From positions 496,001 to 560,000 of the forward strand of contig NZ_CP041040.1 in assembly GCF_006385575.1 (NCBI RefSeq): DNA of 64,000 bases. The letters are read 5' to 3'. Made by a program: the position numbers and the translations under genes. The notes beneath the pieces are model-generated. The model saw nothing but the letters and a program-made list of their open reading frames with translations, searched no databases and was not told the origin of the DNA. Shown in pieces: positions 1 through 64,000 of this stretch. Origin of the DNA: Microbacterium foliorum (GTDB lineage Bacteria > Actinomycetota > Actinomycetes > Actinomycetales > Microbacteriaceae). The first letter of the stretch is position 1. Every line of letters starts with the position of its first letter.

Positions 1-449
1 GCGAGCGCCGGAGCGCCGACGGTGGCACCGGCGCTGATCGCATCGAGCGCGCGGCGAAGCGACGAGCTCGACGTGTGCGCCGTGTACGGGAAGTACACGA
101 CCTCGACGCCCACCTCCGCGAACTCCCGCTCGAGCCGCAGACCCTTGTCGGTGCCGCGCCAGTCGTCGCCCTTGAAGAAGTGCGTGAACTGCACGTCTCG
201 CCACGAGTCCATCTTCGACGGACTGGTCTCGACGTACACATCGTCGACGAACGAGATGTGACGGACGATCTCCGCCCGCTCGGCGGTCGGGATGACGGGC
301 TCGATGCCCTTCACCTGTCGCAGCATCTCATCGCTGACGACACCGGCGACGAGAATGTCGCAGTGCTGCTTGGCGTGACGAAGAAGGTTGAGATGCCCGA
401 CGTGAAACAGGTCGAAAGCACCCACGGCATAGCCGATGCGCGTCCCCAT
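1..449 (-). CDS. Cytidylyltransferase (glycerol-3-phosphate cytidylyltransferase-like), partial
   Basis: The reading frame starts at ATG 449 and stays open to the window edge, so the C-terminus is missing. The N-terminus reads GYAVGAFDLFHVGHLNLL, the nucleotidyltransferase HxGH signature (HVGH) that binds the CTP phosphates in TagD/RfaE-type enzymes. Later KGDDWRGTDKG resembles the family's second substrate-binding loop. A strong Shine-Dalgarno (GGGGAG) lies 5 bases before the ATG. Such enzymes make CDP-glycerol, CDP-ribitol or ADP/CDP-heptose donors for surface polymers, which fits the glycan genes that follow and the CDP-alcohol phosphatidyltransferase at 5709. The exact substrate cannot be told from sequence. 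Confidence 0.85.
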   Translation of the reverse strand, partial: MGTRIGYAVGAFDLFHVGHLNLLRHAKQHCDILVAGVVSDEMLRQVKGIEPVIPTAERAEIVRHISFVDDVYVETSPSKMDSWRDVQFTHFFKGDDWRGTDKGLRLEREFAEVGVEVVYFPYTAHTSSSSLRRALDAISAGATVGAPAL

Positions 450-453
450 GATC

Positions 454-476
454 TCCCCAGATCAGTAATTCCCCAG
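454..476 (-). promoter_or_regulatory. CTGGGGAATTA element upstream of the cytidylyltransferase
   Basis: On the minus strand CTGGGGAATTA (466-476) sits just upstream of a second CTGGGGA that serves as Shine-Dalgarno for the cytidylyltransferase. The same 9-11 bp string recurs at 9318-9328 and three times at 26765-26806, each time upstream of a glycan-locus gene. It may be an operator; this is inference from recurrence only. Confidence 0.3.
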
Positions 477-611
477 AAGGCGGATCCCCATCCGCCCAGC
501 GACTCCCACAGCCGCATCCCGTCACTCTAGCAGGTCGCCGTTTCCCCCTGCATAGGAACACATGGAACTATGGAGTCCGCAGTGCTGTCGGCACAGGGGA
601 GGGGGCGCACA

Positions 612-1790
612 GTGGGGACATCGGTCACCGTCATCGTGCCGACCTTCAACGAGCGCGAGAACGTCGCTGAGCTCGTGGCCCGCACCGCCGTCGCGCTCGC
701 CGCCTACGACGCGGAGATCCTCTTCGTCGACGACAGCACCGACAGCACGGCCGCCGAGGTCGAGCGCGTCGCCGCCGACGCCCCGCTGCCGGTCAGGGTC
801 ATCCACCGCACCGACAACACCGGCGGACTCGGGGGAGCCGTCGTCGTCGGGCTCGAGGCCGCGCACTCCGATCTCTGCATCGTCATGGACGGCGACCTGC
901 AGCATCCGCCCGAACTGCTTCCCGCTCTACTGCTGCGCCATGACGACGGCGATGCCGATGTCGTCGCCGCGTCGCGCTACATCGGCGGTGGCGACACGAG
1001 CGGTCTCGGCACTGCCGTGCGGTTCGGGGTATCCCGGTCGGCCACCTGGCTGACCCGATCGATGTTCCCGATCCGCCTCGCCCGCAGCACCGATCCGATG
1101 ACCGGCTTCTTCCTGGTCGATCGCACGCGCCTGGACCTCTCCTCTCTCAAGCCGCAGGGCTTCAAGATCCTCCTCGAGATCCTCGCCCGCACCGATCTGC
1201 GCATCGCCGAGGTGCCGATGGAGTTCGGCGAGCGACGCCACGGAACCTCCAAGGCGAGCCTGCGTCAGGGGGCGACCTTCGTCGCGCACCTCGCCAGACT
1301 GCGATTCGGCAAGATGTCGCTGTTCGCGATGATCGGTGTGATCGGAGCGGTCGCCAACCTCGGCATCATGTGGCTGCTGACGCTGGCCGGCGTTCCCTAT
1401 ATCTGGGCGGCGATCATCGGCGCCGAGGTCACCATCATCGGCAACTTCATCCTGCAGGAGCGATTCGTCTTCGCGGATATGCGAACGGATGCGCGCGGGC
1501 TGGGCGGTCGCTTCGCGGCGTCGTTCACGTTCAACAACGTCGAGGCCGCGCTGCGGATCCCGGTGATGGCGCTGATGGTCGAGACATGGCATATATCGAG
1601 TGTGCTCGCGACCGGGCTGTCGCTCATCGTCGCCTTCTTCGCGCGCTTCCTCTTCCACTCTCTCGTCGTATATGCGCCGAAACGGCACGCGAAGGTGGAT
1701 GCGACGACGGGCGAACCGAAGCCCGACACCGCGACCCTGCGCATCATCCGGGCGATCGATGCCGAGGCGATGAAGCCCGGCGAGCTCTGA
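612..1790 (+). CDS. GT2 glycosyltransferase with C-terminal GtrA-like membrane domain
   Basis: This is a dolichol-phosphate-mannose-synthase-like protein: a cytoplasmic GT-A domain (about residues 1-235) with TVIVPTFNERENV, IVMDGDLQHP (metal-binding DxD) and the downstream GFKILLEIL region, followed by a four-helix GtrA-type membrane domain (about 250-370). Such fusions transfer a sugar from a nucleotide donor to undecaprenyl phosphate and flip or anchor the product. I chose GTG 612 because the purine-rich AGGGGAGGGGG lies just before it; an in-frame ATG at 570 lacks a good ribosome binding site. It is transcribed away from the cytidylyltransferase. Confidence 0.85.
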   Translation: MGTSVTVIVPTFNERENVAELVARTAVALAAYDAEILFVDDSTDSTAAEVERVAADAPLPVRVIHRTDNTGGLGGAVVVGLEAAHSDLCIVMDGDLQHPPELLPALLLRHDDGDADVVAASRYIGGGDTSGLGTAVRFGVSRSATWLTRSMFPIRLARSTDPMTGFFLVDRTRLDLSSLKPQGFKILLEILARTDLRIAEVPMEFGERRHGTSKASLRQGATFVAHLARLRFGKMSLFAMIGVIGAVANLGIMWLLTLAGVPYIWAAIIGAEVTIIGNFILQERFVFADMRTDARGLGGRFAASFTFNNVEAALRIPVMALMVETWHISSVLATGLSLIVAFFARFLFHSLVVYAPKRHAKVDATTGEPKPDTATLRIIRAIDAEAMKPGEL

Positions 1791-1813
1791 GCTTCGCGGA
1801 GAATTCCGTAGAT

Positions 1814-1830
1814 AACGATGATGTATCGTT
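1814..1830. promoter_or_regulatory. Inverted repeat AACGAT-N5-ATCGTT
   Basis: A perfect 6-bp inverted repeat with a 5-bp spacer lies in the 180-bp gap between the GT2/GtrA gene and the secreted beta-helix gene. Its position suits an operator for the downstream gene, but no matching second copy was seen. Confidence 0.3.
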
Positions 1831-1969
1831 CTCCCTGGGGGAGGGATCCGAGCTCCGTCGGTTCCGACGAGCGCTGTTGCCGGCTTGACCGGCTGCGATG
1901 CGCAAAGGAGAACTGTTCAGGCTCGGCGTAAGAAGCAAGATTCTTCATGAAAAGGGCCCGACTTTCGAT

Positions 1970-3547
1970 ATGACTTTGCTCCGCGACATTTTCCCCAGAC
2001 GCCAGCGAGACCGTCCCCGCGCGCGACCTATGTTGGTCGCCAGCGTGATCGCCGCGATCGTCGTGTGCTGCGTCGCATCTCCGCAGCCCGCGATGGCGGC
2101 GGAGACCTACGACATCCGCCCCGGATCGACGAGGACGATTGCGATAAGTTCCGCGTCGAGCGCCGATGTGAGTGCTCGGGCGACCCTGAGCCTCAGCACG
2201 CTCCCGAAGGCCGGGACGAGTGTCTACACATCCGTCGAAGCCCGGACGGGCAAGGGCGGTGCCTACGTCGCTCAAGCGCGCGTCTACTCGACTGGCATCA
2301 CGGTTGTCACCATCAAACGCAACAACACGACAGGCGCCGGGCACACGTCGACTTCGCTCTCCTCCGCGAAGCGACTGCCAGTGAAGCTCCGTGCCGGAGA
2401 ACGACTCTCGATCAACCTGACGGTGTCGGGAACTTCCGAGGTCAAGCTCACGACGACGACTCGGATCGGTCAGGGCGCCAGCGTTTCTGTGAAGGCGTCT
2501 GACAAGTCGAAGAATCGATTGCAATCCGGGTCGAGCCGACTCACTCTGTACGCGCAGCAATCAGGCGGAAAGTTGAGCGCGCGCGTACTGGAGCTCAAAG
2601 CCGTCGCTGCACCGCAGGCGCCCGCGCCGGCTCCCAAGCCCACGCCGTCTTCCCCGCCCGCACCGGCTCCCAAGCCCACCCCGGCTCCCAAGCCCACCCC
2701 GTCTTCCCCGCCTGCACCGGCTCCCAAGCCCACCCCGGAACCGTCGCGGCCGGCGAACCCCAGTGGCGATCTACCAGACGCCACGAACACGGGGGTACCG
2801 CAGGGAACTGCTCTCTCCGTGCACAACGGTGACCTTGTCGTCGAGAAAGCGAACACGGTGATCGACGGTGTTGAGGTGCGCGGTTCCATCATCATCAAAG
2901 CGCCGGGGGTCGTCATCCGGAACTCCCGCATCGTGGGCGGGCAAAACGCCAACAGCGTCGGTCTGGTGTCCAACGTTGTCTCCGGTCAGCCCTTTACGAT
3001 CAGGGATTCCGAGATCTACGCGGCGTACGAGAATCCGCGCTGGAACGGCATATTCGGGTCGAATTTCGTCGCAGAACGCGTCGAGATCTATAACGTGGTG
3101 GATCCGATCCGCATCATCGGCAACAACGTCACGGTGCGAGCCTCATGGCTGCACGACAGCTCGTATTGGGCAAGCGATCCGCTCCGCAACGGGGCGGCGA
3201 CGCACGACGATTCGATTCAGATCGAGGCGGGCGGTTCCATTCTCATCGAGGGCAACAGGCTGGAAGATGCGCATAATGCAGCGATTCAGGTGACTCAGAA
3301 CAAGAGCCTCGCACAACTGGGCACTCTGACGATCCGGGATAACTACATCCAGGGCGGGGCATGCAGCATCAACATCGCCGCCACGCCGCAGCCCATCCGC
3401 CCGTCGATCGTGGGCAATGTCTTCGGGCCGGAGCGTCTCCACCGCACATGTGCGGTGATCGCTCCTCAGACGAATGCCCCATCACTCAGTGGAAACATCT
3501 GGGAGGCCACCAAGGCCGTTGCCAACTCCTTCGTTGTCCTGGACTGA
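1970..3547 (+). CDS. Secreted right-handed beta-helix protein with proline-rich linker
   Basis: The product has a basic N-terminus and a hydrophobic segment (VASVIAAIVVCCVAS) ending in a signal-peptidase-like PAMA-AE site. A first domain (about 190 residues) is rich in Ser/Thr/Val. Next comes a low-complexity linker made of repeated APAPKPTP and SSPP units, then a C-terminal domain of about 260 residues with the short beta-strand rhythm of parallel beta-helix proteins (VIDGVEVRGSIIIKAPGVVIRNSRIVGG, then SILIEGNRLEDAHNAAIQV and similar). Such folds bind or cleave polysaccharides; no catalytic residues can be assigned. Starts at 1898 and 2030 are alternatives, the latter giving a more usual signal-peptide length. 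A strong terminator follows. Confidence 0.75.
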   Translation: MTLLRDIFPRRQRDRPRARPMLVASVIAAIVVCCVASPQPAMAAETYDIRPGSTRTIAISSASSADVSARATLSLSTLPKAGTSVYTSVEARTGKGGAYVAQARVYSTGITVVTIKRNNTTGAGHTSTSLSSAKRLPVKLRAGERLSINLTVSGTSEVKLTTTTRIGQGASVSVKASDKSKNRLQSGSSRLTLYAQQSGGKLSARVLELKAVAAPQAPAPAPKPTPSSPPAPAPKPTPAPKPTPSSPPAPAPKPTPEPSRPANPSGDLPDATNTGVPQGTALSVHNGDLVVEKANTVIDGVEVRGSIIIKAPGVVIRNSRIVGGQNANSVGLVSNVVSGQPFTIRDSEIYAAYENPRWNGIFGSNFVAERVEIYNVVDPIRIIGNNVTVRASWLHDSSYWASDPLRNGAATHDDSIQIEAGGSILIEGNRLEDAHNAAIQVTQNKSLAQLGTLTIRDNYIQGGACSINIAATPQPIRPSIVGNVFGPERLHRTCAVIAPQTNAPSLSGNIWEATKAVANSFVVLD

Positions 3548-3576
3548 CATCGGACGCCGATGCCCAGCGGCATGAC

Positions 3577-3620
3577 CGACGATGAGGCCCGGCGCTCGTG
3601 AGCGCCGGGCCTCATCGTCG
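3577..3620. terminator. Perfect 20-bp stem hairpin
   Basis: Bases 3577-3596 and 3601-3620 are perfectly complementary (20 pairs) with a CGTG loop. There is no T tract. It separates the convergent beta-helix gene and the GT2 gene ending at 3688, so it probably terminates both. Confidence 0.75.
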
Positions 3621-3687
3621 TGATATCCAGCCGCTCTGTGGCCGAGGGGGCTGGTATGGCCATCCTCGCCGGGGAAGGAAGCGCGGG

Positions 3688-4620
3688 TCAGGCGGCCTGC
3701 TTTGCGCGCCGACGGCCGTACTCGTCATGCGCATAGCCCGTCGCGGCGGCGACCATCCCCGCCCCGCGGTACGCGGTTCGTAGCCCGCGGGCACGATGAG
3801 GCAGAGATCCTGACACGGCGCCGAGCACCCATCGACCAGCACCGCCGACGATACGGACTGCACCCCGTGCCGCCATTCTCGCGCGAGCACTGACGCGTGC
3901 CACCGCGGTATCGGCGAGTGCGATCGTCACCCGAGTAGAGGTGTTACCGAAACGGAACGTCCGCATGAGTACCCAGGCGCGTGTGAATCTCCCAGCGTCC
4001 TCCTGTTCCACCACGACGGCATCCTCGGCCCACCGGATGGTTCCCCCTCGCGCGGTCAAGAGTCGAGTGAACATGCTGTCGCTACCGCCGGTCAGACCGA
4101 ATCGCTCGTCGAACCTCAGCCCGAGGCGCTGAATCTCAGCGATGTCCAGGAGCAGATTGTTCGTCGCAGCCTCGGTCATCAGCTGCTCATGCCTGCGTTG
4201 TGGCCGTATGAAGGCGCCGCTCGCTCGGACCCATTCTTCAGTATCGCTGGGGAAGGTGGTGACGACCTTGCCCGCCACTGCGGTCGGCGAGAAGCGACGG
4301 TAGACGCTCAAGAGCGCGGTAAGCCAGCCCGGTTCGGGTGCCTCGTCGTCGTCGATGAAGATGACCGTCGCGGCATCCGCGCACTCTGTCAGAGCTCGAT
4401 TCCGCACGGCAGCAATCCCCGGCGACGGTTCCACGACGTACTGCACGCCGAAGGACTCAGCAGTCGCGCGTCCTGACCCAGCGGGATCGTTGTCGATCAC
4501 GAGGATCATGGCATTGTCCGGCGGATGCACCTCATGGAGCTGCATCTCGACCGCGTGCAGTGCGCGCACCAACGCCTTCGGCCTACGAAATGTCGGTATC
4601 GCGATCACATGTCGATTCAC
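3688..4620 (-). CDS. GT2 family glycosyltransferase
   Basis: A GT-A fold glycosyltransferase of 310 residues: HVIAIPTFRRP at residue 4, VIDNDPAG near 41-48 and the metal-binding FIDDDEAP near 88-95, followed by GWL and the LLLDIAEIQRLGLRFDERFGLTGGSD acceptor region containing the GGSD motif. The GTG start at 4620 overlaps the stop of the upstream gene (GTGA) and has AAGGAAAG as ribosome binding site, so the two genes are translationally coupled. The frame is open farther upstream, but that stretch lies inside the neighbour. It probably adds one sugar of the exopolysaccharide repeat unit; donor and acceptor are unknown. Confidence 0.85.
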   Translation of the reverse strand: MNRHVIAIPTFRRPKALVRALHAVEMQLHEVHPPDNAMILVIDNDPAGSGRATAESFGVQYVVEPSPGIAAVRNRALTECADAATVIFIDDDEAPEPGWLTALLSVYRRFSPTAVAGKVVTTFPSDTEEWVRASGAFIRPQRRHEQLMTEAATNNLLLDIAEIQRLGLRFDERFGLTGGSDSMFTRLLTARGGTIRWAEDAVVVEQEDAGRFTRAWVLMRTFRFGNTSTRVTIALADTAVARVSARARMAARGAVRIVGGAGRWVLGAVSGSLPHRARGLRTAYRGAGMVAAATGYAHDEYGRRRAKQAA

Positions 4621-5636
4621 CGTCGTTCTTTCCTTCGCGCTTGGTCTCCCGCGACGCGCAGATAAGCGTCTGCGTGGAGTCTCCCGGCCTCGGACCAGCC
4701 TCGTCCGGAGAGATCGGGGCCGACTGGGCGATCCGCGGAACGCGACTGAGAGAGCGCAAGGTCCAACGCAGCGCCATCGAGGGCTCCGTCGAACTGCAGC
4801 ACCCACCCGGCCCCAACCTCTTCAGCGAGCGCGGCATTGGTCGGGTTGGCGGGTACGACTACAGGCCGTGACAGAGAAAGAGCGGCCAGAGCAGCCCCGG
4901 AATTGTGCATCTCCCGATATGGCAGCACCACGACCTCGCTCGAGGTCACGAGAGCGACGAGTTCTGCCTCGCTCACATACCGGAGCTCGGCTTGAGCGTC
5001 CGGCAATGCAGGTAGCCGTTGGGCGACGAAGGCAGCGGTGTCTTCGTCGGCTGGTTTGCCGGCGAGTCTGAGCGAGATTCCGGGGGTCTTCGCCTCGCCG
5101 AACGCCTGTAGCAGCCGGTCGATGCCCTTATACACTTTCAGCAATCCGACATATCCGATCCGACCGGGCACCATGTCCTCCTTGCGGAACTGGGCGAACC
5201 ACTCGACGTAGTGTCCATGCGGAATCACAACCGAGGGCGTCCCGGGTTCATCCGGGGTCGTCGGAGTCAGATGAATCCGAAGCTTCGTCCGTCGTTCGAG
5301 CATCCGCATCAACGTCGCGTCCATGCGACCTGCGTCACGCAGGCTGAGATTGTGCACCGTCCGAACCACCGGAATGCGACGCACTCTGATGCGCAGCAGC
5401 AACAAGGCCATCGCGACACGCTTCGCTGAGCGCGTGAGCGGCGTACGTCCCGCCAGCAGAGTGTCCGCCCAATGCACGTGCAGCACATCGACCCCGCCGA
5501 AAAGCGCGGAGTGCCACCGGAAAGGCAAGTGCTCGATCCGAGGTTCGGCCTCGAGGGCAGCGGCGAGCTGCACGATGTACGGATTCGTCGTCGGCCTCGG
5601 CACGCCGAACGTCTGCATGACACGGAGAGTCCCCAC
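4617..5636 (-). CDS. GT-B glycosyltransferase
   Basis: A GT-B type glycosyltransferase of about 339 residues. The acceptor half has GVDVLHVHWADTLL and the donor half has RIGYVGLLKVYKGIDRLL and VVVLPYREMHNSGAALAALSLSRPVV, the E/S/G pattern of GT4-like enzymes that bind the nucleotide sugar. The start is taken at GTG 5636, preceded by GAAGGGGGC; ATG 5618 is possible. It is the first gene of a leftward two-gene operon, divergent from the CDP-alcohol phosphatidyltransferase, with only about 70 bp between them. Confidence 0.8.
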   Translation of the reverse strand: MGTLRVMQTFGVPRPTTNPYIVQLAAALEAEPRIEHLPFRWHSALFGGVDVLHVHWADTLLAGRTPLTRSAKRVAMALLLLRIRVRRIPVVRTVHNLSLRDAGRMDATLMRMLERRTKLRIHLTPTTPDEPGTPSVVIPHGHYVEWFAQFRKEDMVPGRIGYVGLLKVYKGIDRLLQAFGEAKTPGISLRLAGKPADEDTAAFVAQRLPALPDAQAELRYVSEAELVALVTSSEVVVLPYREMHNSGAALAALSLSRPVVVPANPTNAALAEEVGAGWVLQFDGALDGAALDLALSQSRSADRPVGPDLSGRGWSEAGRLHADAYLRVAGDQARRKERR

Positions 5637-5708
5637 AACGCCCCCTTCCCAATGAGACAATGTACCGTCTGAACCCGCCAGCGGGTGCAGCAGGGCATAC
5701 TGATCCTC

Positions 5709-6476
5709 GTGAGCACGCATGCTGAAGTTGGGGAATCCGGCGCGTTGGAGTCATTCGCGCAGACGCTCGCGCGTCTCCGTTCCGCGCAGAAGGGACGTGC
5801 TGCGGGCGCGCCCGCGTACTCGATCTACGTGAATCGACCGGTTGGGCGGTTCTTCGCGGCGGTCGCATACCGTTTGGGTGCGACCCCCAATCAGGTGACC
5901 CTGGTCAGCGCGCTGTTCACGTTCACGGGCATCGCCCTGATCGCAGCCGCCCCGGTGACCCTGCTGTCCGGTCTCGCGATCTGGCTTCTGCTCGCGGTCG
6001 GCTATGCGCTCGACTCGGCAGACGGGCAGGTTGCTCGTCTGCGCGGGGGTGGGTCCCTTGCAGGGGAGTGGCTCGACCACTTCATCGACGCCTTGAAGAT
6101 CAGCAGTCTCCACCTCGCGGTGCTCGTTGGCCTGGCGCGCGTCGATATCCTGCCCGTCGGGATGCTTGCTTTTCCGTTGATATTCGCTGTGGTGGCCAAC
6201 ACGACCTTCTTCGGGATGATCCTCAACGACCTCCTGAAGGGCAAAGCGTCCGTGGCCTCGTCCACGGCCGTGGGAGGTGGTGGGAGCATGCGCTCGTTCC
6301 TGCTGTTGCCGACCGACTTCGGCATCCTCTGCGCCGCTTTCGTTTTCTGGGGCTGGACCTCCGGATTCATCCTTCTCTACGGCGCACTGGCTGTGTGCTG
6401 CCTGGTCTTTCTCATCGCGGCCGCGATCAAATGGTTCCGCGACATGAGGCGGATCGATGGCGAGCGGACCCGATGA
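5709..6476 (+). CDS. CDP-alcohol phosphatidyltransferase family protein
   Basis: An integral membrane enzyme of about 255 residues carrying the complete family signature D-x2-DG-x2-AR-x8-G-x3-D-x3-D (D102, D105-G106, A109-R110, G119, D123, D127 counted from GTG 5709), so the metal-binding active site is intact. Family members transfer a phospho-alcohol from a CDP-linked donor. In a glycan cluster the acceptor may be a sugar or lipid rather than diacylglycerol, and the cytidylyltransferase at the window start could supply the CDP donor (inference). GTG 5685 is an alternative start; neither has a strong ribosome binding site. The stop overlaps the next start (ATGA). Confidence 0.85.
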   Translation: MSTHAEVGESGALESFAQTLARLRSAQKGRAAGAPAYSIYVNRPVGRFFAAVAYRLGATPNQVTLVSALFTFTGIALIAAAPVTLLSGLAIWLLLAVGYALDSADGQVARLRGGGSLAGEWLDHFIDALKISSLHLAVLVGLARVDILPVGMLAFPLIFAVVANTTFFGMILNDLLKGKASVASSTAVGGGGSMRSFLLLPTDFGILCAAFVFWGWTSGFILLYGALAVCCLVFLIAAAIKWFRDMRRIDGERTR

Positions 6477-7375
6477 GCATCCGGTCGGCGCTCCTAATCG
6501 TCAACTACGGTTCGCGCCGTCTGCTGGAGGAGAACCTCGCGAGGACTGCGGTTCCCGAGAACATGGATGTCGTCATCGTCGACAACCTCAGCACGCCCGA
6601 GGAGCGTGCGGAGCTTCTCGCTCTCAGCGCGCGTGCCGGCTGGAACCTGCTGTCGCCGGCGTCGAATCTGGGGTTCGGCGGAGGCATGAACCTCGCGGCC
6701 AGCGCGGCGATAGCGCGCGGAGCGGAGGTGCTCGTGCTGCTCAACCCTGACGCATACATCCCCGAGGACGGACTCGCGCGCCTCGTGGCGGCGGGCTCCG
6801 AGCCCGGCACCCTCGTCGCGCCGATGGTGTTGCGTCCCGACGGCGGCCACTTCTCCTCGGCGATGGAAGTGGATCTCGCCACAGGATCCCTTCGCAGGGC
6901 GGTGGGCGGGCGCCGGTATGCCGCCTCAGCCATCTGGGTCAGCGGAGCCTGCCTGGCGGTGGGGGCTGAGCTGTGGAACCGCGTCGGCGGCTTCGATGAC
7001 GACTACTTCCTGTACTGGGAGGATGTGGATCTCTCCGTCCGCGTGGTTGCGGCTGGCGGTCGAATCAAGGTGGACGAGAGCATCGTCGCTGTCCACAGCC
7101 CTGGCGGCACCCAGGGGGGCGGCCGGTCCAAGTCAGCGATCTATTACCGTTTCAACACCCGTAACCGTCTGGTGTTCGCTGCCAAACATGTGCCGCCGGC
7201 CGCACAGCGACGTTGGGTGCGTACCGCGCCGAAAGCGGCGTGGGACATTCTGCTTCGAGGTGGGAGGCGCCAGTTCGTGCGGCCGCTTCGCACTCTGTGG
7301 CCCGCGGCTCGGGGAACATGGGAGGGATGGCGCTTCGTGCGCACTGCAAGAGAGGCAGCGACGCGTCATGGGTGA
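6473..7375 (+). CDS. GT2 family glycosyltransferase (rhamnosyltransferase-like)
   Basis: A GT-A enzyme of 300 residues: ALLIVNYGSRRLLEENL, VVIVDNLSTPEE, VLVLLNPDAYIP (the N-P-D variant of the DxD motif typical of rhamnosyltransferases and WcaA-like proteins), WVSGACLAVG and GGFDDDYFLYWEDVDLSVR (acceptor base and EDVD motif). ATG 6473 overlaps the preceding stop (ATGA), showing coupling. It is the second gene of a rightward run of four coupled glycan genes (5709-9187). Confidence 0.85.
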   Translation: MSIRSALLIVNYGSRRLLEENLARTAVPENMDVVIVDNLSTPEERAELLALSARAGWNLLSPASNLGFGGGMNLAASAAIARGAEVLVLLNPDAYIPEDGLARLVAAGSEPGTLVAPMVLRPDGGHFSSAMEVDLATGSLRRAVGGRRYAASAIWVSGACLAVGAELWNRVGGFDDDYFLYWEDVDLSVRVVAAGGRIKVDESIVAVHSPGGTQGGGRSKSAIYYRFNTRNRLVFAAKHVPPAAQRRWVRTAPKAAWDILLRGGRRQFVRPLRTLWPAARGTWEGWRFVRTAREAATRHG

Positions 7376-8231
7376 GAGTTCGTCGAAGCGGGTCGTCGCA
7401 TTCATCGGCGCGTACCACGGTCTGGGCAACCGGCTCCGGGTGACGCTCGGAGCGCTGTCGCTGGCGCGGACACAAGGGCGTTCGTTCTCGTACACCTGGC
7501 CCACCGGGAGGCGATTCGGCGCCGATCTGACGGACCTCTGGCGATTCGACGAACGCAGGATCTCGGTTGCGGAATCACGCCTGCTCTCGCTGCGGCATCC
7601 CTACCGGAATCACTCGCTCGAATGGATGGAATCGGCTGCAGACGACAGCGTGTGGCAGATTCGCACTCCGCACGCCCTCACTTTGCCGCCGGATTCCGAG
7701 CCGTGGGGGCGACTGCTCCAGCGGCTCGAGCCGGTTGCCGCCATCGAGGATCGGGTGCGCGCCTTGCATGGTGAGAGATTGATGGGCCGACCCTACGTCG
7801 GCGTGATGGTCCGGACTCACGCGGTCTCGAACGCTCAGACACTGGAGCACTCTCCCGTCGAGTGGTATGTCCAGCGGATGAAGGAGATACGCGCGGAGCG
7901 CGATGTGAGCTTCTTCGTATCAGCGGACACGCCTGAGGCGCAGCAGACGATCCAGGACGCCATCCCCTCCACCTTCGCGCTGGAGGACAAGGGCGGGTAC
8001 AACACCCGGAGAGCCTTGGAGTCGTCTGTCGTCGACCTCTACCTTCTCGCCGGAGCCGGGCATCTCATCGGTCCGCACTTCTCCAGCTTTCCTGAGGTGG
8101 CTCAGCAGCTGGCGGGTCCCGGACTCCGTCTCGAGACCAGCCGGTCGACGGCGGACTCGAGACTCACCGCGGACGACGTCCTCGAGTTCGCCGCTGATCC
8201 GCTGCGGCCGTTCGACAGGTCGATGCGATGA
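7368..8231 (+). CDS. Putative fucosyltransferase-fold glycosyltransferase (NodZ/GT23-like)
   Basis: The 287-residue product begins AFIGAYHGLGNRLRVTLGALSLARTQGR, the glycine-rich G-x-GNRL pattern seen at the N-terminus of alpha-fucosyltransferases of the NodZ/O-fucosyltransferase fold. It continues with VGVMVRTHAVSN (basic donor-binding motif, usually H-x-R) and ends with FFVSADTPEAQ and HLIGPHFSSFPEVA, matching the D and SSF motifs of that fold. Overall similarity is modest, so the sugar is not certain. ATG 7368 lies 8 bases inside the upstream gene, and the stop overlaps the next start. A larger frame extending upstream is a shadow of the neighbouring GT2 gene. Confidence 0.55.
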   Translation: MGESSSKRVVAFIGAYHGLGNRLRVTLGALSLARTQGRSFSYTWPTGRRFGADLTDLWRFDERRISVAESRLLSLRHPYRNHSLEWMESAADDSVWQIRTPHALTLPPDSEPWGRLLQRLEPVAAIEDRVRALHGERLMGRPYVGVMVRTHAVSNAQTLEHSPVEWYVQRMKEIRAERDVSFFVSADTPEAQQTIQDAIPSTFALEDKGGYNTRRALESSVVDLYLLAGAGHLIGPHFSSFPEVAQQLAGPGLRLETSRSTADSRLTADDVLEFAADPLRPFDRSMR

Positions 8232-9187
8232 CCGACGGGCAGACGAAGGGCCTGACGTTCGTCACGGTCACCTTCCGTGCGGAGGACGCACTTCTCCGGC
8301 TGCAGGCCCGTTCTATGGCGCGGTTCCTCGATGCCTCGGTGGTGGAGACCATCATCGTCATCGACAACGGCTCGCCGGGGCTCGGGACGCGTGCTCGCAG
8401 AAGTCTCCTCTCCGAGTACGGAGTGCTTGCGCCGCGAGTCCGGATCGGCCGCGCCGAGGAACTGACCCACCTGCCGTTTGCGTCGGGCTGGACCCTCCAA
8501 CAGGTGCTGAAGATCTCGGTCTCCACAACCGTCGAGACGCCGTGGTATGTGTTGCTCGACGCGAAGAATCACTTCGTGAGGTCGGTCGCACGCAGCGACT
8601 TCGTCGCGCCCGATGGGCGGGCTCGTGGCGGCTTCCACAGCTACGCAGCGCATCCGCTTCTTCCTCGGCTGCGCACGACACTGGCGTACCTCGGATTGAG
8701 CGAGTCGCTTGCCGACCGATTCCCACCGACGTCGACGCCGTTCGTGATGAACACAGAAGTGGCGCAGTCCGTCATCGCCGACGTCGCCGACCGTTCGGGC
8801 CGCCCTTTCGCGGAGGAGTTCGTGAAGCAGAATCTCTCGGAGTTCTTCCTGTACTCGGGCTGGGTTGCGCGACGCAGTGGAGGCTGGTCGGAGATGCTCG
8901 ACGGAGAAGCGATCCAGTCGCCGACCGTCTGGGGTGGAGCCGCTGACGGCGCGGGCGTGGGCGCCGCGCTGGCGGAGGTGACCCGATGGGAGGCTCCCCT
9001 GTTTGCTGTGCATCGCAGGGCGATGGGACGGCTGGATGCTTCGGGTACTGCGATGCTCGCGGATTTCTGGACTGGACGAGAACTGTTCGCCGATGAGCGG
9101 GAGGTCCGGCGATTCCTTCGTACCGCCAAGCGGGATCGCGTGCTCGATGCCGTTCGATCCCGGGTGAGACGGACCGTCGGGTCGTAG
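8228..9187 (+). CDS. DUF6492-like glycosyltransferase-fold protein
   Basis: The 319-residue protein starts LTFVTVTFRAEDALLRLQARSM and has VVETIIVIDNGSPG, then WTLQQVLKIS and TPWYVLLDAKNHF, the pattern of the GT-A-like proteins grouped as DUF6492 (family name from memory). The D-A-K segment takes the place of the usual DxD motif. The ATG overlaps the previous stop (ATGA), so it is co-translated with the NodZ-like gene. A role in decorating the exopolysaccharide is inferred from context only. Confidence 0.6.
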   Translation: MTDGQTKGLTFVTVTFRAEDALLRLQARSMARFLDASVVETIIVIDNGSPGLGTRARRSLLSEYGVLAPRVRIGRAEELTHLPFASGWTLQQVLKISVSTTVETPWYVLLDAKNHFVRSVARSDFVAPDGRARGGFHSYAAHPLLPRLRTTLAYLGLSESLADRFPPTSTPFVMNTEVAQSVIADVADRSGRPFAEEFVKQNLSEFFLYSGWVARRSGGWSEMLDGEAIQSPTVWGGAADGAGVGAALAEVTRWEAPLFAVHRRAMGRLDASGTAMLADFWTGRELFADEREVRRFLRTAKRDRVLDAVRSRVRRTVGS

Positions 9188-9224
9188 TTCTCATCGACGT
9201 GTGCACCGGTCGGCGACTTTTTGC

Positions 9225-9333
9225 TTGCCTTGTGCGCGAACCGTGATATTCTGGCGCTGAAGGGCCGTCTGCGTGATTGGGGCGCGCGGCTCTCTCCCGC
9301 GTGGGGCGGGAGATTCACTGGGGAATTATCTGT
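9225..9333 (+). promoter_or_regulatory. Promoter, leader hairpin and CTGGGGAATTA element of the lipoprotein operon
   Basis: TTGCCT (9225-9230) and TATTCT (9247-9252) are spaced by 16 bp and make a credible sigma70-type promoter. The transcribed leader holds an 8-bp inverted repeat (TCTCCCGC 9293-9300 with GCGGGAGA 9306-9313) followed by CTGGGGAATTA (9318-9328). The leader is about 115 nt, long enough for post-transcriptional control. Confidence 0.5.
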
Positions 9334-9374
9334 CGCGCGTCTTCGCGTGACAGCCGTCGTCTGGGGAGATGACC

Positions 9375-9986
9375 ATGGGGAACAAATATTCGAGCGTACT
9401 CGGATGCGGGAGAACCGTGCTCGGCGCGTCAGCTGTGCTCGTAGCTGGGCTGCTGCTCGCTGGATGCACCTCGGAACCGATCGCTGACGGATCGCAGAAC
9501 TCTGATCCTGTCGCCACGGCCACTGTGCCTGCGCCGGGCGGGGGGACGGTTGACGACGTCGTCGTGGCTGAAGAGGATCAGCCCGTTCCAGCTGCCGCCG
9601 CGGTAGAGACTCCGCTGGATCGACCCGCGGAACTCGACGACGGGATGGTCATCGCCGTCACGGAGGCTGAACGAGTAGAGACCAAGGCTGAAACCCCCGG
9701 GGAGATCGCTGGTCCGGCCGTCGCGGTGCGACTGAAGATCACGAACGGCACCGATTCGACCGTCGATCTCAGCTCGGTGATGGTCTCGCTGACCGGCGCT
9801 GACGGCGCCTTCGGTCAGCCGACCACTTCCGCTCCCGCCGCGCCCTTCTCCGGCGAGATCGCCGCGGGCGGCGATGCAGTGGGCACCTATGTCTTCGGTA
9901 TTCCCGCAGAGCAGCGGGACGACCTTTCCATCACAGTCGAGTATGTGGCGGGCGCGCCGGTTGCGCTGTTCGTCGGTGAGATCTAG
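9375..9986 (+). CDS. Secreted lipoprotein, DUF4352-like
   Basis: A signal peptide ends in a clear lipobox (LLLAGC), so the mature protein should be lipid-anchored at Cys. A Ser/Pro/Val-rich spacer leads to an immunoglobulin-like C-terminal domain with GPAVAVRLKITNGTDSTVDLSSVMVSLTGADG and a closing VGTYVFGIP...ITVEYV, the pattern of DUF4352-type domains. ATG 9375 is preferred over ATG 9369 because GGGGAG then sits 8 bases upstream. The stop codon is 11 bases before the next gene and overlaps its ribosome binding site, so the lipoprotein and the giant secreted protein form an operon. Function unknown; a role in presenting or binding that protein is conceivable. Confidence 0.75.
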   Translation: MGNKYSSVLGCGRTVLGASAVLVAGLLLAGCTSEPIADGSQNSDPVATATVPAPGGGTVDDVVVAEEDQPVPAAAAVETPLDRPAELDDGMVIAVTEAERVETKAETPGEIAGPAVAVRLKITNGTDSTVDLSSVMVSLTGADGAFGQPTTSAPAAPFSGEIAAGGDAVGTYVFGIPAEQRDDLSITVEYVAGAPVALFVGEI

Positions 9987-9997
9987 GAGATACCCGA

Positions 9998-12900
9998 ATG
10001 AACCGTCCTTCTCGCCTCCGCCGCCTCTTGGCGATGCTGGTGGCCTCGACAGTGATAGGCGTGGGCTTCGCGACCGGAGTGGGGGCTCCTGCATCTGCTG
10101 CTGATCAGCGCGCGCCCATCGAACAACGCAATGAGAGCACGGTGACGGCCGACCCCTTGCCTACGGTGCAGATCGACTCCGGCATCGTCCTGGCGCAGGT
10201 GATCAACGGCAACACCGTCTACGCAGGAGGTACCTTCTCCAATGCCCGCCCGGCGGGTGCGGCGCAAGGGGCCAACCTCATGCCCCGTAGCAATCTGCTC
10301 GCCTACGACATCAACACCGGAGTCGCGACGGCCTTTGCGCCGCAGATCAACGGCACGGTGCGAGCGCTCGCAGTGTCGCCCGACGGCACGCGTCTTTACG
10401 TCGGTGGCTCTTTCAACTCCGTCGACGGTCAGACCCGTTTCAACTTCGCAGCGTTCGACACTGCCACGGGGCAGCTGGTCTCCTCGTTCAAGCCGGCCAT
10501 GGGCGGTTCGTATGTGAACGCAATCGTCGCGACCGACTCGACGATCTACATCGGTGGACTGATCGGCGCCGCCGGCGGGCAGGTGCGCAAGAATCTCGCC
10601 GCAGTGAGCCGCGCCGGCGCGGTTCTCGGGTGGGCGCCCACGACCGATCGTCAGGTCGACACGATGGTAATGGATCCGACTCAGGAGAAGCTCCTCATCG
10701 GCGGTCGCTTTGCGATGGTGAACGACGCCTCGCAGAGGGGCCTCGCGGCTCTGGACGTGAACAACGGTGCGGTCTTGCCCTGGGCGGTCACCGCTACGGT
10801 CAAGAACGGGTGGGGAACCGGCAGCAGCGCCGGAAAGGCCGGGATCTCGACCCTGACGACGGACGGCTCAGCCGTCTACGGCACAGGGTGGGTGTTCGCC
10901 GACAAGACGGTCGGCAACCTCGAGGGTCTCTTCGCTGCCGAGGCGGGTACTGGAGCGGTGCGCTGGATCGCGGACTGCCACGGCGACCACTACGGCGTGT
11001 ACTCGGACGGCACGAACGTCTACAGCACGGGTCACGAGCACGATTGCCAGACCGCCGGCGGCCTTCCGCAGGCGTACCCCGCGCCCGGAAACCTGAGGCA
11101 CGCCACGATCTACACGGCGGCGCAGAAGGGAACCCTGACCACGTCGCCCTCAGTCAACTCGATCTATGCCGACTGGGGCGGTTACCCTGCGCCGGCTGCG
11201 GTGAACTGGTACCCGGATTGGACTACAGGCACGGCGTCGGGCTCGGGCCAGGCGGGTTGGACGGTCACCGGCAACGGGGAATACGTCGTCGTCGGAGGTG
11301 AGTTCCCCTATGTGAACTCCCAGCGCAACCAGGGGATCGCACGTTTCTCCACGCACCCCGCCGGTGGCGCCAAGCAGGCTCCACGGCTCACGGGCGCCGC
11401 ATGGGTGCCCGTTGCGAAGTCCGTTCGCGCCGAATCCGTGCGTGTCTCCATTCCCGCGAACTGGGATCGGGACGATCTCAACCTGACATACGAGCTCTGG
11501 CGCGACGGCGCAGCGGCACCTGTCTCCTCAAAGACTGCCAGCTCCACCTTCTGGAATATGCCGCAGGTGACGCTCGAGGACACGGGGCTGCCCTCCGGCT
11601 CTGCTCAGACGTACCGCGTGGTGGCTCGAGACGGTGACGGCAATGCGACATCGAGTGCTTCGGTATCGGTGACGGTAAGTTCGACGCCGCCCTCTGAGTA
11701 CGCGAACGCTGTGCTGAACGACGACCCGGCCACCTATTGGAGGCTCGGCAATCGAGATGGTGCTGTCGACTGGGCTGGGTCCAACGACGGCGTCGTCGGT
11801 TCGGGCGTGACTTGGTCAGCCGGAACTGCGATCGGTGCGGACGCAGGCGGTGGTTCCGCTAATTTCAATGGCTCGGCTTCGAGCGGTATCGCTTCGCCTC
11901 GGAGCGTGGCCGGTCCGTCGACGTACTCCGTGGAGATGTGGTTCAACACGACCACCTCTTCGGGAGGCAAGCTCATCGGTTTCGGTAATGCTGCGACGGG
12001 CAACTCGGGAAGCTACGATCGTCATCTCTATATGCAGAATGACGGGCGCCTGGTCTTCGGGGCTTACCCCGGCGGGGTCAGAACCATCACCTCTCCGTCG
12101 TCATATCGGAATGGTGCCTGGCACCACGTGGTGGCTTCTCAGGGCGCCGGCGGCATGAAGCTCTACGTTGACGGCGTGCTCGTCGCTTCCGATCCGAACA
12201 CGACCACGGCCCAGGCGTATGACGGGTTCTGGCGCGTGGGCGGAGACAACCTGGGCGGCTGGCCGAATCAGCCGAGTTCATCGTCGTTCAGCGGGCGGAT
12301 CGACGAGGTCGCTGTGTATCCCACAAGTCTGAGCGCTGATCAGGTCGCCGCTCACTACGCAGTGGGCGCGGAACTGGCTCGACCCAGCGCGGACGCCGTT
12401 GCAACAGGTGACGACCTCGCGTGGACGCTCGACGCATCGGGATCCACCGCGCCGGCAGGTCGGTCGATCGTTCAGTACTCCTGGGATTTCGGTGACGGTC
12501 AGACCGCGACAGGGGTCACCGCATCGCACGTCTATCAGGCGGCTGGAACGTACGAAGTAAGGGTGACCGTGCGCGACAGCGCCAACATGACAGCGACGAA
12601 GTCCATCTCCGTCGTCGCCACAGCGCCGCATCTCGCTCCTACCGCAGTCATCACCTCCGCACCTGCGGGTCTGTCGGTGGCGTTCGATGCCTCCGCGTCG
12701 ACCACGACGGACGGTGCGACTCTCGCCTCGTACGCCTGGACTTTCGGGGACGGAGCGACGTCCACAGAAGCGGCGCCCACCTATACCTTCCCGGCAGCCG
12801 GAGAATACACGGTGTCCTTGACGGTGACGGACAGCGAAGGAGCGGTGAGTACGCCGGCGACCTCACAGGTCACAGTGACGCACCAAGCGCCGACGGCGGG

Positions 12901-14665
12901 TTTCACTTCGACGGCGACGGGACTCACCGCCACCTTCGACGCGACGTCGTCGACAGCTGCAGACGGCGCGGCCCTGACCTACGCGTGGGACTTCGGCGAC
13001 GGAAGCACCGGTTCAGGTGTGAGCCCTTCGCACCCGTACGCAGAGAATGGTACCTACTCGGTGACTCTCACGGTCAGCGATAGCCTGGGCGCGATCAGCG
13101 AGCCTGTCGTGAAGAGCATCAGCGTCGCGGCTCAGAACTTCGTCGCCCAGGATGATTTCGAGCGTCAGTCAGGATCTGGTTGGGGAACCGCACCCGTCGG
13201 CGGCGTCTGGACCGGTGCGGCCGGTCTCAGCGTCGAGACGGGAACGGGGCGGATCACGATGAATCCGGGGCAGACTCGTTCGAGCATGCTCAGCGGCGTC
13301 AACGCGGGAGACCTGAATGTCACTGCTCAGGTTTCGGTGAATAAAGTCGCGAACGGAGGTGGCGTGCACTTCAACCTCCTTACACACAAGAGCTCGGCCG
13401 GTGATTATCGGGCGAAGCTCCGTATCTCGCCGACCGGTGCGGTTACGGTCAGCCTCGCCCGACAGCTCGGAACAACCGAGACGCAGCTGGTCAGCAAGGT
13501 GCTAACCGGCTACACGCAGACCGCGAACGCCGAGCTGCTGATGCGGTTGGAGACCGTAACGGTTTCGGGAGTGACCGCGCTGCGGCTCAAGGTCTGGCCA
13601 GCAGGCGGCAGTGAGCCGGCCGAATGGTTCGTCACCGCGTCTGATGCCACAGCCGAGCTGCAGGGCGCTGGACAGATCGGGGTGCTCTCGTATCTGTCGG
13701 GGAGCACGACGAACGCGCCGGTTGTCGTGGCCGTCGACAATGTGACGGCGATCGGACCTGCAGTGGACCCGCCACACGCCGATCCTGTCGCGACCTTCAC
13801 AGCGAGCGCCACCGATCTCGCCGTGGCTTTCGATTCCTCAGGGTCCGCAGCGTCGGACGGAGCGACCATCGCCGCCTACGCATGGTCGTTCGGCGATGGT
13901 TCGACATCGGCCGAGGCGAATCCTACGCACACTTACGCTGCTGCAGGCACATACCCCGTCACCTTGACGGTGACGGACAGTGAGGGCTCGGCGAGCGCGG
14001 CGTTCGCCGGAAATGTCACGGTCACCGCGCCGCCGGTTGCAGGCGACCCCGTCGCGCAGGATGACTTCGACCGAAACATCGATCCGGGACTCGGCACTGC
14101 ACCGTTCGGCGGCGCCTGGACAGGCACAGCTGGACTCAGCGTCGCTGGCGGAACCGCGCGATTCGCGACCGGGCCAGGCCAGACGAGGTGGGCTGCACTC
14201 GCCGGGGTGAGCGTGCTCGACTCCGACGCGCGCGTGGTCGTCGCTACCGACCGTGTGGCGAACGGTGGTGGTGCTCACGTCAACCTGACTTCGCGCAAGA
14301 CGGCGGCCGGAGAGTATCGCCTGAAGCTGCGGATCGCCTCGTCCGGCGTCGTCACGGTGAGTATCGCCAAGGTAGTTGGCGGTGTCGAGACGATCATCGC
14401 GAACCGCTCGTTGTCGGGATACACTCATTCGGCCAACGCGCAGCTGAATCTGCGTCTGCAGCTCCTGAGCGTTGGCGGGACCACCACCCTCAACGGGAAT
14501 GTGTGGCCGGTCGGAACTACAGAACCGGCCGCGTGGACGGTCACGACGACCGATTCGCAGGCGGAACTGCAGCAAGCCGGGCAGGTGGGCATGCTCACGT
14601 ACCTGTCCGGTAGCGCGACGAATGGGCCGGTTGCCGTACTGTTCGACGACTTGCTGGTGAAGTAG
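9998..14665 (+). CDS. Giant secreted multidomain protein (beta-propeller, LamG, PKD repeats)
   Basis: The 1555-residue product has an Arg-rich signal peptide cleaved near ASA-AD. In order: a six- to seven-bladed propeller-like region (NTVYAGGTFSN, RLYVGGSFNSVDG, TIYIGGLIG and similar repeats, about residues 60-450), a fibronectin-III-like stretch (about 475-560), a LamG/concanavalin domain (about 570-790), PKD domains with the YAWDFGDG/YAWSFGDG core (at about 825, 915, 1000 and 1290), and two copies of a 200-residue module beginning QDDFER/QDDFDR that alternate with the PKDs. Such proteins bind extracellular glycans or act as adhesins. TAGGAGAT is the ribosome binding site and overlaps the lipoprotein stop. 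No sortase or membrane anchor is visible at the C-terminus. Confidence 0.8.
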   Translation: MNRPSRLRRLLAMLVASTVIGVGFATGVGAPASAADQRAPIEQRNESTVTADPLPTVQIDSGIVLAQVINGNTVYAGGTFSNARPAGAAQGANLMPRSNLLAYDINTGVATAFAPQINGTVRALAVSPDGTRLYVGGSFNSVDGQTRFNFAAFDTATGQLVSSFKPAMGGSYVNAIVATDSTIYIGGLIGAAGGQVRKNLAAVSRAGAVLGWAPTTDRQVDTMVMDPTQEKLLIGGRFAMVNDASQRGLAALDVNNGAVLPWAVTATVKNGWGTGSSAGKAGISTLTTDGSAVYGTGWVFADKTVGNLEGLFAAEAGTGAVRWIADCHGDHYGVYSDGTNVYSTGHEHDCQTAGGLPQAYPAPGNLRHATIYTAAQKGTLTTSPSVNSIYADWGGYPAPAAVNWYPDWTTGTASGSGQAGWTVTGNGEYVVVGGEFPYVNSQRNQGIARFSTHPAGGAKQAPRLTGAAWVPVAKSVRAESVRVSIPANWDRDDLNLTYELWRDGAAAPVSSKTASSTFWNMPQVTLEDTGLPSGSAQTYRVVARDGDGNATSSASVSVTVSSTPPSEYANAVLNDDPATYWRLGNRDGAVDWAGSNDGVVGSGVTWSAGTAIGADAGGGSANFNGSASSGIASPRSVAGPSTYSVEMWFNTTTSSGGKLIGFGNAATGNSGSYDRHLYMQNDGRLVFGAYPGGVRTITSPSSYRNGAWHHVVASQGAGGMKLYVDGVLVASDPNTTTAQAYDGFWRVGGDNLGGWPNQPSSSSFSGRIDEVAVYPTSLSADQVAAHYAVGAELARPSADAVATGDDLAWTLDASGSTAPAGRSIVQYSWDFGDGQTATGVTASHVYQAAGTYEVRVTVRDSANMTATKSISVVATAPHLAPTAVITSAPAGLSVAFDASASTTTDGATLASYAWTFGDGATSTEAAPTYTFPAAGEYTVSLTVTDSEGAVSTPATSQVTVTHQAPTAGFTSTATGLTATFDATSSTAADGAALTYAWDFGDGSTGSGVSPSHPYAENGTYSVTLTVSDSLGAISEPVVKSISVAAQNFVAQDDFERQSGSGWGTAPVGGVWTGAAGLSVETGTGRITMNPGQTRSSMLSGVNAGDLNVTAQVSVNKVANGGGVHFNLLTHKSSAGDYRAKLRISPTGAVTVSLARQLGTTETQLVSKVLTGYTQTANAELLMRLETVTVSGVTALRLKVWPAGGSEPAEWFVTASDATAELQGAGQIGVLSYLSGSTTNAPVVVAVDNVTAIGPAVDPPHADPVATFTASATDLAVAFDSSGSAASDGATIAAYAWSFGDGSTSAEANPTHTYAAAGTYPVTLTVTDSEGSASAAFAGNVTVTAPPVAGDPVAQDDFDRNIDPGLGTAPFGGAWTGTAGLSVAGGTARFATGPGQTRWAALAGVSVLDSDARVVVATDRVANGGGAHVNLTSRKTAAGEYRLKLRIASSGVVTVSIAKVVGGVETIIANRSLSGYTHSANAQLNLRLQLLSVGGTTTLNGNVWPVGTTEPAAWTVTTTDSQAELQQAGQVGMLTYLSGSATNGPVAVLFDDLLVK

Positions 14666-14687
14666 AGTCACTCCGAGACTCACGAAG

Positions 14688-14728
14688 GTGACGCCTGTCC
14701 GCCCCCGGTCGGACGGGCGTCACTTTTT
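14688..14728. terminator. Rho-independent terminator
   Basis: A 14-bp stem (14688-14701 with 14710-14723, one G-T pair) is followed by TTTTT. It ends the giant-protein transcript, and its T tract runs into the stop codon of the convergent flippase gene. Confidence 0.85.
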
Positions 14729-16172
14729 ACCGCGTCAGCATGAGCTTCACGAACTCGACCAGGCTCTTCAGATCGTGCCGGAACACCGGGAAGACCAGGA
14801 GCAGACCGACAACTGCTCCGCCTGCCAGGATTCCGACGCCGATCGATGCGACGGAGGGCAGGCCGGTCGCGTTCACGCCATAAGCCGCGAGCGCAACGCC
14901 GCCGGCGAGCAGAAGAACTCGCGCGGCTCCTGCATAGAGGCGACGTACCGGCATCGGCGTGATCCGCGCGAGCCATGCGATCGAGAGCGGCCAGGCGATG
15001 GCGGGTGCGATGGCGAACGCGACTGCCACGCCGACTAGCCCGAACATCGACCCCACCGCGATGCACGCTGCTTTGATGAGCGTGGTGACGATGGTGTAGC
15101 GGAACAGCTGCTTGCCGAGACCACGCGAGAGGTAGACCCAGTACCCCACGTACGACAGGGTCGTCAGCATCCCAGCGATCGCGAAGCACCTCACGATAGG
15201 GGCGGCGTCGCCCCACTGCGAACCGAGCATCACCGAAACCACCGGTTCTGCAAGGCCCACCAGCAGTGCGAGCGGGATCCCGAGAGCGTAGCCGAGGGCG
15301 AGCTGCGCAGAGGCGATGTAGGTGTCGAAGCGCGGCCGATCCTCCTGCACTCGAGACAGGACGGGGAGCGCGACGCCCTTCATCGGTGCCCGCACCTGAC
15401 CGAGAGGCGTCATCACCAGTTGGAATGCGCGGTTGTAGAGACCGAGGGATGTCGTTCCGAAGCGCAGTCCGATGATGACTGTGTCGATCTGCGATCCACC
15501 GTAGATGAGCATGTTGGTAGCGACGATGTTCCACCCGAAATGGAGCATGCTCCGAATGCTGTGCTTGCGCGATGGCAGCCTAGGCAGCCACCGACCCGCG
15601 ATCACGGAGCCCACGAGCATCGCGGTTCCGAGCACCAGTTGTTGAAGGACAAGTGCCCAGTACTCGGCTCCGAGCAGCGCTGCAGCGATGCCGGCGGCGA
15701 GAGCCAAGGCTGTCGCGGTCACCTCCGTGATGGCGAGCGCTCGGAACTTGAGCTCGCGCGACAGATTCGCGCGGTGCTGGGTGGCGAGACCGTTCAAGAG
15801 GAACAGCGGCGCGAGCCACTGCACGACTCCCAGGATCTCAGCCTCGCCCGTGATTGATTCAATCGGCCAGGAGAGGAAATACAGTGCCACCGTGAGCAAC
15901 ACCCCGATGCCGGCGTTGACCCAGAACAGGTTGTCGCGCTGCCCGGTGGTGAGCTCGGGGGCTTGAATGGAGGCAGAGGTGAGTCCGAAGTCCCGGAAAA
16001 TTTCGCCGACACCGACGACCACGAGGACGATGGCCAAGAGACCGTAGTCGTGAGGAGACAGCAGACGGGACAGGATCACCACTCCGAGTAGCTGGAGCAC
16101 GATCTTTGCGATCTGAGCCAGTATCGTGAAGAACGCTCCCCGTGCGGCGGTGTGCGCCAGTGACGGACTCAC
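14727..16172 (-). CDS. Oligosaccharide flippase (Wzx/MOP superfamily)
   Basis: A 481-residue polytopic membrane protein with about twelve to fourteen hydrophobic segments. It starts SLAHTAARGAFFTILAQIAKIVLQLLGVVILSRLLSPHDYGLLAIV, the classic N-terminus of polysaccharide biosynthesis flippases. It should move undecaprenyl-linked repeat units across the membrane for Wzy-type polymerisation. The GTG start at 16172 overlaps the stop of the FrhB-like gene (GTGA). The frame stays open upstream inside that gene, but there is no reason to extend it. It is last in a leftward operon with the FrhB-like and pyruvyl transferase genes. Confidence 0.9.
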   Translation of the reverse strand: MSPSLAHTAARGAFFTILAQIAKIVLQLLGVVILSRLLSPHDYGLLAIVLVVVGVGEIFRDFGLTSASIQAPELTTGQRDNLFWVNAGIGVLLTVALYFLSWPIESITGEAEILGVVQWLAPLFLLNGLATQHRANLSRELKFRALAITEVTATALALAAGIAAALLGAEYWALVLQQLVLGTAMLVGSVIAGRWLPRLPSRKHSIRSMLHFGWNIVATNMLIYGGSQIDTVIIGLRFGTTSLGLYNRAFQLVMTPLGQVRAPMKGVALPVLSRVQEDRPRFDTYIASAQLALGYALGIPLALLVGLAEPVVSVMLGSQWGDAAPIVRCFAIAGMLTTLSYVGYWVYLSRGLGKQLFRYTIVTTLIKAACIAVGSMFGLVGVAVAFAIAPAIAWPLSIAWLARITPMPVRRLYAGAARVLLLAGGVALAAYGVNATGLPSVASIGVGILAGGAVVGLLLVFPVFRHDLKSLVEFVKLMLTR

Positions 16173-17371
16173 GACTGTCGCATTGCCTGGCGGACGCGGC
16201 GGCGCGTGCCGCGCAATACCCTGACGAATGTGCGCGGGTCGCGGAGGCCTTCGGTGAAGAACCGAAACCGACGATATCTCGGGGGCACGCGGCCGGCCAG
16301 ACGCGAGCCGATCAAACGAGCCAGGAGATAGCGACGCCGGGTCGTCTGCAGCGGCTGCGCACCCGCTAGCCGCGACATATCGAGGGGGCGAACGGCGATG
16401 ACACCTTCGGAGACTGCCTCGAGGATGACGTCTCTCCCGCGTTGCGTTCTTGCGATCAGCGCGCTCATGCCTGCGTCCTCGGCGAATTGCGGGTAGCCCC
16501 GTTCGTCTGTCGCCCAGGAGTCGGCCGATACGATGTCGGCAGATTCGCCCACACCGTCGACGCAGACTTTGCAACGCCATTGAGTCGTCGGTCCGAGAGT
16601 GCTGCCCCAAGAGCTCTCATACTCCGCGTCCACGCGATTCTCACCCGATACAGCGGTGAACCGACCCGGCCATCCCTGGCCGCGGTACCAGAGGTCATCG
16701 ACTTTCGATTCCGGCGGCATGCCCAAAGACGACAGGAGAGTGTCCGTAGCCTTCTGGCTGGGCGTCCCGGCGCAGAAGAACGAGAGAATGAGCGGAGCGT
16801 TGGTGCCGCTGCCGGCAAAGGCGCGCAGCGCTGATGCCTCGCAGGGCTTGGCGGTGACCGCCGAGGCGGTGAGCGCATCGGGGTGAGACAGGGTGGCAAG
16901 CGGCGCGTAGCGTGAGCCGGCTGCGGCGATTGCCTGTTCTCTGGTCATGATCTTCACGGCGACGGAGCGCCGGGGTTCCGCCGGGTCCTTCGCACCGCCG
17001 ATGATGCTGGCTGCGCGCCCGGTGGCCACAAGCCAGGAGTGCAGGGCCGTGAGCGCTCCTCCGCTGCTGCCAGCGAACCGCACCTCCTCGTCGACAGCCC
17101 ACGCCTCCCACGCTTCGACATAGTCGCCGAGCAGATCGTGACGGTGACGCCCGGGGATCCGTGGCGCACGAACGATCACACCTGGACACGACCTGTCGAA
17201 CAGGCGCTGGGCATCGTCGATCTCGTCGGGCGCTCCGATCGAGACAGGCCGCAGGTACCCGTCCGCGTCGTAATCCATCCGCAGCGCTCGGTCGAGATGC
17301 GTGCATAACCCACAGCCACTGCATGCGTCGCGACTGACGACCTCGTCTACCCGAGTGCGCACCCCGCTCAC
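16169..17371 (-). CDS. FrhB-like iron-sulfur protein of a polysaccharide cluster
   Basis: The 400-residue protein resembles the coenzyme F420 hydrogenase/dehydrogenase beta subunit family. It has an N-terminal cysteine cluster C17-x2-C20-x2-C23 with another Cys in RSCPGV, the glycine-rich RFAGSSGGALTAL and later FFCAGTPSQKAT and QWRCKVCVDG. In the F420 enzymes these bind FeS and FAD/F420. Versions beside polysaccharide pyruvyl transferases are common in exopolysaccharide loci, and their role there is not established to my knowledge; sugar or pyruvyl redox chemistry is possible. The gene overlaps its neighbours by 4 bp on both sides. It should not be read as evidence for a hydrogenase. Confidence 0.75.
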   Translation of the reverse strand: MSGVRTRVDEVVSRDACSGCGLCTHLDRALRMDYDADGYLRPVSIGAPDEIDDAQRLFDRSCPGVIVRAPRIPGRHRHDLLGDYVEAWEAWAVDEEVRFAGSSGGALTALHSWLVATGRAASIIGGAKDPAEPRRSVAVKIMTREQAIAAAGSRYAPLATLSHPDALTASAVTAKPCEASALRAFAGSGTNAPLILSFFCAGTPSQKATDTLLSSLGMPPESKVDDLWYRGQGWPGRFTAVSGENRVDAEYESSWGSTLGPTTQWRCKVCVDGVGESADIVSADSWATDERGYPQFAEDAGMSALIARTQRGRDVILEAVSEGVIAVRPLDMSRLAGAQPLQTTRRRYLLARLIGSRLAGRVPPRYRRFRFFTEGLRDPRTFVRVLRGTRRRVRQAMRQS

Positions 17372-18447
17372 GCGAGCTGCTCCAGCCTTTGTGCGACGGA
17401 ACCGAGGAGGGATCGACCCGTGGCTCGGGCATCGACGGCGCGCTGCGCGAGACCCGGCGCCCTGACCTGGGCCATCACTGCGTGAAGGCCCAGATCCCGG
17501 TCATCCAGCGGAACCACGTGCTCCCAGCCCAACTCGCTCATCAATGGCCGGAATTTGCGAGAGTAGGCCATCGCGACGGCTGGCGTTCCGGTGGACAATG
17601 CGTTCAGGCACGCGTGCATCCGCGCCCCGATGACGAGCTCGGAGCCGGCAATCACTGAGCGAGCATCTTCGAGATCGATCGGCACCCGCACGTCGATGAG
17701 ACCGTCGAACTCCTTCTCGAGTTCTCGCGAGACGGGCACGTCGTTGTCAGGGTCGTGAGAGTCGAGGACGTGGGGGAGCAGGGTCACCCGGCGTCCTTCC
17801 GCGATCAGGGCGGGAATGAGTGAGCGGATGAGTTCCCGGTAGCGCTCGCTGTCCACGTGATCGCTCCCTCGCCACAGCAATCCGGACACGTTGAGGAGCA
17901 CGTCCGACAATTCTCCGGTCGTCGCTGGCTGGTCGATTCCGAAGACCAGGTCGGTGGCGCTGACGTCCACCGGGCGGCCTAGCCGAGCCGAGGCCGCTGC
18001 GCTGATCGGGTCTCGCGCGAACACGAGGGAGGACCGCCGCAGATTACGTCGTGCGAGCAAGCGGCCCTGCCTGCTCGTGAACGGGCCGATCGTCTGCGGA
18101 GCAAGGGCGGTGGTCATGCCGGTCTGGCTGGCGAACTCATGGACGAGCGACATCTTCGCATGGCGCTCCGCGCCATAGATGTCAGCGAAGCTGTCCCCGG
18201 AGCGAGTGTCCCAGAGGAGATCGAATTGCGACAGCCAATCCATCATTCCTGCCCGCCCCAGCACACGCTCCTTGACAAGCGATCGCGGACGGCCCCACGG
18301 GATGGACTGCGGGCGGTTGCCGAAGTCGATGAGCGTGAATTCGGCGTCCGGCCAGACGCGACGGAGCAAATCTACGGAGCCGCGGCCCAGTGCTCTCACT
18401 CCGAGGTTGGGCGATGTGTCCCCAGCCCATGCAACCAGTACTCGCAC
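17368..18447 (-). CDS. Polysaccharide pyruvyl transferase family protein
   Basis: A 359-residue protein with RVLVAWAGDTSPNLGVRALGRG at the N-terminus, a Rossmann-like middle (LAPQTIGPF, FARDPISAAA) and the C-terminal ELVIGARMHACLNALSTGTPAVAMAYSRKF block, which are the hallmarks of the PS_pyruv_trans (CsaB/WcaK) family. It should transfer pyruvate from phosphoenolpyruvate to a sugar, forming a ketal that makes the polymer acidic. GTG 18447 is chosen since GGGGAGGA lies 6 bases upstream. It heads the operon pyruvyl transferase - FrhB-like - flippase. Confidence 0.85.
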   Translation of the reverse strand: MRVLVAWAGDTSPNLGVRALGRGSVDLLRRVWPDAEFTLIDFGNRPQSIPWGRPRSLVKERVLGRAGMMDWLSQFDLLWDTRSGDSFADIYGAERHAKMSLVHEFASQTGMTTALAPQTIGPFTSRQGRLLARRNLRRSSLVFARDPISAAASARLGRPVDVSATDLVFGIDQPATTGELSDVLLNVSGLLWRGSDHVDSERYRELIRSLIPALIAEGRRVTLLPHVLDSHDPDNDVPVSRELEKEFDGLIDVRVPIDLEDARSVIAGSELVIGARMHACLNALSTGTPAVAMAYSRKFRPLMSELGWEHVVPLDDRDLGLHAVMAQVRAPGLAQRAVDARATGRSLLGSVAQRLEQLA

Positions 18448-18512
18448 TGTTTTCCTCCCCAGGATGACCGTAGCCACCGGTCACATTATACCGTGGCGGT
18501 CGTTCGGGGTTC

Positions 18513-19541
18513 CTATATTGCAGGGCGCCGAGTGGCCCCGCCGAGTATCTTCTCCACCCCGCGCGCGAACGGGCGGGGGGCTTGGAACAGCCACCTGATG
18601 GGGATGCGCTCTTTCCACAGAGCGAGCGCCCAGCCGACGAGCACCGCTGCTACGAGGTTGATGCAGGCAAGTATCAACGGTTGCAGATGGTCGCCCGCAG
18701 CGAGGGTGACGAGTGCCATCACGGGGAAGTGACTGACGTAGAACACGATCGAGGATCGTCCGACGAACCGCAGCATCGGTTGCCCACGGCCCCGGCGCTC
18801 GAGTCGGGAGAACAGGGCAGCGCACAACAAGGCTCCGGCGACGCTGATCGGCGCGCCCCATACCGAATACTGCAGTTGGTCCGTCCACAGGCATGCCGCA
18901 ATGCCGAAACCGATCACGGGCACGCCGGCCAGAAGTATTGCGCGACCGTGAGTCGCCTGCTCGAGCGCACTCGGGTGCCGGGCCAGCCAGTTGCCGACGA
19001 AGAAGAAGACAGCGAAGTACGCGAGTCGCTGCTCGACACTCCCATAAGGGAGCACGAGCCCCGCTGCGGCAGCCAGACCTATTGGAATCCACGCGGGAAG
19101 CCGAGAGAACATGGGCGCGGCGAGATAGTAGACCGCGATGAAGAAGAGGAACCAGAGGTAGGAGGTGGCGTACCACGCGCGCCAGTGCCACCAGGGCAGG
19201 CCCTCCACATCCAAGAATGTTGCTTTGGCGATGAGCACCCACACCACATACGGCCACACGATCATGGCCAGCTTCCCTGCGATATACGTCGGTAGCGGTT
19301 TCTGCAGCGAGCGCGCCAAGAGCAAGCCGGAGAGAAGCATCAGCGTCGGCATGCGATACGGCATGAAGAAGGCATTCGCCGAACGGATGAACTCGGGCAT
19401 CTGAACGTCGTAGAGCTCGGGGACCGCGCTGGCATGCCACAGCAGCAGCAGCACGATGGCTAGACCACGGACGCTGTCCATCCACCCTATGCGCGTCGAA
19501 TCGTCGGTCGCTGCTCGGCTCACAGTGGACGACGCTATCAT
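18513..19541 (-). CDS. Acyltransferase 3 family membrane protein (OafA-like)
   Basis: A polytopic protein of about 342 residues starting with the family motif WMDSVRGLAIVLLLLWHAS (R-G-L and the proposed catalytic H), then PYRMPTLMLLSGLLLARSL and about ten membrane helices, with a FVGRSSIVFYVSHFPVM segment near the end. Family members O-acetylate or otherwise acylate surface sugars from the cytoplasmic side. ATG 19541 or GTG 19523 could be the start, neither with a good ribosome binding site. It is divergent from the polymerase gene, and their 5' ends are almost adjacent. Confidence 0.85.
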   Translation of the reverse strand: MIASSTVSRAATDDSTRIGWMDSVRGLAIVLLLLWHASAVPELYDVQMPEFIRSANAFFMPYRMPTLMLLSGLLLARSLQKPLPTYIAGKLAMIVWPYVVWVLIAKATFLDVEGLPWWHWRAWYATSYLWFLFFIAVYYLAAPMFSRLPAWIPIGLAAAAGLVLPYGSVEQRLAYFAVFFFVGNWLARHPSALEQATHGRAILLAGVPVIGFGIAACLWTDQLQYSVWGAPISVAGALLCAALFSRLERRGRGQPMLRFVGRSSIVFYVSHFPVMALVTLAAGDHLQPLILACINLVAAVLVGWALALWKERIPIRWLFQAPRPFARGVEKILGGATRRPAI

Positions 19542-19560
19542 CGACTCTCGGGGAGGCACA

Positions 19561-20832
19561 GTGGCTGGAAATCCGCTCACCACGGTCGCGGTGCTGTTGA
19601 TCGCAGCGAACGCGGGACTGGCGCTGTGGTTGCTGTATCGCCGCGACTCCCGATGGGCCGTGGCGCTTTGGGCTGCTGCGCTGTTCTTCACGCCCGTGTA
19701 CGTCAATTTCTCCATCCAGTCGATCACCCTGACTGTGCTGGACATCCTGACCATCGCGAGCCTCGCCGCCTGCGCGCCGCAATCGAAGCTCCGATGGACC
19801 GTGATCGACACACTTGTGGTCGGCGCATTCCTGTCGATCTTTCTCGGACTCCTCTTCGGCGGCGTCCCTGGGCACGTCCAGTACTCCGTGCTCTCATGGC
19901 TACTGCCATATGCCTGGGGGCGAGTGGCGTTCGCCCAGGTGGGCATGGAGTGGATCGCGATCTGCATCAGTGTGGGGGCAGTGGGTGCCTCCGTCCTTGC
20001 GATCGCGGAGTTCCTGAGCGGCAGTAATCTCTTCGTCACCCTTCCCGGCGTCGCCGGGGAGATGTGGACGAGTCTGCAGTACCGGGGCGGATTGCTCCGT
20101 GCGGAGGGGGCGTTCGGCCATTCCATCTCGCTCGGCTCGAGCCTGGCGGTCTCGAGCGCCTTCCTGCTCGCCACGCCGTGGCGACTGTGGGTGAAGGCGA
20201 CGGCCTTCGCGATCGTGACGACCGCAGTGGTCATGACCTTCAGTCGAATCGGACTCGTCGGACTTGTGCTCGTCGTCGTCTTCGCCGCCCTCTTCCTCGG
20301 GAGATACATCCGGCCCGCGCATCGCATTGCTGTCTCCTGCGTGACTTTGATCGCGACTGCGGTCGCGATGCCCCTGATCTCCACGGTCTTCGATGACGCG
20401 GGGGAAGAAGCGGCAGGAAGTGCGGAGTATCGGGCCGACCTGTTGCCCCTAGTGCGTCAGATGGTCTACATCGGAGTGACCCCCGCTCGAGAAGTGTCCG
20501 CCGACGGTATCGACTACTACGGCGGCTTCCAATCCATCGACAGCGCTCTGATCCTCACTGGACTGAGGCACGGGCTCATTCCTTTGGCTCTATTCGTAGT
20601 GATGTTGGCCGTTTGCGCGGCGGTGGTGTTCAGCGGCAGGGGGAATCCAGCCGCGGTGGCGGTGCTGAGCCAGCTGCCGGCGTTGGCTACCGTCGCGCTC
20701 ATCACGCAATACGCGCAGTTCCTCTGGTTCGTCGCGGGCGTGGCCGTCGCGGCTTGTAGTGTTGAGTCCTCTCGTCGTCGGTCCGCTCTCATCACGTCCG
20801 GCGATGAGCGATCTATCTTGGAGGTCCCGTGA
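19561..20832 (+). CDS. O-antigen ligase/polymerase-like (Wzy) membrane protein
   Basis: About 423 residues with ten or more predicted transmembrane helices and one longer hydrophilic loop (about residues 275-325), where RADLLPLVRQMVYIGVTPAREVSADGIDYYGGFQSIDSALI lies; such a periplasm-facing loop and the SRIGLVGLVLV helix are typical of Wzy/O-antigen ligase proteins. It would polymerise flipped repeat units. GTG 19561 is chosen because GGGGAGG precedes it closely. Its stop overlaps the next start (GTGA), coupling it to the BY-kinase that regulates polymer length. Confidence 0.75.
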   Translation: MAGNPLTTVAVLLIAANAGLALWLLYRRDSRWAVALWAAALFFTPVYVNFSIQSITLTVLDILTIASLAACAPQSKLRWTVIDTLVVGAFLSIFLGLLFGGVPGHVQYSVLSWLLPYAWGRVAFAQVGMEWIAICISVGAVGASVLAIAEFLSGSNLFVTLPGVAGEMWTSLQYRGGLLRAEGAFGHSISLGSSLAVSSAFLLATPWRLWVKATAFAIVTTAVVMTFSRIGLVGLVLVVVFAALFLGRYIRPAHRIAVSCVTLIATAVAMPLISTVFDDAGEEAAGSAEYRADLLPLVRQMVYIGVTPAREVSADGIDYYGGFQSIDSALILTGLRHGLIPLALFVVMLAVCAAVVFSGRGNPAAVAVLSQLPALATVALITQYAQFLWFVAGVAVAACSVESSRRRSALITSGDERSILEVP

Positions 20833-22187
20833 ACCCGTCACAGAACGCAGCCGCACGACTCCCGGGTGTGCTGCTCCAGCTGTGGTGGGTCGTCGTCCTC
20901 GTAGCGATCGTCGGCGGTGCCGCCGCATTCGGATACAGCTCGACACGTACGCCCATCTACCACTCGAGCGCCTCGATCTATTTCTCCATGCGATCGGCGA
21001 CAAGTGGCTCCGACATCAACCAGGGTTCCGCGTATACGCAGAACCAGATGCTCTCGTTCGCTTCGCTCGCCACCTCCGGCGCCGTGCTCGAGCCCGTGGT
21101 CGAGGACCTAGCCGAGGCGGGCATCGACATCTCTCTGCCGCAATTGCGGCGGGCGGTCGCTGTGACCATCCCGCAGAACACGGTGATCCTCGATATAACC
21201 GCCGCGTCGGCCGACCCCCGCGACGCCGCAGAGATCGCCAACTCCGTCGCTGACAATCTCACCGAGGTCGTCTATGACATCGCGCCGAAGGACGATCGCG
21301 GTGAATCTACAGTGGGTGCGCGCGTGATCGACCCGGGCGCCCCCGCCCAATTCCAGTCCTCACCCAATAAGTCGCAAGATGCGGTGCTGGGTGTCGTGCT
21401 GGGCGCATTCGGTGCTCTCTTCGCGCTATCGGCTTGGGCACTGTTGGACCGCCGAGTGCGTTCCGTCGCGGCCCTCGAGGGGGTCACCGACCTGCCGGTC
21501 CTCGGGTTGGTTCCCCGTCGCCGCAACCCCGCGCAGGGTGCAGCCTTCCTCATCAGCCCCAATGGATCGGCAGCAGAGGCATTCCGGCAGGTTCGGTCGG
21601 CACTGCGATTCTCGGCGGTCGAGCATCAGATCGGCGTTCTCGCGGTCACTTCCTCCATCGCAGGGGAGGGCAAGACGACCATGTCGGTCAACACAGCCCT
21701 CGCGTTCGCCGAGATGGGAAATCGAGTGCTTCTCGTCGACGCCGATCTTCGGCGGCCTAACGTCGCGAACGTCCTGGGTCTCGAGAATGCGGTTGGCTTG
21801 GCATCGGTGCTTGTCGACGCCGTCACCTTCGACGATGCCGTGATCAGCACCGCAGGAGTCGACGTGCTCACTGCAGGTGAGCACGTGCCGAATCCTGCGC
21901 AATTGCTTGCCTCCCAGAAGATGACGGAGCTGGTGGAGGGCCTCCGCCCGCGGTACGACTTCGTGGTTATCGATACAGCTCCGCTGCTCTCGGTGGCCGA
22001 CGCAACGATCATCTCCCAGTATGTGGACAGCACGATCGTTGTTGTGAATACGCGAAAGACGACACGTGCGCAGTTGGAGCGCTGCCTGGCCGCGCTCCGA
22101 GGGGTTGGGGCGAATCTGGCTGGCCTGGTGCTCAACAACGTGCGCGAGCAGAAGAAAGAGAAGTACCTGTATACGATGGAGCCGTAG
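20829..22187 (+). CDS. Polysaccharide co-polymerase / bacterial tyrosine kinase (Wzz-BY-kinase fusion)
   Basis: A 452-residue fusion. The N-terminal Wzz-like part has two membrane helices (about 18-36 and 176-196) flanking an extracytoplasmic domain. The cytoplasmic kinase has Walker A (AGEGKTT, about 278-284), Walker A' (LLVDADLRRP, about 300-309) and Walker B (FVVIDTAPLL, about 377-386). The C-terminus KEKYLYTMEP supplies only two tyrosines (446, 448), fewer than in the classic Tyr clusters. It controls polymer chain length through autophosphorylation. The phosphatase gene follows 57 bp downstream. Confidence 0.9.
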   Translation: MNPSQNAAARLPGVLLQLWWVVVLVAIVGGAAAFGYSSTRTPIYHSSASIYFSMRSATSGSDINQGSAYTQNQMLSFASLATSGAVLEPVVEDLAEAGIDISLPQLRRAVAVTIPQNTVILDITAASADPRDAAEIANSVADNLTEVVYDIAPKDDRGESTVGARVIDPGAPAQFQSSPNKSQDAVLGVVLGAFGALFALSAWALLDRRVRSVAALEGVTDLPVLGLVPRRRNPAQGAAFLISPNGSAAEAFRQVRSALRFSAVEHQIGVLAVTSSIAGEGKTTMSVNTALAFAEMGNRVLLVDADLRRPNVANVLGLENAVGLASVLVDAVTFDDAVISTAGVDVLTAGEHVPNPAQLLASQKMTELVEGLRPRYDFVVIDTAPLLSVADATIISQYVDSTIVVVNTRKTTRAQLERCLAALRGVGANLAGLVLNNVREQKKEKYLYTMEP

Positions 22188-22244
22188 CGACGTGAGGCTG
22201 ATCTGGGGTCAGCCGGCGACATCGCTCCAGAGCGGGAGGCTTCG

Positions 22245-22889
22245 GTGACGGCGATCCTGTTCGTGTGCAAGGCGAACATCTGCCGTTCGCCTGTCATGGC
22301 CTTTGCCTTCGCCTCATCCGCCGCGAAAAACGTCGACGTGGCGGTGAGCAGCGCTGGCACGGCAACCTCGTCAGGCCTCGGGATCTGCGAGATAGGTGCT
22401 GCGGTGATCGCAGCCGAGCCCGAGGGCATCGCCTACGCAGAAAGACATCATTCCACTGCCCTGGATGCGGGGCAGCTCGCGCGCCATGACTTGATCGTCG
22501 TTGCATCCCGCGAGGAGCGCGCTGCAACCGCTCGACTGCTGCCCAGTAGCAGGGGTGGCCTCTTCACTCTCCGGGAAGCCGTCGAACTGGGACGAAAACC
22601 GTTCGATGCAGCGGAACTGAAGTTGGTTCAAGGTACCCTGCGCGCCGAGTCCCTTGCTGCGTACGCCTTTCTTCTCGATGCACGACGGGGAACGCTCGAC
22701 CTTCAGCCGCGAAGAGGGCTGTTCACACGGGCGGCTTCGCCGATGGCGCAACTGGACATCCCGGACTTTCATCATGGACGACGGAGGGCGCACGTCCAGG
22801 GGGTGAAAGGGGTGCTCGCAGAGACATCAGCTCTCGCGACGCAGGTCTCTCGAGGAATGCATCAGATTCAGCAGCTCAGCCAGTCGTGA
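22245..22889 (+). CDS. Low-molecular-weight protein-tyrosine-phosphatase-like protein
   Basis: The 214-residue protein begins ILFVCKANICRSPVMAFAF. The loop C8-K-A-N-I-C-R14-S matches the CX5R(S/T) active site of LMW-PTPs, but the usual glycine of C-x-G-N is alanine. A later DIPDF may provide the general-acid aspartate, which in the family is normally DP. A tail of about 40 residues extends beyond the usual 150-160. It probably dephosphorylates the BY-kinase. Its 3' end overlaps the convergent glycosyltransferase gene by 14 bp. Confidence 0.8.
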   Translation: MTAILFVCKANICRSPVMAFAFASSAAKNVDVAVSSAGTATSSGLGICEIGAAVIAAEPEGIAYAERHHSTALDAGQLARHDLIVVASREERAATARLLPSSRGGLFTLREAVELGRKPFDAAELKLVQGTLRAESLAAYAFLLDARRGTLDLQPRRGLFTRAASPMAQLDIPDFHHGRRRAHVQGVKGVLAETSALATQVSRGMHQIQQLSQS

Positions 22890-24033
22890 GCGGGCCCGTG
22901 GCCAGGCCGAGGGCTTGGGCGATTCGTCGTCGATACAGCTCGGGGGCGTGCCGCTCTTGGGCGTCGACGCGGCTTCGCGGGGTCGCCGCTACCACTTCGG
23001 GCCAACGGGCGACGATGTCGGCGAGCGCCTGAGCGAGGGCCTCTGGGCTGTCGGGCGCGATCAATAATGCTGTGTCGTACCCATTCGCAGCCTCACGCAG
23101 ACCGCTGCTGTTGCTGACCACGACCGGACGGAGGGCAAGCACGCCCTCAACGGCCGTATTCCCGAACGGTTCATCGACCCGGGAGGGGACGACGAGAACA
23201 TCGGCCTGGTCGAGGAACGGCCATATATCCGGGTGGAAACCGGCGAATGCGACGTCTACGGCCAGCTCTTCGGCGAGGGCTCGCAGCTCCTCCTCGAACC
23301 ACTCATACCCCGGGAAAACGGCCCCGAGCAGAGTGACGGTCGCCCTTTGCCCGGCGCGCGCCAGCTCGCCAGCGGCGCGGATCGCGACGTCCGGCCCTTT
23401 TCGCGGAGAAAGGCGCCCGACGTAGAGAACGCGTAGGGTTCCTCCCAATCGCGACCGCGGCGGTGATGGATCAGGAGGTGATGCTACGCCGTTGTATACG
23501 ACCTCCACGCGATCGGCGAGCGGAGGAATGGAGTGTCGGAGAGTCTCGAGGCTGAACCGGCTATTGATGAGCGTGCGATTCGACACCAGGTGCGGGAGGT
23601 AGAGCAGCGCGTTCACCAGGCGGTTGCCGGAAGCTTCTGCTTCGTGAATGTGGCTCACCGCATGGCAGCGACGCAGCCGAGCGATCACTGGCCACTGCGG
23701 GATGATGATGGTCGACACATAGACGATGTCAGGGCGCACCTCGCTGATCAGCCGCCAGGATGCGCCGAGACCGCGGAACATGTCGCGGAACAGCGTCGGC
23801 AGGCCACGGGGCGTGAGCAGGACCTTTCTCAGGACGAGCATCGGAATGATGACGACTTCTGCGCCGGCTCTGCGGAGTTCGACGTCGAGCATTCCACGCC
23901 CCGGCAGTGCGACGACGACGCGCGCACCGCTCTCGACGAAGCCGATGACGCTCTCGAGCAGCATGCGGTCGGAACCGAACATCTCGGCACCCGGGTGTGC
24001 GACGAGGATGGTCCGGGAAGAGGAGCCGGTCAC
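22876..24033 (-). CDS. GT4 family glycosyltransferase
   Basis: A GT-B enzyme of 385 residues. The N-terminal half has ILVAHPGAEMFGSDRMLLES (acceptor-side loop typical of GT4) and HIHEAEASG. The C-terminal half has LRVLYVGRLSPRKGPDVAIRA and VLVVPSRVDEPFGNTAVEGVLALRPVV, the E-x7-E-like donor-binding motif. It adds a sugar to the growing repeat unit. The start overlaps the end of the next gene upstream by 4 bp, forming a coupled pair transcribed leftward. Confidence 0.9.
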   Translation of the reverse strand: MTGSSSRTILVAHPGAEMFGSDRMLLESVIGFVESGARVVVALPGRGMLDVELRRAGAEVVIIPMLVLRKVLLTPRGLPTLFRDMFRGLGASWRLISEVRPDIVYVSTIIIPQWPVIARLRRCHAVSHIHEAEASGNRLVNALLYLPHLVSNRTLINSRFSLETLRHSIPPLADRVEVVYNGVASPPDPSPPRSRLGGTLRVLYVGRLSPRKGPDVAIRAAGELARAGQRATVTLLGAVFPGYEWFEEELRALAEELAVDVAFAGFHPDIWPFLDQADVLVVPSRVDEPFGNTAVEGVLALRPVVVSNSSGLREAANGYDTALLIAPDSPEALAQALADIVARWPEVVAATPRSRVDAQERHAPELYRRRIAQALGLATGPLTTG

Positions 24034-25196
24034 CAGTCCTCCGCCCGTCGGCGCGCACGGCGAGCGATCCTGTGCACGCTCTCGCCCGATGAGAGCCGTC
24101 GAGCGAGATCTTCGTAGGCGTCTGCCACCTCATCCCAGCGGAACACCGCCTGCGCCCGCTGCTGAGCGCGGGGTCCGCTGTCGCGCGTCCCGGCATGGTC
24201 GGCCTCGGCACGCTCGAACGCCGCTGCCGCCTCCTCCGGTGTGGTGAAGAACCATCCGTTGCCGTCGAGCACCTCACGATTGAACGGCACGTCGAAGGCG
24301 ATCGTCGCCGTGCCGGCGCCCATCGCCCGCAGCAGCGACGGGTTCGTGCCTCCGACGGAGTGACCGTGATCGTAGGTGAGCGCGTGGAAGTACAGTGCGT
24401 CGAGGAGCTCCTGGTCGTAGACGCCACCGACGAGGCGAATGCGTTCGTCGCCCTGGGCGGCCCGCTGGATCTGCTCTGTGTACTCGTTGCTGTACGGGGC
24501 GGAGCCGACGACGACGAGCGGCAGGTTCGCGGAGCTCCGACGGAAGCCCTCCACGATCTCGAGCACGTGGTTCTCGGGTTCGAAACGGGCGACGATCAAG
24601 TGGTAGCCGCCGGGACTGAGGTCGAGTTCGTCGAGGCGGGCGTCGGCGACGGCGTCGAGGATCGGAGCGCCGTAGCGGATCATCTCGGTGGGCACGTCGA
24701 ACTGATGCGTGTAGTAGTCGGCGATGCCGGGCGCGTCCGCGATCAGCGCGTCACCCGTGCGCACGCCGAACTGCTCCGCCCACCGGTAGTAGGCCTTGCC
24801 GCGAGGCCCCCATTTCGATCTTCGCCATTCGAGCCCGTCCATGTGCAGGGCGGTGGGCACCCGTCGCAGGCGGAACAGCGGCAGGAACGGCGAGTTCGCG
24901 GCGTTGAACACGAAGGCCGCGTGCGGACGCCGTCGGAAGATCAGGTGGAGTGCCGAGAATCCGGTATGGCTCAGCGTCTCGATCTGCTTCACGGGGACCG
25001 CGGGGAGATGCACCACCCGCATCCCGAGGTACTTCTTCTCGCGGCTCTTCGAACCTCGCGTATAGACGACGACGTCGTGACCTCGATCTGCGAGTCGTCG
25101 ACCTACCTCTTCGACAGCGGTCTCGAATCCGCCGTAGGCCGCGGGCACCCCCCGTGTCCCCACCATCGCAATGGTGAGGGCATTCCCCTTGATCAT
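24030..25196 (-). CDS. GT4 glycosyltransferase with DUF1972-type N-terminus
   Basis: A 388-residue glycosyltransferase with the distinctive start IAMVGTRGVPAAYGGFETAVEEVGRRL of DUF1972 proteins (often annotated rhamnosyltransferase) and AALHMDGLEWRRSKWG. The donor half carries YHLIVARFEPENHVLEIVEGF and YDHGHSVGGTNPSLLRAMGAG, with the invariant H and G residues of that family. It lies between the priming sugar transferase gene and the GT4 gene, so it may add the second sugar (inference from gene order). An internal ATG at 25181 is an alternative start. Confidence 0.9.
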   Translation of the reverse strand: MIKGNALTIAMVGTRGVPAAYGGFETAVEEVGRRLADRGHDVVVYTRGSKSREKKYLGMRVVHLPAVPVKQIETLSHTGFSALHLIFRRRPHAAFVFNAANSPFLPLFRLRRVPTALHMDGLEWRRSKWGPRGKAYYRWAEQFGVRTGDALIADAPGIADYYTHQFDVPTEMIRYGAPILDAVADARLDELDLSPGGYHLIVARFEPENHVLEIVEGFRRSSANLPLVVVGSAPYSNEYTEQIQRAAQGDERIRLVGGVYDQELLDALYFHALTYDHGHSVGGTNPSLLRAMGAGTATIAFDVPFNREVLDGNGWFFTTPEEAAAAFERAEADHAGTRDSGPRAQQRAQAVFRWDEVADAYEDLARRLSSGESVHRIARRARRRAEDW

Positions 25197-25200
25197 GTAC

Positions 25201-26733
25201 TCAGTATGCCCCGCTGGGCCGCACCATGACCTTGGCGGTGCGCCACATGATCTGCAGGTCGTTCATGACCGACCAGTTCTCGACATAGCGCAGGTCGAGG
25301 CGAACGCTCTCGTCCCACGAGAGGTCACTGCGTCCGGACACCTGCCACAGGCCCGTGATGCCGGGCTTGATGTACAGACGACGGAACACTGTGCCGTCGT
25401 AGGCGGTGACCTCGGTCGGCAGCGGCGGACGCGGACCCACGACGCTCATGTCGCCGATGAGGACGTTCCAGAACTGCGGCAGCTCGTCGAGCGACAGCTT
25501 GCGCAGGATCCGGCCCACGCGGGTGACACGCGGGTCGTCCTTCAACTTGAACAACAGGCCGGCTCCCTGGTTCTGCTCTTTGAGCGTCGCGAGCTGCTGC
25601 TCGGCATCGGTCTTCATCGAGCGGAACTTCATGATCTTGAAGGTGCGGCCGTCTCGTCCGACGCGCTCCTGCGAGAAGAACAGGGGGCCCGGAGAATCCA
25701 GCTTCACGAGCAGCGCGAGGATCGGCGTGATCAGCGCGATCGGGATGAGCGCGACGGAGGCGACGATGATGTCGAGCGCGCGCTTCAGCACGTGCTGACC
25801 GCCCTCGTACGAGGGGATCTGCACCTGGATCAGCGGAAGGCCCTCGACCGGGGCGAACGAGATGCGCGGCCCGGCGACGTCGGTGAGGCGGCTCGACAGT
25901 ACGAGTTCGGCGGCGGTGCCCTCGAGCTGCCAGCTGAGGTGCTTCACGAAGTCGGGCTCGCCGTCGGGGCGGCTCGCCACGATGATCGTGTCTGCGCCCA
26001 GCTCGGCGGCCACGGTGGAGACGGAGTTGACGTTGCCGAGCACCGGGAACTGCGCTCCGCGGGCTTCGACGTCACGTGCGTTGCCGTCGAGCAGCGTCGC
26101 GCCCACGACCTGGTACCCGGAGGCGCCGATCGGGTGCAGGGTGCGGATGACGTACTCGACGTCGTCGCGGTTGCCGACGACGAGCGTGCGCGAGGCGAAA
26201 CGCCCTCGCGCACGCTGCGCCGTCAGCCAGTGCCGCCACGCCCAGCGGGTGACGAGCAGCGTGAGGACACCGAGCGGAAGGCCGACGAGCAGCACGAGCT
26301 GCATCGTCTGCCAGCCGAGCACGACGCTGAGCATGGCGATGATCCCGAACGCCAGCCCGCTTGCGTGTGCCACACCGCGATACTCGGTGGCGCTGGCGCG
26401 GAACAGCGCTGCGTCACGGGTGTGCAGCGCGCCGAGCATCAGATACCAGAGCGAGGCCAGCAGAATGCCGTTGCGCAGGGCCTCTTCCCCTGCGACACCG
26501 GTCATCACCTGGCCCGCTGCTGTGATTCCGACCGCGAACACGATGACCCCAGCATCCGTGATCCGCAGCCGCATCCGATAGCGCCGCTCCCACTGGCGGC
26601 GCCGCTCCAGCGTTGCGGACACGCGAGGTGTGACCACCGTGCGCGTGACCGACTTGGCGGCTCGCGGGGCAGCGACCGGCGTGAAGACCGACCCCGTGCG
26701 AGTGATGCTCAAGGCATCCTCGACGGAAGTCAT
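25201..26733 (-). CDS. Undecaprenyl-phosphate sugar phosphotransferase (WbaP/polyprenyl type)
   Basis: A 510-residue priming enzyme. It has an N-terminal region with four to five membrane helices, a CoA-binding-like middle domain ([18 protein letters not shown]) and the bacterial sugar transferase catalytic domain at about 313-510: [13 protein letters not shown] (last helix), [61 protein letters not shown] and [19 protein letters not shown]. It loads the first sugar-phosphate onto undecaprenyl phosphate. ATG 26733 is chosen since AAGGGG lies 7 bases upstream; a frame from 26895 would turn the regulatory repeats into coding sequence. Confidence 0.95.
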
Positions 26734-26764
26734 GCCGAAGCCCCTTGAGCCCTGAATGTACGCA

Positions 26765-26806
26765 GAATTCCCCAGTGCGCCATAGTTATCCCCAGATATT
26801 CCCCAG
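26765..26806 (-). promoter_or_regulatory. Three CTGGGGA-type repeats upstream of the priming transferase
   Basis: Minus-strand copies CTGGGGAATAT (26796-26806), CTGGGGATAAC (26785-26795) and CTGGGGAATTC (26765-26775) are clustered 30-75 bp upstream of the ATG at 26733. The first two are directly adjacent. Such clustering suggests a binding site. The rest of the 313-bp gap (26734-27046) contains no gene that I can support. Confidence 0.4.
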
Positions 26807-27034
26807 ACCACGGACCCCACGTCCATGGCATCGTCTGCGTCCCGACCCCTCGGGTCCTGCTGCATCCGTGATCCCAAATCACGAGTAGCGGTCACCGTCC
26901 CACACGGTGTTGCTGGCAGCAGGCACTGCAGACTTCGTTCACTCTAGCGGAACCGAACGTTCAGCGGAAGATAATTCCCGCGAGTGGATCAACCTTTATT
27001 CCAGTACGCGTGCTCGGATCGGGAATGGCGCCGA

Positions 27035-27040
27035 TATTCT
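27035..27040 (+). promoter_or_regulatory. -10 element of a leaderless promoter (TATTCT)
   Basis: TATTCT ends 6 bases before GTG 27047, the spacing expected if transcription starts on the first base of the coding sequence. No clear -35 hexamer is present. Confidence 0.5.
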
Positions 27041-27046
27041 GACCGC

Positions 27047-28216
27047 GTGACCACCACCTCCGCGCCCCGATTCCATCTCAGCCGCATGCTGCCCAGGGAT
27101 CCCGCGCAGCCCCACCGCAGCGCCAGCACACTCGAGCTGTTCTTCGATCTCGTCTTCGTCGTCGCCGTGAGCATCGCCTCGGCCCAGCTGCACCACGCGC
27201 TGAGCCACGGCGACTTCGTCCACGGCATCACCTCTTATGCACTGGTGTTCTTCGCGGTGTGGTGGGCGTGGATGAACTTCACGTGGTTCGCCACCTCGTT
27301 CGACACCGACGACTGGCTCTACCGCGTCACCACGATCGTGCAGATGGGTGGAGTGCTCGTGCTGGCGGCCGGGATCCCCGCAGCGTTCGAGCACGGCGAC
27401 TTCACCCTTCCGGTGATCGGCTACATCGTGATGCGCCTCGCGATGATCGGGCAGTGGCTGCGCGCGTCACGTGGAGCGGGGGAGCTGAAGGCCGCCACCC
27501 GCCGGTACGCCTTCGGCATCGCCGGCGTGCAGGTGCTGTGGGTGCTGTTCCTGTTCATCCCGTCCGGACCACTGCAGCTCGTGGCGTTCGTGGCGTTCGC
27601 TCTCGTCGAGGTCGGTGTGCCGGTGTTCGCCGAGCGCCGCGGGCAGACGCCGTGGCATCCGCATCACATCACCGAACGCTACGGTCTCTTCACGCTCATC
27701 GTGCTCGGCGAGAGCCTCCTCGCCTCCGCCAACGCGATCATCGAGGCAAAGAACGAGCTCGACTCCTTCGTTCCGCTCATCTCGATCTCGGTGCTGACGC
27801 TGGTGGTGACCGCATCGCTGTGGTGGATCTACTTCTGGCCGCCCCACCACCGGGCGATCACGACGCTCGGCCGCACGCTCCGCTACGGGTACTCGCACTA
27901 TTTCGTCTTCGCCGCGGCCGCCGCGTTCTCCGCCGGAATCGAGGTCGAGCTCGACGTCCTGACCGGCGCGAGCCATCTCTCCCAGCCCGTCGCCTCGCTC
28001 ACGGTGGCCATCCCGATCGCGATCTTCCTGCTCGGCATCTGGTGGATCGCTATCCGCGAGCACGCCGACAGGGTGGTGAACACGGTCATCCCGCTCGGTG
28101 CGGCCGTGGTGCTGCTCGACTCGATGCTGCCGATCCCGGTGGTGATCACGGCCGCCGTCCTCGTCGTGATCGTGGTCGTGCTCGTCTTGCATCCACCGGT
28201 TCGCCGGGAGCCATAG
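27047..28216 (+). CDS. Low temperature requirement protein A (LtrA) family membrane protein
   Basis: A 389-residue protein with about twelve membrane helices and the LtrA opening RSASTLELFFDLVFVVAVSIASAQL, then VWWAWMNFTWFATSFDTDDW, HHITERYGLFTLIVLGESLLA and WWIYFWPP. The biochemical role is not established; the name comes from a cold-sensitive Listeria mutant. The start is set at GTG 27047 by the leaderless promoter; GTG 26984 is possible but lacks a ribosome binding site. It is transcribed away from the glycan locus. Confidence 0.85.
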   Translation: MTTTSAPRFHLSRMLPRDPAQPHRSASTLELFFDLVFVVAVSIASAQLHHALSHGDFVHGITSYALVFFAVWWAWMNFTWFATSFDTDDWLYRVTTIVQMGGVLVLAAGIPAAFEHGDFTLPVIGYIVMRLAMIGQWLRASRGAGELKAATRRYAFGIAGVQVLWVLFLFIPSGPLQLVAFVAFALVEVGVPVFAERRGQTPWHPHHITERYGLFTLIVLGESLLASANAIIEAKNELDSFVPLISISVLTLVVTASLWWIYFWPPHHRAITTLGRTLRYGYSHYFVFAAAAAFSAGIEVELDVLTGASHLSQPVASLTVAIPIAIFLLGIWWIAIREHADRVVNTVIPLGAAVVLLDSMLPIPVVITAAVLVVIVVVLVLHPPVRREP

Positions 28217-28305
28217 AAATCGCATAGGCGCGGCATAGCTCGCTGATCGCATCCTCCGTGACCATGGGTACATCGACACCCGTCCACACCGAGAGGAGCA
28301 CGATC

Positions 28306-29289
28306 ATGAGCCGCATTCCCGAACCCGTCCAGACCCCTGAGGGCCCGACCTATGAGGGGCGGCTGCTCGACCGCGCCGACGAGGAGGTCGTCGATCAGGG
28401 CGCCGCGTTCGACATCCGCACCCTGGTGACCCGCCGCGGCGTCCTCGGGCTCGCCGGTCTCGGCGTGGGCGCGATGGTCCTCGCCGCGTGCGCGCCGTCG
28501 GAGAGCAGCACGTCGAGCTCGGGCGACTCGATATCGACGACCGACACCGGAGGCTCGTCTGGGTCGACGACCACGACCGCGGCGGGGGAGATCCCCGATG
28601 AGACCGCAGGGCCCTACCCCGGCGACGGATCGAACGGGCCGGATGTCCTCGAGGATTCGGGCATCGTGCGTCAGGACATCACGACCTCGATCGACGGGTC
28701 GGCGACCGCCGACGGCATACCGCTCACCTTCGAGCTTCAGGTCATCGACCTCGCCAACGGCAGCGTCCCGTTCGAGGGAGTCGCGGTCTACGCATGGCAC
28801 TGCACGGCTGAAGGCGAGTACTCGATGTACTCCTCCGGCCTCGAGGACGTCACCTACCTCCGCGGAGTGCAGGTCGCGGATGCCGAAGGCAGGGTCTCGT
28901 TCACCTCGATCTTCCCCGGTTGCTATTCGGGCCGCTGGCCGCACATCCACTTCGAGGTCTACCCCGACGTCGACTCGATCACCGACTCGGCCAACGCCAT
29001 CGCCACGTCCCAGCTGGCGCTGCCGGAGGACGTCTGCGCCACCGTGTACGCCGACTCCCGGTACCCGGGATCCGCGCAGAATCTCTCGCAGACGAGCCTC
29101 GCCGGAGACAACGTCTTCGGCGACGACTCCGCCGCGCTTCAGCTGGCCACGGTCACCGGTGACGTGGGCACGGGATACTCCGCAGCGCTCGTGGTCGGCG
29201 TAGACACGACCGCGACGCCGAACGCGGGCTCCGCACCGTCGGGCGGCGAGGGCGGCCCCGGGGGCGGCGGTGAGCCGCCGTCCGACTGA
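28306..29289 (+). CDS. Tat-exported lipoprotein of the intradiol ring-cleavage dioxygenase fold
   Basis: The 327-residue protein has TRRGVLGLAGLGVGAMVLAAC (twin arginines at 43-44, lipobox Cys 62) after an unusually long n-region, so it should be Tat-exported and lipid-anchored. The catalytic fold shows VAVYAWHCTAEGEYSMYS (Tyr ligand) and GRWPHIHFEVY (HxH ligands of the non-haem iron), as in catechol/protocatechuate dioxygenases. The C-terminus is Gly/Ser-rich. ATG 28306 has GAGAGGAG upstream. The next genes encode TatA, TatC and a TatB-like protein, making this the probable dedicated cargo. The substrate is unknown; secreted members are common in actinobacteria. Confidence 0.8.
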   Translation: MSRIPEPVQTPEGPTYEGRLLDRADEEVVDQGAAFDIRTLVTRRGVLGLAGLGVGAMVLAACAPSESSTSSSGDSISTTDTGGSSGSTTTTAAGEIPDETAGPYPGDGSNGPDVLEDSGIVRQDITTSIDGSATADGIPLTFELQVIDLANGSVPFEGVAVYAWHCTAEGEYSMYSSGLEDVTYLRGVQVADAEGRVSFTSIFPGCYSGRWPHIHFEVYPDVDSITDSANAIATSQLALPEDVCATVYADSRYPGSAQNLSQTSLAGDNVFGDDSAALQLATVTGDVGTGYSAALVVGVDTTATPNAGSAPSGGEGGPGGGGEPPSD

Positions 29290-29327
29290 ACGCGAATCAC
29301 GCACTCCACACAAGAGAGAAGGAAGAC

Positions 29328-29564
29328 ATGCTTCAGAACCTCACAGGGTGGCACGCCCTGATCATCCTCGCGATCGTCGTACTGATCTTCGGCGCCGCGA
29401 AGCTCCCGGCCCTCGCAAAGAGCGTCGGGCAGTCCATGCGCATCCTCAAGTCGGAGGTCGCAGAGACCTCGAGCGAGGCGCGGATCGAGCCGGCTCCGAG
29501 CATCGGCAACCCTGCGAGCGACTCCGCCGACGTCGTCAGGCCTGCTCTGCGGGCCGCGGAGTAG
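29328..29564 (+). CDS. tatA: Twin-arginine translocase subunit TatA
   Basis: A 78-residue protein: short N-terminus, one hydrophobic helix (ALIILAIVVLIFGAAKLP with the FGxxKLP hinge), then the amphipathic helix ALAKSVGQSMRILKSEV and a hydrophilic tail. This is the TatA pattern, in which the protein oligomerises to form the translocation patch. GAAGGAAG is the ribosome binding site. It lies 38 bp downstream of the dioxygenase-fold lipoprotein and directly before tatC. Confidence 0.9.
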   Translation: MLQNLTGWHALIILAIVVLIFGAAKLPALAKSVGQSMRILKSEVAETSSEARIEPAPSIGNPASDSADVVRPALRAAE

Positions 29565-29567
29565 ACG

Positions 29568-30374
29568 GTGTCCGCGCTCGCCGCTGACGCCGTCGAGGCG
29601 AGCAGATCGCCCGCCCCGACCAGGATGCCGCTGTCGTCTCACCTGCGGGAGGCGCGCAGGCGCTCGTTCCGTGCGGTGGCGGCGCTCCTGGTCGGGGTGG
29701 CGGCCGGGTATCTCCTATCCGACCAGATCCTCGAAGTCGTCAGGGCCCCCATCACTGCGCTCGCCGAATCGCGTGACGCGAGCCTGAACTACGACAGCAT
29801 CACCGGGGCCTTCGACCTCAAGCTCAAGATCGCGCTCTTCGCGGGTGTCGCTCTGTCGAGTCCGGTGTGGATGTACGAGATGCTCGCCTTCCTGGCCCCC
29901 GGCCTCAACACCAGGGAGAAGAAGTACACGTTCGGGTTCCTCGCGGCATCCGTCCCCCTGTTCATCGGCGGCTGTCTGGCGGGTCTCCTGCTCTTCCCCC
30001 ACATGGTCGAGCTGCTCGCGAGCTTCGCTTCGACCGAGGACAGCACCCTGCTGCAGGCGTCGTACTACGTCGACTTCATCCTCAAGATCGTGCTCGCCAC
30101 GGGTATCGCGTTCGTTCTTCCCGTGTTCCTCGTGATGCTGAATCTGCTGGGCGTGGTCTCGGCCCGGGCGATCGCGAGGAGCTGGCGGATCGTCATCGTC
30201 GCCATCGTCCTGTTCAGCGCGATCGTGACGCCCGCGGCCGACGTGCTGTCGATGTTCCTGATAGCGGTTCCCATGACGGTGTTGTTCGTGGTGGCGCTGC
30301 TCATCGCCTGGATCCATGACCGCACCGCCGACCGCAGGGCGGCTGCTGCGGCAGACGGCGCGACGGAGGGATGA
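29568..30374 (+). CDS. tatC: Twin-arginine translocase subunit TatC
   Basis: A 268-residue protein with six membrane helices. Family hallmarks are MPLSSHLREARRRSFRAVAALLVG at the N-terminus, FDLKLKIALFAGVALSSPVWMYEMLAFLAPGL (with the conserved P-x-x-x-Y/W-E signal-peptide binding region), REKKYTFGF, YVDFILKIVLATGIAFVLPVFLVMLNLLGVVSA and VTPAADVLSMFLIAVPM. It recognises the twin-arginine signal. GTG 29568 follows tatA by 3 bp, and the stop overlaps the next start (ATGA). Confidence 0.92.
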   Translation: MSALAADAVEASRSPAPTRMPLSSHLREARRRSFRAVAALLVGVAAGYLLSDQILEVVRAPITALAESRDASLNYDSITGAFDLKLKIALFAGVALSSPVWMYEMLAFLAPGLNTREKKYTFGFLAASVPLFIGGCLAGLLLFPHMVELLASFASTEDSTLLQASYYVDFILKIVLATGIAFVLPVFLVMLNLLGVVSARAIARSWRIVIVAIVLFSAIVTPAADVLSMFLIAVPMTVLFVVALLIAWIHDRTADRRAAAAADGATEG

Positions 30375-30541
30375 CGATGTTCGGACTCACCATCGAGAAG
30401 CTGCTTCTGGTGGCGCTGATCGCGGCGGTGATCATCGGTCCTCGACGGCTTCCGGAGTACGCGGGCCGTCTCGGGGCGCTCGTCCGCCGGGTCACCCTGC
30501 TCGCAGGCGATGCGGCGCGGCGAGTGGAGTTGGAGATCTGA
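30371..30541 (+). CDS. Small TatA/B-family protein
   Basis: A 56-residue protein beginning MTMFGLTIEKLLLVALIAAVIIGPRRLPEYAGRLG. It has one hydrophobic helix, a GPRRLPEY hinge and a short amphipathic helix, typical of TatB, but almost no C-terminal tail. The ATG overlaps the tatC stop. The tail-like acidic protein encoded immediately downstream could represent the missing TatB tail split into its own gene. It is short enough for automated gene finders to miss. Confidence 0.75.
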   Translation: MTMFGLTIEKLLLVALIAAVIIGPRRLPEYAGRLGALVRRVTLLAGDAARRVELEI

Positions 30542-30832
30542 GTGGAGAACATCCGCCAGGACTGGACCGCATTGGATCCGCGGCAGTACGACCCGCGGCG
30601 GATCATCCGCGACGCGTGGGCGGCGGGGGAGGTCCCTGAGACGAGCGAGCGGAGATCGATCGATCCGAGGGCAGACGAGGCGACGGCAGACGAGGCGACG
30701 GCAGATGATCCGACGGCAGACGATCCGACGGCGGATGTCGTCGATGACACGCGGCCCGAGGCCGCGGGTGCCTGGATCGTGGCGGGATCCTCAGGCCACC
30801 CGCGACGTGTGTGGGTCCCGGCCGGCGGCTGA
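30542..30832 (+). CDS. Acidic repeat protein following the Tat genes
   Basis: A 96-residue product starting at GTG 30542, with no base between it and the preceding stop (TGAGTG). It contains tandem pentads ADEAT-ADEAT-ADDPT-ADDPT encoded by 15-bp repeats, and ends GAWIVAGSSGHPRRVWVPAGG. No membrane helix is present. It may be the soluble tail of a split TatB or an unrelated accessory protein; no family is recognised. Confidence 0.55.
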   Translation: MENIRQDWTALDPRQYDPRRIIRDAWAAGEVPETSERRSIDPRADEATADEATADDPTADDPTADVVDDTRPEAAGAWIVAGSSGHPRRVWVPAGG

Positions 30833-30861
30833 ATCATCGCGCACCGGTGATGCCGACCTGC

Positions 30862-30867
30862 TAGACT
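30862..30867 (+). promoter_or_regulatory. -10-like element (TAGACT)
   Basis: TAGACT lies about 150 bp upstream of the small basic protein gene at 31016. The long untranslated stretch between them, with short inverted repeats around 30886-30926, may form RNA structure. Weak evidence. Confidence 0.25.
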
Positions 30868-31015
30868 GATGGAGCACCGTGTGTTCTGGCCCTATCTAGG
30901 CCGTCCACGGAGCCACTGATCAGGGCCATTCCGGACCATGTGCATCGATGCGCGCGGTATCCGCCCTTGATCTCACATCTTGCGGGTCGCGACATCGCGC
31001 GCCCGTCACACAGCA

Positions 31016-31312
31016 ATGAGTATGACCATGAGCATGACCACTTTCCCTCCTTCCGATCCGTTGACCTGGAAACAGGCCGATGCAGACGTGCACGTCGCGA
31101 CGCGATCCGGCGAGTTCGCCGGTTTCGTCGAGTTCGACGGCACGACGCATCTCGCCCGAGACCAGCGCGGGACCGAGGTCGGCGCCTTCGCCTCCCTCGA
31201 CGACGCGCGCGAGGCCCTCGAGGCCGCCAGTACCTCGAAGCGCCGCACACGCGCCTTCTCTTTCGCGCTCCCGCGCGCGCTCAGGAGCCGTCCGCGACGA
31301 GCCCGCGCCTGA
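31016..31312 (+). CDS. Small hypothetical protein with basic C-terminus
   Basis: A 98-residue protein starting with repeated Met/Ser/Thr codons (MSMTMSMTTF), then WKQADADVHVATRSGEFAGFVEFDGTTHLARDQRGTEVGAFASLDDAREALEAA and an Arg-rich tail. The middle resembles a small beta-rich domain. Any of several in-frame ATGs up to 31028 could be the start. No family is recognised. It is followed by the desaturase gene, separated by about 100 bp. Confidence 0.55.
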   Translation: MSMTMSMTTFPPSDPLTWKQADADVHVATRSGEFAGFVEFDGTTHLARDQRGTEVGAFASLDDAREALEAASTSKRRTRAFSFALPRALRSRPRRARA

Positions 31313-31414
31313 CCGTTTCATTCACAGCACCTGTGAATCGTCAAGGGGTGTCGACGTATTCCCCACGGCGCATGTGCGGGGGGTTAGGTTGAGTTAAGCG
31401 TTGGGCGATCTGCC

Positions 31415-32578
31415 TTGGGCTTACCACAGCTCAAGGGCTCCAATCGACGGGAGAGCAACATCTCCATTTCTCAGGTCGAAAAGACCGCAGCCACGCTCGG
31501 ACCGGTACGTCAGACGTATGCCGGTAACGCAGACATCCCCCCGATGACGCACGCTTACAAGCAGGTGTCGCAGGTCGTCCGGGAAACCGGCCTCCTGCAG
31601 CGCGCCGGATGGTTCTACATCTTCGTCGCCGCCGGCCTCGCCGTCGCTCTCGGAGGGCTCATCACGGGCTTCATCCTGCTCGGCGACAGCTGGTTCCAGC
31701 TGCTCATCGCCGCTGGGCTCGGCCTCGTCCTCACGCAGGTGGCGTTCCTCGCCCATGAGGCGGCGCACCGCCAGATCCTCACTTCGGGCCCGGCGAACTT
31801 CCGCCTCGCTCGCATCCTGGCCGCCGGCGTCGTCGGCATCAGCTACTCGTGGTGGGACTCCAAGCACACCAAGCACCACGGCAACCCGAACCAGGTCGGC
31901 AAGGACCCCGACATCGAGGTCGACACGATCTCGTTCCTCGAGACGGATGCTGCGCAGTCGCGCGGCATCGTCCGCCTGATCACGCGCAAGCAGGGGTGGC
32001 TGTTCTTCCCGCTGCTGACGCTCGAGGGGCTCAACCTCCACTATCTCGGCGTTAAGCACCTGGTGACGAGCAAGAAGGCCAAGGGCCGCTGGATCGAGCT
32101 GGGCCTGATCGCGCTCCGCTTCGCGATCGTTCTGGTCCCGGTCTTCCTGATGCTCCCGCTCGGCATGGCATTCGCCTTCATGGGCGTGCAGCTCGCCGTC
32201 TTCGGCGTCTACATGGGGGCGTCTTTCGCCCCGAACCACAAGGGAATGCCGATCATCGACCCGAACGCTCGCCTCGACTTCTTCTCGAAGCAGGTGCGCA
32301 CCTCGCGCAACATCCGCGGCGGATGGTGGGCCACCTGGCTCATGGGCGGTCTCAACTACCAGGTCGAGCACCACCTGTTCCCGAACATGCCGCGTCCGAA
32401 CCTCGCCAAGGCCCGTGAGATCGTCCGCGACTACTGCATCGCGAACGACGTGCCGTATACCGAGACGAGCCTCCTGCGCTCGTACGCGATCGTCATCGAG
32501 TACCTCAACCGTGTCGGCCTCGCCGCCGGTGCTGATCCGTTCGACTGCCCCGCGGCCGCCCAGTTCGTCCGCGCGTAG
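31415..32578 (+). CDS. Fatty acid desaturase (acyl-lipid type)
   Basis: A 387-residue membrane di-iron enzyme with the three histidine boxes HEAAH (about 113), HTKHH (about 150) and QVEHH (about 316), in the order and spacing of acyl-lipid desaturases, and at least four membrane helices. It introduces a double bond into membrane acyl chains, usually during cold adaptation, which may relate to LtrA nearby. TTG 31415 is the only ordinary start before ATG 31544. GGGAGAG sits before an ATC at about 31459, so the true start is unsettled. Confidence 0.88.
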   Translation: MGLPQLKGSNRRESNISISQVEKTAATLGPVRQTYAGNADIPPMTHAYKQVSQVVRETGLLQRAGWFYIFVAAGLAVALGGLITGFILLGDSWFQLLIAAGLGLVLTQVAFLAHEAAHRQILTSGPANFRLARILAAGVVGISYSWWDSKHTKHHGNPNQVGKDPDIEVDTISFLETDAAQSRGIVRLITRKQGWLFFPLLTLEGLNLHYLGVKHLVTSKKAKGRWIELGLIALRFAIVLVPVFLMLPLGMAFAFMGVQLAVFGVYMGASFAPNHKGMPIIDPNARLDFFSKQVRTSRNIRGGWWATWLMGGLNYQVEHHLFPNMPRPNLAKAREIVRDYCIANDVPYTETSLLRSYAIVIEYLNRVGLAAGADPFDCPAAAQFVRA

Positions 32579-32597
32579 ACTGCCCACGACGTCGATT

Positions 32598-32633
32598 CGA
32601 ACGGCCCTCATCCCTCGGGATGGGGGCCGTTCG
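32598..32633. terminator. Hairpin terminator between desaturase and response regulator genes
   Basis: CGAACGGCC(C) at 32598 pairs with GGGCCGTTCG ending at 32633, with a further inner CATCCC/GGGATG stem. It sits between convergent genes and can serve both. Confidence 0.75.
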
Positions 32634-32649
32634 CGTATTGAGTCGTCGT

Positions 32650-33273
32650 CTAGATCAGGCCGAGTTCGAGCGCCAGCGTCACGGCGCGCGTGCGGTCGGA
32701 GACCTCGAGCTTCTCGAACACGTGGATCAGGTGGGTCTTCACCGTCGCCTCGCCGATGAACAGCTCTCGAGCGATCTCCGGGTTGCTGCGACCTGCGGCG
32801 ACGAGTCGGAGAACCTCTCGTTCCCGCGGGCTCAGCTGAGGTCTGCCCGGTCGCTCGCCGCGCATCCGCGTGACGAGCGTGGCGGCGATCGTCGGGGCGA
32901 GGACTGTATGGCCTCCGGCGACGGCGCGGATTCCTGCGACGATCTCCTCCTGCGGTGCAGCCTTGAGGAGGTAGCCGCTCGCTCCTGCCTCGATCGCACC
33001 GAGGATGTCGTCGTCGGTCTCGTACGTCGTCAGCACGAGCACGTGCACCTCAGGCAGCTCGGTTGCGATGCGCGACGTCGCCTCGATGCCCGAGGTGCCT
33101 GGCATCCGGAGATCCATCAGCACCACATCGGGGCGCAGGCGAGCGGCCAGGTCGACCGCCTCGGCGCCGTTCGACGCCTGCCCGACGACTTCGAGACCCG
33201 GATCGAGGGCGATGAGTCCCACGATGCCGGACCGCACGATCGGGTGGTCATCGGCGACGATGACTCGGATCAT
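32650..33273 (-). CDS. NarL/LuxR-family response regulator
   Basis: A 207-residue two-domain protein. The receiver has D8-D9, phospho-acceptor D54 (VVLMDLRMPG), the conserved T and K (LLKAAP). The C-terminal LuxR helix-turn-helix has LSPREREVLRLVAAGRSNPEIARELFIGEATVKTHL. Its start overlaps the kinase gene stop by 4 bp, giving a cognate pair. Together with the ABC transporter upstream this looks like an envelope or drug-sensing module. Confidence 0.93.
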   Translation of the reverse strand: MIRVIVADDHPIVRSGIVGLIALDPGLEVVGQASNGAEAVDLAARLRPDVVLMDLRMPGTSGIEATSRIATELPEVHVLVLTTYETDDDILGAIEAGASGYLLKAAPQEEIVAGIRAVAGGHTVLAPTIAATLVTRMRGERPGRPQLSPREREVLRLVAAGRSNPEIARELFIGEATVKTHLIHVFEKLEVSDRTRAVTLALELGLI

Positions 33274-34472
33274 GGCGTCGTCTCCATCTCCGCGTCGACG
33301 TCGGCGTCGGCGTGCAGCGGGATGCGCACGGTCAGGTCGGTGCCTGCCCGGGCCCCGTCTGCGACGGTCAGGCTGCCGCCGACGAGAGCGACCCTGTCCC
33401 GCATCCCCGCAAGGCCGAATCCGCGGTCATCGTCGATCGAGACACCGCCGAGTCCGCGGCCGTCATCGCGGATGCGGAGCTCCGCCGAATCGGAGATCGC
33501 CAGCGTTATCTGAGCGGATGCGGCGCGGGAGTGCTTGCGCACATTCGCGAGGCCCTCCTGGGCGCAGCGCAGCAGGACGACCTGCACGTCACGCGCCAGC
33601 ACGGCATCCGATGCCGACACGTCGACACGCATGCCGGTCTCTCTCGCGAATCGGTCCCCGAGGCGGCGGAGCGCGTCTCCGAGGGACTCGGCGGACGGCG
33701 CGGGCGAGGTCACGGCCACGAGAGCCCTGGCTTCGACGAGCGCCTCTCGTGCCGCGCTCTCGATAAGCTCGATCGCCGCGGGTGAGCCGTCGAGGCGGGC
33801 GCGCTCTGCGAGCATGACGATGCTCGTCAGGCTCTGGGCGATCGTGTCGTGGACGTCGCGAGCGAGACGAGCGCGCTCCTCGATCGCACCGGCTTCTCGG
33901 CTCGCGGTCTCGAGGCCCGCCTGAGCAGCGGTCAGATCCGCCAGCAGATGCTGGCGCTCGACGCCCCACTCGGCGATGCGCGTGATCCATAGGCCGAGAG
34001 CGAGGCTGAACGCGGTCGACAGCCCGGACGAGATGAAACCGGTGCTGAGGGCGTCAGCGGTGAAGTCGCCCCAGTAGCCGTACGCGAGGCCGAGCACGAC
34101 GCCGTTGCCCACCGTGACCAGCACGGCCTGCAGGGTCGACCGTGACGTCATCCAGATGAGCGGCAGCACCAGGGTCTGCAGCAGCAGCATGTTCGGCTCG
34201 ATCGCGACGCCCACCGCGAGGAGCGAGATCATCCCGATCTGCAGCAACGCCGAGACCGCCGGGGCAGGGTCTTCGACGCCCTCGTGGATCCCCACATAGG
34301 CGCGGGCACCGAACGCGTAGATGAGGAAGACCCCGACCGTGATGGCGACGAGCACCCAGCGTGATCCGGCGAGGTTCTGGGGGAGGGTGAGGGAGAGCCC
34401 GGCCACAGCGAGCAGGAGCGCGGTCGCGGCGATGTCCCACCCCAGGCGCTCTCGACGGATCACGCGACTCAT
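33270..34472 (-). CDS. Sensor histidine kinase (HisKA_3, NarX/DesK type)
   Basis: A 400-residue kinase with about six N-terminal membrane helices, a coiled linker (AAQAGLETASREAGAIEERARLARDVHDTIAQSLTSIVML, with the phospho-acceptor His in RDVHDTIAQ) and a C-terminal HATPase domain (VRKHSRAASAQITLAI, LRIRDDGRGLGG, GFGLAGMRDRVALVGGSLTV). It phosphorylates the adjacent response regulator. ATG 34472 with GGAAGAG upstream is preferred over GTG 34481. Confidence 0.92.
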   Translation of the reverse strand: MSRVIRRERLGWDIAATALLLAVAGLSLTLPQNLAGSRWVLVAITVGVFLIYAFGARAYVGIHEGVEDPAPAVSALLQIGMISLLAVGVAIEPNMLLLQTLVLPLIWMTSRSTLQAVLVTVGNGVVLGLAYGYWGDFTADALSTGFISSGLSTAFSLALGLWITRIAEWGVERQHLLADLTAAQAGLETASREAGAIEERARLARDVHDTIAQSLTSIVMLAERARLDGSPAAIELIESAAREALVEARALVAVTSPAPSAESLGDALRRLGDRFARETGMRVDVSASDAVLARDVQVVLLRCAQEGLANVRKHSRAASAQITLAISDSAELRIRDDGRGLGGVSIDDDRGFGLAGMRDRVALVGGSLTVADGARAGTDLTVRIPLHADADVDAEMETTP

Positions 34473-34566
34473 GCGCACCACTCTTCCACTGTTCCGCCCA
34501 CCCCGATGCGCGGCCCGACGCCGCGAAGACGTCGTACCGCGCGACGGGGCGACAGCGATGCCGGTG

Positions 34567-35400
34567 TCATCCGTTGTGTCGGATCCAGCGGAAGGTCGCG
34601 CGGCTGAGGATGAGGCCCACGATGAGCCAGATCGCGAGCATGATCGCGACGAGACCGAGTGCCCACTCGCCGCCCGGTTCTGCGGCCTTGAACGAGTCGG
34701 GCAGGATCGCCGCGCGCATCCCTTGCGCGATCCATTTGAGCGGGAAGACGCCGGCGACGTTCTGCAGCCATTCGGGCAGCGCCGAGAAGGCGATGTAGAC
34801 GCCGGAGATGAACTGCAGCAGCAGTACCACCGGGATCACGACCGCCGATGCGGTCTTGCCTGAACGGGGGAGCGCCGACAGGGCGATGCCGAGCAGCGTG
34901 CACGAGAGAAGGCCGAGCGCGAACACCCAGGCGAAGAGGCTCCAGGACTCGGCATCCGAGGGCAGCTGCACCTTGTAGAGCACGACCGCGACGGTGAGGA
35001 GCAGCGCCATCTGCAGGATCGCTGTCACGAAGACCTCGCCGATCTTGCCGATGAAGTACGTAACGGGCGAGATCGGGGTGCTGCCGAGGCGCTTGAGCGT
35101 GCCGTCGCTCTTCTCCACGGCTATCTCGATCGACAGGCCCTGCACTCCCGAGAGGAAGATGCCACCCGCGATGAGTCCGGGGAGGTAATAGGTCGCCATA
35201 CTGACCTTGTCGGCGCCCTCGCCGACGTCGCCGGTGAAGATGGTCGCGAAGATCAGGTACATCACGGTGGGGAACAGGAACGTGAAGAAGACCTGATCGC
35301 CCGCGCGGAAGTACTGTCGCAGCTCGAAGCCGATGCGACGCACGCCGAGCCGGATCGTGCGGGGGAGGCCGAAGCGCGTCGGCGCGGTCGTGGTGCTCAT
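34567..35400 (-). CDS. ABC-2 type transporter permease
   Basis: A 277-residue permease with six membrane helices and the ABC2 hallmark region GGIFLSGVQGLSIEIAVEKSDGTLKRLGSTPISPVTYFIGKI, then LGIALSALPRSGKTASAVVIPVVLLLQFISGVYIAFSALPEWLQNVAGVFPLKWIAQGMR. Such permeases export drugs, lipids or polymers. It overlaps the ATPase gene by 4 bp and is followed after 94 bp by the kinase gene, so sensor and exporter are probably co-expressed. Confidence 0.92.
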   Translation of the reverse strand: MSTTTAPTRFGLPRTIRLGVRRIGFELRQYFRAGDQVFFTFLFPTVMYLIFATIFTGDVGEGADKVSMATYYLPGLIAGGIFLSGVQGLSIEIAVEKSDGTLKRLGSTPISPVTYFIGKIGEVFVTAILQMALLLTVAVVLYKVQLPSDAESWSLFAWVFALGLLSCTLLGIALSALPRSGKTASAVVIPVVLLLQFISGVYIAFSALPEWLQNVAGVFPLKWIAQGMRAAILPDSFKAAEPGGEWALGLVAIMLAIWLIVGLILSRATFRWIRHNG

Positions 35401-36302
35401 GCCGGCTCCTTCAGGTCGGTGCGGCTGTCGTCTGTCGTGGGGTCGGCGGCGGATGCGGCGTCGTGCTCCCGGATCAGGCCGAGGTAGATGTCCTCGAGGG
35501 TCGGGCGCACGACCTCCAGGGTGTCCGGTTCACCGACCGTTCTCTGCAGCTCCGCGACGAACGCTCCGGGGGCCGATGTTCGCTGCTCATGACGCGTGCC
35601 CGTCGCATCCCGCCAGCGCACCACCGGCGTGCGTGCGTCTGGGCCGCCGATCTCGTCGATCGGTCCGATCGCCGCTATCCGCCCCGCGGTGATGACCGCG
35701 GCACGATCGCCGAGCTGAGCCGCTTCATCGAGGTAGTGGGTGGTCAGCAGGATGCTGGTTCCCTCGGCTTTGAGCGAGCGGATGAGGTCCCAGAACTGGC
35801 GTCGCGCTTCAGGGTCGAACCCCGTGGTCGGTTCGTCGAGGAACAGCATCTCGGGCCGACCGATGATCCCCAGGGCGACGTCGAGGCGGCGCTGCTGGCC
35901 GCCTGACAGCTTTCCCGCGCGGGAGCGCTGCTTCTGCTCGAGGCCCACCGCCGCGATCACCTCATCGATGTCGCGGGGGCGCGGGTAGTACCCGGCGAAC
36001 TCGGTGAGCAGCTCACGCACGGTGAAGTTGCCCGCTTCGCCGGTCGACTGCAGCACGATGCCCAGGCGTGCCTTCCAGTCCAGCCCGCCGCGCTGCGGGT
36101 CGACGCCGAGCACACGCACCTCGCCGGACGTGCGGTGTCGGTACCCCTCGAGGATCTCGATGGTCGTCGACTTCCCCGCACCGTTCGGGCCGAGCAGCGC
36201 GAACGTCTCGCCCCGGCGGATGTCGAAGCTGATACCGTCTACGGCGGCGAACCCGCCGTAGTCCTTGCGGAGGTCCTGAACCTCGATCACGCTGTCTGTC
36301 AT
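35397..36302 (-). CDS. ABC transporter ATP-binding protein
   Basis: A 301-residue ATPase: Walker A GPNGAGKST (38-46), the Q-loop in VLQST, signature LSGGQQRRLDVALGI (about 133), Walker B MLFLDEPTTGFDP and switch His in LLTTHYLDEA. A C-terminal extension typical of DrrA-like drug exporters follows. ATG 36302 starts the usual family N-terminus MTDSVIEVQDLRKDYGG; the frame extends upstream to 36362 but would then include the 28-bp palindrome. Confidence 0.93.
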   Translation of the reverse strand: MTDSVIEVQDLRKDYGGFAAVDGISFDIRRGETFALLGPNGAGKSTTIEILEGYRHRTSGEVRVLGVDPQRGGLDWKARLGIVLQSTGEAGNFTVRELLTEFAGYYPRPRDIDEVIAAVGLEQKQRSRAGKLSGGQQRRLDVALGIIGRPEMLFLDEPTTGFDPEARRQFWDLIRSLKAEGTSILLTTHYLDEAAQLGDRAAVITAGRIAAIGPIDEIGGPDARTPVVRWRDATGTRHEQRTSAPGAFVAELQRTVGEPDTLEVVRPTLEDIYLGLIREHDAASAADPTTDDSRTDLKEPA

Positions 36303-36355
36303 GTTCCCAGCGTGCCTGCAGACGAGCTCGCGCGGTAGCCGTGAAACGACGGACT

Positions 36356-36383
36356 CGGGCATCCACCGATCGGTGGATGCCCG
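36356..36383. promoter_or_regulatory. Perfect 28-bp palindrome upstream of the ABC transporter operon
   Basis: The half site CGGGCATCCACCGA is followed directly by its exact complement TCGGTGGATGCCCG with no spacer. It lies 54-81 bp upstream of the ATPase start. It could be an operator for a dimeric repressor or a cruciform/terminator element. Confidence 0.5.
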
Positions 36384-36393
36384 GCGGGGACAG

Positions 36394-36429
36394 AAAAGGG
36401 GGCGTGAGCGGAGTGTCCGCTCACGCCCC
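36394..36429 (-). terminator. Rho-independent terminator of the coiled-coil gene
   Basis: A perfect 14-bp stem (36399-36412 with 36416-36429), loop of 3, followed on the minus strand by TTTT. It lies 20 bp after the stop of the DivIVA-like gene. Confidence 0.85.
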
Positions 36430-36448
36430 TTCCGTCAGGCGATGGAGA

Positions 36449-37855
36449 TCAGCGCGAGGTCTTCTCGTCGGCCTCGACGACCTCGATGGTGATCTTGCCG
36501 TCGATGGTCTCGGCGTCGTCGTCGAGGATCTCGTCGTCGAGGGCTTCGTCGCCGCGGAACTCCTCGACGGGCTCTGCGGTCTCATCCTGGTCGTCTTCGA
36601 TGATCTCGGCATCGAGCGGGTCGACGTCGTCGTCAGCGTCCGCCACCGTGGCGACGGCGTCGCCGGTCTGCGGATCGCTGAAGATGCCCTCCGGGCGGAT
36701 CAGCTCGCGCACCTCGGCCATGAAGCTGGCGAGCTGCTGCTGCTGCCAGCGCAGCTGCCGTGCCTGGTCTTCGGCATCCCGCAGCACCGCGGAGGTGTGT
36801 CCCGTCACCGAGTCGACGATCTTCTGCGACTTCACGCGTGCGCGGTCGAGCGTGTCGCGGGCACGCACCTGAGCGTCCGCTTCGATGGTCTGCGCCTGCG
36901 AGCGCATCAGGCGCTCGTAGTCGTCGGCCTTCGCAGAGATGCGCTGTGCGTGATCGAGTGAGGCGGCGACCTGCTCGTTGGCATCGTTCGTGATGCGCTC
37001 GGCGTGCGCGACGGCCTGGTTGTGCAGCACGAGGAACTCCTGCTGGGCGTCATCCTGGCGTCGGGTGAGCGTCTCCTCGAACTCGAGCACGCGGGCGTTC
37101 ATCTCGCGCACCTCGCGCTCAGCCTCGGCGCGCAGCTGGGTCGTCTCACGGGTGACGAGAGAGCGGAGCGCTGCGGCGCCCTTCTCGGCCTCGGTGCGGA
37201 TCGCGGTGGCCTCCTGCGTGGCCTGGTGCACCCGCTCGGCGGCGTGCGCAGCCTCGCGCTCGAGCGTCGCCTGGTGCGCGGTGTACTCGGTGTCGATCTT
37301 CAGGCGCACCTGGTCGGCATCGTGCTGAGCGTGCGCGATGATGCGGGTGACATCGGCATCCGCCTCGGCACGTTGCGTCGTGACCTCTTCGCGAGCTGCG
37401 GCCATCAGGCGGTCTGCCTGCACCGCGGCGTTCTGGATGAGCACGTTGGCCTGCTCTTCCGCGACGCGGAGGATCGCCTCGAACTGCTCGCGCGACGGTG
37501 CTTCCTGGCCGTCGGCACGCGGGGTGTCGACGAGCTCGTTGGTCAGGGTGGCGACCTGCTGCTCGGTCTCCGCGGCCTTCGCCTTGGTGGCGAGAAGCTC
37601 GGCCTCGAGTTCTTCACGGGCGATGCGCTCTTCTTCGCGGAGCGCCTCGACGGCGTCTTCGTGGCGCGCCTCGGTGGCGGCGAGCTCGGCCTTCGCCTGC
37701 TGCAGCTGGTTGCGCAGCGCGCTCAGAGCCGAATCGACCTCGGCCTTGTCGTAGCCGCGGAACGAGGCGGCGAAGCCGGACTGCTCACGCGGTGTCTCTT
37801 CGATCAGCTTGTCGAAGAAGTCGGGAGTCCGGTCGTCATTGGGGGATTCACTCAT
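36449..37855 (-). CDS. DivIVA-like / large coiled-coil cytoskeletal protein
   Basis: A 468-residue protein made almost wholly of charged heptad-like coiled coil (about residues 40-385) after an N-terminal DivIVA-like motif (FAASFRGYDKAEVDSALSALRNQL, compare F-x-x-x-x-x-G-Y-x-x-x-E-V-D). The C-terminus (about 400-468) is strongly acidic. Such proteins organise polar growth and cell-wall synthesis in actinobacteria. It is monocistronic, bounded by its own terminator. Confidence 0.75.
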   Translation of the reverse strand: MSESPNDDRTPDFFDKLIEETPREQSGFAASFRGYDKAEVDSALSALRNQLQQAKAELAATEARHEDAVEALREEERIAREELEAELLATKAKAAETEQQVATLTNELVDTPRADGQEAPSREQFEAILRVAEEQANVLIQNAAVQADRLMAAAREEVTTQRAEADADVTRIIAHAQHDADQVRLKIDTEYTAHQATLEREAAHAAERVHQATQEATAIRTEAEKGAAALRSLVTRETTQLRAEAEREVREMNARVLEFEETLTRRQDDAQQEFLVLHNQAVAHAERITNDANEQVAASLDHAQRISAKADDYERLMRSQAQTIEADAQVRARDTLDRARVKSQKIVDSVTGHTSAVLRDAEDQARQLRWQQQQLASFMAEVRELIRPEGIFSDPQTGDAVATVADADDDVDPLDAEIIEDDQDETAEPVEEFRGDEALDDEILDDDAETIDGKITIEVVEADEKTSR

Positions 37856-38022
37856 TGGTCGGCCTTTCCGGCGCAGGTCACAGAGGGACTGAGGGCTGTG
37901 ATGAGAAATGGTGCCGTCGCGAGGCCGGCTGTGGTGGGGCCGGGTGCGTCATCAGCAGCTTCAGCCTAGTTGCGGCAGCTGTGAGATGCACCCGATGTTC
38001 CGGTACGCGACGCGGTGTCGCT

Positions 38023-38526
38023 CTAGTCCGACATCCAGGTGCCGGTCGCCTCGTCGCGCCGGTGGTGGATGGGTCGTCCGGGAGAGACCGCGATGCCCCT
38101 GGCGTGGGCGGCGGCGGAGACGCCCGAGCGCAGGTCTGCCCAGAACTCCGAGGTGTTCGGCACTCCCAGGTACTCGCGGATCCGCTCGACCTCCAGCCGG
38201 GCTCCGTCCTCATCGTCGTCGAGCCGCACGATCGCGTCATCCGGCTCGACGAAGCGGATGCCGTACACACCGCCCTCGAGCCGGGTGAACTTGCGCGGCT
38301 GCTGCAGCACGACGACGTCGACGACCTCGCGCGCCGTCGTCTCGGACGTGTGCAGCACCAACGTCGTGCCCAGTTCGTCGAGGATCCCCGTAAGGCGGGT
38401 CGTCGCGTAGTGCCGCCCTGCTCGGTCGCCGGCCGCGTCCGTCGAGCGGCGGACCCAGCGGGGGATGAAGATCGCCAGCACGAGGATCGCGCCGATCACG
38501 GCGATGTAGATGAGCGGATTGTCCAC
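38023..38526 (-). CDS. Membrane-anchored hypothetical protein
   Basis: A 167-residue protein with one N-terminal membrane helix (LIYIAVIGAILVLAIFIPRWV) followed by a soluble domain of beta/alpha appearance (ILDELGTTLVLHTSETTAREVVDVVVLQQPRKFTRLEGGVYGIRFVEPDDAIVRLDDDEDG). No family is recognised. It is oriented like the coiled-coil gene but is separated from it by 167 bp. Confidence 0.7.
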   Translation of the reverse strand: MDNPLIYIAVIGAILVLAIFIPRWVRRSTDAAGDRAGRHYATTRLTGILDELGTTLVLHTSETTAREVVDVVVLQQPRKFTRLEGGVYGIRFVEPDDAIVRLDDDEDGARLEVERIREYLGVPNTSEFWADLRSGVSAAAHARGIAVSPGRPIHHRRDEATGTWMSD

Positions 38527-38563
38527 GGATCCAACCTACGGGCAGGGCCGGACACCGACACCC

Positions 38564-38592
38564 TTGGAGGAATTTAGCTACAGTGCTACATT
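38564..38592 (+). promoter_or_regulatory. Promoter TTGGAG-N17-TACATT with overlapping TAGC-N6-GCTA repeat
   Basis: TTGGAG (38564-38569) and TACATT (38587-38592) have an ideal 17-bp spacing. The -10 ends 6 bases before ATG 38599, predicting a leaderless mRNA. An inverted repeat TAGC (38575-38578) / GCTA (38585-38588) overlaps the spacer and -10 and could be a repressor site. Confidence 0.6.
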
Positions 38593-38598
38593 CACAAC

Positions 38599-39333
38599 AT
38601 GACGACTATTCGCGACGTACGGGCGCAGTTGCGCCGGCGACTGCTGATCAGCTATCGCGTCGACCCCGAGGTCGCCGCCTCGCTGCTGCCCGCGGGGTTC
38701 CGCCCACGAATCATCGACGGCTCTGCGGTCGCCGGCGTGTGCGTGCTGGGTCTGGAATCGGTCCGGCCGAGCTGGTCGAACAGTCGACGGGGTCTCCGCT
38801 CCGAGAACGCCGCTCATCGGATCGCCGTCGAGTGGGATGGCCCCGACGGCGTCGAGCAGGGAGTCTTCATCTTCGAACGCCACAGTTCGGCATGGCATCC
38901 GGTGCTGTTCGGCGGGCGCCTGTTTCCCGGCGTGCATCGCAGGGCGCGATTCCGGATCGAGGAGTCCGGCGATCGTTACGCGCTCACGATGGAGGCGGCC
39001 GGGCGCAGCCTCACCGCGGACGTCGAGGTGGTCGGCGAGTGGTCCAGCACGCTGTTCGCATCGATCGACGAGGCGTCCGACTTCTACCGCTCCGGTCGCG
39101 TCGGGTGGTCACCGACCAGAGATCGACGCCGGGTCGAATCTGTCGCACTCGCGTCCGACACCTGGAAGGTCGAAGGTGCTCGCCTGCACCACCTTCGGTC
39201 GTCGTTCTTCGAGGCACTTCCTGCCGGGGCTGCGGTCTTCGACAGTGTCGTCGTGATGCGCGATCTTCCGCTGACCCTCTCCGACGCCGGCGACCGGCGG
39301 GATGCCGCGGTGCTCAGCCCAGCAGGAACATGA
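38599..39333 (+). CDS. DUF2071-like protein
   Basis: A 244-residue soluble protein with the DUF2071 pattern: LLISYRVDPEVAASLLPAGFRPRIIDGSAVAGVCVLGLESVRPSW, the GVFIFERHSSAWHPVLFGGRLFPGVHRRARFRIEESGDRY core and a final SSFFEALPAGAAVFDSVVVMRDLP. Members have an acetoacetate-decarboxylase-like fold but no known role. Its last 20 bases overlap the convergent AEC transporter gene. Start fixed by the leaderless promoter. Confidence 0.75.
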   Translation: MTTIRDVRAQLRRRLLISYRVDPEVAASLLPAGFRPRIIDGSAVAGVCVLGLESVRPSWSNSRRGLRSENAAHRIAVEWDGPDGVEQGVFIFERHSSAWHPVLFGGRLFPGVHRRARFRIEESGDRYALTMEAAGRSLTADVEVVGEWSSTLFASIDEASDFYRSGRVGWSPTRDRRRVESVALASDTWKVEGARLHHLRSSFFEALPAGAAVFDSVVVMRDLPLTLSDAGDRRDAAVLSPAGT

Positions 39334-40234
39334 TGAGGACCAGCACGGGCAGGCAGCCGAGCGTGGTCAGCAACACGGTGTCACGCGAGATGGTCTCGCC
39401 GATGTCGTAGCGCTGCGAGTAGTTGAAGACGTTCTGAGCGGTCGGGAGTGCTGCGAGGATGACGACGATCAGCACCTCGGCCGACGACAGCCCGAAGACG
39501 AACTCGGCCACGCCCCAGGCGATCAGAGGCATCGCGATGAGCTTGAGCGATGACGCGAAGATGATGTCGCGGCGGTGTCCGGGGGCTCCGAGCACGCGCT
39601 GGCCGTGCAGTGAGATGCCATAGCTGATCAGCAGCACCGGCACGGCCGCGTCGGCGATCAGCTGCGCGGGCTCCATGACGATGGGCGGAACGGTGAGGCC
39701 CAGCACCGAGACGAGGGTTCCGAGGAGTGAGGCGATGATGATCGGGTTGGTCGCGGTGCGCATGAAGGTCTTGCGCAGCGATACCCGGTCGCTCGTGACG
39801 GCGTCGAGGATCGTCAGCGAGACCGGCGTGAAGACCAGCAGCTGCAGGAGCACCACCGGAGCGGGATAGGCGGCGCTGCCGAGCAGGTAGAGCGACAGCG
39901 GGATGCCGATGTTGTTCGAGTTGACCTGCCCGGCCGACAGGGCGCCGATCAGCGTCTCTCCGACGGGACGCTTCCACCAGAGCCGCGCCACCAGGGTGTA
40001 GATCGCGATGATCGCGACGGCCGCTATCGCTGAGACGGGGAGCAGCGACGAGAAGAGCATCTTCGCATCGGCATGGGCGAGCACTGTGAAGAGCAGGAAC
40101 GGCGACAGCACGAAGAAGATCAGGCGGCCGAGCACATGCCGCGCATGCGGGCCGAGCAGATCGATCCGGCCGAGCACGTAGCCGAGCGCGATCGCGACCC
40201 CCACGACCGCGAATCCGGTGAACGTCTCGAGCAT
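39314..40234 (-). CDS. AEC family transporter (auxin efflux carrier type)
   Basis: A 306-residue membrane protein with ten predicted helices and the AEC pattern: ALGYVLGRIDLLG, GQVNSNNIGIPLSLYLLG (conserved N-x-G-I-P) and ADAAVPVLLISYGISL in the second half. Family members export small carboxylates or similar metabolites. Transcribed toward the DUF2071 gene. Confidence 0.88.
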   Translation of the reverse strand: MLETFTGFAVVGVAIALGYVLGRIDLLGPHARHVLGRLIFFVLSPFLLFTVLAHADAKMLFSSLLPVSAIAAVAIIAIYTLVARLWWKRPVGETLIGALSAGQVNSNNIGIPLSLYLLGSAAYPAPVVLLQLLVFTPVSLTILDAVTSDRVSLRKTFMRTATNPIIIASLLGTLVSVLGLTVPPIVMEPAQLIADAAVPVLLISYGISLHGQRVLGAPGHRRDIIFASSLKLIAMPLIAWGVAEFVFGLSSAEVLIVVILAALPTAQNVFNYSQRYDIGETISRDTVLLTTLGCLPVLVLIMFLLG

Positions 40235-40550
40235 GGTTCGAGCGTATCCAGCCCGGAGTCAGGCGGTCGCCACCGGCCGATCGCCTGCGGCGCGTTGGCC
40301 TAGCAGTTCGAGCGTCACCACGTCAATGGTCGAGCCCCGATCAGCGTCAGGACGCGCCTCGCCAATACGCTGGCAACACGACGAGCCGCATTCTGCTGCT
40401 CGACCGTCGGTCGAACCAGACGGTGCCCTCGAGTCTCTCGGTCTTGAGCGCCCACATGGGGGTGGGTGCGCATGCGGACCTTCTCATCGGCTGATCCGGT
40501 CCCCCCGTTCGGGCGCGGGGGACCGGAACCAACTCCTCGGAGTCGATCCG
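40235..40550. other. Intergenic region without a supported gene
   Basis: 316 bp between the AEC and GntR genes. It contains only a 10-bp-stem inverted repeat (CCGGTCCCCC 40497-40506 with GGGGGACCGG 40517-40526) that could terminate the GntR transcript, although no T tract follows. Open frames here have no family resemblance. Confidence 0.5.
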
Positions 40551-41174
40551 CTACTTCAGACGGAGCATCCTCTGCACGGCCTTCACGCCGGCGTTCGCAC
40601 TGCGGGCGCGCATCGCAGACTCGAGCTCCTCGAGGGACTCTCTCGTGTTCACTCGCGGCTCACCGAGGTAGAGATCGCGGAACACCAGGTACCAGAAGTC
40701 GCTCAGCATCAGTCGATAGAGATCGTTAAGCGCACGGTCGGTCAGGAATTCGAACAGCTCGACATGGGCCTCGATCCATCCTTCGCCGGACTCGACCGAC
40801 TCGATGGCGTCGCCGATCAGCTCGCACGCGATGGCGAGGTCTGCCTCGGACAGTGCGAGCGCGGCCTCGCGGATGATCTCCCCGCCCTGCGACGCGGCGA
40901 ACTCGCGGGTGATGCGCGAGCGCTCGTCTGTGATGTCGGTGACCATCGAATAGCGATTCGCGTGGACTTCCATCAGCCCCGCTCGCGCGAGCCGCTGCAC
41001 GGCCTCTCGAACCGGAGTGCGTGTGACGCCGAGGTCGTCGGCGATCGCCTTGTCGCTCAGCTTCGCGCCGGGCGCATAGGTGCCGTCAGCGATCGACGTC
41101 GCCAGTCGACGGAAGAGCTCTTCGGCTCCCAGGTTCCGCTGAGCCCCAGGCGCAACGGGCAGGTCAGGTCCCAT
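40551..41174 (-). CDS. GntR-family transcriptional regulator (FadR/FCD-like)
   Basis: A 207-residue regulator with the winged helix-turn-helix LFRRLATSIADGTYAPGAKLSDKAIADDLGVTRTPVREAVQRLARAGLMEVHANRYSMV (about 20-80) and an all-helical C-terminal ligand-binding domain of FCD type. It probably represses a catabolic or transport gene; the AEC transporter 316 bp away is the obvious candidate, but both genes face the same way. Confidence 0.88.
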   Translation of the reverse strand: MGPDLPVAPGAQRNLGAEELFRRLATSIADGTYAPGAKLSDKAIADDLGVTRTPVREAVQRLARAGLMEVHANRYSMVTDITDERSRITREFAASQGGEIIREAALALSEADLAIACELIGDAIESVESGEGWIEAHVELFEFLTDRALNDLYRLMLSDFWYLVFRDLYLGEPRVNTRESLEELESAMRARSANAGVKAVQRMLRLK

Positions 41175-41285
41175 ATCGATATATTACTTCGCATAGGTCG
41201 GGCGGGATATCGACGGCGAGAGGCGCAGTGCGTGTCTATTCTGCTGCAGCCGCACTCGTGAGCTGCATCGACGAAGTCGCCGTCC

Positions 41286-41588
41286 TCAGGTCGACGAGGA
41301 CCCGCGGCTGACGCGCCGGTTGTGAAGAGTCAGTGCGACGAGCGCCGCGACGGGACCGGCCAGAACCACCATGATCGTCCAGTGCCACCCTGCGGTGCTC
41401 ACGAGCGCACCACCGAGCACGATGAGACCGGCGCCGACGGCCCGCAGCGCGATCGACCTGCCCGGGGTCTTCTGAGGCTTGCGGCCGAAGGGGACTCGTG
41501 TCGTCGCGTTCGCCCGCAGAGCCATGCCGAGGGCGGTGTGGAAGATCACGATCCCGACGCCGGCGGCAGCGAATCCGAAGACGAACAT
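41286..41588 (-). CDS. Small membrane protein
   Basis: A 100-residue protein with three hydrophobic segments (FGFAAAGVGIVIFHTALGMAL, SIALRAVGAGLIVLGGALVSTA and WTIMVVLAGPVAALVALTL) separated by a basic loop. No family recognised. Codon use resembles the chromosome around it. Confidence 0.65.
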   Translation of the reverse strand: MFVFGFAAAGVGIVIFHTALGMALRANATTRVPFGRKPQKTPGRSIALRAVGAGLIVLGGALVSTAGWHWTIMVVLAGPVAALVALTLHNRRVSRGSSST

Positions 41589-41682
41589 GGCATCGACGCT
41601 ATCAAGTGCGCTGTGCGGCGGCCGAGTCGCCCCAGGGAAGCACAGAGACCCCCGTGCGTAGAGCCGGTAGGCAAGGCGTATT

Positions 41683-41688
41683 TAGGGT
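41683..41688 (+). promoter_or_regulatory. -10-like TAGGGT
   Basis: TAGGGT, preceded by TT, lies 28 bp before ATG 41716, consistent with a short leader carrying the AGGGGAG ribosome binding site. The same hexamer forms leaderless promoters of several small genes near 48-57 kb. Confidence 0.4.
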
Positions 41689-41715
41689 GGAGAGGAGTTG
41701 CGACAGGGGAGTTTC

Positions 41716-42336
41716 ATGATGTCGGCAGAAGGCGACTGGACCGTCCGCCCCAGGCAGGGGGTGGGGCGGCTCGAGTGCGGGATGTCCCCCGCGCAGGTGG
41801 ATGCTCTCTCGGATGTCTATGGTGCCGTGAGCGGACGAGGGAACGACAGGGCCGCCGACGCGCTTCTGCATGAGACGCTCGAGATGTTCGGCGGCGCGAT
41901 GGGTCCGGAGGAGAAGGATGCTCTCCTCGCGGCATACGCAGAGAGTGGTCCTCCTGCGGAAGCTCTCACGGAGGCGCGCGGTGATCCAGGCGTGATTCTC
42001 GGCTACGAAGCCGATCGCCTGGTCCAGATCATGCCGGCCATCGGCCAGCGGCCGTTGCTGCTCGATGGGCGGGACATGTTCTCGCTGAGCGCGGCAGAGG
42101 CTTTGATGCTGCTGGAGCTGCGGAACGGCGGGCCCGGGCGCTACGCCGACACGGAGGCGGCGTTCGACAACCTCGCCATCTCGGTCGACGGGTTCTCCCT
42201 CACCCAGCGCGATGACGGCGTGCGGACCTTAAGTGAGACCGATGCGCGCTTCGGGCAGCGAACGGTGACGGTGCGCCGGCATCCCTACCTGGCTGAGGAC
42301 GCGATGGACCGGTTCGTCACCCATCGACTCGCGTGA
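41716..42336 (+). CDS. Hypothetical protein
   Basis: A 206-residue soluble acidic protein: TVRPRQGVGRLECGMSPAQVDALSDVYG at the start recalls the G-x-G-x-L-x-x-G-M-S-x-x-Q-V opening seen in some bacterial immunity or sporulation-type proteins, but I cannot assign a family. It ends AEDAMDRFVTHRLA. ATG 41716 has AGGGGAG 6-8 bases upstream. It is the last ordinary-looking gene before the mosaic accessory region. Confidence 0.65.
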   Translation: MMSAEGDWTVRPRQGVGRLECGMSPAQVDALSDVYGAVSGRGNDRAADALLHETLEMFGGAMGPEEKDALLAAYAESGPPAEALTEARGDPGVILGYEADRLVQIMPAIGQRPLLLDGRDMFSLSAAEALMLLELRNGGPGRYADTEAAFDNLAISVDGFSLTQRDDGVRTLSETDARFGQRTVTVRRHPYLAEDAMDRFVTHRLA

Positions 42337-42613
42337 ACCTGCGCCGCCGGGAAAAGCGGAAACCCCCGAGCGGAACGGCATTGCTGTCGATCTGGCTCTG
42401 ACTGAAGCCTGTCGACACGCGACTGCTGCGACGCCGAGGACCGGACGCACCGCAGGTGGCGCAGCCGGCCGGAGGTCGGCCTTGAATGAGTAAAGAAAGT
42501 TCTCACAGCTCTCGCCCGTGAGTTCTGAGCCGACCATCCCGTCAGGTTGGTGGGTCGCTCGCGACCACCCCGCAATATCGAGGCGGGTGGTCGCGTGGCT
42601 CGGCGACACGGGC
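42337..42613. other. Intergenic region at the edge of the accessory segment
   Basis: About 280 bp with no convincing gene on either strand. It forms the left flank of the decayed defence locus. I see no tRNA or direct repeat of the downstream attachment-like site here. Confidence 0.4.
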
Positions 42614-42658
42614 TGTGTGCGTTATAAGTCACTTCCCCTTGTGTGCGTTATAAGTCAC
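42614..42658. repeat. Two 19-bp direct repeats
   Basis: TGTGTGCGTTATAAGTCAC occurs at 42614-42632 and again at 42640-42658 (period 26 bp). The truncated ATPase reading frame begins at the second copy, so the repeats mark the rearrangement point. The TATAAG core could also act as a promoter. Confidence 0.7.
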
Positions 42659-42661
42659 ATA

Positions 42662-43823
42662 TAGCTATCGCAGGTCCCGCCGCCGCACGAAACCTCGTGG
42701 AGTCCTTCTCAAACTGGATTCATGACAGAGAAGACTTGGCGTCGACAACGGTGAAGGTGGAGTTCTCCCAGTCAGACTCCTTCAAGACCGGCAGGCCGAT
42801 GACCTTCAATCGGAGCATGGCGCTCCAGTGGAGCAGGGTGGAGGATGGCCCTGCGCCGGTGATGGAGAGGAAGATCGTTGGGGGCGTTGGGATCCCACAC
42901 GTGGCCCGTGGAGCGAGAATCCGCGCGGATGGTTCGTAGCAGGATATGGGCCTTTCCGTCGATTGTCCTCCGCAACCTCTGAAGCGCTCAGACTCATGAT
43001 GTCCCCAGGTCGGCCAGCGGCTTTGGCGAGCCTGTTCCGGGAAGATGCCTCGTTGAGCGAGTCGATTCAATGGCTTCAAAGTGTCTATCTCAAGCGACTG
43101 GAAGGTGACGAGCAAGCGAGTGAGCTCGAGAAGCTTGTTCTTCGGATTCTTGCTGATGGCCTACTTCCCGAGGGCATGACCGTCGAGAAAGTTGACTCGA
43201 CTGGTCTCTGGGTGACCACCCCTGAGGGCCGAAGCGTTGCATTAACAGAGCTGAGCGATGGATACCGCACGGTGACGGGGCTTGTTCTCGACCTCGTAAG
43301 GCAAGTCTTCGTGGAGAACGGTGGCGCGATTCCAACTGACGGAGATGATAATCGCGTTGCAATCACTCAAGACGGAGTGGTGCTCATCGACGAGATCGAT
43401 GTGCACCTTCATGTGTCCTGGCAACGGCGAATCGGATTCTGGCTCAAGGAGCATTTCCCAAACATCCAGTTCATCGTCACCACCCACAGCCCCTTCATCT
43501 GCCAAGCTGTGGACCCCGGCGGCTTGGTGCGGCTCTCACCTCCATGGGAGGAGGGACCCGCCGCGGAGATAGTCGAAGGAGAGACCTTCAACAGGGTCGT
43601 CAATGGTTCAACGGATGACGCCCTTCTGACAGATCTTTTTGGTCTCGACACGACCATCTCAGATCGTGCGAACGACACGCGCGCGCGAATAGCTCAGCTC
43701 GAAGCGCGCGCTGTCTTGGATGAACTGGACGAAGCGGGTCTGAAGGAGCTACAGCGGCTGCGATCCTTTGCTCCCACCTCGCCCACGGCCGTAGCGGATG
43801 TCGCACGGCGAGGGAACTCGTGA
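42662..43823 (+). pseudogene. Septu-like AAA ATPase (PtuA type), 5'-truncated and frameshifted
   Basis: The remnant encodes the distal part of an SMC/OLD-like ATPase. A first frame (to about 42900) gives LVESFSNWIHDREDL and RSMALQWSRVEDG. A second frame (from about 42890) gives GWFVAGYGPFRRLSSATSE, the signature-like LTELSDGYRTVTGLVLDLV, Walker B VVLIDEIDVHLHVSWQRRIGFWLKEHFPNIQFIVTTHSPF (D-E and the TTHS switch) and a helical tail. The P-loop end (Walker A) is absent, and the two frames are joined only by a frameshift around 42870-42910. The 3' end overlaps the HNH gene by 4 bp (GTGA), so they were one operon. It cannot make an active ATPase as it stands. Confidence 0.8.
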
Positions 43824-44527
43824 TCGGTCTTTCGAGGCTTCCACTAGATGAGGATACGGAAACAGCGCTTCAGGCACGTCAGGACAAGGTCAACTCGTCC
43901 TCGGATCCCAAAGCAACTGCTGCCGAAGAGTGGCGGAAGCTCGGCAGTAAGCGTCGAAGGGCGCTGCTGAGCAACCTTCGCTCCATGGCTTCTGGTATCG
44001 AACGCTGCATGTACTGCGAAGACAGTGGCGGGACGGACATCAAACATTTTCGCCCCAAGAGCACATACCCCGCTTGGGCCTTCCAGTGGGAGAACTATCT
44101 TCTCGCGTGCTCTCACTGCAACAGCAACGAGAAGCGGAATCAGTTTCCGCTCTTGCATAGCGGCCAACCCGCGCTAATCGACCCGACCGTCGTCGATCCG
44201 TCAGTCCACTTGATCTTCTCGCCCACTACAGGGCGCTACGAGGCTCGCGATGGTGACATCATTGCCGCGAGGTCCATCGAAGTCTTCGGGCTTAATCGGC
44301 AGGTCTGTACACAGGGTCGACAGGACATGTGGGACAACTTGCTCGACATCATCGCGTCCTACGAAGCCAGGCCTGACCGGCGAGCTGGGATCCTGGGACG
44401 GATTTCACGTTATCCCTTCCAAGGTGTGCGACTGTACTTGCGGAGGACTTGGGAATCGAGTAGGCGGGACATTCTGCTTCCGGCTGAGACGATTGAGGTG
44501 CTGACGAGGTATCCCGAACTCCTCTGA
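43820..44527 (+). CDS. ptuB: HNH endonuclease, PtuB-like (Septu defence effector)
   Basis: A 235-residue nuclease. Zinc ligands C63-x2-C66 (CMYCED) and C97-x2-C100 (CSHCNS) frame the HNH core, with H76 (DIKHFRPKS) and N101/N103 in CNSNEKRN, the arrangement of PtuB / TIGR02646 proteins that pair with a PtuA-type ATPase in Septu and retron-Ec78-like systems. Length is normal and the frame is intact. GTG 43820 overlaps the ATPase stop. With the ATPase broken, the nuclease is an orphan unless another ATPase in the genome supplies it. Confidence 0.8.
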   Translation: MIGLSRLPLDEDTETALQARQDKVNSSSDPKATAAEEWRKLGSKRRRALLSNLRSMASGIERCMYCEDSGGTDIKHFRPKSTYPAWAFQWENYLLACSHCNSNEKRNQFPLLHSGQPALIDPTVVDPSVHLIFSPTTGRYEARDGDIIAARSIEVFGLNRQVCTQGRQDMWDNLLDIIASYEARPDRRAGILGRISRYPFQGVRLYLRRTWESSRRDILLPAETIEVLTRYPELL

Positions 44528-44564
44528 TGGATGCTGAATGGCGGTGGCGGAAGAGCATCCGTGA

Positions 44565-44594
44565 CAGTGGGTTCAAATCCCACCGTCACCGCCA
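44565..44594 (+). other. 3' fragment of a tRNA-Ser gene (candidate attachment site)
   Basis: Bases 44565-44594 match the T arm and acceptor 3' strand of an actinobacterial tRNA-Ser (GTGGGTTCAAATCCCAC, then CGTCACCGCCA). The 5' half and anticodon are missing, so it is not a functional gene. Together with the terminator just downstream, it looks like the displaced end left by integration into a tRNA-Ser gene. Confidence 0.65.
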
Positions 44595-44598
44595 TGGA

Positions 44599-44623
44599 AA
44601 CCCCCGAGAAATCGGGGGTTTTT
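44599..44623 (+). terminator. Rho-independent terminator
   Basis: A perfect 9-bp stem (AACCCCCGA / TCGGGGGTT) with a GAAA loop and TTTTT tail, 5 bases after the tRNA-Ser fragment. It was presumably the terminator of the original tRNA gene and now also stops the HNH transcript. Confidence 0.9.
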
Positions 44624-44896
44624 CCGTATCCGGGGTCGGGCGTGATGCATTTTTGGTGCAGATTTTGACGGACCTCGACGCGATCGTGCCGTGCGGTAGC
44701 AGCAGACCGGACCATCCCCGGGTGACCGTCCCAGGTGGAGACACGTCAGGCGGAATCCCCCTGAACCACGGTGAGGATATCCCCGACGCTCATCTTCTCC
44801 GGCAGGTGCGGATCACCGAGTCCGGCTCCGGATCTCGGATCTTCCGTAGTCAAAGATCTACGACGCGGACCTCATCCTGTTCAGCGCTACTGGTGC
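44624..44896. other. Region without a supported gene
   Basis: About 270 bp. A minus-strand frame ends DPHLPEKMSVGDILTVVQGDSA but has no convincing start or family, and may be a gene tail left after rearrangement. Nothing else is seen. Confidence 0.4.
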
Positions 44897-45223
44897 TTAG
44901 TCTCCTGGGCACGTCGGCGTGCCTCTGCGTCTAGATCCCGCCGCCTGACAGCGGCCGGGCGGCTGAGCCGCCAACGCAGCCCCAAGGGTGTGTGTGTCGC
45001 CCTCGTCGCCGTCGGTCGCGTGCTCCGCGATCCAGAGGTCTGCGGCTTCGTCCCTCCCGAATGCTCGCAGGATTCCGGCCAGCGCGTCGACCTCGGGGCA
45101 GCTGAGGCGCACGGCCAGGTCGTCGGCGGTGTCCCCGCGGGAGCACACGGAGGCGAACTCGGCCACTGCGTCGAGGAGGGTCGGCTTCTCCGGTGTGGGG
45201 CTGGTGGTGATGGTGTCGGACAT
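44897..45223 (-). CDS. Small hypothetical protein
   Basis: A 108-residue protein: LLDAVAEFASVCSRGDTADDLAVRLSCPEVDALAGILRAFGRDEAADLWIAEHATDGDEGDTHTLGAALAAQ, probably all helical, then a different-looking Arg/Pro-rich tail. ATG 45223 has GAGGGG upstream. The pattern is familiar to me from Microbacteriaceae genomes, but no function is known. The tail may derive from a frameshift or fused sequence. Confidence 0.6.
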   Translation of the reverse strand: MSDTITTSPTPEKPTLLDAVAEFASVCSRGDTADDLAVRLSCPEVDALAGILRAFGRDEAADLWIAEHATDGDEGDTHTLGAALAAQPPGRCQAAGSRRRGTPTCPGD

Positions 45224-45306
45224 GGCGTTTTCCCCTCGATGGTGGCGCGGGCTACTGCTACGGATGCCACCCCAGCGCCTATAAAGGAGGGCGAGGGTCC
45301 GTCGAG

Positions 45307-46152
45307 TCAGGCCCTGCTCCTGGTCGAGCTCGCGGCAATCGCTGTCAGCTCTCCCCTCGACCGAGCGCCCGTTTTGCGGAGCAGATTCGACACGTGGAAC
45401 TTGACGGTGTTGTCGCTGATTCCCAGTTGATCCGCGATTGCACGATTGCGAGCTCCCGATGCCACCAGGCGGAGCACATCGCGCTCCCGCGGGCTGAAGT
45501 TCACCGAGTCCTCGAGCGGCTCTGCTTCTGCCGGGGGGTCGAGCGGGAGCCGGATGTCGAGGGATGTCCCCCAGCCTGTCGTCGACGACACCTCCAGGTC
45601 GCCGTCGAGAGTAGCGACACGTTCGGCGATGGGCCTGATCGCGTCGTCGTGGGCGCTGATCTCGCCCTGACCGTCGTCGCGGATGCCGATGAGCAGGTTG
45701 AGGCCGTCGCAATCCCACTGGATGCGCACCCGTTTCGCCTCCTCCTGGTCGACAAGCGCGAGCACCGCGCTGCGAACGATCGCGCGAGCCGCATGAGCCA
45801 CCTCCCCTGGCAGCGCCCGCCCACCGGTCGGCGGTTCGACGAACTGCACGTCCAGGCCGCCGAAGCGCGCGAGCGGACGAAGGTCGGTACGGAGCCGCGC
45901 GAATGCCCCATCCACCGGCTCCAGCATGGTGCCCAGCTGCTGGTCGGTCGTGCTGCGCAGCTCGATCAGGGCAGCGGATGCCAGATCGAGCGCCGTCGCG
46001 CGGCTTGCGCGGTCCTCCAGTCGCGTCGAACGAAGGACCGCGAGAATCGACTCGAGCGTCACAGCATGCCGATCAGCCTGTTCGGCCATCGCCTGCGCGT
46101 GCTCGACCTGAAGCCTGCGAGAGACCGGACCGAGCTCGTTGTTGTTGCTCAC
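45307..46152 (-). CDS. Transcriptional regulator: histidine-kinase-like ATPase domain fused to LuxR HTH
   Basis: A 281-residue soluble protein. An N-terminal helical part (about 1-90) is followed by a HATPase-like domain (ALPGEVAHAARAIVRSAVLALV, then LLIGIRDDGQGE and DGDLEVSSTTGWGTSLDIRLPL, the N and G boxes) and a C-terminal LuxR helix-turn-helix (FSPRERDVLRLVASGARNRAIADQLGISDNTVKFHVSNLLRKTGA). No phospho-acceptor histidine box or receiver is evident, so this is not an ordinary two-component protein. It is divergent from the formaldehyde-fixation genes, with an operator-like palindrome between, and probably controls them. Confidence 0.8.
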   Translation of the reverse strand: MSNNNELGPVSRRLQVEHAQAMAEQADRHAVTLESILAVLRSTRLEDRASRATALDLASAALIELRSTTDQQLGTMLEPVDGAFARLRTDLRPLARFGGLDVQFVEPPTGGRALPGEVAHAARAIVRSAVLALVDQEEAKRVRIQWDCDGLNLLIGIRDDGQGEISAHDDAIRPIAERVATLDGDLEVSSTTGWGTSLDIRLPLDPPAEAEPLEDSVNFSPRERDVLRLVASGARNRAIADQLGISDNTVKFHVSNLLRKTGARSRGELTAIAASSTRSRA

Positions 46153-46175
46153 CGCTTCAACCTACCCGGCCAACC

Positions 46176-46201
46176 TGTACCTACCGCAATGGGTAGGTAC
46201 A
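46176..46201. promoter_or_regulatory. Palindrome TGTACCTACC-N6-GGTAGGTACA in the divergent promoter
   Basis: A perfect 10-bp inverted repeat with a 6-bp spacer lies 24 bp before the regulator start (minus strand) and about 50 bp before the hexuloisomerase ATG. Extra CCTACC-like half sites flank it (46160-46166 and 46203-46208). This is a strong candidate operator for the LuxR-type regulator or another factor. Confidence 0.65.
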
Positions 46202-46252
46202 CTCTACCGCCGGGCGGGCGCGTCGCTGCCGCAACCCGGCGACCATGGATAC

Positions 46253-46855
46253 ATGACTGCTGTGGACCGTGACGTATCGACGCCCTCGCCACCCGACGTG
46301 ACGGCATCCCTTTCCCTCATCCTGGAGGAAGTCAGGGCGACGACCGACGCGGTGATGACACACCGAGTGGACGACCTCGACAACCTCGCCGAAACCCTCG
46401 CGAATGCCAGGCGGATCTTCGTGCTCGGGGCGGGCCGTTCCGGCATCACCCTGCAGATGACTGCCATGCGCCTCATGCACCTCGGTCTGACCGTGCACGT
46501 CGTCGGCGACGTGACCACGCCGGCGATCGGCCCCGGCGATGTGCTGCTGATGGCAAGCGGCTCAGGAACGACGACATCGATCGTTCGTGGGGCGGATGCC
46601 GCGGTGAAGGCTGGCGCGAAGGTCGCCGTCATCACAACAGCCGCAGCGTCGCCGTTGGCTGCGCTCGCCACCGCCGTGGTGGTCGTGCCGGCCGCGGGAA
46701 AGCTGGACCGTTCCGGCACCGTCTCGGCGCAGTACGCGGGCGGTCTGTTCGAGCAGACCGTCATGCTGCTCGGCGACGCTCTGTTCCACAGCCTATGGCT
46801 GCGTTCGGGGCAGAGCGCAGACGAGCTCTGGCCCCGGCACTCGAATCTTGAATGA
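46253..46855 (+). CDS. hxlB: 6-phospho-3-hexuloisomerase
   Basis: A 200-residue SIS-domain protein: ARRIFVLGAGRSGITLQMTAMRLMHLGLTVHVVGDVTTPAIGPGDVLLMASGSGTTTSIV contains the sugar-phosphate-binding GAGRSG and SGSGTT motifs of PHI enzymes, and the C-terminus has the YAGGLFEQ...L.D family ending. It converts 3-hexulose 6-phosphate to fructose 6-phosphate, the second step of the ribulose monophosphate pathway. It is followed after 52 bp by the synthase, giving the usual pair. ATG 46253 fits the family N-terminus. Confidence 0.9.
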   Translation: MTAVDRDVSTPSPPDVTASLSLILEEVRATTDAVMTHRVDDLDNLAETLANARRIFVLGAGRSGITLQMTAMRLMHLGLTVHVVGDVTTPAIGPGDVLLMASGSGTTTSIVRGADAAVKAGAKVAVITTAAASPLAALATAVVVVPAAGKLDRSGTVSAQYAGGLFEQTVMLLGDALFHSLWLRSGQSADELWPRHSNLE

Positions 46856-46907
46856 CACCACCTCCTTGTATACGCGGAGGCTCGCACCACAACCAGAAAG
46901 AAACACT

Positions 46908-47531
46908 ATGAAGTTGCAGTTCGCCATGGACACCCTGACCACCGAAGCAGCGCTCGAGCTCGCCGCTGCCGCCGCGCCACATGTCGACATCCTCGAACTC
47001 GGCACGCCGCTGATCAAGAGCGCGGGCCTGTCGGCGATCACCGCCGTGAAGGCTGCGCACCCGGACAAGATCGTGTTTGCCGACCTCAAGACGATGGACG
47101 CCGGCGAGCTCGAGGCCGACATCGCGTTCGCCGCGGGCGCTGACCTCGTCACCGTTCTCGGTGTCGCCGGTGACAGCACCATCGCCGGAGCGGTGAAGGC
47201 CGCGAAGAAGCACGGCAAAGGCATCGTCGTCGACCTGATCGGTGTCGCCGACAAGCCCGCCCGTGCCCGCGAGGTCGTCGCCCTCGGCGCCGAGTTCGTC
47301 GAAATGCATGCAGGACTCGATGAGCAGGCGGAAGAAGGCTTCACCTTCGCCACTCTCCTGCGTGACGGAGAAGCATCCGGTTCGCCGTTCTCGGTCGCCG
47401 GTGGTATCAATGCGAGCACCATCGCCTCCGTCCAGGCATCCGGCGCGCAGGTCGCCGTCGCTGGCGGAGCCATCTACGGCGCACCAGACGTCGGCGCCGC
47501 TGCCGCCGAATTGCGCGCCGCGATCGCCTAG
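46908..47531 (+). CDS. hxlA: 3-hexulose-6-phosphate synthase
   Basis: A 207-residue TIM-barrel enzyme of the orotidine-monophosphate-decarboxylase superfamily: MKLQFAMDTLTTEAAL, VDILELGTPLIKSAG, IVFADLKTMDAGELEADIAFAAGAD (the D-x-K-x-x-D metal/substrate motif), VEMHAGLDEQ and FSVAGGINASTIASVQASGA. It condenses formaldehyde with ribulose 5-phosphate. In non-methylotrophs the pathway detoxifies formaldehyde. The length is normal, and both key motifs are intact. Confidence 0.93.
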   Translation: MKLQFAMDTLTTEAALELAAAAAPHVDILELGTPLIKSAGLSAITAVKAAHPDKIVFADLKTMDAGELEADIAFAAGADLVTVLGVAGDSTIAGAVKAAKKHGKGIVVDLIGVADKPARAREVVALGAEFVEMHAGLDEQAEEGFTFATLLRDGEASGSPFSVAGGINASTIASVQASGAQVAVAGGAIYGAPDVGAAAAELRAAIA

Positions 47532-48180
47532 CCCGAGTCGATGTCTGCATGGGGTCGCGGAACACCCACGAACCCATGCGGCCTTCGATTGCACCCTGAC
47601 TGACCACCGTGACCACCCCCCCCCTACGCGTCTGTCTCGGTGACACGAGAGGGTCAGACGGATACGCGGATGTCGTGGATGATCTGGAGAGACAGCGCGT
47701 TCGATTTCGGGAGAGCGGACAGCGACGGTGGCTGGACACCAAGCTCCAGGTATGCCGGGTGGAGTGCGCCAACGACCCCGCCCGCCGCGTTTGTGCGATC
47801 CCTGCTCTGGGCCACGCCTCGAGCATCATTTGATTCCGCGTTCGCTCAGCAGGACTGAAGCACCGAACGCACGCGCGTGCGCCAACGATTGCACTCCCGT
47901 CGGCGAGTGTGCTTCTTCTACCCGGCTTTTCAATCCGTCATAGACGGAGTGGTTGCACCGTCCCCCTCCTTGGTGCCCACTCCGAGCGGGGTGCCTCGAC
48001 CTGTATGGCGGGCACCCCGTGCTTCATGCGATACCCAGACGCAGGCGGTCCGGTCTGCCGGTGGCTCTCCATGTGACGATCGGGATCGTGCCGGCGAGAC
48101 AGATGACTTCGCCGGCACGGTCGTCCGATTTGGGCGGGCGACGAGGGGCGTGTGCGGGATACTGGTGATGCACCCGGATC
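47532..48180. other. Region of about 650 bp without a confident gene
   Basis: Several short open frames exist (for example 47609-47833), but none has a recognised domain, good ribosome binding site or promoter. The stretch looks like decayed sequence between the formaldehyde genes and the A-B-C cassette. A GATACT -10-like element at 48158-48163 may drive gene A. Confidence 0.4.
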
Positions 48181-48519
48181 ATGGGTAAGTTCATGTACGA
48201 GGGCGGTCAGAAGGTCGAGATCGAGGACCGTGCTCTGACTCATGTGCAGCTCGTCACCACGGCAAAGTTGCGTCGCGCGGAGCCGTTCCCGTTCACCTGG
48301 CGGGAAGATGTCAGCATCGGTGGCGGCCGGACGACGGTGTGGATCCACCCGGGCAGCAACCTCGTGTTCAAGTACTACGGGAGCCGCACACCCCCGGTCA
48401 ATCGCGCGTGGATAGACGCGTTGGCGTTCACGGCGAACTCGCCGTCCGGCCTCTACATGGTCCCGGAGCCAGCGGAGAGCACCAGGCTGGAACAGGACCT
48501 GGAGCCTGCCTCAAAGTAG
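48181..48519 (+). CDS. DUF7882-like small protein, type A (cassette 1)
   Basis: A 112-residue protein: MGKFMYEGGQKVEIEDRALTHVQLV, then TAKLRRAEPFPFTW, GGGRTTVWIHPGSNLVFKYYG and W-IDALAFTANS. Shared with type C in this window are IEDRAL-H, KLRR-E-F, GGR-(S/T)-x-W-x-HP and L-ANS. The family (now DUF7882 as I recall, formerly mis-annotated as ATP-dependent DNA ligase) is of unknown function. Type A differs from type C in the FTW-EDV-GGG insert and FKYYGSR. The gene B start lies 55 bp downstream, in the same direction. Confidence 0.75.
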   Translation: MGKFMYEGGQKVEIEDRALTHVQLVTTAKLRRAEPFPFTWREDVSIGGGRTTVWIHPGSNLVFKYYGSRTPPVNRAWIDALAFTANSPSGLYMVPEPAESTRLEQDLEPASK

Positions 48520-48574
48520 CCCGCTGGCGCAACCCCTTTCGGTGACGGAGCGGGGTCCTCGTAAGGTGCTCTCT

Positions 48575-48850
48575 ATGCATGAGCGGACGGTGGAGCAGAC
48601 TCACGTCAGCATCGACGGCTCTCGTTTCGTGCTTTCCCCGTCGCAGGACGTGGACGCGTTATGCGAGCAGCTGGAAGCTGCCGTGGCGGGGGCGGGATTG
48701 GTCGTGCGGTTCACGACGATGGAGGGCCGTCAGGTGAGAGCGTTGATCACGCCGCGTAGCCGGGTGCTGATCACCGATGAGAGCGTCATGTACGAGTCGG
48801 ACGACGCGGTGCTGTCGCTGGGCGCGTCCGGGAACTGGGATCTGCTCTAG
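48575..48850 (+). CDS. Small partner protein, type B (cassette 1)
   Basis: A 91-residue protein: MHERTVEQTHVSIDGSRFVLSPSQDVDALCEQLEAAV, then VRALITPRSRVLI and an ending SDDAVLSLGASGNWDLL. A clearly paralogous protein of exactly the same length is encoded at 56297-56572. TAAGGT ends 7 bases before the ATG, predicting a leaderless mRNA. Its stop overlaps that of convergent gene C within the four bases CTAG, and the same arrangement recurs in cassette 2. No known family; no membrane or catalytic motif. A single domain of beta-alpha-beta type is plausible. Confidence 0.7.
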   Translation: MHERTVEQTHVSIDGSRFVLSPSQDVDALCEQLEAAVAGAGLVVRFTTMEGRQVRALITPRSRVLITDESVMYESDDAVLSLGASGNWDLL

Positions 48851-49176
48851 GCGTTGCTGGCCTCGAGCTCGGTCGTCTCCAGGACCTCATCGACGAGCAT
48901 GATCCCGCCGCTGGAGTTCGCTGTGTACATCAGCTGTTCCACCCACTTCACGTTGATCTGGGGCTCTTCGGGTTCATCGAACACGAACCGCAGCGGGATC
49001 GAGGGGTGAACCCAGATTGTGGAGCGCCCGCCGGGCTCTCCTTCGGGGTGCTTCCAGGACAGAGTGAAGGACTCGTTGCGGCGCAGCTTGGTTGCGAGGA
49101 CGATCTTCAGGTGTGCGAGAGCACGGTCCTCGATATGGATCGCATCATCGGATGCCCCGTAGTGAAGAGTCGCCAT
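48847..49176 (-). CDS. DUF7882-like small protein, type C (cassette 1)
   Basis: A 109-residue protein: MATLHYGASDDAIHIEDRALAHLKIV, then ATKLRRNESFTLSWKHPEG, GGRSTIWVHPSIPLRFVFDEPEEPQINVKWVEQLMYTANSSGG and LETTELEASNA. It is close to the proteins encoded at 54359 and 55990. TAGGGT (49183-49188 on the minus strand) ends 6 bases before the ATG, so the mRNA is probably leaderless. It converges on gene B with overlapping stops. Confidence 0.75.
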   Translation of the reverse strand: MATLHYGASDDAIHIEDRALAHLKIVLATKLRRNESFTLSWKHPEGEPGGRSTIWVHPSIPLRFVFDEPEEPQINVKWVEQLMYTANSSGGIMLVDEVLETTELEASNA

Positions 49177-49589
49177 AAGCTCACCCTAGCGGCGGCAGTG
49201 ACCGGTGCCGCACGCAATCGCGCCGTCGAAAACCAGCGTGTGTCAGGCGGATCCTGACCAGGGGGCGCCGTGTTCCGCGCGTCGGGACGGAGGTGGGTGA
49301 TCGGGCGGCTGCTGAAGACTCTGGGGGGAGGGAGAGCAACCGCCCGACCGCGTCGAAGATACCGGTCCCCAGGAAGGTGCCCCCACCCATCGATGTCGCA
49401 GACGCGAAGCAACAGTCCCACCTTTTCCCAGGTCGCGCAAGACTACCTTCGAGTAGGAGCCGCGCAGGGAGCCAGTTCAGGGGAGCTGGTCGAGGACGAG
49501 TTCACCACGCGCGGCGACGTGCTCCATCATCCGCTCGATCCGTGCGGGGTCGCTAGGCCGCAGTATATCGGCCACGCATACGAGCGACC
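49177..49589. other. Region without a confident gene
   Basis: 413 bp. The first bases hold the leaderless promoter of gene C. A minus-strand frame of 32 codons (49477-49575) reads ADILRPSDPARIERMMEHV and is followed by a stop; it may be a real microprotein or a gene tail but has no independent support. Confidence 0.4.
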
Positions 49590-49955
49590 CTACGTCGTGC
49601 GCTGGGCGACGTCGATAGATCGCCGGTCCCCTCGCGTGTTCGGAGTACTGACCACGAGAAACCGAGTCTCCTCCACACCGGGATTGGAGAAACGATGAGC
49701 GAGGCCGGATGGGATCTCGACTCCCCGCCTGGGGCCCAGCTCCACAATGCCGTCGGCGGTCTGCATCTGAGGTGTGCCCTCAAGCACGTAGAAGAACTGT
49801 GTCGCGGTGTCATGCACATGCCACTCTTCGCCGGCTCCGGCCGGCACGCGCTCTTCGATCACCGACAACCCTGGTGTGTCGAATAACCGCCACCCATCGG
49901 ACACCCCACCCCAGATGTAATGCTCGACGTTCGTGGTATCGACTGACTTGCGCAT
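49590..49955 (-). CDS. Cupin domain protein
   Basis: A 121-residue single-cupin protein: RVPAGAGEEWHVHDTATQFFYVLEGTPQMQ holds the first metal-binding motif (W-H-V-H...E), and GVEIPSGLAHRFSNPGVEETRFLVVS the second (H). Small cupins act as isomerases, dioxygenases or ligand sensors; the role here is unknown. ATG 49955 has GGGAG upstream. A longer frame upstream is not supported. Confidence 0.8.
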   Translation of the reverse strand: MRKSVDTTNVEHYIWGGVSDGWRLFDTPGLSVIEERVPAGAGEEWHVHDTATQFFYVLEGTPQMQTADGIVELGPRRGVEIPSGLAHRFSNPGVEETRFLVVSTPNTRGDRRSIDVAQRTT

Positions 49956-50091
49956 GATTCGATTCTCCCGGACGCTCTCGCGACTTCCACCGTCTGGATA
50001 GCCAGCGGATGCGGCGATCGCCCGTCGGAAACGGTGCTGCTGGCACATCTCAGCTCTACTCATAGCGAGAGGCAGGAACCGGTTGGCGCGA

Positions 50092-51162
50092 TCACGGACG
50101 CCGCTCTGCGACTTCCGAAGCTTCGAGTCGGCACTCACTCGATGAGAGCGACGGCCCACCAACGACCCGAGAAAGAGCCACGATTGGCGAGCCGCCGCAG
50201 CGACACCATTGCTTTGGCAATTCCGTGGTGAGGATGAGGACGACGTCGGTGAGCTTCCAATCCAGCTCTTCACATCGTTGCTGTGCCGCGCGCAGATCTG
50301 CCAGCGTGGGCATTATGGCGTCGACGGGGACGATGAATGCCTCGAGGTGGAAGAATTGACCTTGGTCTCGCACGCGCACGGCCACTTCTCGAACCCAGGG
50401 CAGTGTCTCGAGGTACTCGAGAACGGCGTCGGATGCGGGGTGTGGTTTGTGATCATCGAACGTGGTGGCGCGGGTGTCCATGAGGTCGGTGATCGCAGCG
50501 CGGGTGTTGCGCAGTCCGTCCCGGAGGATACTGCCGGCGATGAACGTTGCTGCGGCCGAGTCGGCCCACCAGTATCCCAGGCCGATGCCTCCGACGCCGA
50601 CGCCGACGATGGAGCCCGCCGCGGTCATCCAGTCGGCTTTGTTCATGTCGGCGTCGGCGTAGAGGACTTTGTTGTGGAGGTCTTTCGCCAGTCGCATCTT
50701 GACGCGACCGAAGTAGATCGGAAGGGGGATGGTTAGTGCCATCACGCCCATCATCAACCATCCGGACCAGATCACGGTGCCGAACAGTTGGACGGAACCG
50801 ATGGGTGGCCGGTCGCCACTGATCAGCCCGGTCACGGAATCGAAGAGCAGGAAGGCGCCCATGGTGCAGAGGGCCACGCCGGCGACGAGGTGCACGACTC
50901 CGACCGAGCGGAAGAACCCGTAGGGGTACGTGTCGGACGGGGGTTTGGTGATGATGCGGACCGCTATCAGGAAAGCGATCGGGGGTGCCAGAGACAGCAG
51001 GTCTTCGATCCACGCCGCCTTCATAGCCTGCGAGCTGCCCATCACAAGGTTCACTCCCGTGATGGCGACAGCGAGGAAGCCGATTGTGAACCATTCGATT
51101 TGGATCGCGCGACGCAGCGTCTTCTGTTGCGCGGGGGGCAGGGTCGGGTGCGCCGTGTTCAG
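50092..51162 (-). CDS. Cation efflux (CDF-type) transporter with a probable CTG start
   Basis: A 356-residue membrane protein. Conserved sequence begins well upstream of the first ordinary start: RRAIQIEWFTIGFLAVAITGVNLVMGSSQAMKAAWIEDLLSLAPP, and only from there do all six helices appear. Histidine/aspartate sites include ADADMNKADWMTA. The cytoplasmic domain follows (LETLPWVREVAVRVRDQGQFFHLEAFIVP). CTG 51162 has GGAG upstream and overlaps the preceding stop as CTGA, just like the GTGA junctions elsewhere; GTG 51054 would cut the first helix. Zinc, iron or manganese export is plausible. Confidence 0.75.
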   Translation of the reverse strand: MNTAHPTLPPAQQKTLRRAIQIEWFTIGFLAVAITGVNLVMGSSQAMKAAWIEDLLSLAPPIAFLIAVRIITKPPSDTYPYGFFRSVGVVHLVAGVALCTMGAFLLFDSVTGLISGDRPPIGSVQLFGTVIWSGWLMMGVMALTIPLPIYFGRVKMRLAKDLHNKVLYADADMNKADWMTAAGSIVGVGVGGIGLGYWWADSAAATFIAGSILRDGLRNTRAAITDLMDTRATTFDDHKPHPASDAVLEYLETLPWVREVAVRVRDQGQFFHLEAFIVPVDAIMPTLADLRAAQQRCEELDWKLTDVVLILTTELPKQWCRCGGSPIVALSRVVGGPSLSSSECRLEASEVAERRP

Positions 51163-51647
51163 TTGTCGTCTCCGTGTTCGAGAAGGAATGTTTCCAGCGT
51201 CGTCAGGAACTGGTTTTCACCGAGGGCGGTCAACATCACATGCTTCTTCGTTGCCCCGGCGACCTGTTCGTCGTCGTAGGGGGCGGTGATCGCCGCTTTG
51301 TCGGTCCATGGAGTGTCATCGGTGAACCCGCCGATGACAACATCAAGGGAACCGGTGTGGAGGTGGTCGGTGAGGATGGCTTCACTTCCCTCTGTCCACA
51401 CAATGGTCGCGTCGATCGACTCGGCGAATTTCTCGACGAGTCGCACGTCCTCCCCGGATGGTGTGTCTGGGTCTGTGGTGTCTGTCCACGGTGGGTTGTG
51501 GGTGATTCCTACGCGTAGGTCGCCGCCCTGGGCAGTGCGGAGAGTGCCATCGACGTCGGCGGGTATCCCCGCACACCCGGAGAGCATCATTGCGGCCGCG
51601 ACAATCCCGCCGATCGCGGACGCACTCCACCGTCGTTTGATTGACAT
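51159..51647 (-). CDS. Short solute-binding lipoprotein (SBP family 3-like)
   Basis: A 162-residue lipoprotein: MSIKRRWSASAIGGIVAAAMMLSGC (lipobox Cys), then LRVGITHNPPWTDTTDPDTPSGEDVRLVEKFAESIDATIVWTEGSEAILTDHLHTGSLDVVIGGFTDDTPW, the first lobe of a family 3 amino-acid-type binding protein. The second lobe is much reduced, so the total length is about 60 percent of normal. It is coupled to the cation transporter downstream, an unusual pairing that suggests a capture or sensing role. Confidence 0.75.
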   Translation of the reverse strand: MSIKRRWSASAIGGIVAAAMMLSGCAGIPADVDGTLRTAQGGDLRVGITHNPPWTDTTDPDTPSGEDVRLVEKFAESIDATIVWTEGSEAILTDHLHTGSLDVVIGGFTDDTPWTDKAAITAPYDDEQVAGATKKHVMLTALGENQFLTTLETFLLEHGDDN

Positions 51648-51907
51648 CTGATTCCCCATCTGGTTGCTGTGGACAAGTGCGCGGTGTGATCGGCACCCAC
51701 CTGCAGGCGACAGTTCAGGCAGCGATTGCCCGGCTGAGGTCGTCATCCCACCCTGGGGATTGCGCCACGCCAGGGGGCTTCTGGGTATGGAACCGGGCAT
51801 CACCCTGTTCCGACGGTGGGCCCGAGTGCCAGGATCCTCGACGAACGATGATCACCCGGATTCCTCTCGGGTCAGGCGGACACGACGGGATCTCGATCGG
51901 TTTACAG
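51648..51907. other. Intergenic region
   Basis: 260 bp between the solute-binding lipoprotein and DksA-like genes. It should hold the promoter of the former. No gene is supported. Confidence 0.4.
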
Positions 51908-52237
51908 CTACGCGGCTTCGGCATGGTTCTGACACTCAATGCAGGCGGATGCATGGGGGACCACTTCGAGGCGTGCTGGCGCGATCTGTCGCCCGCATCG
52001 CACGCACTGACCGTACGTGCCCGCGTCCAGCCGCTCCAGAGCCGCGCTGATCTGTTGGATCGTGACGCGGTGCGCCGCTGCTGTCTGGTACGCGACAGGG
52101 TCGATGGTCGGAATCGCGCGAGGCTCCAGTTCCGCCAGAAGACTCTGACGCTCCTGGAGGCGCTGCTCGAGCTGCGTCCTCATATCGAGGGTGTGGGGGG
52201 TCTCGACCGTTACGTCAGAGAGGGGGAAATTTGCCAT
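51908..52237 (-). CDS. TraR/DksA-type zinc-finger protein
   Basis: A 109-residue protein with an N-terminal coiled-coil (LEQRLQERQSLLAELEPRA) and a C-terminal zinc finger C78-x2-C81...C99-x2-C102 (GQCVRCGRQIAPARLEVVPHASACIECQ), the TraR/DksA arrangement that inserts into the RNA polymerase secondary channel. AAAGGAG precedes ATG 52237. It may alter transcription in stress; several such genes exist in related genomes. Confidence 0.85.
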   Translation of the reverse strand: MANFPLSDVTVETPHTLDMRTQLEQRLQERQSLLAELEPRAIPTIDPVAYQTAAAHRVTIQQISAALERLDAGTYGQCVRCGRQIAPARLEVVPHASACIECQNHAEAA

Positions 52238-52310
52238 GACTGCTCCTTTGGGTACAAAAAAAGCGCCGCTTCCGCGACGCGCTGGGTGACCGGGTGGCCC
52301 GACGACGGGT

Positions 52311-52472
52311 CTACGGGGATGCAGCGCGGGATGGGGACCGGAAGAGCAGGTCGCCGCCGGTGAACCGGGGCGGAAGGACCTCGTGCCGCGCACCTGCGAT
52401 GTCGACCACACTCGTCACGACGGAGGCGTCTGCGAGGCGCTCCGAGCGAATGGGGTCAACACCGGTGGTCAT
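52311..52472 (-). CDS. Small hypothetical protein with leaderless promoter
   Basis: A 53-residue frame: MTTGVDPIRSERLADASVV, then VVDIAGARHEVLPPRFTGGDLLF. It is too short for most gene finders, but TTGCGT and TATGGT with 16-bp spacing lie upstream, and the -10 ends 7 bases before the ATG, as in other leaderless genes here. It lies 73 bp upstream of the DksA-like gene in the same direction. No family is recognised. Confidence 0.5.
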   Translation of the reverse strand: MTTGVDPIRSERLADASVVTSVVDIAGARHEVLPPRFTGGDLLFRSPSRAASP

Positions 52473-52479
52473 GGCCCTC

Positions 52480-52561
52480 ACCATAGCCTCACCTACAGAA
52501 AACGCAAGTTACCCACCTCGGTAGGCGAGCCGGTTGCGTTAACCCCCCGGCTAGCTAGGGT
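52480..52561. promoter_or_regulatory. Divergent promoters with TTGCGT -35 boxes
   Basis: Leftward: TTGCGT (52502-52507 complement), 16 bp, TATGGT (52480-52485 complement). Rightward: TTGCGT (52534-52539), 16 bp, TAGGGT (52556-52561). The two -35 boxes are mirror copies 26 bp apart, and a third TTGCGT-like copy (TTAACGCAAC, 52585-52594) lies downstream as an inverted match to GTTGCGTTAA (52533-52542). The rightward start point coincides with a 6-codon frame (MAALLA, 52568-52588). Confidence 0.5.
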
Positions 52562-52767
52562 GAGGGCATGGCAGCCCTTCTTGCTTAACGCAACGCTCTC
52601 GTTGCACAGCCGGCTGCCCGCTCCCGGGTTGCTGCGGATTCTTCCCCCAGTGACGGTTCGCGGTTCTTGCGTGTTCGACGGGCTCCACCGCAGCGCGCGT
52701 AACGCCTCGTAGCCACGTGCGCCGCGTCCTCTGGGATGCGCTCTCTTGCCGTACCCAAGGAAGCCCC

Positions 52768-52923
52768 ATGACCACCGAACACAGCCCCGCCGTACTCATC
52801 GGCGAAGCCGCGACAGCGCGCATTGCCGCGCTGCAAGAAACGCTCCATCGTCTCCGCGAACGTGAAACCCGCACCACCGCCTCGCGCGTATCGTCCTTCG
52901 ATGCGGAGATGCCATGCGAATGA
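52768..52923 (+). CDS. Small hypothetical protein
   Basis: A 51-residue protein (MTTEHSPAVLIGEAATARIAALQETLHRLRERETRTT), probably helical, with AAGGAAG before the ATG. Its 3' end overlaps the next gene by 10 bases, indicating an operon. Function unknown. Confidence 0.5.
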   Translation: MTTEHSPAVLIGEAATARIAALQETLHRLRERETRTTASRVSSFDAEMPCE

Positions 52924-53420
52924 CACACCACCGCAGTTCGCGGCACGTCGTCGAGGTGACCGGCGACCCCCTGCAATGCCTCAGCGCCACCGCAGAAGCC
53001 AAAAGTTCCGCGTCCTTGCCACCGAGCGTGAGCGTCATCGGGATCGACGGCACCAGCGCACACACCAGAGCCGGACTGGCAGCCCTCCTTCGCCGCCACA
53101 AGCGCAACATGTCGACAGTCCCCGCCTCGCTGTCTCACGTCATCGTCGTCATCGATCACCCCCACTGCACCGACGCGTGGACGACCTCGAAGGTTCACCG
53201 ATGGGCCATGTCCATCCATCGACGCATCCAACGAGCACGCGGCATCGACACCGACGTCACCGCACTTCTGGTGAACCGAGACGTCGACCCCCACCTCATC
53301 TGCGAACGTATCCTGGAGCTCGCAGGGCGCCCTCCAGGAGTAAATCCGGCAGCAGTGCACACCATGCACGACATTCGTGCACACACCATTGCCCAAGCAT
53401 CCGCAAACGACTTCATCTGA
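52914..53420 (+). CDS. Hypothetical protein
   Basis: A 168-residue protein. The core SVSVIGIDGTSAHTRAGLAALLRRHKRN, LSHVIVVIDHP, WAMSIHRRIQRARGIDTDVTALLVNRDVDPHLICERILELAG alternates strands and helices like a Rossmann-type fold, but no nucleotide-binding motif is evident. Cysteines and histidines are frequent. No family recognised. Translationally coupled to the 51-residue protein upstream. Confidence 0.55.
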   Translation: MRMTHHRSSRHVVEVTGDPLQCLSATAEAKSSASLPPSVSVIGIDGTSAHTRAGLAALLRRHKRNMSTVPASLSHVIVVIDHPHCTDAWTTSKVHRWAMSIHRRIQRARGIDTDVTALLVNRDVDPHLICERILELAGRPPGVNPAAVHTMHDIRAHTIAQASANDFI

Positions 53421-53536
53421 AAGGAAAGGCCTTTTCCTACACCGCGACTGCGCGGCGGATTGCAAAGTTGACTTCCCTTGGAAGACGGCTATGGTCAGAG
53501 GTTCATCCGCCAGCCAAATAGGGGAAGCGAGTTCTG

Positions 53537-53671
53537 ATGCCCGGTAAGTCACCAACCACACGTGGAGCGAAAAAGGTCGCTCAGCTGTCGATCAAGGAAA
53601 AGCGAGCGGCCAAGCGCGAAAAGCGCGAACCCGACGTCTTCCTCAAGCCGCGCAAGGGAGCGAGCCGCTGA
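53537..53671 (+). CDS. Small basic protein
   Basis: A 44-residue protein (MPGKSPTTRGAKKVAQLSIKEKRAAKREKREPDVFLKPRKGASR) with GGGGAAG upstream. Highly basic, helical, without membrane segment, so a nucleic-acid or ribosome-associated role is possible. Such short KKxAQLSxKEKR proteins are, in my memory, common and unannotated in actinobacteria. Confidence 0.55.
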   Translation: MPGKSPTTRGAKKVAQLSIKEKRAAKREKREPDVFLKPRKGASR

Positions 53672-53748
53672 TCGGCTGACCGGGGGACCCCTTGGGTGCG
53701 AGGAGTTCCCCGGTCGCAACCGACCGCTCGCAACCGTTCAGGAGCAGG

Positions 53749-54297
53749 ATGCAACCCTCGACAGTGTTCACCATCGGTCACTCCACACACCCGATCGAGG
53801 AGTTCATAGCGCTGCTCGAAAACAACGGCGTGCAACAACTCATCGATGTGCGGACGGTTCCCGGCTCGCGACATAACCCGCAATTCGGCGCGCAGGCGCT
53901 TGAGGAAAGCCTGACGGACGCAGGCCTGCACTATGCGCGGATGGAAGAACTCGGCGGTCTCCGCCACACACCAGTGAATGTGGAGAGCATCAACGGCGCC
54001 TGGCGCAACAAAAGCTTCCGAAGCTACGCCGACTACATGCAAACCGAGCCCTTCGCGCGTGGAATAGACCGTCTGATCGATCGAGCAAAAGAGAAGACTG
54101 TGGCGATCATGTGCGCGGAAGCGGTCCCGTGGCGCTGCCACCGGTCTCTCATCGCGGATGCGCTGCTCGTTCGCCACATTTCTGTGAAGGACATCATGAG
54201 CGCCACCTCCACCAAACCCCACACACTCACGTCGTTCGCGTCGGTGGACGGGCAGCGGGTCTGGTACCCGCCCACTAACCTGGAAGGGCAACCGTAG
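53749..54297 (+). CDS. DUF488 domain protein
   Basis: A 182-residue protein with the family features FTIGHSTHPIEEFIALLENNGVQQLIDVRTVPGSRHNPQF, MEELGGLRHTP, FRSYADYM and the MCAEAVPWRCHRSLIADALL motif (C and H residues conserved in the family). The biochemical role is not settled; associations with DNA repair and nucleotide-like substrates have been suggested. GGAGCAGG is the ribosome binding site. It is near two DNA-repair-type genes. Confidence 0.85.
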   Translation: MQPSTVFTIGHSTHPIEEFIALLENNGVQQLIDVRTVPGSRHNPQFGAQALEESLTDAGLHYARMEELGGLRHTPVNVESINGAWRNKSFRSYADYMQTEPFARGIDRLIDRAKEKTVAIMCAEAVPWRCHRSLIADALLVRHISVKDIMSATSTKPHTLTSFASVDGQRVWYPPTNLEGQP

Positions 54298-54358
54298 GCA
54301 TAGCGAGCCTCTCGCCGATGTGACCGAGTTGTCATTCCGAGAATGGATGTCGTCCACC

Positions 54359-54673
54359 ATGGGCACACTGCACTACGGCGGGTCGGAAGCGCCGATCCAC
54401 ATCGAGGAACGTGCCCTCGCACACCTCAAAGTGATCGTCGCCACCAAGCTCCGCCGCAACGAGTCTTTCACCCTGTCCTGGCGTTATCCGGAAGGGGACC
54501 CTGAAGGGCGCAGCACCATCTGGCTACACCCGTCGATCCCACTGCAATTCACCTTCGATGAGCTCGAACCCCCGCAACTCAACCTGCAATGGATCCACGC
54601 GCTGATGGAGCCAGCCAACAGCTCCGGAGGCGTCACGTTCCTCGAGGGAGTCCTGGAAACACCCACAGGATGA
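54359..54673 (+). CDS. DUF7882-like small protein, type C (solo copy)
   Basis: A 104-residue paralogue of the type C proteins: MGTLHYGGSEAPIHIEERALAHLKVIVATKLRRNESFTLSWRYPEGDPEGRSTIW, ending VTFLEGVLETPTG. It lies between the two cassettes without an adjacent B gene. The usual IEDRAL motif is IEERAL here. Start by alignment with the other copies; a leaderless -10 is not obvious. Confidence 0.7.
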   Translation: MGTLHYGGSEAPIHIEERALAHLKVIVATKLRRNESFTLSWRYPEGDPEGRSTIWLHPSIPLQFTFDELEPPQLNLQWIHALMEPANSSGGVTFLEGVLETPTG

Positions 54674-54953
54674 CCCCCACTCGAGTGGGAACGATACTAC
54701 GCGGGCCCGCCTTGCGTATTGCGCGTTAAAGACTCTCTAGCCGAGGGGCAGCCTTCTCGAAACGATGAGTTCCCCAGAACCGAGGTTCCGAGAGGGCTCG
54801 TCACAGATGCGTGACATCGCCTCGTTGCGTGTGGCGTAGCGCCCCAGACGCTCCGCAAGTAGCCCCAGCTACTAACCAAACGTTACCATCCATGTCCACC
54901 AAAAGGGGGACAGGGCGGCCAAGCTGCAGCGGCGCGGCGATTGCTACAGGAAC
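54674..54953. other. Intergenic region
   Basis: 280 bp with no supported gene, between the solo type C gene and the glycosylase-like gene, which converge. Confidence 0.4.
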
Positions 54954-55574
54954 TTACCGCAGTGCCCTCTCGACGTGCAGACGAAGGTCCTCCACGACAT
55001 CCGTCGCAAACCACGGGTTCCTGGCATGCCAGCGAAAGTTCAGCGGCGAGGGATGCACCAGCGGGAACCGTTCGGGAAGGAACTGCTCGTAGTTCCGCAC
55101 GGTATCGGTCAGAGTCTGTGTGGTGGCGATCGGTAGATATGCCTGCTGGGCATATCTACCGATGAGAAGGGTCAATCGGATACTCGGCATCAACGCGAAA
55201 AAAGGTGGGTGCCACCGGGCGGCGACGCCTTGTCGCGGAGGCGCATCACCCGATCCGTTCCGACCGGGTCCGGGGTAGTAAAAGTCCATCGGCAGGAGAG
55301 CGAACTGTTCCGGGTCGCGGAATTGTCTTTCCGTGACCCCCAGCCATTCCATGAGCGTGGCGCCACTCGCGTCGTCCCAGGGCACCCCGCTGGCTTGTGC
55401 ACGCCGACCCGGCGCCTGACCGATGACCGCGACACGGGCGCCCGCGCCCGCCGTATATACGGGATCTATGCCCTGCTCTCGGAAACCGCTGTTGGCGACA
55501 TCGTGGATCAGCTCATGGCGAAGTAGAGCGAAAGGATCAGGAGCTTCGACGTTGCTCAAGAAGTCTCCTGACAT
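54954..55574 (-). CDS. Uracil-DNA glycosylase superfamily protein
   Basis: A 206-residue UDG-fold protein: ARVAVIGQAPGRRAQASGVPWDDASGATLMEWLGV (the G-Q-A-P-G nucleotide-flipping motif A), YYPGPGRNGSGDAPP, FFALMPSIRLTLLIGRYAQQAYL and the motif B-like PLVHPSPLNFRWHARNPWF (H-P-S-P-x-N). These uracil-DNA-glycosylase-like proteins often act on deaminated bases. A TTG at 55559 with AGGAG five bases upstream may be the true start; ATG 55574 overlaps the MGMT-like gene by 38 bp. Confidence 0.85.
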   Translation of the reverse strand: MSGDFLSNVEAPDPFALLRHELIHDVANSGFREQGIDPVYTAGAGARVAVIGQAPGRRAQASGVPWDDASGATLMEWLGVTERQFRDPEQFALLPMDFYYPGPGRNGSGDAPPRQGVAARWHPPFFALMPSIRLTLLIGRYAQQAYLPIATTQTLTDTVRNYEQFLPERFPLVHPSPLNFRWHARNPWFATDVVEDLRLHVERALR

Positions 55575-55825
55575 CGACTCGTTCACCACACGTCGGTGTC
55601 TTCTCCTCCCGAAGAAGAGTACGAGCGGCACCATCATGACAGGTCGCCGGAGACCCATCGCTGTGCACCACTCGCCACCAAGGACTGTCATCTTCGAGCC
55701 GTGCCACCAGCCGGCCCGCCTGCCGGGGATGAACCCCCCACCAGCGCAGCAATCTCGCCGTAGGTGATCACCTGGCCCGAGGGAACGGCGTCGACGATTC
55801 GCCGAACCTCTTCCAGAAGACTCAC
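55537..55825 (-). pseudogene. MGMT/Atl-like DNA repair protein, frameshifted at a G6 run
   Basis: From GTG 55825 (with GGAGG at a good distance) the frame reads LLEEVRRIVDAVPSGQVITYGEIAALVG, then is lost. One base away it continues GVHPRQAGRLVARLEDDSPWWRVVHSDGSPA, the alkyltransferase-like helix-turn-helix (ATL) pattern. A run of six G bases at the join (about 55736-55741) must lose one G to restore the frame. The active Cys of MGMT (PCHR) is replaced by PWWRVV, so this would be an Atl protein that marks damaged guanines. It is upstream of the glycosylase gene. Confidence 0.75.
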
Positions 55826-55989
55826 TACTGCCTCCAAGTGCGGGTCTAAGGAGTGCATCATCTACGTTAGCGAACGGCGCGACCACAAAGATCAGACGCA
55901 GATGGCCTTCGACTATCTGGTCGGCCGTCAAGGATCAGCGCGGCGTCGCACGCGGGTCTGTGACTGGCACCATCAGTAGGGTAGGTCGC

Positions 55990-56300
55990 ATGGCCATCCT
56001 GTTTTACGGTCCAGGCACCGAGCCGATTCACATCGAAGATCGTGAGCTCGCTCATCTCAAACTGGTGATTGCGACGAAGCTGCGCCGCAATGAGAGCTTC
56101 ACGCTCTCCTGGAAACACCCCGACGGTCGTTCAACGATCTGGATTCATCCCTCGATTCCGTTGCGGTTCGTGTTCGAAGAACCGGAACCACCGCAGATCA
56201 ACATGAATGGGTGGAGCAGCTCATGCACACGGCGAACTCCAGCGGCGGGATTGCGCTCGTCGATGAAATGCTGGACACGCCCGAACTCGAGCAGGCCTAG
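55990..56300 (+). pseudogene. DUF7882-like small protein, type C (cassette 2), frameshifted
   Basis: Reads MAILFYGPGTEPIHIEDRELAHLKLVIATKLRRNESFTLSWKHPDGRSTIWIHPSIPLRFVFEEPEPPQIN, then leaves frame after 56205. The expected continuation WVEQLMHTANSSGGIALVDE follows in the next frame and ends with a stop at 56298-56300, so one base is missing at about 56206-56208. TAGGGT ends 7 bases before ATG 55990, as in a leaderless gene. The stop overlaps that of convergent gene B in CTAG, as in cassette 1. Confidence 0.8.
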
Positions 56301-56572
56301 AGCAGATCCCAGCTCCCCGACCCATTCAGCGAAAGCACGGCGTCGTCGGAATCGACATGCACGTCCTCTTCAGAGATCACAACCCGGCTGCTCGGGGTGA
56401 TCAGCGCTCTCACCCGTCGCTCATCCGCGGCTACGAAGAGCACTGCCCTCCCCGTCCCCGTGACGGCAGCTTCCAGCCGATCACACAGCTGCTCGATGTC
56501 CTGCGAGGGAGCAAGGACAAAACTGGAGCCGTCGATGCTGACACGAGTCTGCACCACCGAACGCTCACACAT
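56297..56572 (-). CDS. Small partner protein, type B (cassette 2)
   Basis: A 91-residue paralogue of the protein at 48575 with identical length: MCERSVVQTRVSIDGSSFVLAPSQDIEQLCDRLEAAV, VRALITPSSRVVI and SDDAVLSLNGSGSWDLL. Roughly half of the residues agree over the whole length. TAGGGT ends 6 bases before ATG 56572 on the minus strand. Intact frame, so the two B copies are both likely functional. Confidence 0.7.
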   Translation of the reverse strand: MCERSVVQTRVSIDGSSFVLAPSQDIEQLCDRLEAAVTGTGRAVLFVAADERRVRALITPSSRVVISEEDVHVDSDDAVLSLNGSGSWDLL

Positions 56573-56619
56573 GCCAGAACCCTACATACGAGTGCTACGC
56601 GCTCGAAGGGGGGGGGCAA

Positions 56620-56967
56620 TCACGCGCGGATTGAGGCAGTCTCCGAGTCGCGCTCCAACCGTGTTCCTTCTACCGGTTCAGGCGTGAGGTACAGCACCGT
56701 GGGGGAGTTCGCGCCAAAGGCGAGAGCATCCAGCCAGGCGCGGTTGATCGCTGGCGCTCGACTACCGAAGAATTTGAACACCATCGAACTGCCCGGGTGG
56801 ATCCAGACGCTTGTGCGGCCCCCACCAGTGCTCACGTCTTCCTTCCACGTGAAAGTGAAAGGTTCACCGCGCCGCAACTTCGCAGTCATCACGAGCTGAA
56901 GATGCGTGAGAGCACGATCTTCGATCTCAACCTTCGGCCCACCCTCGTAAATAAACTGGCTCTTCCC
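56620..56967 (-). pseudogene. DUF7882-like small protein, type A (cassette 2), start lost next to an IS end
   Basis: Encodes GKSQFIYEGGPKVEIEDRALTHLQLVMTAKLRRGEPFTFTWKEDVSTGGGRTSVWIHPGSSMVFKFFGSR, closely similar to the type A protein at 48181. The ATG that begins cassette 1 (ATGGGTAAG) is replaced here by CTGGGAAG, so only ATT or an internal ATG at 56892 could start it. The insertion-sequence-derived block begins 28 bp upstream (56995), and probably destroyed the promoter and start. Confidence 0.7.
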
Positions 56968-56994
56968 AGATGAAGGTGTAGGTCGGCCGGGCGC

Positions 56995-57123
56995 GTCGGT
57001 CCGCAGATAGACGTCGAGGTCTCCCGACGATGGAGGTTCCTACGCCATCCATCCGAAAGACCTCGACGTGCCCGACGCTACCCCGCCGGCCGGCTTCGGC
57101 CGCCCTGACCTAACCGCCTTCGC
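56995..57123. repeat. Truncated left part of the ISL3-family element (copy 1 of a 129-bp direct repeat)
   Basis: 129 bp match 58747-58875 with about three differences, and include the transposase start (GTGCCCGACGC, encoding MPDATPPAGFGRPDLTAFA). After 57123 the match stops abruptly. It is a relic of a second copy of the same element, in direct orientation. Confidence 0.85.
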
Positions 57124-57351
57124 GGCTCATCCCAATCGGCTCTGCTCGGGTCTGCTGACCCTCTCGACGAGAACGCAGCGACATCACAGCCACCCAACCC
57201 CGACCGTCCGGGAAGCCGGGGCACGTCACATGGGCTGTGCTGCGGGCGTGTCGAGTGGGTAGTCCAGGGGCGACGCACGAGCGTCGACGCGACGTGCTGA
57301 GAGGTGGTTCCAACCGAGCGCTAGGACACAAGCTACAGGCATGGCGATAGG

Positions 57352-58293
57352 TCAGGAACGGCGTCGCTCCCTGCGCAGGAGGGAGCGCAGAGTCTCGGCG
57401 TTTGCGTAGCCGACCCGTAGCGCGATCTCGGCGGAGGTGAGGTCCGTGGTTGCTGAGAGGTGTCGAGCTCGTTCGGTGCGAAGCCGTTGGACGAAGCCGA
57501 GCGGAGTGAGGTTGAGCGCCGCACGGACTCGTCGTTCGAGGGTGCGCCGGCTGGTGCCGAGCGACTGCGCGACGAAGGCGACGTTGAACGGTTCGTCCAG
57601 GCGGGCGCGCACGAAGCGTTCGAACTCGACGACGATCGGGTCCTCGTGCCGGAGATGTTCGTAGGCGACGAAAGCCGCCTGCGACGGGCGCTCGTCGATG
57701 ATGAGGAGCTTGGCGACATGTTGGGCCAGGTCGGGGCTGATCGATCGCACGAGTGAGAGCGCGAGGTCGATGTGGGCGAAGGCGGCGCCGGCGGTGACGA
57801 GGTTCCCGTCGACCACGACCATGGTGTCGAGATCGAGGGCGACGGTCGGATAGCGCTTCCGGAACTCCGGCCCCAGGAACCAGCTGGTCGTCGCCCGCCG
57901 ATGATGCATCCGTCCTGTCTCGGCGACGGCGAACACGCCGGTGCACGCCGCGGCGATCCGGGTGGTCGCGTCGTCGAGGCGCCCGAGTGAGGCGATGACC
58001 GAACGAGCATCTCGACTCTGGAGGGCGTCGTGGGTCGCGGCGGCCGTGAGGGTTCCAAGCGCAGGGACGACGACCACGTCGAACTCTCCGGACTCCGGCA
58101 GCGGGTGGTCCACCGACAGGGTCATCGATGCCGTCGTGGTCACTCGCCGTTTCGGTCCGAGGATGGCGAGTTCGATCGGGTCGATCCGCGGGTCGACATC
58201 GCCGCGGGCTCCGTCGGCCACCCGCACGATGTCGATGATCGACGCGATAGCCGAACCGAAGCAGCCGTCGATCGCGATCAGTCCGATACGCAT
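57352..58293 (-). CDS. GlxA/AraC-family regulator with DJ-1/PfpI-like domain
   Basis: A 313-residue regulator: RIGLIAIDGCFGSAIASIIDIVRVAD and FDVVVVPALGTL...RIAAACTGVFAVAETG belong to the amidase-like (DJ-1/PfpI) domain, with a Cys at the nucleophile elbow (AACTGVF). The C-terminal AraC helix-turn-helix reads FNVAFVAQSLGTSRRTLERRVRAALNLTPLGFVQRLRTERARHLSATTDLTSAEIALRVGYANAETLRSLLRRE. ATG 58293 fits the family. It is divergent from the monooxygenase gene, which it probably regulates. Confidence 0.88.
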   Translation of the reverse strand: MRIGLIAIDGCFGSAIASIIDIVRVADGARGDVDPRIDPIELAILGPKRRVTTTASMTLSVDHPLPESGEFDVVVVPALGTLTAAATHDALQSRDARSVIASLGRLDDATTRIAAACTGVFAVAETGRMHHRRATTSWFLGPEFRKRYPTVALDLDTMVVVDGNLVTAGAAFAHIDLALSLVRSISPDLAQHVAKLLIIDERPSQAAFVAYEHLRHEDPIVVEFERFVRARLDEPFNVAFVAQSLGTSRRTLERRVRAALNLTPLGFVQRLRTERARHLSATTDLTSAEIALRVGYANAETLRSLLRRERRRS

Positions 58294-58400
58294 GACGTAA
58301 ACAATAGCAATACTGCCGTATACGCCACTCCCCACCGGCCCTCGCTCGTCATACGCTGAACTCGTCCCACGAAGAACCCCGACGTCAAGGAGAGTCCCTC

Positions 58401-58712
58401 ATGTCCACACCCGCATCACTTCCGTATGCCTTCGTCGCCAAGATCGTCGCGGCCGATGGACAGCACGACGCGGTCGCCGATCTGCTCGCCGGCGCTGTCG
58501 CACTCGCCAACGAAGAAGTAGGAACGATTGTCTGGTTCGCGGTCAGGACCCACGCCGACACCTTCTGGATCTTCGATGCATTCCCCGACGAAGCCGCTCG
58601 CGACGCCCACGCCAACGGCGCCATCGTCGCAGCCCTGATGGCCAACCAGCACCTCCTCGGCGCAGCACCCGAGATCCTGGCGGCCGACGTCCTCGCGTCC
58701 AAGCTCCCGTAG
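58401..58712 (+). CDS. ABM-type antibiotic biosynthesis/quinol monooxygenase
   Basis: A 103-residue ferredoxin-like protein: YAFVAKIVAADGQHDAVADLLAGAVALANEEVGTIVWFAVRTHADTFWIFDAFPDEAARDAHANGAIVAALM. The E-x-G-T-x-x-W, F-I-F-D-x-F and A-H motifs match small quinol monooxygenases such as YgiN. AAGGAGAG is the ribosome binding site. Divergent from its probable regulator, as is common for GlxA-type regulators of electrophile stress. Confidence 0.85.
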   Translation: MSTPASLPYAFVAKIVAADGQHDAVADLLAGAVALANEEVGTIVWFAVRTHADTFWIFDAFPDEAARDAHANGAIVAALMANQHLLGAAPEILAADVLASKLP

Positions 58713-58746
58713 TCCGCCAACGCACGAGACGATCGCGCCCCGCCGA

Positions 58747-58875
58747 GTCGGTCCGCAGATAGACGTCGAGGTCTCCCGACGATGGAGGTTCCTACGCCAT
58801 CCATCGGAAAGACCTCGACGTGCCCGACGCTACCCCGCCGCCCGGCTTCGGCCGCCCTGACCTGACCGCCTTCGC
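58747..58875. repeat. Left part of the ISL3-family element (copy 2 of the 129-bp direct repeat)
   Basis: Matches 56995-57123 from GTCGGTCCGCAGATAG onward and leads into the intact transposase gene. Both copies begin at the same base, which suggests an element end or a shared recombination point. No inverted copy of this start was found at the right end of the transposase gene. Confidence 0.85.
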
Positions 58876-60145
58876 TCGACTCGACGGCCTCGGTCTGAGC
58901 GTGATCGGGCAACGACTTGAACCGGATCGTGCGGTCCTCGCGTGCCGCGTGGTGGAACCAGATCAGTGGTGCCGACGGTGCGGCAGCGAAGGCGCCGCTC
59001 GTGACACCGTGATCCGGCGGTTGGCCCACGAGCCGCTGGGCTGGCGACCGACCGTGCTGGAAGTTGTAGTGCGCCGCTACCGCTGTGCAGACTGCGGACA
59101 AGTGTGGCGCCAAGACACCAGCGCCGCGGCGGAGCCACGCGCGAAGCTCTCGCGCACCGGGCTGCGGTGGGCGCTGGAAGGGATCGTGGTCGCACACCTC
59201 ACCGTCGCCCGTGTCGCCGAGGGACTCGGGGTCGCGTGGGACACCGCCAACAACGCGGTCCTGGCCGAAGGCAAGCGGCTGCTGATCAACGACCCCACGC
59301 GGTTCGAGGGCGTGAAGGTGATTGGCGTCGATGAGCACGTCTGGCGCCACACCAGGCGTGGCGACAAGTACGTCACCGTGATCATCGACCTCACCCCGGT
59401 CCGCGATGGCGCCGGCCCAGCAAGGCTGCTGGACATGGTCGAGGGCCGGTCGAAGGCGGCGTTCAAGACCTGGCTCGCCGACCGCGACGACGCCTTCCGT
59501 GACGCGGTCGAGGTGGTCGCGATGGACGGCTTCACCGGGTTCAAGACCGCCGCTGCGGAGGAGATCCCGGACGCGGTCACGGTGATGGATCCCTTCCACG
59601 TCGTGCGCGTGGCCGGTGACGCCCTCGACAGGTGCCGGCGCCGGGTCCAACTCGCGATCCACGGGCACCGTGGGTTCAGGGACGATCCGCTCTACAAGTC
59701 GCGGCGCACGCTGCACACCGGCTCGGACCTGCTCACCGACAAGCAGAGCGACAGGCTACGCGCGCTGTTCGTTGATGACGCTCACGTCGAGGTCGAGGCG
59801 ACCTGGGGTGTCTACCAGCGGATGATCGCCGCCTATCGCCACGAGGACCGGCAACGTGGCCGCGAGCTCATGGAGAAGCTGATCACCGACCTCAGCGCCG
59901 GCGTCCCCAAGGTGCTCACCGAGCTCGCCACCCTGGGCCGGACCCTGAAGAAGCGAGCCACCGACGTGCTCGCCTACTTCGAACGACCCGGCACCAGCAA
60001 CGGGCCGACCGAGGCACTCAACGGACGGCTCGAACACCTGCGCGGCTCCGCACTCGGGTTCCGCAACCTGACCAACTACATCGCCCGAAGCCTGCTCGAG
60101 ACCGGCGGCTTCAGACCCCAACTCCTACACCCCCGATTGGGATGA
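58820..60145 (+). CDS. ISL3-family transposase
   Basis: A 441-residue transposase. The N-terminal zinc-binding domain has C51-x2-C54 and C89-x2-C92 (WCRRCGSE, YRCADCGQVW). The helix-turn-helix has HLTVARVAEGLGVAWDTANNAV. The DDE catalytic core has VIGVDEHVWRHTRRGDKYVTVIIDL (first D), VEVVAMDGFTGFKTA (second D), DPFHVVRVAGDALD and STNGPTEAL-type NGPTEALNGRLEHLRGSALGFRNLTNY (E). All catalytic residues are present and the length is normal, so it should be active. GTG start with no strong ribosome binding site. Confidence 0.93.
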   Translation: MPDATPPPGFGRPDLTAFARLDGLGLSVIGQRLEPDRAVLACRVVEPDQWCRRCGSEGAARDTVIRRLAHEPLGWRPTVLEVVVRRYRCADCGQVWRQDTSAAAEPRAKLSRTGLRWALEGIVVAHLTVARVAEGLGVAWDTANNAVLAEGKRLLINDPTRFEGVKVIGVDEHVWRHTRRGDKYVTVIIDLTPVRDGAGPARLLDMVEGRSKAAFKTWLADRDDAFRDAVEVVAMDGFTGFKTAAAEEIPDAVTVMDPFHVVRVAGDALDRCRRRVQLAIHGHRGFRDDPLYKSRRTLHTGSDLLTDKQSDRLRALFVDDAHVEVEATWGVYQRMIAAYRHEDRQRGRELMEKLITDLSAGVPKVLTELATLGRTLKKRATDVLAYFERPGTSNGPTEALNGRLEHLRGSALGFRNLTNYIARSLLETGGFRPQLLHPRLG

Positions 60146-60150
60146 GCCGC

Positions 60151-60623
60151 TTTACGCGGAATCGGTGGACTTCAAAGCGGGCACGGCGACCGTCGAGGCT
60201 ATCAACATCCGGATCAAGCAGGAGGGGGTCGTCAGGCAGGGTTTCCCGAAGACGGAGAAGTCGTCCAGGGTCACGCCACTGCCCGAGGCGACGATGGCTA
60301 TGCTCGCTCGGCGCCGCGATCGCCTTGAGGAGTTCACGCCTGCTCTATTTCCCACTCCGTTGATGAAACTGAGGGATCCGTCGAACACTCAGCGCGAACT
60401 GCGAGAGAGCCGCGATTCACTCGGTTACCCCGAACTGTCGACGCACTCGTTCCGCAAGACCGTGGCGACTGTCCTGGGTAAAGCCGGGATGTCAGTTAAC
60501 GAGGTTGCTGACTACCTCGGTCATGAGAACCCCAGCTTGACGATGGAGACCTATCTCCACACGCTGCGCAACGACCCCAAGCCGGCGCGAATCCTCGAGG
60601 AGCAGCTCAAGGGCCTGTTTTGA
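60151..60623 (+). pseudogene. Tyrosine site-specific integrase, N-terminus lost
   Basis: Only the distal half of a phage-type integrase remains: LYAESVDFKAGTATVE, KTEKSSRVTPLP, LSTHSFRKTVATVLGKAGMSVNEVADYLGHENPSLTMETYLH. The H-x-x-R (HSFR), GH and catalytic Tyr (TYLH) motifs are present, but the core-binding domain and first catalytic arginine are gone, cut exactly where the mobile unit ends. A short protein from GTG 60165 could still be made but not be active. The tRNA-Phe fragment 140 bp downstream is the likely attachment site of the original element. Confidence 0.85.
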
Positions 60624-60698
60624 AAGTGCGGGGTTTTTGCGGGGTGTCCGACTGTTAGACCCTCTCCGGGGCAGGGCACGCCCGTGTCGGCGCAAGGC

Positions 60699-60733
60699 AA
60701 AACCCCCGCCATGTAGAAGCTAGGCGAGGGTTT
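60699..60733 (-). terminator. Hairpin terminator (leftward)
   Basis: AAACCCCCGCC (60700-60710) pairs with GGCGAGGGTTT (60723-60733) with one mismatch, and on the minus strand the stem is followed by TTTT. It may be the terminator that once followed the tRNA-Phe gene whose fragment lies upstream of it on that strand. Confidence 0.6.
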
Positions 60734-60760
60734 CTGGGACCGTTGTAATGACGGTCCTTG

Positions 60761-60806
60761 TGGCTCCGACGGGCGTCGATCCCGTGACCTCACGATTTTC
60801 AGTCAG
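60761..60806 (-). other. 3' half of a tRNA-Phe gene (candidate attachment site)
   Basis: On the minus strand the 46 bases run from the anticodon arm GACTGAAAATC (anticodon GAA) through GTGAGGTCACGGGATCGACGCCCG to the acceptor end TCGGAGCCA. The 5' half (acceptor, D arm) is absent. This is the core expected of an attachment site in tRNA-Phe, beside the integrase remnant. Confidence 0.7.
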
Positions 60807-60815
60807 ATTTGCGCC

Positions 60816-61553
60816 TCATCGCCTGGATTCCTTGGCGCTCACACTCGCGGAGTTGCGGTGATCTGTGTGATCTATGTGATCACCTCGATCGTCTTTCGCG
60901 CCGGGAGTTGTGGTCAAACTGTGGTCAAAGTGGTCAGCCGGCACGCGAACTCCACGTTGTTCCAGGAAGCTAGCCATGCGTCGAAGCTCAGCTAAGGATT
61001 CGGCCACGCGGTTGCGGAGATGCCCCAGATCGTTGAAGCCGGCGAACTTACGATTGACCTGAAGCGCCCTCGCTAGCGACTCCGTATGGTGCGCGACTTC
61101 TCGTCGTTGCATTTCATAGCTTCGAAGCGCAACCAGGGCAGCGGTTTCTTCAGGCGTCTCCGCGTTCACATCCATGAATAGTCGGTGCCCCTCGAACGGG
61201 AGGGACAGCCATTCGAGGAAGTCGATCGCGGACATCGTCGCGATCTCCTCACTGACTCCTGGAATCCCTGTCGGCTCGTAGGGACGGTGGTGGTCGACGA
61301 GGATCTGCTGTGGTGCAACGCCCAATGCTCTGGACAGCTCGAGAAGCTCGACGACTGTCAGATCGAGCTTGCGCCCCAGCTCGATGTTGCTGACGACCTT
61401 CGCGCTGAGGCGTGCGTTAGGGATAGCGGCAGCTAGCTCGCGAACGGATCGGAATCCGCGACACAGACGCAGCTCTCGGATGCGCTCACCGATCGAGCGC
61501 GCAAACGAATCTTTCCCCGATTCGGACCAATCCATCCCTCCATGGTGTCTCAC
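60816..61553 (-). CDS. XRE-family helix-turn-helix regulator
   Basis: A 245-residue protein with an N-terminal XRE domain (IGERIRELRLCRGFRSVRELAAAIPNARLSAKVVSNIELGRKLDLTVVELLELSRALGV, about 21-79) and a C-terminal helical region of unknown function ending in a His/Asp-rich tail (DHIDHTDH). It is divergent from the excisionase-like gene and so probably controls the mobile-element operon, like phage or conjugative-element repressors. GTG 61553 or ATG 61535 may be the start. Confidence 0.85.
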   Translation of the reverse strand: MRHHGGMDWSESGKDSFARSIGERIRELRLCRGFRSVRELAAAIPNARLSAKVVSNIELGRKLDLTVVELLELSRALGVAPQQILVDHHRPYEPTGIPGVSEEIATMSAIDFLEWLSLPFEGHRLFMDVNAETPEETAALVALRSYEMQRREVAHHTESLARALQVNRKFAGFNDLGHLRNRVAESLAELRRMASFLEQRGVRVPADHFDHSLTTTPGAKDDRGDHIDHTDHRNSASVSAKESRR

Positions 61554-61619
61554 ACTTCAGACGTTGTCATCGTCGAAGCAAGTGCTCACAGAGAACGAGC
61601 ACAACGAAACGAAGGGGAC

Positions 61620-61817
61620 ATGATCATGGATGACTCACTACTTACGCCCGCGGAAGCCGCCCTCATCGCCGGAATGACGACTGGCGCGCTGGCCCGGCTT
61701 CGCTACCTCGGCAAGGGGCCCGACTTCTACAGGCTGGGACCTCGAACGATTCGCTACGCGCGTTCTGAAGTCGTTGAGTGGATCCGCCAGAGCCGCACCA
61801 CGGCGAGCGGCAGGTGA
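61620..61817 (+). CDS. Excisionase-like / MerR-type helix-turn-helix protein
   Basis: A 65-residue protein: LLTPAEAALIAGMTTGALARLRYLGKGPDFYRLGPRTIRYARSEVVEWIRQS, the winged-helix pattern of phage excisionases and AlpA-type regulators. GAAGGGGAC is the ribosome binding site for ATG 61620. Its stop overlaps the next start (GTGA). Confidence 0.88.
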   Translation: MIMDDSLLTPAEAALIAGMTTGALARLRYLGKGPDFYRLGPRTIRYARSEVVEWIRQSRTTASGR

Positions 61818-63088
61818 CCCGGTTGGTTACTCAGATACCTGAGCTCGCGGACGCGCTCGATTCTGCTCAGCGGGCTATTCGCCGATACTGCGTTCTGCCG
61901 GACGCGGCGTCGTATGACGCAGTGACGCTGTGGGCGGCCGCATCCCACGTGGTTCCCGCCCTAGATGTTGCACCGAGGTTGGTGATCCGATCAGCCGAGA
62001 AACGATCGGGGAAGACGCGCTTGCTCGAGGTGCTGAGCCTGCTGGTCAACGACCCTGTGCGATTCGCCGACGTCAGCGTTCCGTATCTCTTCCGACGCAT
62101 CGAGAAGGCAGGGGACACCCCGCCGACGTTGATGCTCGACGAGGCGGACGCGATCTTCTCAGCGGGACGGCCGAGTGAACGCTCCGAAGCCCTCCGCGGA
62201 ATCCTCAACACCGGATTCCAGCGGGGTTTCGTATACGGCCGGGTCGAGAAGCCGAACAATCAGCTGAAGGAGTATCGAGTCTTCGCCCTGGCAGCGATCG
62301 CTTCGATCGGCGCACTGCCGGACACTATCGAAGACCGAGCGATAGTACTCACTATGCGTCGGCGTTCGGGAACTGAACTCGTTGAGCAGTTCCGGCTTAG
62401 GGACGCAGGGGAGTACCTCGCCGTAGTGCGCCATCGCCTGCATCGTCTGCTCACCGACCACCAAGATGAGATAGCCGGTGTCCGCCCCGAACTGCCGGTG
62501 GAAGACCGCGCAGCTGATCTTTGGGAGCCGCTCGTCGCAGTGGCCCATCTTGCAGGAGACGAATGGATCAATCGCGCCTGGACGGCAGCAATCACCATGG
62601 TCGAGCAAGCGCGAGAGGACGAGAGCTCCGCGAACGTCGGCTTGGCGCTTCTGGAAGCCACTCGCGAAGTACTCAACTCGTACCGCGATGGCGCATGGAT
62701 CGGCAGCGTCCAGCTGGTCGAAGCCCTCAGCAAGGTGCCCGAATACCGCGATTTGGCAAGTGCGCTGGGAGTCGCCGGAGTCGCTCGGGTACTTCGTCTA
62801 TACGGAGTCCGACCCGCCAACCATCGTGTCGGGGAGAGCGTGCGAAAGGGATATCGACTCGTCGATCTCCGCGACGCATGGATGCGGTACCTCCCCTCTG
62901 CGCTTTCGCCCGCTACAGGAGCTACGCCGCTACTTCCGCAGAGAGATCAGGAGGAAGCAGCCACGCGACAAGCTACACATCCGCTACGCACCGCTACCCA
63001 CGAAGCGAACCGAGGGCAAGGGAATGCGGAGCATCCCGCGGCAGCCTCTGTTTCCCACATCGAAGAGGTGACGCATGTGCGGTCATGA
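61814..63088 (+). CDS. DUF3631-type ATPase of a mobile element
   Basis: A 424-residue protein: LVIRSAEKRSGKTRLLEVLSLLV (a degenerate P-loop, S-x4-SGKT), PTLMLDEADAIFSAG (Walker B D-E-A-D), LRGILNTGFQRGFVYGRVEK, FALAAIASIGALPDTIEDRAIVLTMRRR and a C-terminal winged-helix-like region (SALGVAGVARVLRLYGVRP). DUF3631 proteins sit in actinobacterial phages, plasmids and integrative elements, probably in replication priming or helicase functions. The tail is Ala/Thr-rich. Translationally coupled to the excisionase-like gene. Confidence 0.85.
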   Translation: MTRLVTQIPELADALDSAQRAIRRYCVLPDAASYDAVTLWAAASHVVPALDVAPRLVIRSAEKRSGKTRLLEVLSLLVNDPVRFADVSVPYLFRRIEKAGDTPPTLMLDEADAIFSAGRPSERSEALRGILNTGFQRGFVYGRVEKPNNQLKEYRVFALAAIASIGALPDTIEDRAIVLTMRRRSGTELVEQFRLRDAGEYLAVVRHRLHRLLTDHQDEIAGVRPELPVEDRAADLWEPLVAVAHLAGDEWINRAWTAAITMVEQAREDESSANVGLALLEATREVLNSYRDGAWIGSVQLVEALSKVPEYRDLASALGVAGVARVLRLYGVRPANHRVGESVRKGYRLVDLRDAWMRYLPSALSPATGATPLLPQRDQEEAATRQATHPLRTATHEANRGQGNAEHPAAASVSHIEEVTHVRS

Positions 63089-63184
63089 ATCCTGCAGAGC
63101 AAGCTATACGGTTAGGGCCCCTAATTCGGCTTGTCTGTCCAGTCGAAGTTTCTCCCGTTCGCTGCGCTGGGCATGGAGAGCATG

Positions 63185-63568
63185 ATGGTCGACCGCGCAA
63201 GCCAGAACCGCCGACGGCCGAACGCACCCGCCTCGCGTCAGATTGTCCACAAGGTGAAAGTTAACGAGGAGGAAGAGGCCGCACTGGTCGCTCGCTCCAC
63301 GGAGCAAGGCGTGACCGTTGCTCGACTACTCGTCGAGTCGGCACTGTCACCCGAGCCCGGCGAGACGGCCACCGATCGAAGGAATGCCCTGGAGATGTTG
63401 TTCCGTATCGAGCGACTCATCTCGAACATCGCAAGCAACGTGAATCAGATCGCGAGAGTAGCGAACACTACGGGCAGCACCGATCTGTCATCTCTACGTG
63501 AACACCTTCAGCAGGCGAAGGCAGCGTACGAATCCATTGATCGATGCGTCGAACGGTTCTCCTTATGA
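63185..63568 (+). CDS. MobC-like relaxosome accessory protein
   Basis: About 127 residues: a basic N-terminus, VNEEEEAALVARSTEQGVTVARLLVESALS (ribbon-helix-helix-like) and the MobC domain pattern RNALEMLFRIERLISNIASNVNQIARVANTTGSTD. MobC binds oriT beside the relaxase. ATG 63185 has GGAG 5 bases upstream; ATG 63173 or 63182 are alternatives. The stop overlaps the next start (ATGA). Confidence 0.85.
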   Translation: MVDRASQNRRRPNAPASRQIVHKVKVNEEEEAALVARSTEQGVTVARLLVESALSPEPGETATDRRNALEMLFRIERLISNIASNVNQIARVANTTGSTDLSSLREHLQQAKAAYESIDRCVERFSL

Positions 63569-63837
63569 CCGGGACTGGGCGACCGAAGCCCAGGAAGGTC
63601 TCTTTCTACGTCGATCTATCGCTCGATGAGCGTATGCGGGCGGCCATGCTCAACACGATGGTCGCAGAAGGACACCGCTCCCTGTCGGACTTCTTGAGCA
63701 ACGCCGTGCTCTACGAGCTTGCTCGTCTCGAGGCGCGGTACAACTCGGGGGAGCCATTCGTGGTCACTGCTTCGGGCTCGGTTCCTCGGGGCCGACCGCC
63801 GGCGCTTCGGGCGCGGTCGAGAAGTGTCGGCGATTGA
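63565..63837 (+). CDS. ParB-like centromere-binding / partition protein
   Basis: A 90-residue protein: PRKVSFYVDLSLDERMRAAMLNTMVAEGHRSLSDFLSNAVLYELARLEARYNSGEPF, the short ribbon-helix-helix ParB-type of actinobacterial plasmids and mobile elements. Coupled to the MobC gene. Its C-terminal codons overlap the convergent frame at 63764 by 74 bp. Confidence 0.7.
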   Translation: MTGTGRPKPRKVSFYVDLSLDERMRAAMLNTMVAEGHRSLSDFLSNAVLYELARLEARYNSGEPFVVTASGSVPRGRPPALRARSRSVGD

Positions 63838-64000
63838 ACACGGTCTCGTAGATGTCGTCACTGATGAGGCCGCGGCGCGCCGCGTCGTCGATCTCCGACC
63901 AGGTGCCAGGCGGATCGACGATCAGCGAGTCATACCCGTTGGTATGGCCGCCTTGCACGTAGGGGAACCGCGTGAGTTCGTCCACAAGCTGCGCCCGATC
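63764..64000 (-). CDS. C-terminus of an unidentified protein, cut by the window edge
   Basis: The frame is open to the window edge: AQLVDELTRFPYVQGGHTNGYDSLIVDPPGTWSEIDDAARRGLISDDIYETVFNRRHF, ending EEPSPKQ. The L-V-D-E-L-x-R-F-P pattern recalls the end of terminase-like or transfer-related ATPases, but this is too little to name it. An in-frame GTG at 63985 exists, but the coding pattern continues beyond it. It converges on the ParB-like gene. Confidence 0.5.
   Translation of the reverse strand, partial: DRAQLVDELTRFPYVQGGHTNGYDSLIVDPPGTWSEIDDAARRGLISDDIYETVFNRRHFSTAPEAPAVGPEEPSPKQ

Follow-up and report, generated by a model that had tools for sequence, protein, structure and literature searches.

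The window, the whole 64,000-nucleotide stretch of Microbacterium foliorum DNA that was analysed, carries two copies of a cassette of three small genes (A, B and C) in inverted orientation. Cassette 2 adjoins an insertion element, and a further C-type gene lies between the cassettes. The features are:

48181..48519, + strand: A1, DUF7882 (PF25355) gene of the 'MGKFMYEGG' type, 112 aa (ORF; Pfam 117.2 bits, cut-off 27)
48530..48567, + strand: B1 promoter, with CAACCCC at 48530-48536 and a -10 TAAGGT at 48562-48567, 7 bases before the ATG (leaderless)
48575..48850, + strand: B1, 91 aa, member of a small family (ORF; no Pfam or NCBIfam match above cut-off)
48847..49176, - strand: C1, DUF7882 gene, 109 aa (ORF; Pfam 129.5 bits, cut-off 27)
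54359..54673, + strand: C3, third C-type DUF7882 gene, 104 aa (Pfam 123 bits), with a DUF488 gene upstream
55990..56300, + strand: C2, DUF7882 pseudogene, frameshift near 56207 (Pfam 93.5 bits over residues 1-73)
56297..56572, - strand: B2, 91 aa, intact (ORF)
56620..56957, - strand: A2, DUF7882 remnant without a start codon (Pfam 79.2 bits), cut by the insertion sequence end at 56958
56958..60153, strand not given: ISL3-family element with cargo including an AraC/GlxA-type regulator (comparison with strain H83; ORFs)

The order A(+) B(+) C(-) predicted for cassette 1 at 48181-49176 is borne out by the open reading frames and the letters, as is its junction, in which the stops of B1 and C1 overlap in the CTAG at 48847-48850. 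B has 91 residues in both cassettes, as had been claimed, if B1 is read from its conserved ATG rather than from the GTG at 48542 given in the ORF list. A and C indeed belong to one family: A1, C1, the expected third copy C3, and the degraded A2 and C2 all exceed the curated PF25355 cut-off of 27 bits, and the A1 and C1 proteins are 38% identical. An intact copy of cassette 1, 96.4% identical over 1.3 kb, is present in Microbacterium sp. H83 (locus L046). Its left flank differs from that in the window and holds an ORF that we take to be an IS3-type transposase.

Cassette 2 is an old relic in which only B2 is intact. It had been described as C(+) B(-) A(-) with the same overlap of stops, and the C2 start at 55990 and B2 fit this description; C2 is frameshifted and A2 is startless. 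When the inverted-repeat arms (I5 and I6) are compared, C2 is one base shorter than C1 near 56207. Because of this frameshift, which may be a sequencing error, the C2 ORF as it stands extends to 56400, and the stop within CTAG 56297-56300 is that of the original frame only, out of reach of the C2 start. The overlap of stops thus holds for cassette 1 and, in cassette 2, for the original C2 frame. A2 lacks a standard start codon, the first in-frame GTG being internal, at 56892. Its homology stops at 56957 and ISL3 element DNA follows from 56958 on, so that the predicted end of the cassette, 56967, falls within the element. In H83 the element occupies another site, to the right of the intact cassette 1 copy, between 8-base repeats (CCTTTTCC). 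The two versions align over 2558 bases at 99.7% identity and over 584 bases at 99.1%, these two pieces being separated by a short stretch without alignment, and a small cargo ORF presumably encodes a monooxygenase-like protein. Since the window bases 56950-56957 to the left of the element were not found again on its right, where an integrase fragment lies instead, the A2 start seems to have been lost rather than merely interrupted. The inverted-repeat arms of the two cassettes are 71-85% identical and the proteins 75% (A1/A2), 64% (B1/B2) and 79% (C1/C2, over the 72 residues preceding the frameshift), with dN below dS. A mere recent duplication, with more than 95% DNA identity, is thereby ruled out.

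The DUF7882 family goes back to a paper of 2025 on CryoRhodopsins (PMC12227055), with which it was deposited. In the available part of that paper the proteins are termed putative cytoplasmic transducers and likened to bacterial PH domains; AlphaFold3 predicted them to be pentamers, and the pentameric ring was predicted to bind the rhodopsin C terminus. A literature search for the term DUF7882 found no other paper. The statement in the original prediction that no function is known has been partly overtaken by this putative role of the A/C family; B is unnamed. DUF7882 is present in 113 of 119 genomes of the genus Microbacterium and rhodopsin in only 2 of the 119, so the role of the family cannot be rhodopsin signalling alone; its common role goes beyond it. 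The window's own genome has 15 DUF7882 matches and no match to rhodopsin (PF01036). Among 30 rhodopsin loci of Microbacteriaceae, two of them picked by rhodopsin matches below the family cut-off, six contain DUF7882, in line with the link made in the paper, and none has B as a partner.

In a class-wide sample DUF7882 was found in 11 of 246 genomes, all of the window's family, and a profile search gave 5640 DUF7882 proteins (the best 120 of the 5640 listed). Among the matches listed, DUF7882 genes often stand in runs with alternating orientation. When 80 neighbours at 40 DUF7882 loci were scanned with Pfam, no single constant partner emerged; AraC-type regulators were foremost (10/80, at partly orthologous loci). 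DUF7882 also occurs on 17 plasmid records, in seven of which the match is labelled "ATP-dependent DNA ligase"; this is taken as a misannotation, and A1, C1 and C3 match no ligase model. Matches of C1 in the PDB to ISW1 and coronavirus nsp proteins (E 0.004 to 2) were missed by the family profile and are attributed to chance.

Neither B1 nor B2 has a match above cut-off in Pfam or NCBIfam, with phosphoglucose isomerase and other weak Pfam matches lying under the cut-off, and B is probably cytosolic. The best fold match of its structure model is Rv3208A (PDB 7rus, 7rur), which we take to be a DUF3107 (PF11305) protein. For the DUF7882 model, too, Rv3208A comes out as the best VIA match, a weaker one than for the B model. 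The predicted B core has the element order strand-strand-helix-three strands, the same as in the DUF7882 model. Profile comparison found no sequence homology between B and DUF7882, so the claim of a shared core is one about predicted models. DUF3107 gave a weak profile match to B; the PF11305 model itself matched neither B1 nor B2 at E up to 1.

The B genes of the genus (98 matches, of which 95 were fetched) comprise 84 strong and 11 weak ones (E 4e-7 to 1e-3); the two window copies and G085:C1:3124774, which lies inside locus L048, were left out of the separate fetch. Each stretch covered 3 kb on either side, some being shortened by contig ends, and gaps were measured between matched regions rather than gene ends. 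A DUF7882 gene lies within 500 bp of B in 31 of the 84 clear loci. Gene density would predict about 0.15 of the 84, or 0.4 at 17 DUF7882 copies per genome, taking 767 DUF7882 matches in 119 genomes and an assumed mean genome size of 3.55 Mb. The weak B matches behave alike (8/11), and in 31 photolyase loci taken as a control (1.5 kb each side) there was no DUF7882. All 65 B-positive genomes of the genus have DUF7882, and the six DUF7882-free genomes are all B-free. In three of the 84 loci DUF7882 is farther than 500 bp away, and at 50 others there is none within the stretch fetched. By the refutation set out in the original prediction, B commonly without A or C nearby, this speaks clearly against an obligate unit. 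Nor is the convergent arrangement general: the 31 close pairs, window copies not counted, comprise 18 divergent, 12 tandem and one convergent. Besides the window and H83, convergent close pairs were seen at 3002 kb of the window's genome and, outside the genus, at one locus (L162). Thus the B-DUF7882 neighbourhood far exceeds chance, yet is neither obligate nor of a single arrangement; of the proposal that A, B and C form a joint unit, the linkage is supported and a fixed three-gene unit is not.

B genes share a promoter element. B genes tend to be leaderless: in 54 of 96 upstream regions a TANNNT begins 11-15 bases ahead of the start (control frequency, 0.04). CAACCCC occurs within 100 bases upstream in 42 of the 96 regions, against an expectation of 0.9. 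Most copies are at -43 to -45, and in 30 of the 33 pairs measured the distance to the -10 is 31-32 bases. The B1 promoter has the geometry seen at other B genes; since its element lies between A1 and B1, B1 need not depend on transcription of A1. No CAACCCC was seen in the 70 bases searched upstream of B2, and none of 28 B genes outside the genus has the element. Its centre near -41 of the leaderless start would suit a putative activator site. Among 922 non-redundant genes, called heuristically at loci picked around B, photolyase and DUF7882, CAA[C/G/T]CCC was found in full geometry at 54, made up of 35 B genes (of 71), 11 photolyase genes (of 40), 5 DUF7882 genes (of 94) and 3 other genes (of 717). 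Seven further 7-mers served as controls with this geometry; CAGCCCC gave two matches and the remaining six gave none. Sixteen of the 84 B genes have a photolyase gene within 3 kb, a trait that takes two changes on the B tree, and 12 of these 16 photolyase genes have the full geometry. When photolyase genes were taken regardless of B, 4 of 30 had it, and three of the four were already among those near B; 10 of the 30 had the bare element, at -42 to -44. At photolyase genes the full element is thus mostly confined to loci near B, which counts against a simple light regulon. A literature search on Microbacteriaceae, photolyase and the promoter motif found no paper.

We tentatively propose that small DUF7882 adaptors work with an inducible companion, B, in a stress or light/UV response. 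A and C would be two DUF7882 paralogues and B a separate small protein with a similar predicted core. The DUF7882 proteins would assemble into rings or sheets and act as adaptors for an upstream partner, in the way suggested for the CryoRhodopsin transducers, the ring form being taken from the pentamers predicted in the 2025 paper. B, expressed from its own leaderless promoter with the CAACCCC element, would be a companion of like kind that joins DUF7882 assemblies or competes for them through a putative B-DUF7882 interaction. The signal may be light/UV or general stress, a likely setting because the element at B1 is of a type common to some photolyase genes of the genus.

There is a real possibility, which overlaps this proposal, that the element marks promoters of general stress or of stationary phase and that B is a general stress protein with no tie to light. 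The three "other" genes with the element are two DUF3072-like genes and one of the inositol-phosphatase family. In the window's genome the full geometry is found at 3 of 38 CGCAACCCC sites, namely before B1, a lipase maturation factor and a small putative lipoprotein, and at a fourth site, TGCAACCCC, before a second B gene; the photolyase of this genome lacks the element. A gene for Asp23, a cell-envelope protein, lies between B and photolyase at locus L065, and the photolyase share of the element falls mostly at loci near B. Against this, the element stands almost only before B, photolyase and DUF7882 among the 922 called genes, whose loci were chosen around these three.

It is less probable, and on the whole doubtful, that B and DUF7882 work apart and that small proteins of similar fold gather in permissive spots by duplication or transfer. 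The alternating runs of DUF7882 genes, the many B genes that stand alone, and the H83 copy of cassette 1 (96% identical, with another left flank and insertion elements close by) would all fit. However, the spacing of divergent pairs is narrow, 99-163 bp in 17 of 18, and the linkage recurs both outside the genus, where DUF7882 is within 500 bp in 7 of 28 B loci, and on the B tree. That tree, of 86 proteins, is built on few columns and has many weak forks. The label "beside DUF7882" changes 16 times on it, and well-supported branches force at least eight of these changes, so the link was not inherited as a single locus.

A stronger version of the proposal is improbable: that DUF7882 and B are a rhodopsin-independent light/UV signalling module in which the photolyase regulator induces B, and B docks on the rings at the site of the CryoRhodopsin C terminus. 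Far less likely still is a selfish toxin-antitoxin-like or defence-like cassette, which the small genes, many copies, nearby insertion elements, plasmid records and decaying second copy might suggest, since A1, B1 and C1 match no PADLOC model (E up to 0.1) and no PHROG, B1 has no relatives in phages or plasmids and C1 none in phages, the members commonly occur apart, and B1 has its own promoter.

For the proposed adaptors with an inducible companion, two known systems offer a comparison. With 5640 matches, DUF7882 has, in the literature searched, one published role idea, which rests on rhodopsins missing from most of the Microbacterium genomes examined; the recurrent neighbour B and the element common to some photolyase genes provide a concrete lead on its role. 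A1, C1 and C3 resemble the CryoRhodopsin transducers in scoring far over the Pfam cut-off, in being small and in having a low-confidence C-terminal tail in the model. They differ in that the window's genome has no rhodopsin gene beside them or anywhere else and as many as 15 DUF7882 matches, and a B-like partner is not mentioned in the available part of the paper. DUF3107 differs in copy number, being single in 72 of 79 genomes of the class whereas B and DUF7882 are often multi-copy, and in that DUF7882 is restricted to the window's family in the class-wide sample and B1 and B2 miss the PF11305 model; on the side of likeness, Rv3208A is the top fold match of the B model and the best VIA match of the DUF7882 model, and DUF3107 has the weak profile match to B.

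The DNA to the right of the decayed cassette 2 is occupied by an insertion element and a group of genes beyond it:

56958-60153: ISL3-family element with cargo (counterpart in Microbacterium sp. H83, locus L046, 4853-7979)
60165-63837: integrase fragment, DUF3631 protein and NikA/MobC-type mobilisation protein

The cargo carried inside the ISL3-family element comprises an AraC/GlxA-type regulator and a small monooxygenase-like ORF. A near-identical element is found in Microbacterium sp. H83 at a different site, where it is accompanied by an 8-base target repeat; element and cargo thus seem to transpose as a single unit. The genes at 60165-63837 look like the remnants of an integrated mobilisable element.

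Runs of two to four copies of DUF7882, the family of the cassette A and C genes, are frequent among loci L202-L241, many alternating in orientation, and the commonest neighbours found there are AraC-type regulators (10 of 80). Of 17 plasmid records with a DUF7882 match, 7 annotate it as "ATP-dependent DNA ligase". At four loci (L225, L231, L233 and L240), DUF3072-like genes have the promoter element of B in a variant form, CAATCCC; the Pfam run on these genes covered L225. In 16 Microbacterium loci a photolyase gene lies close to B; in L065, the one inspected, an Asp23 gene is located between them.
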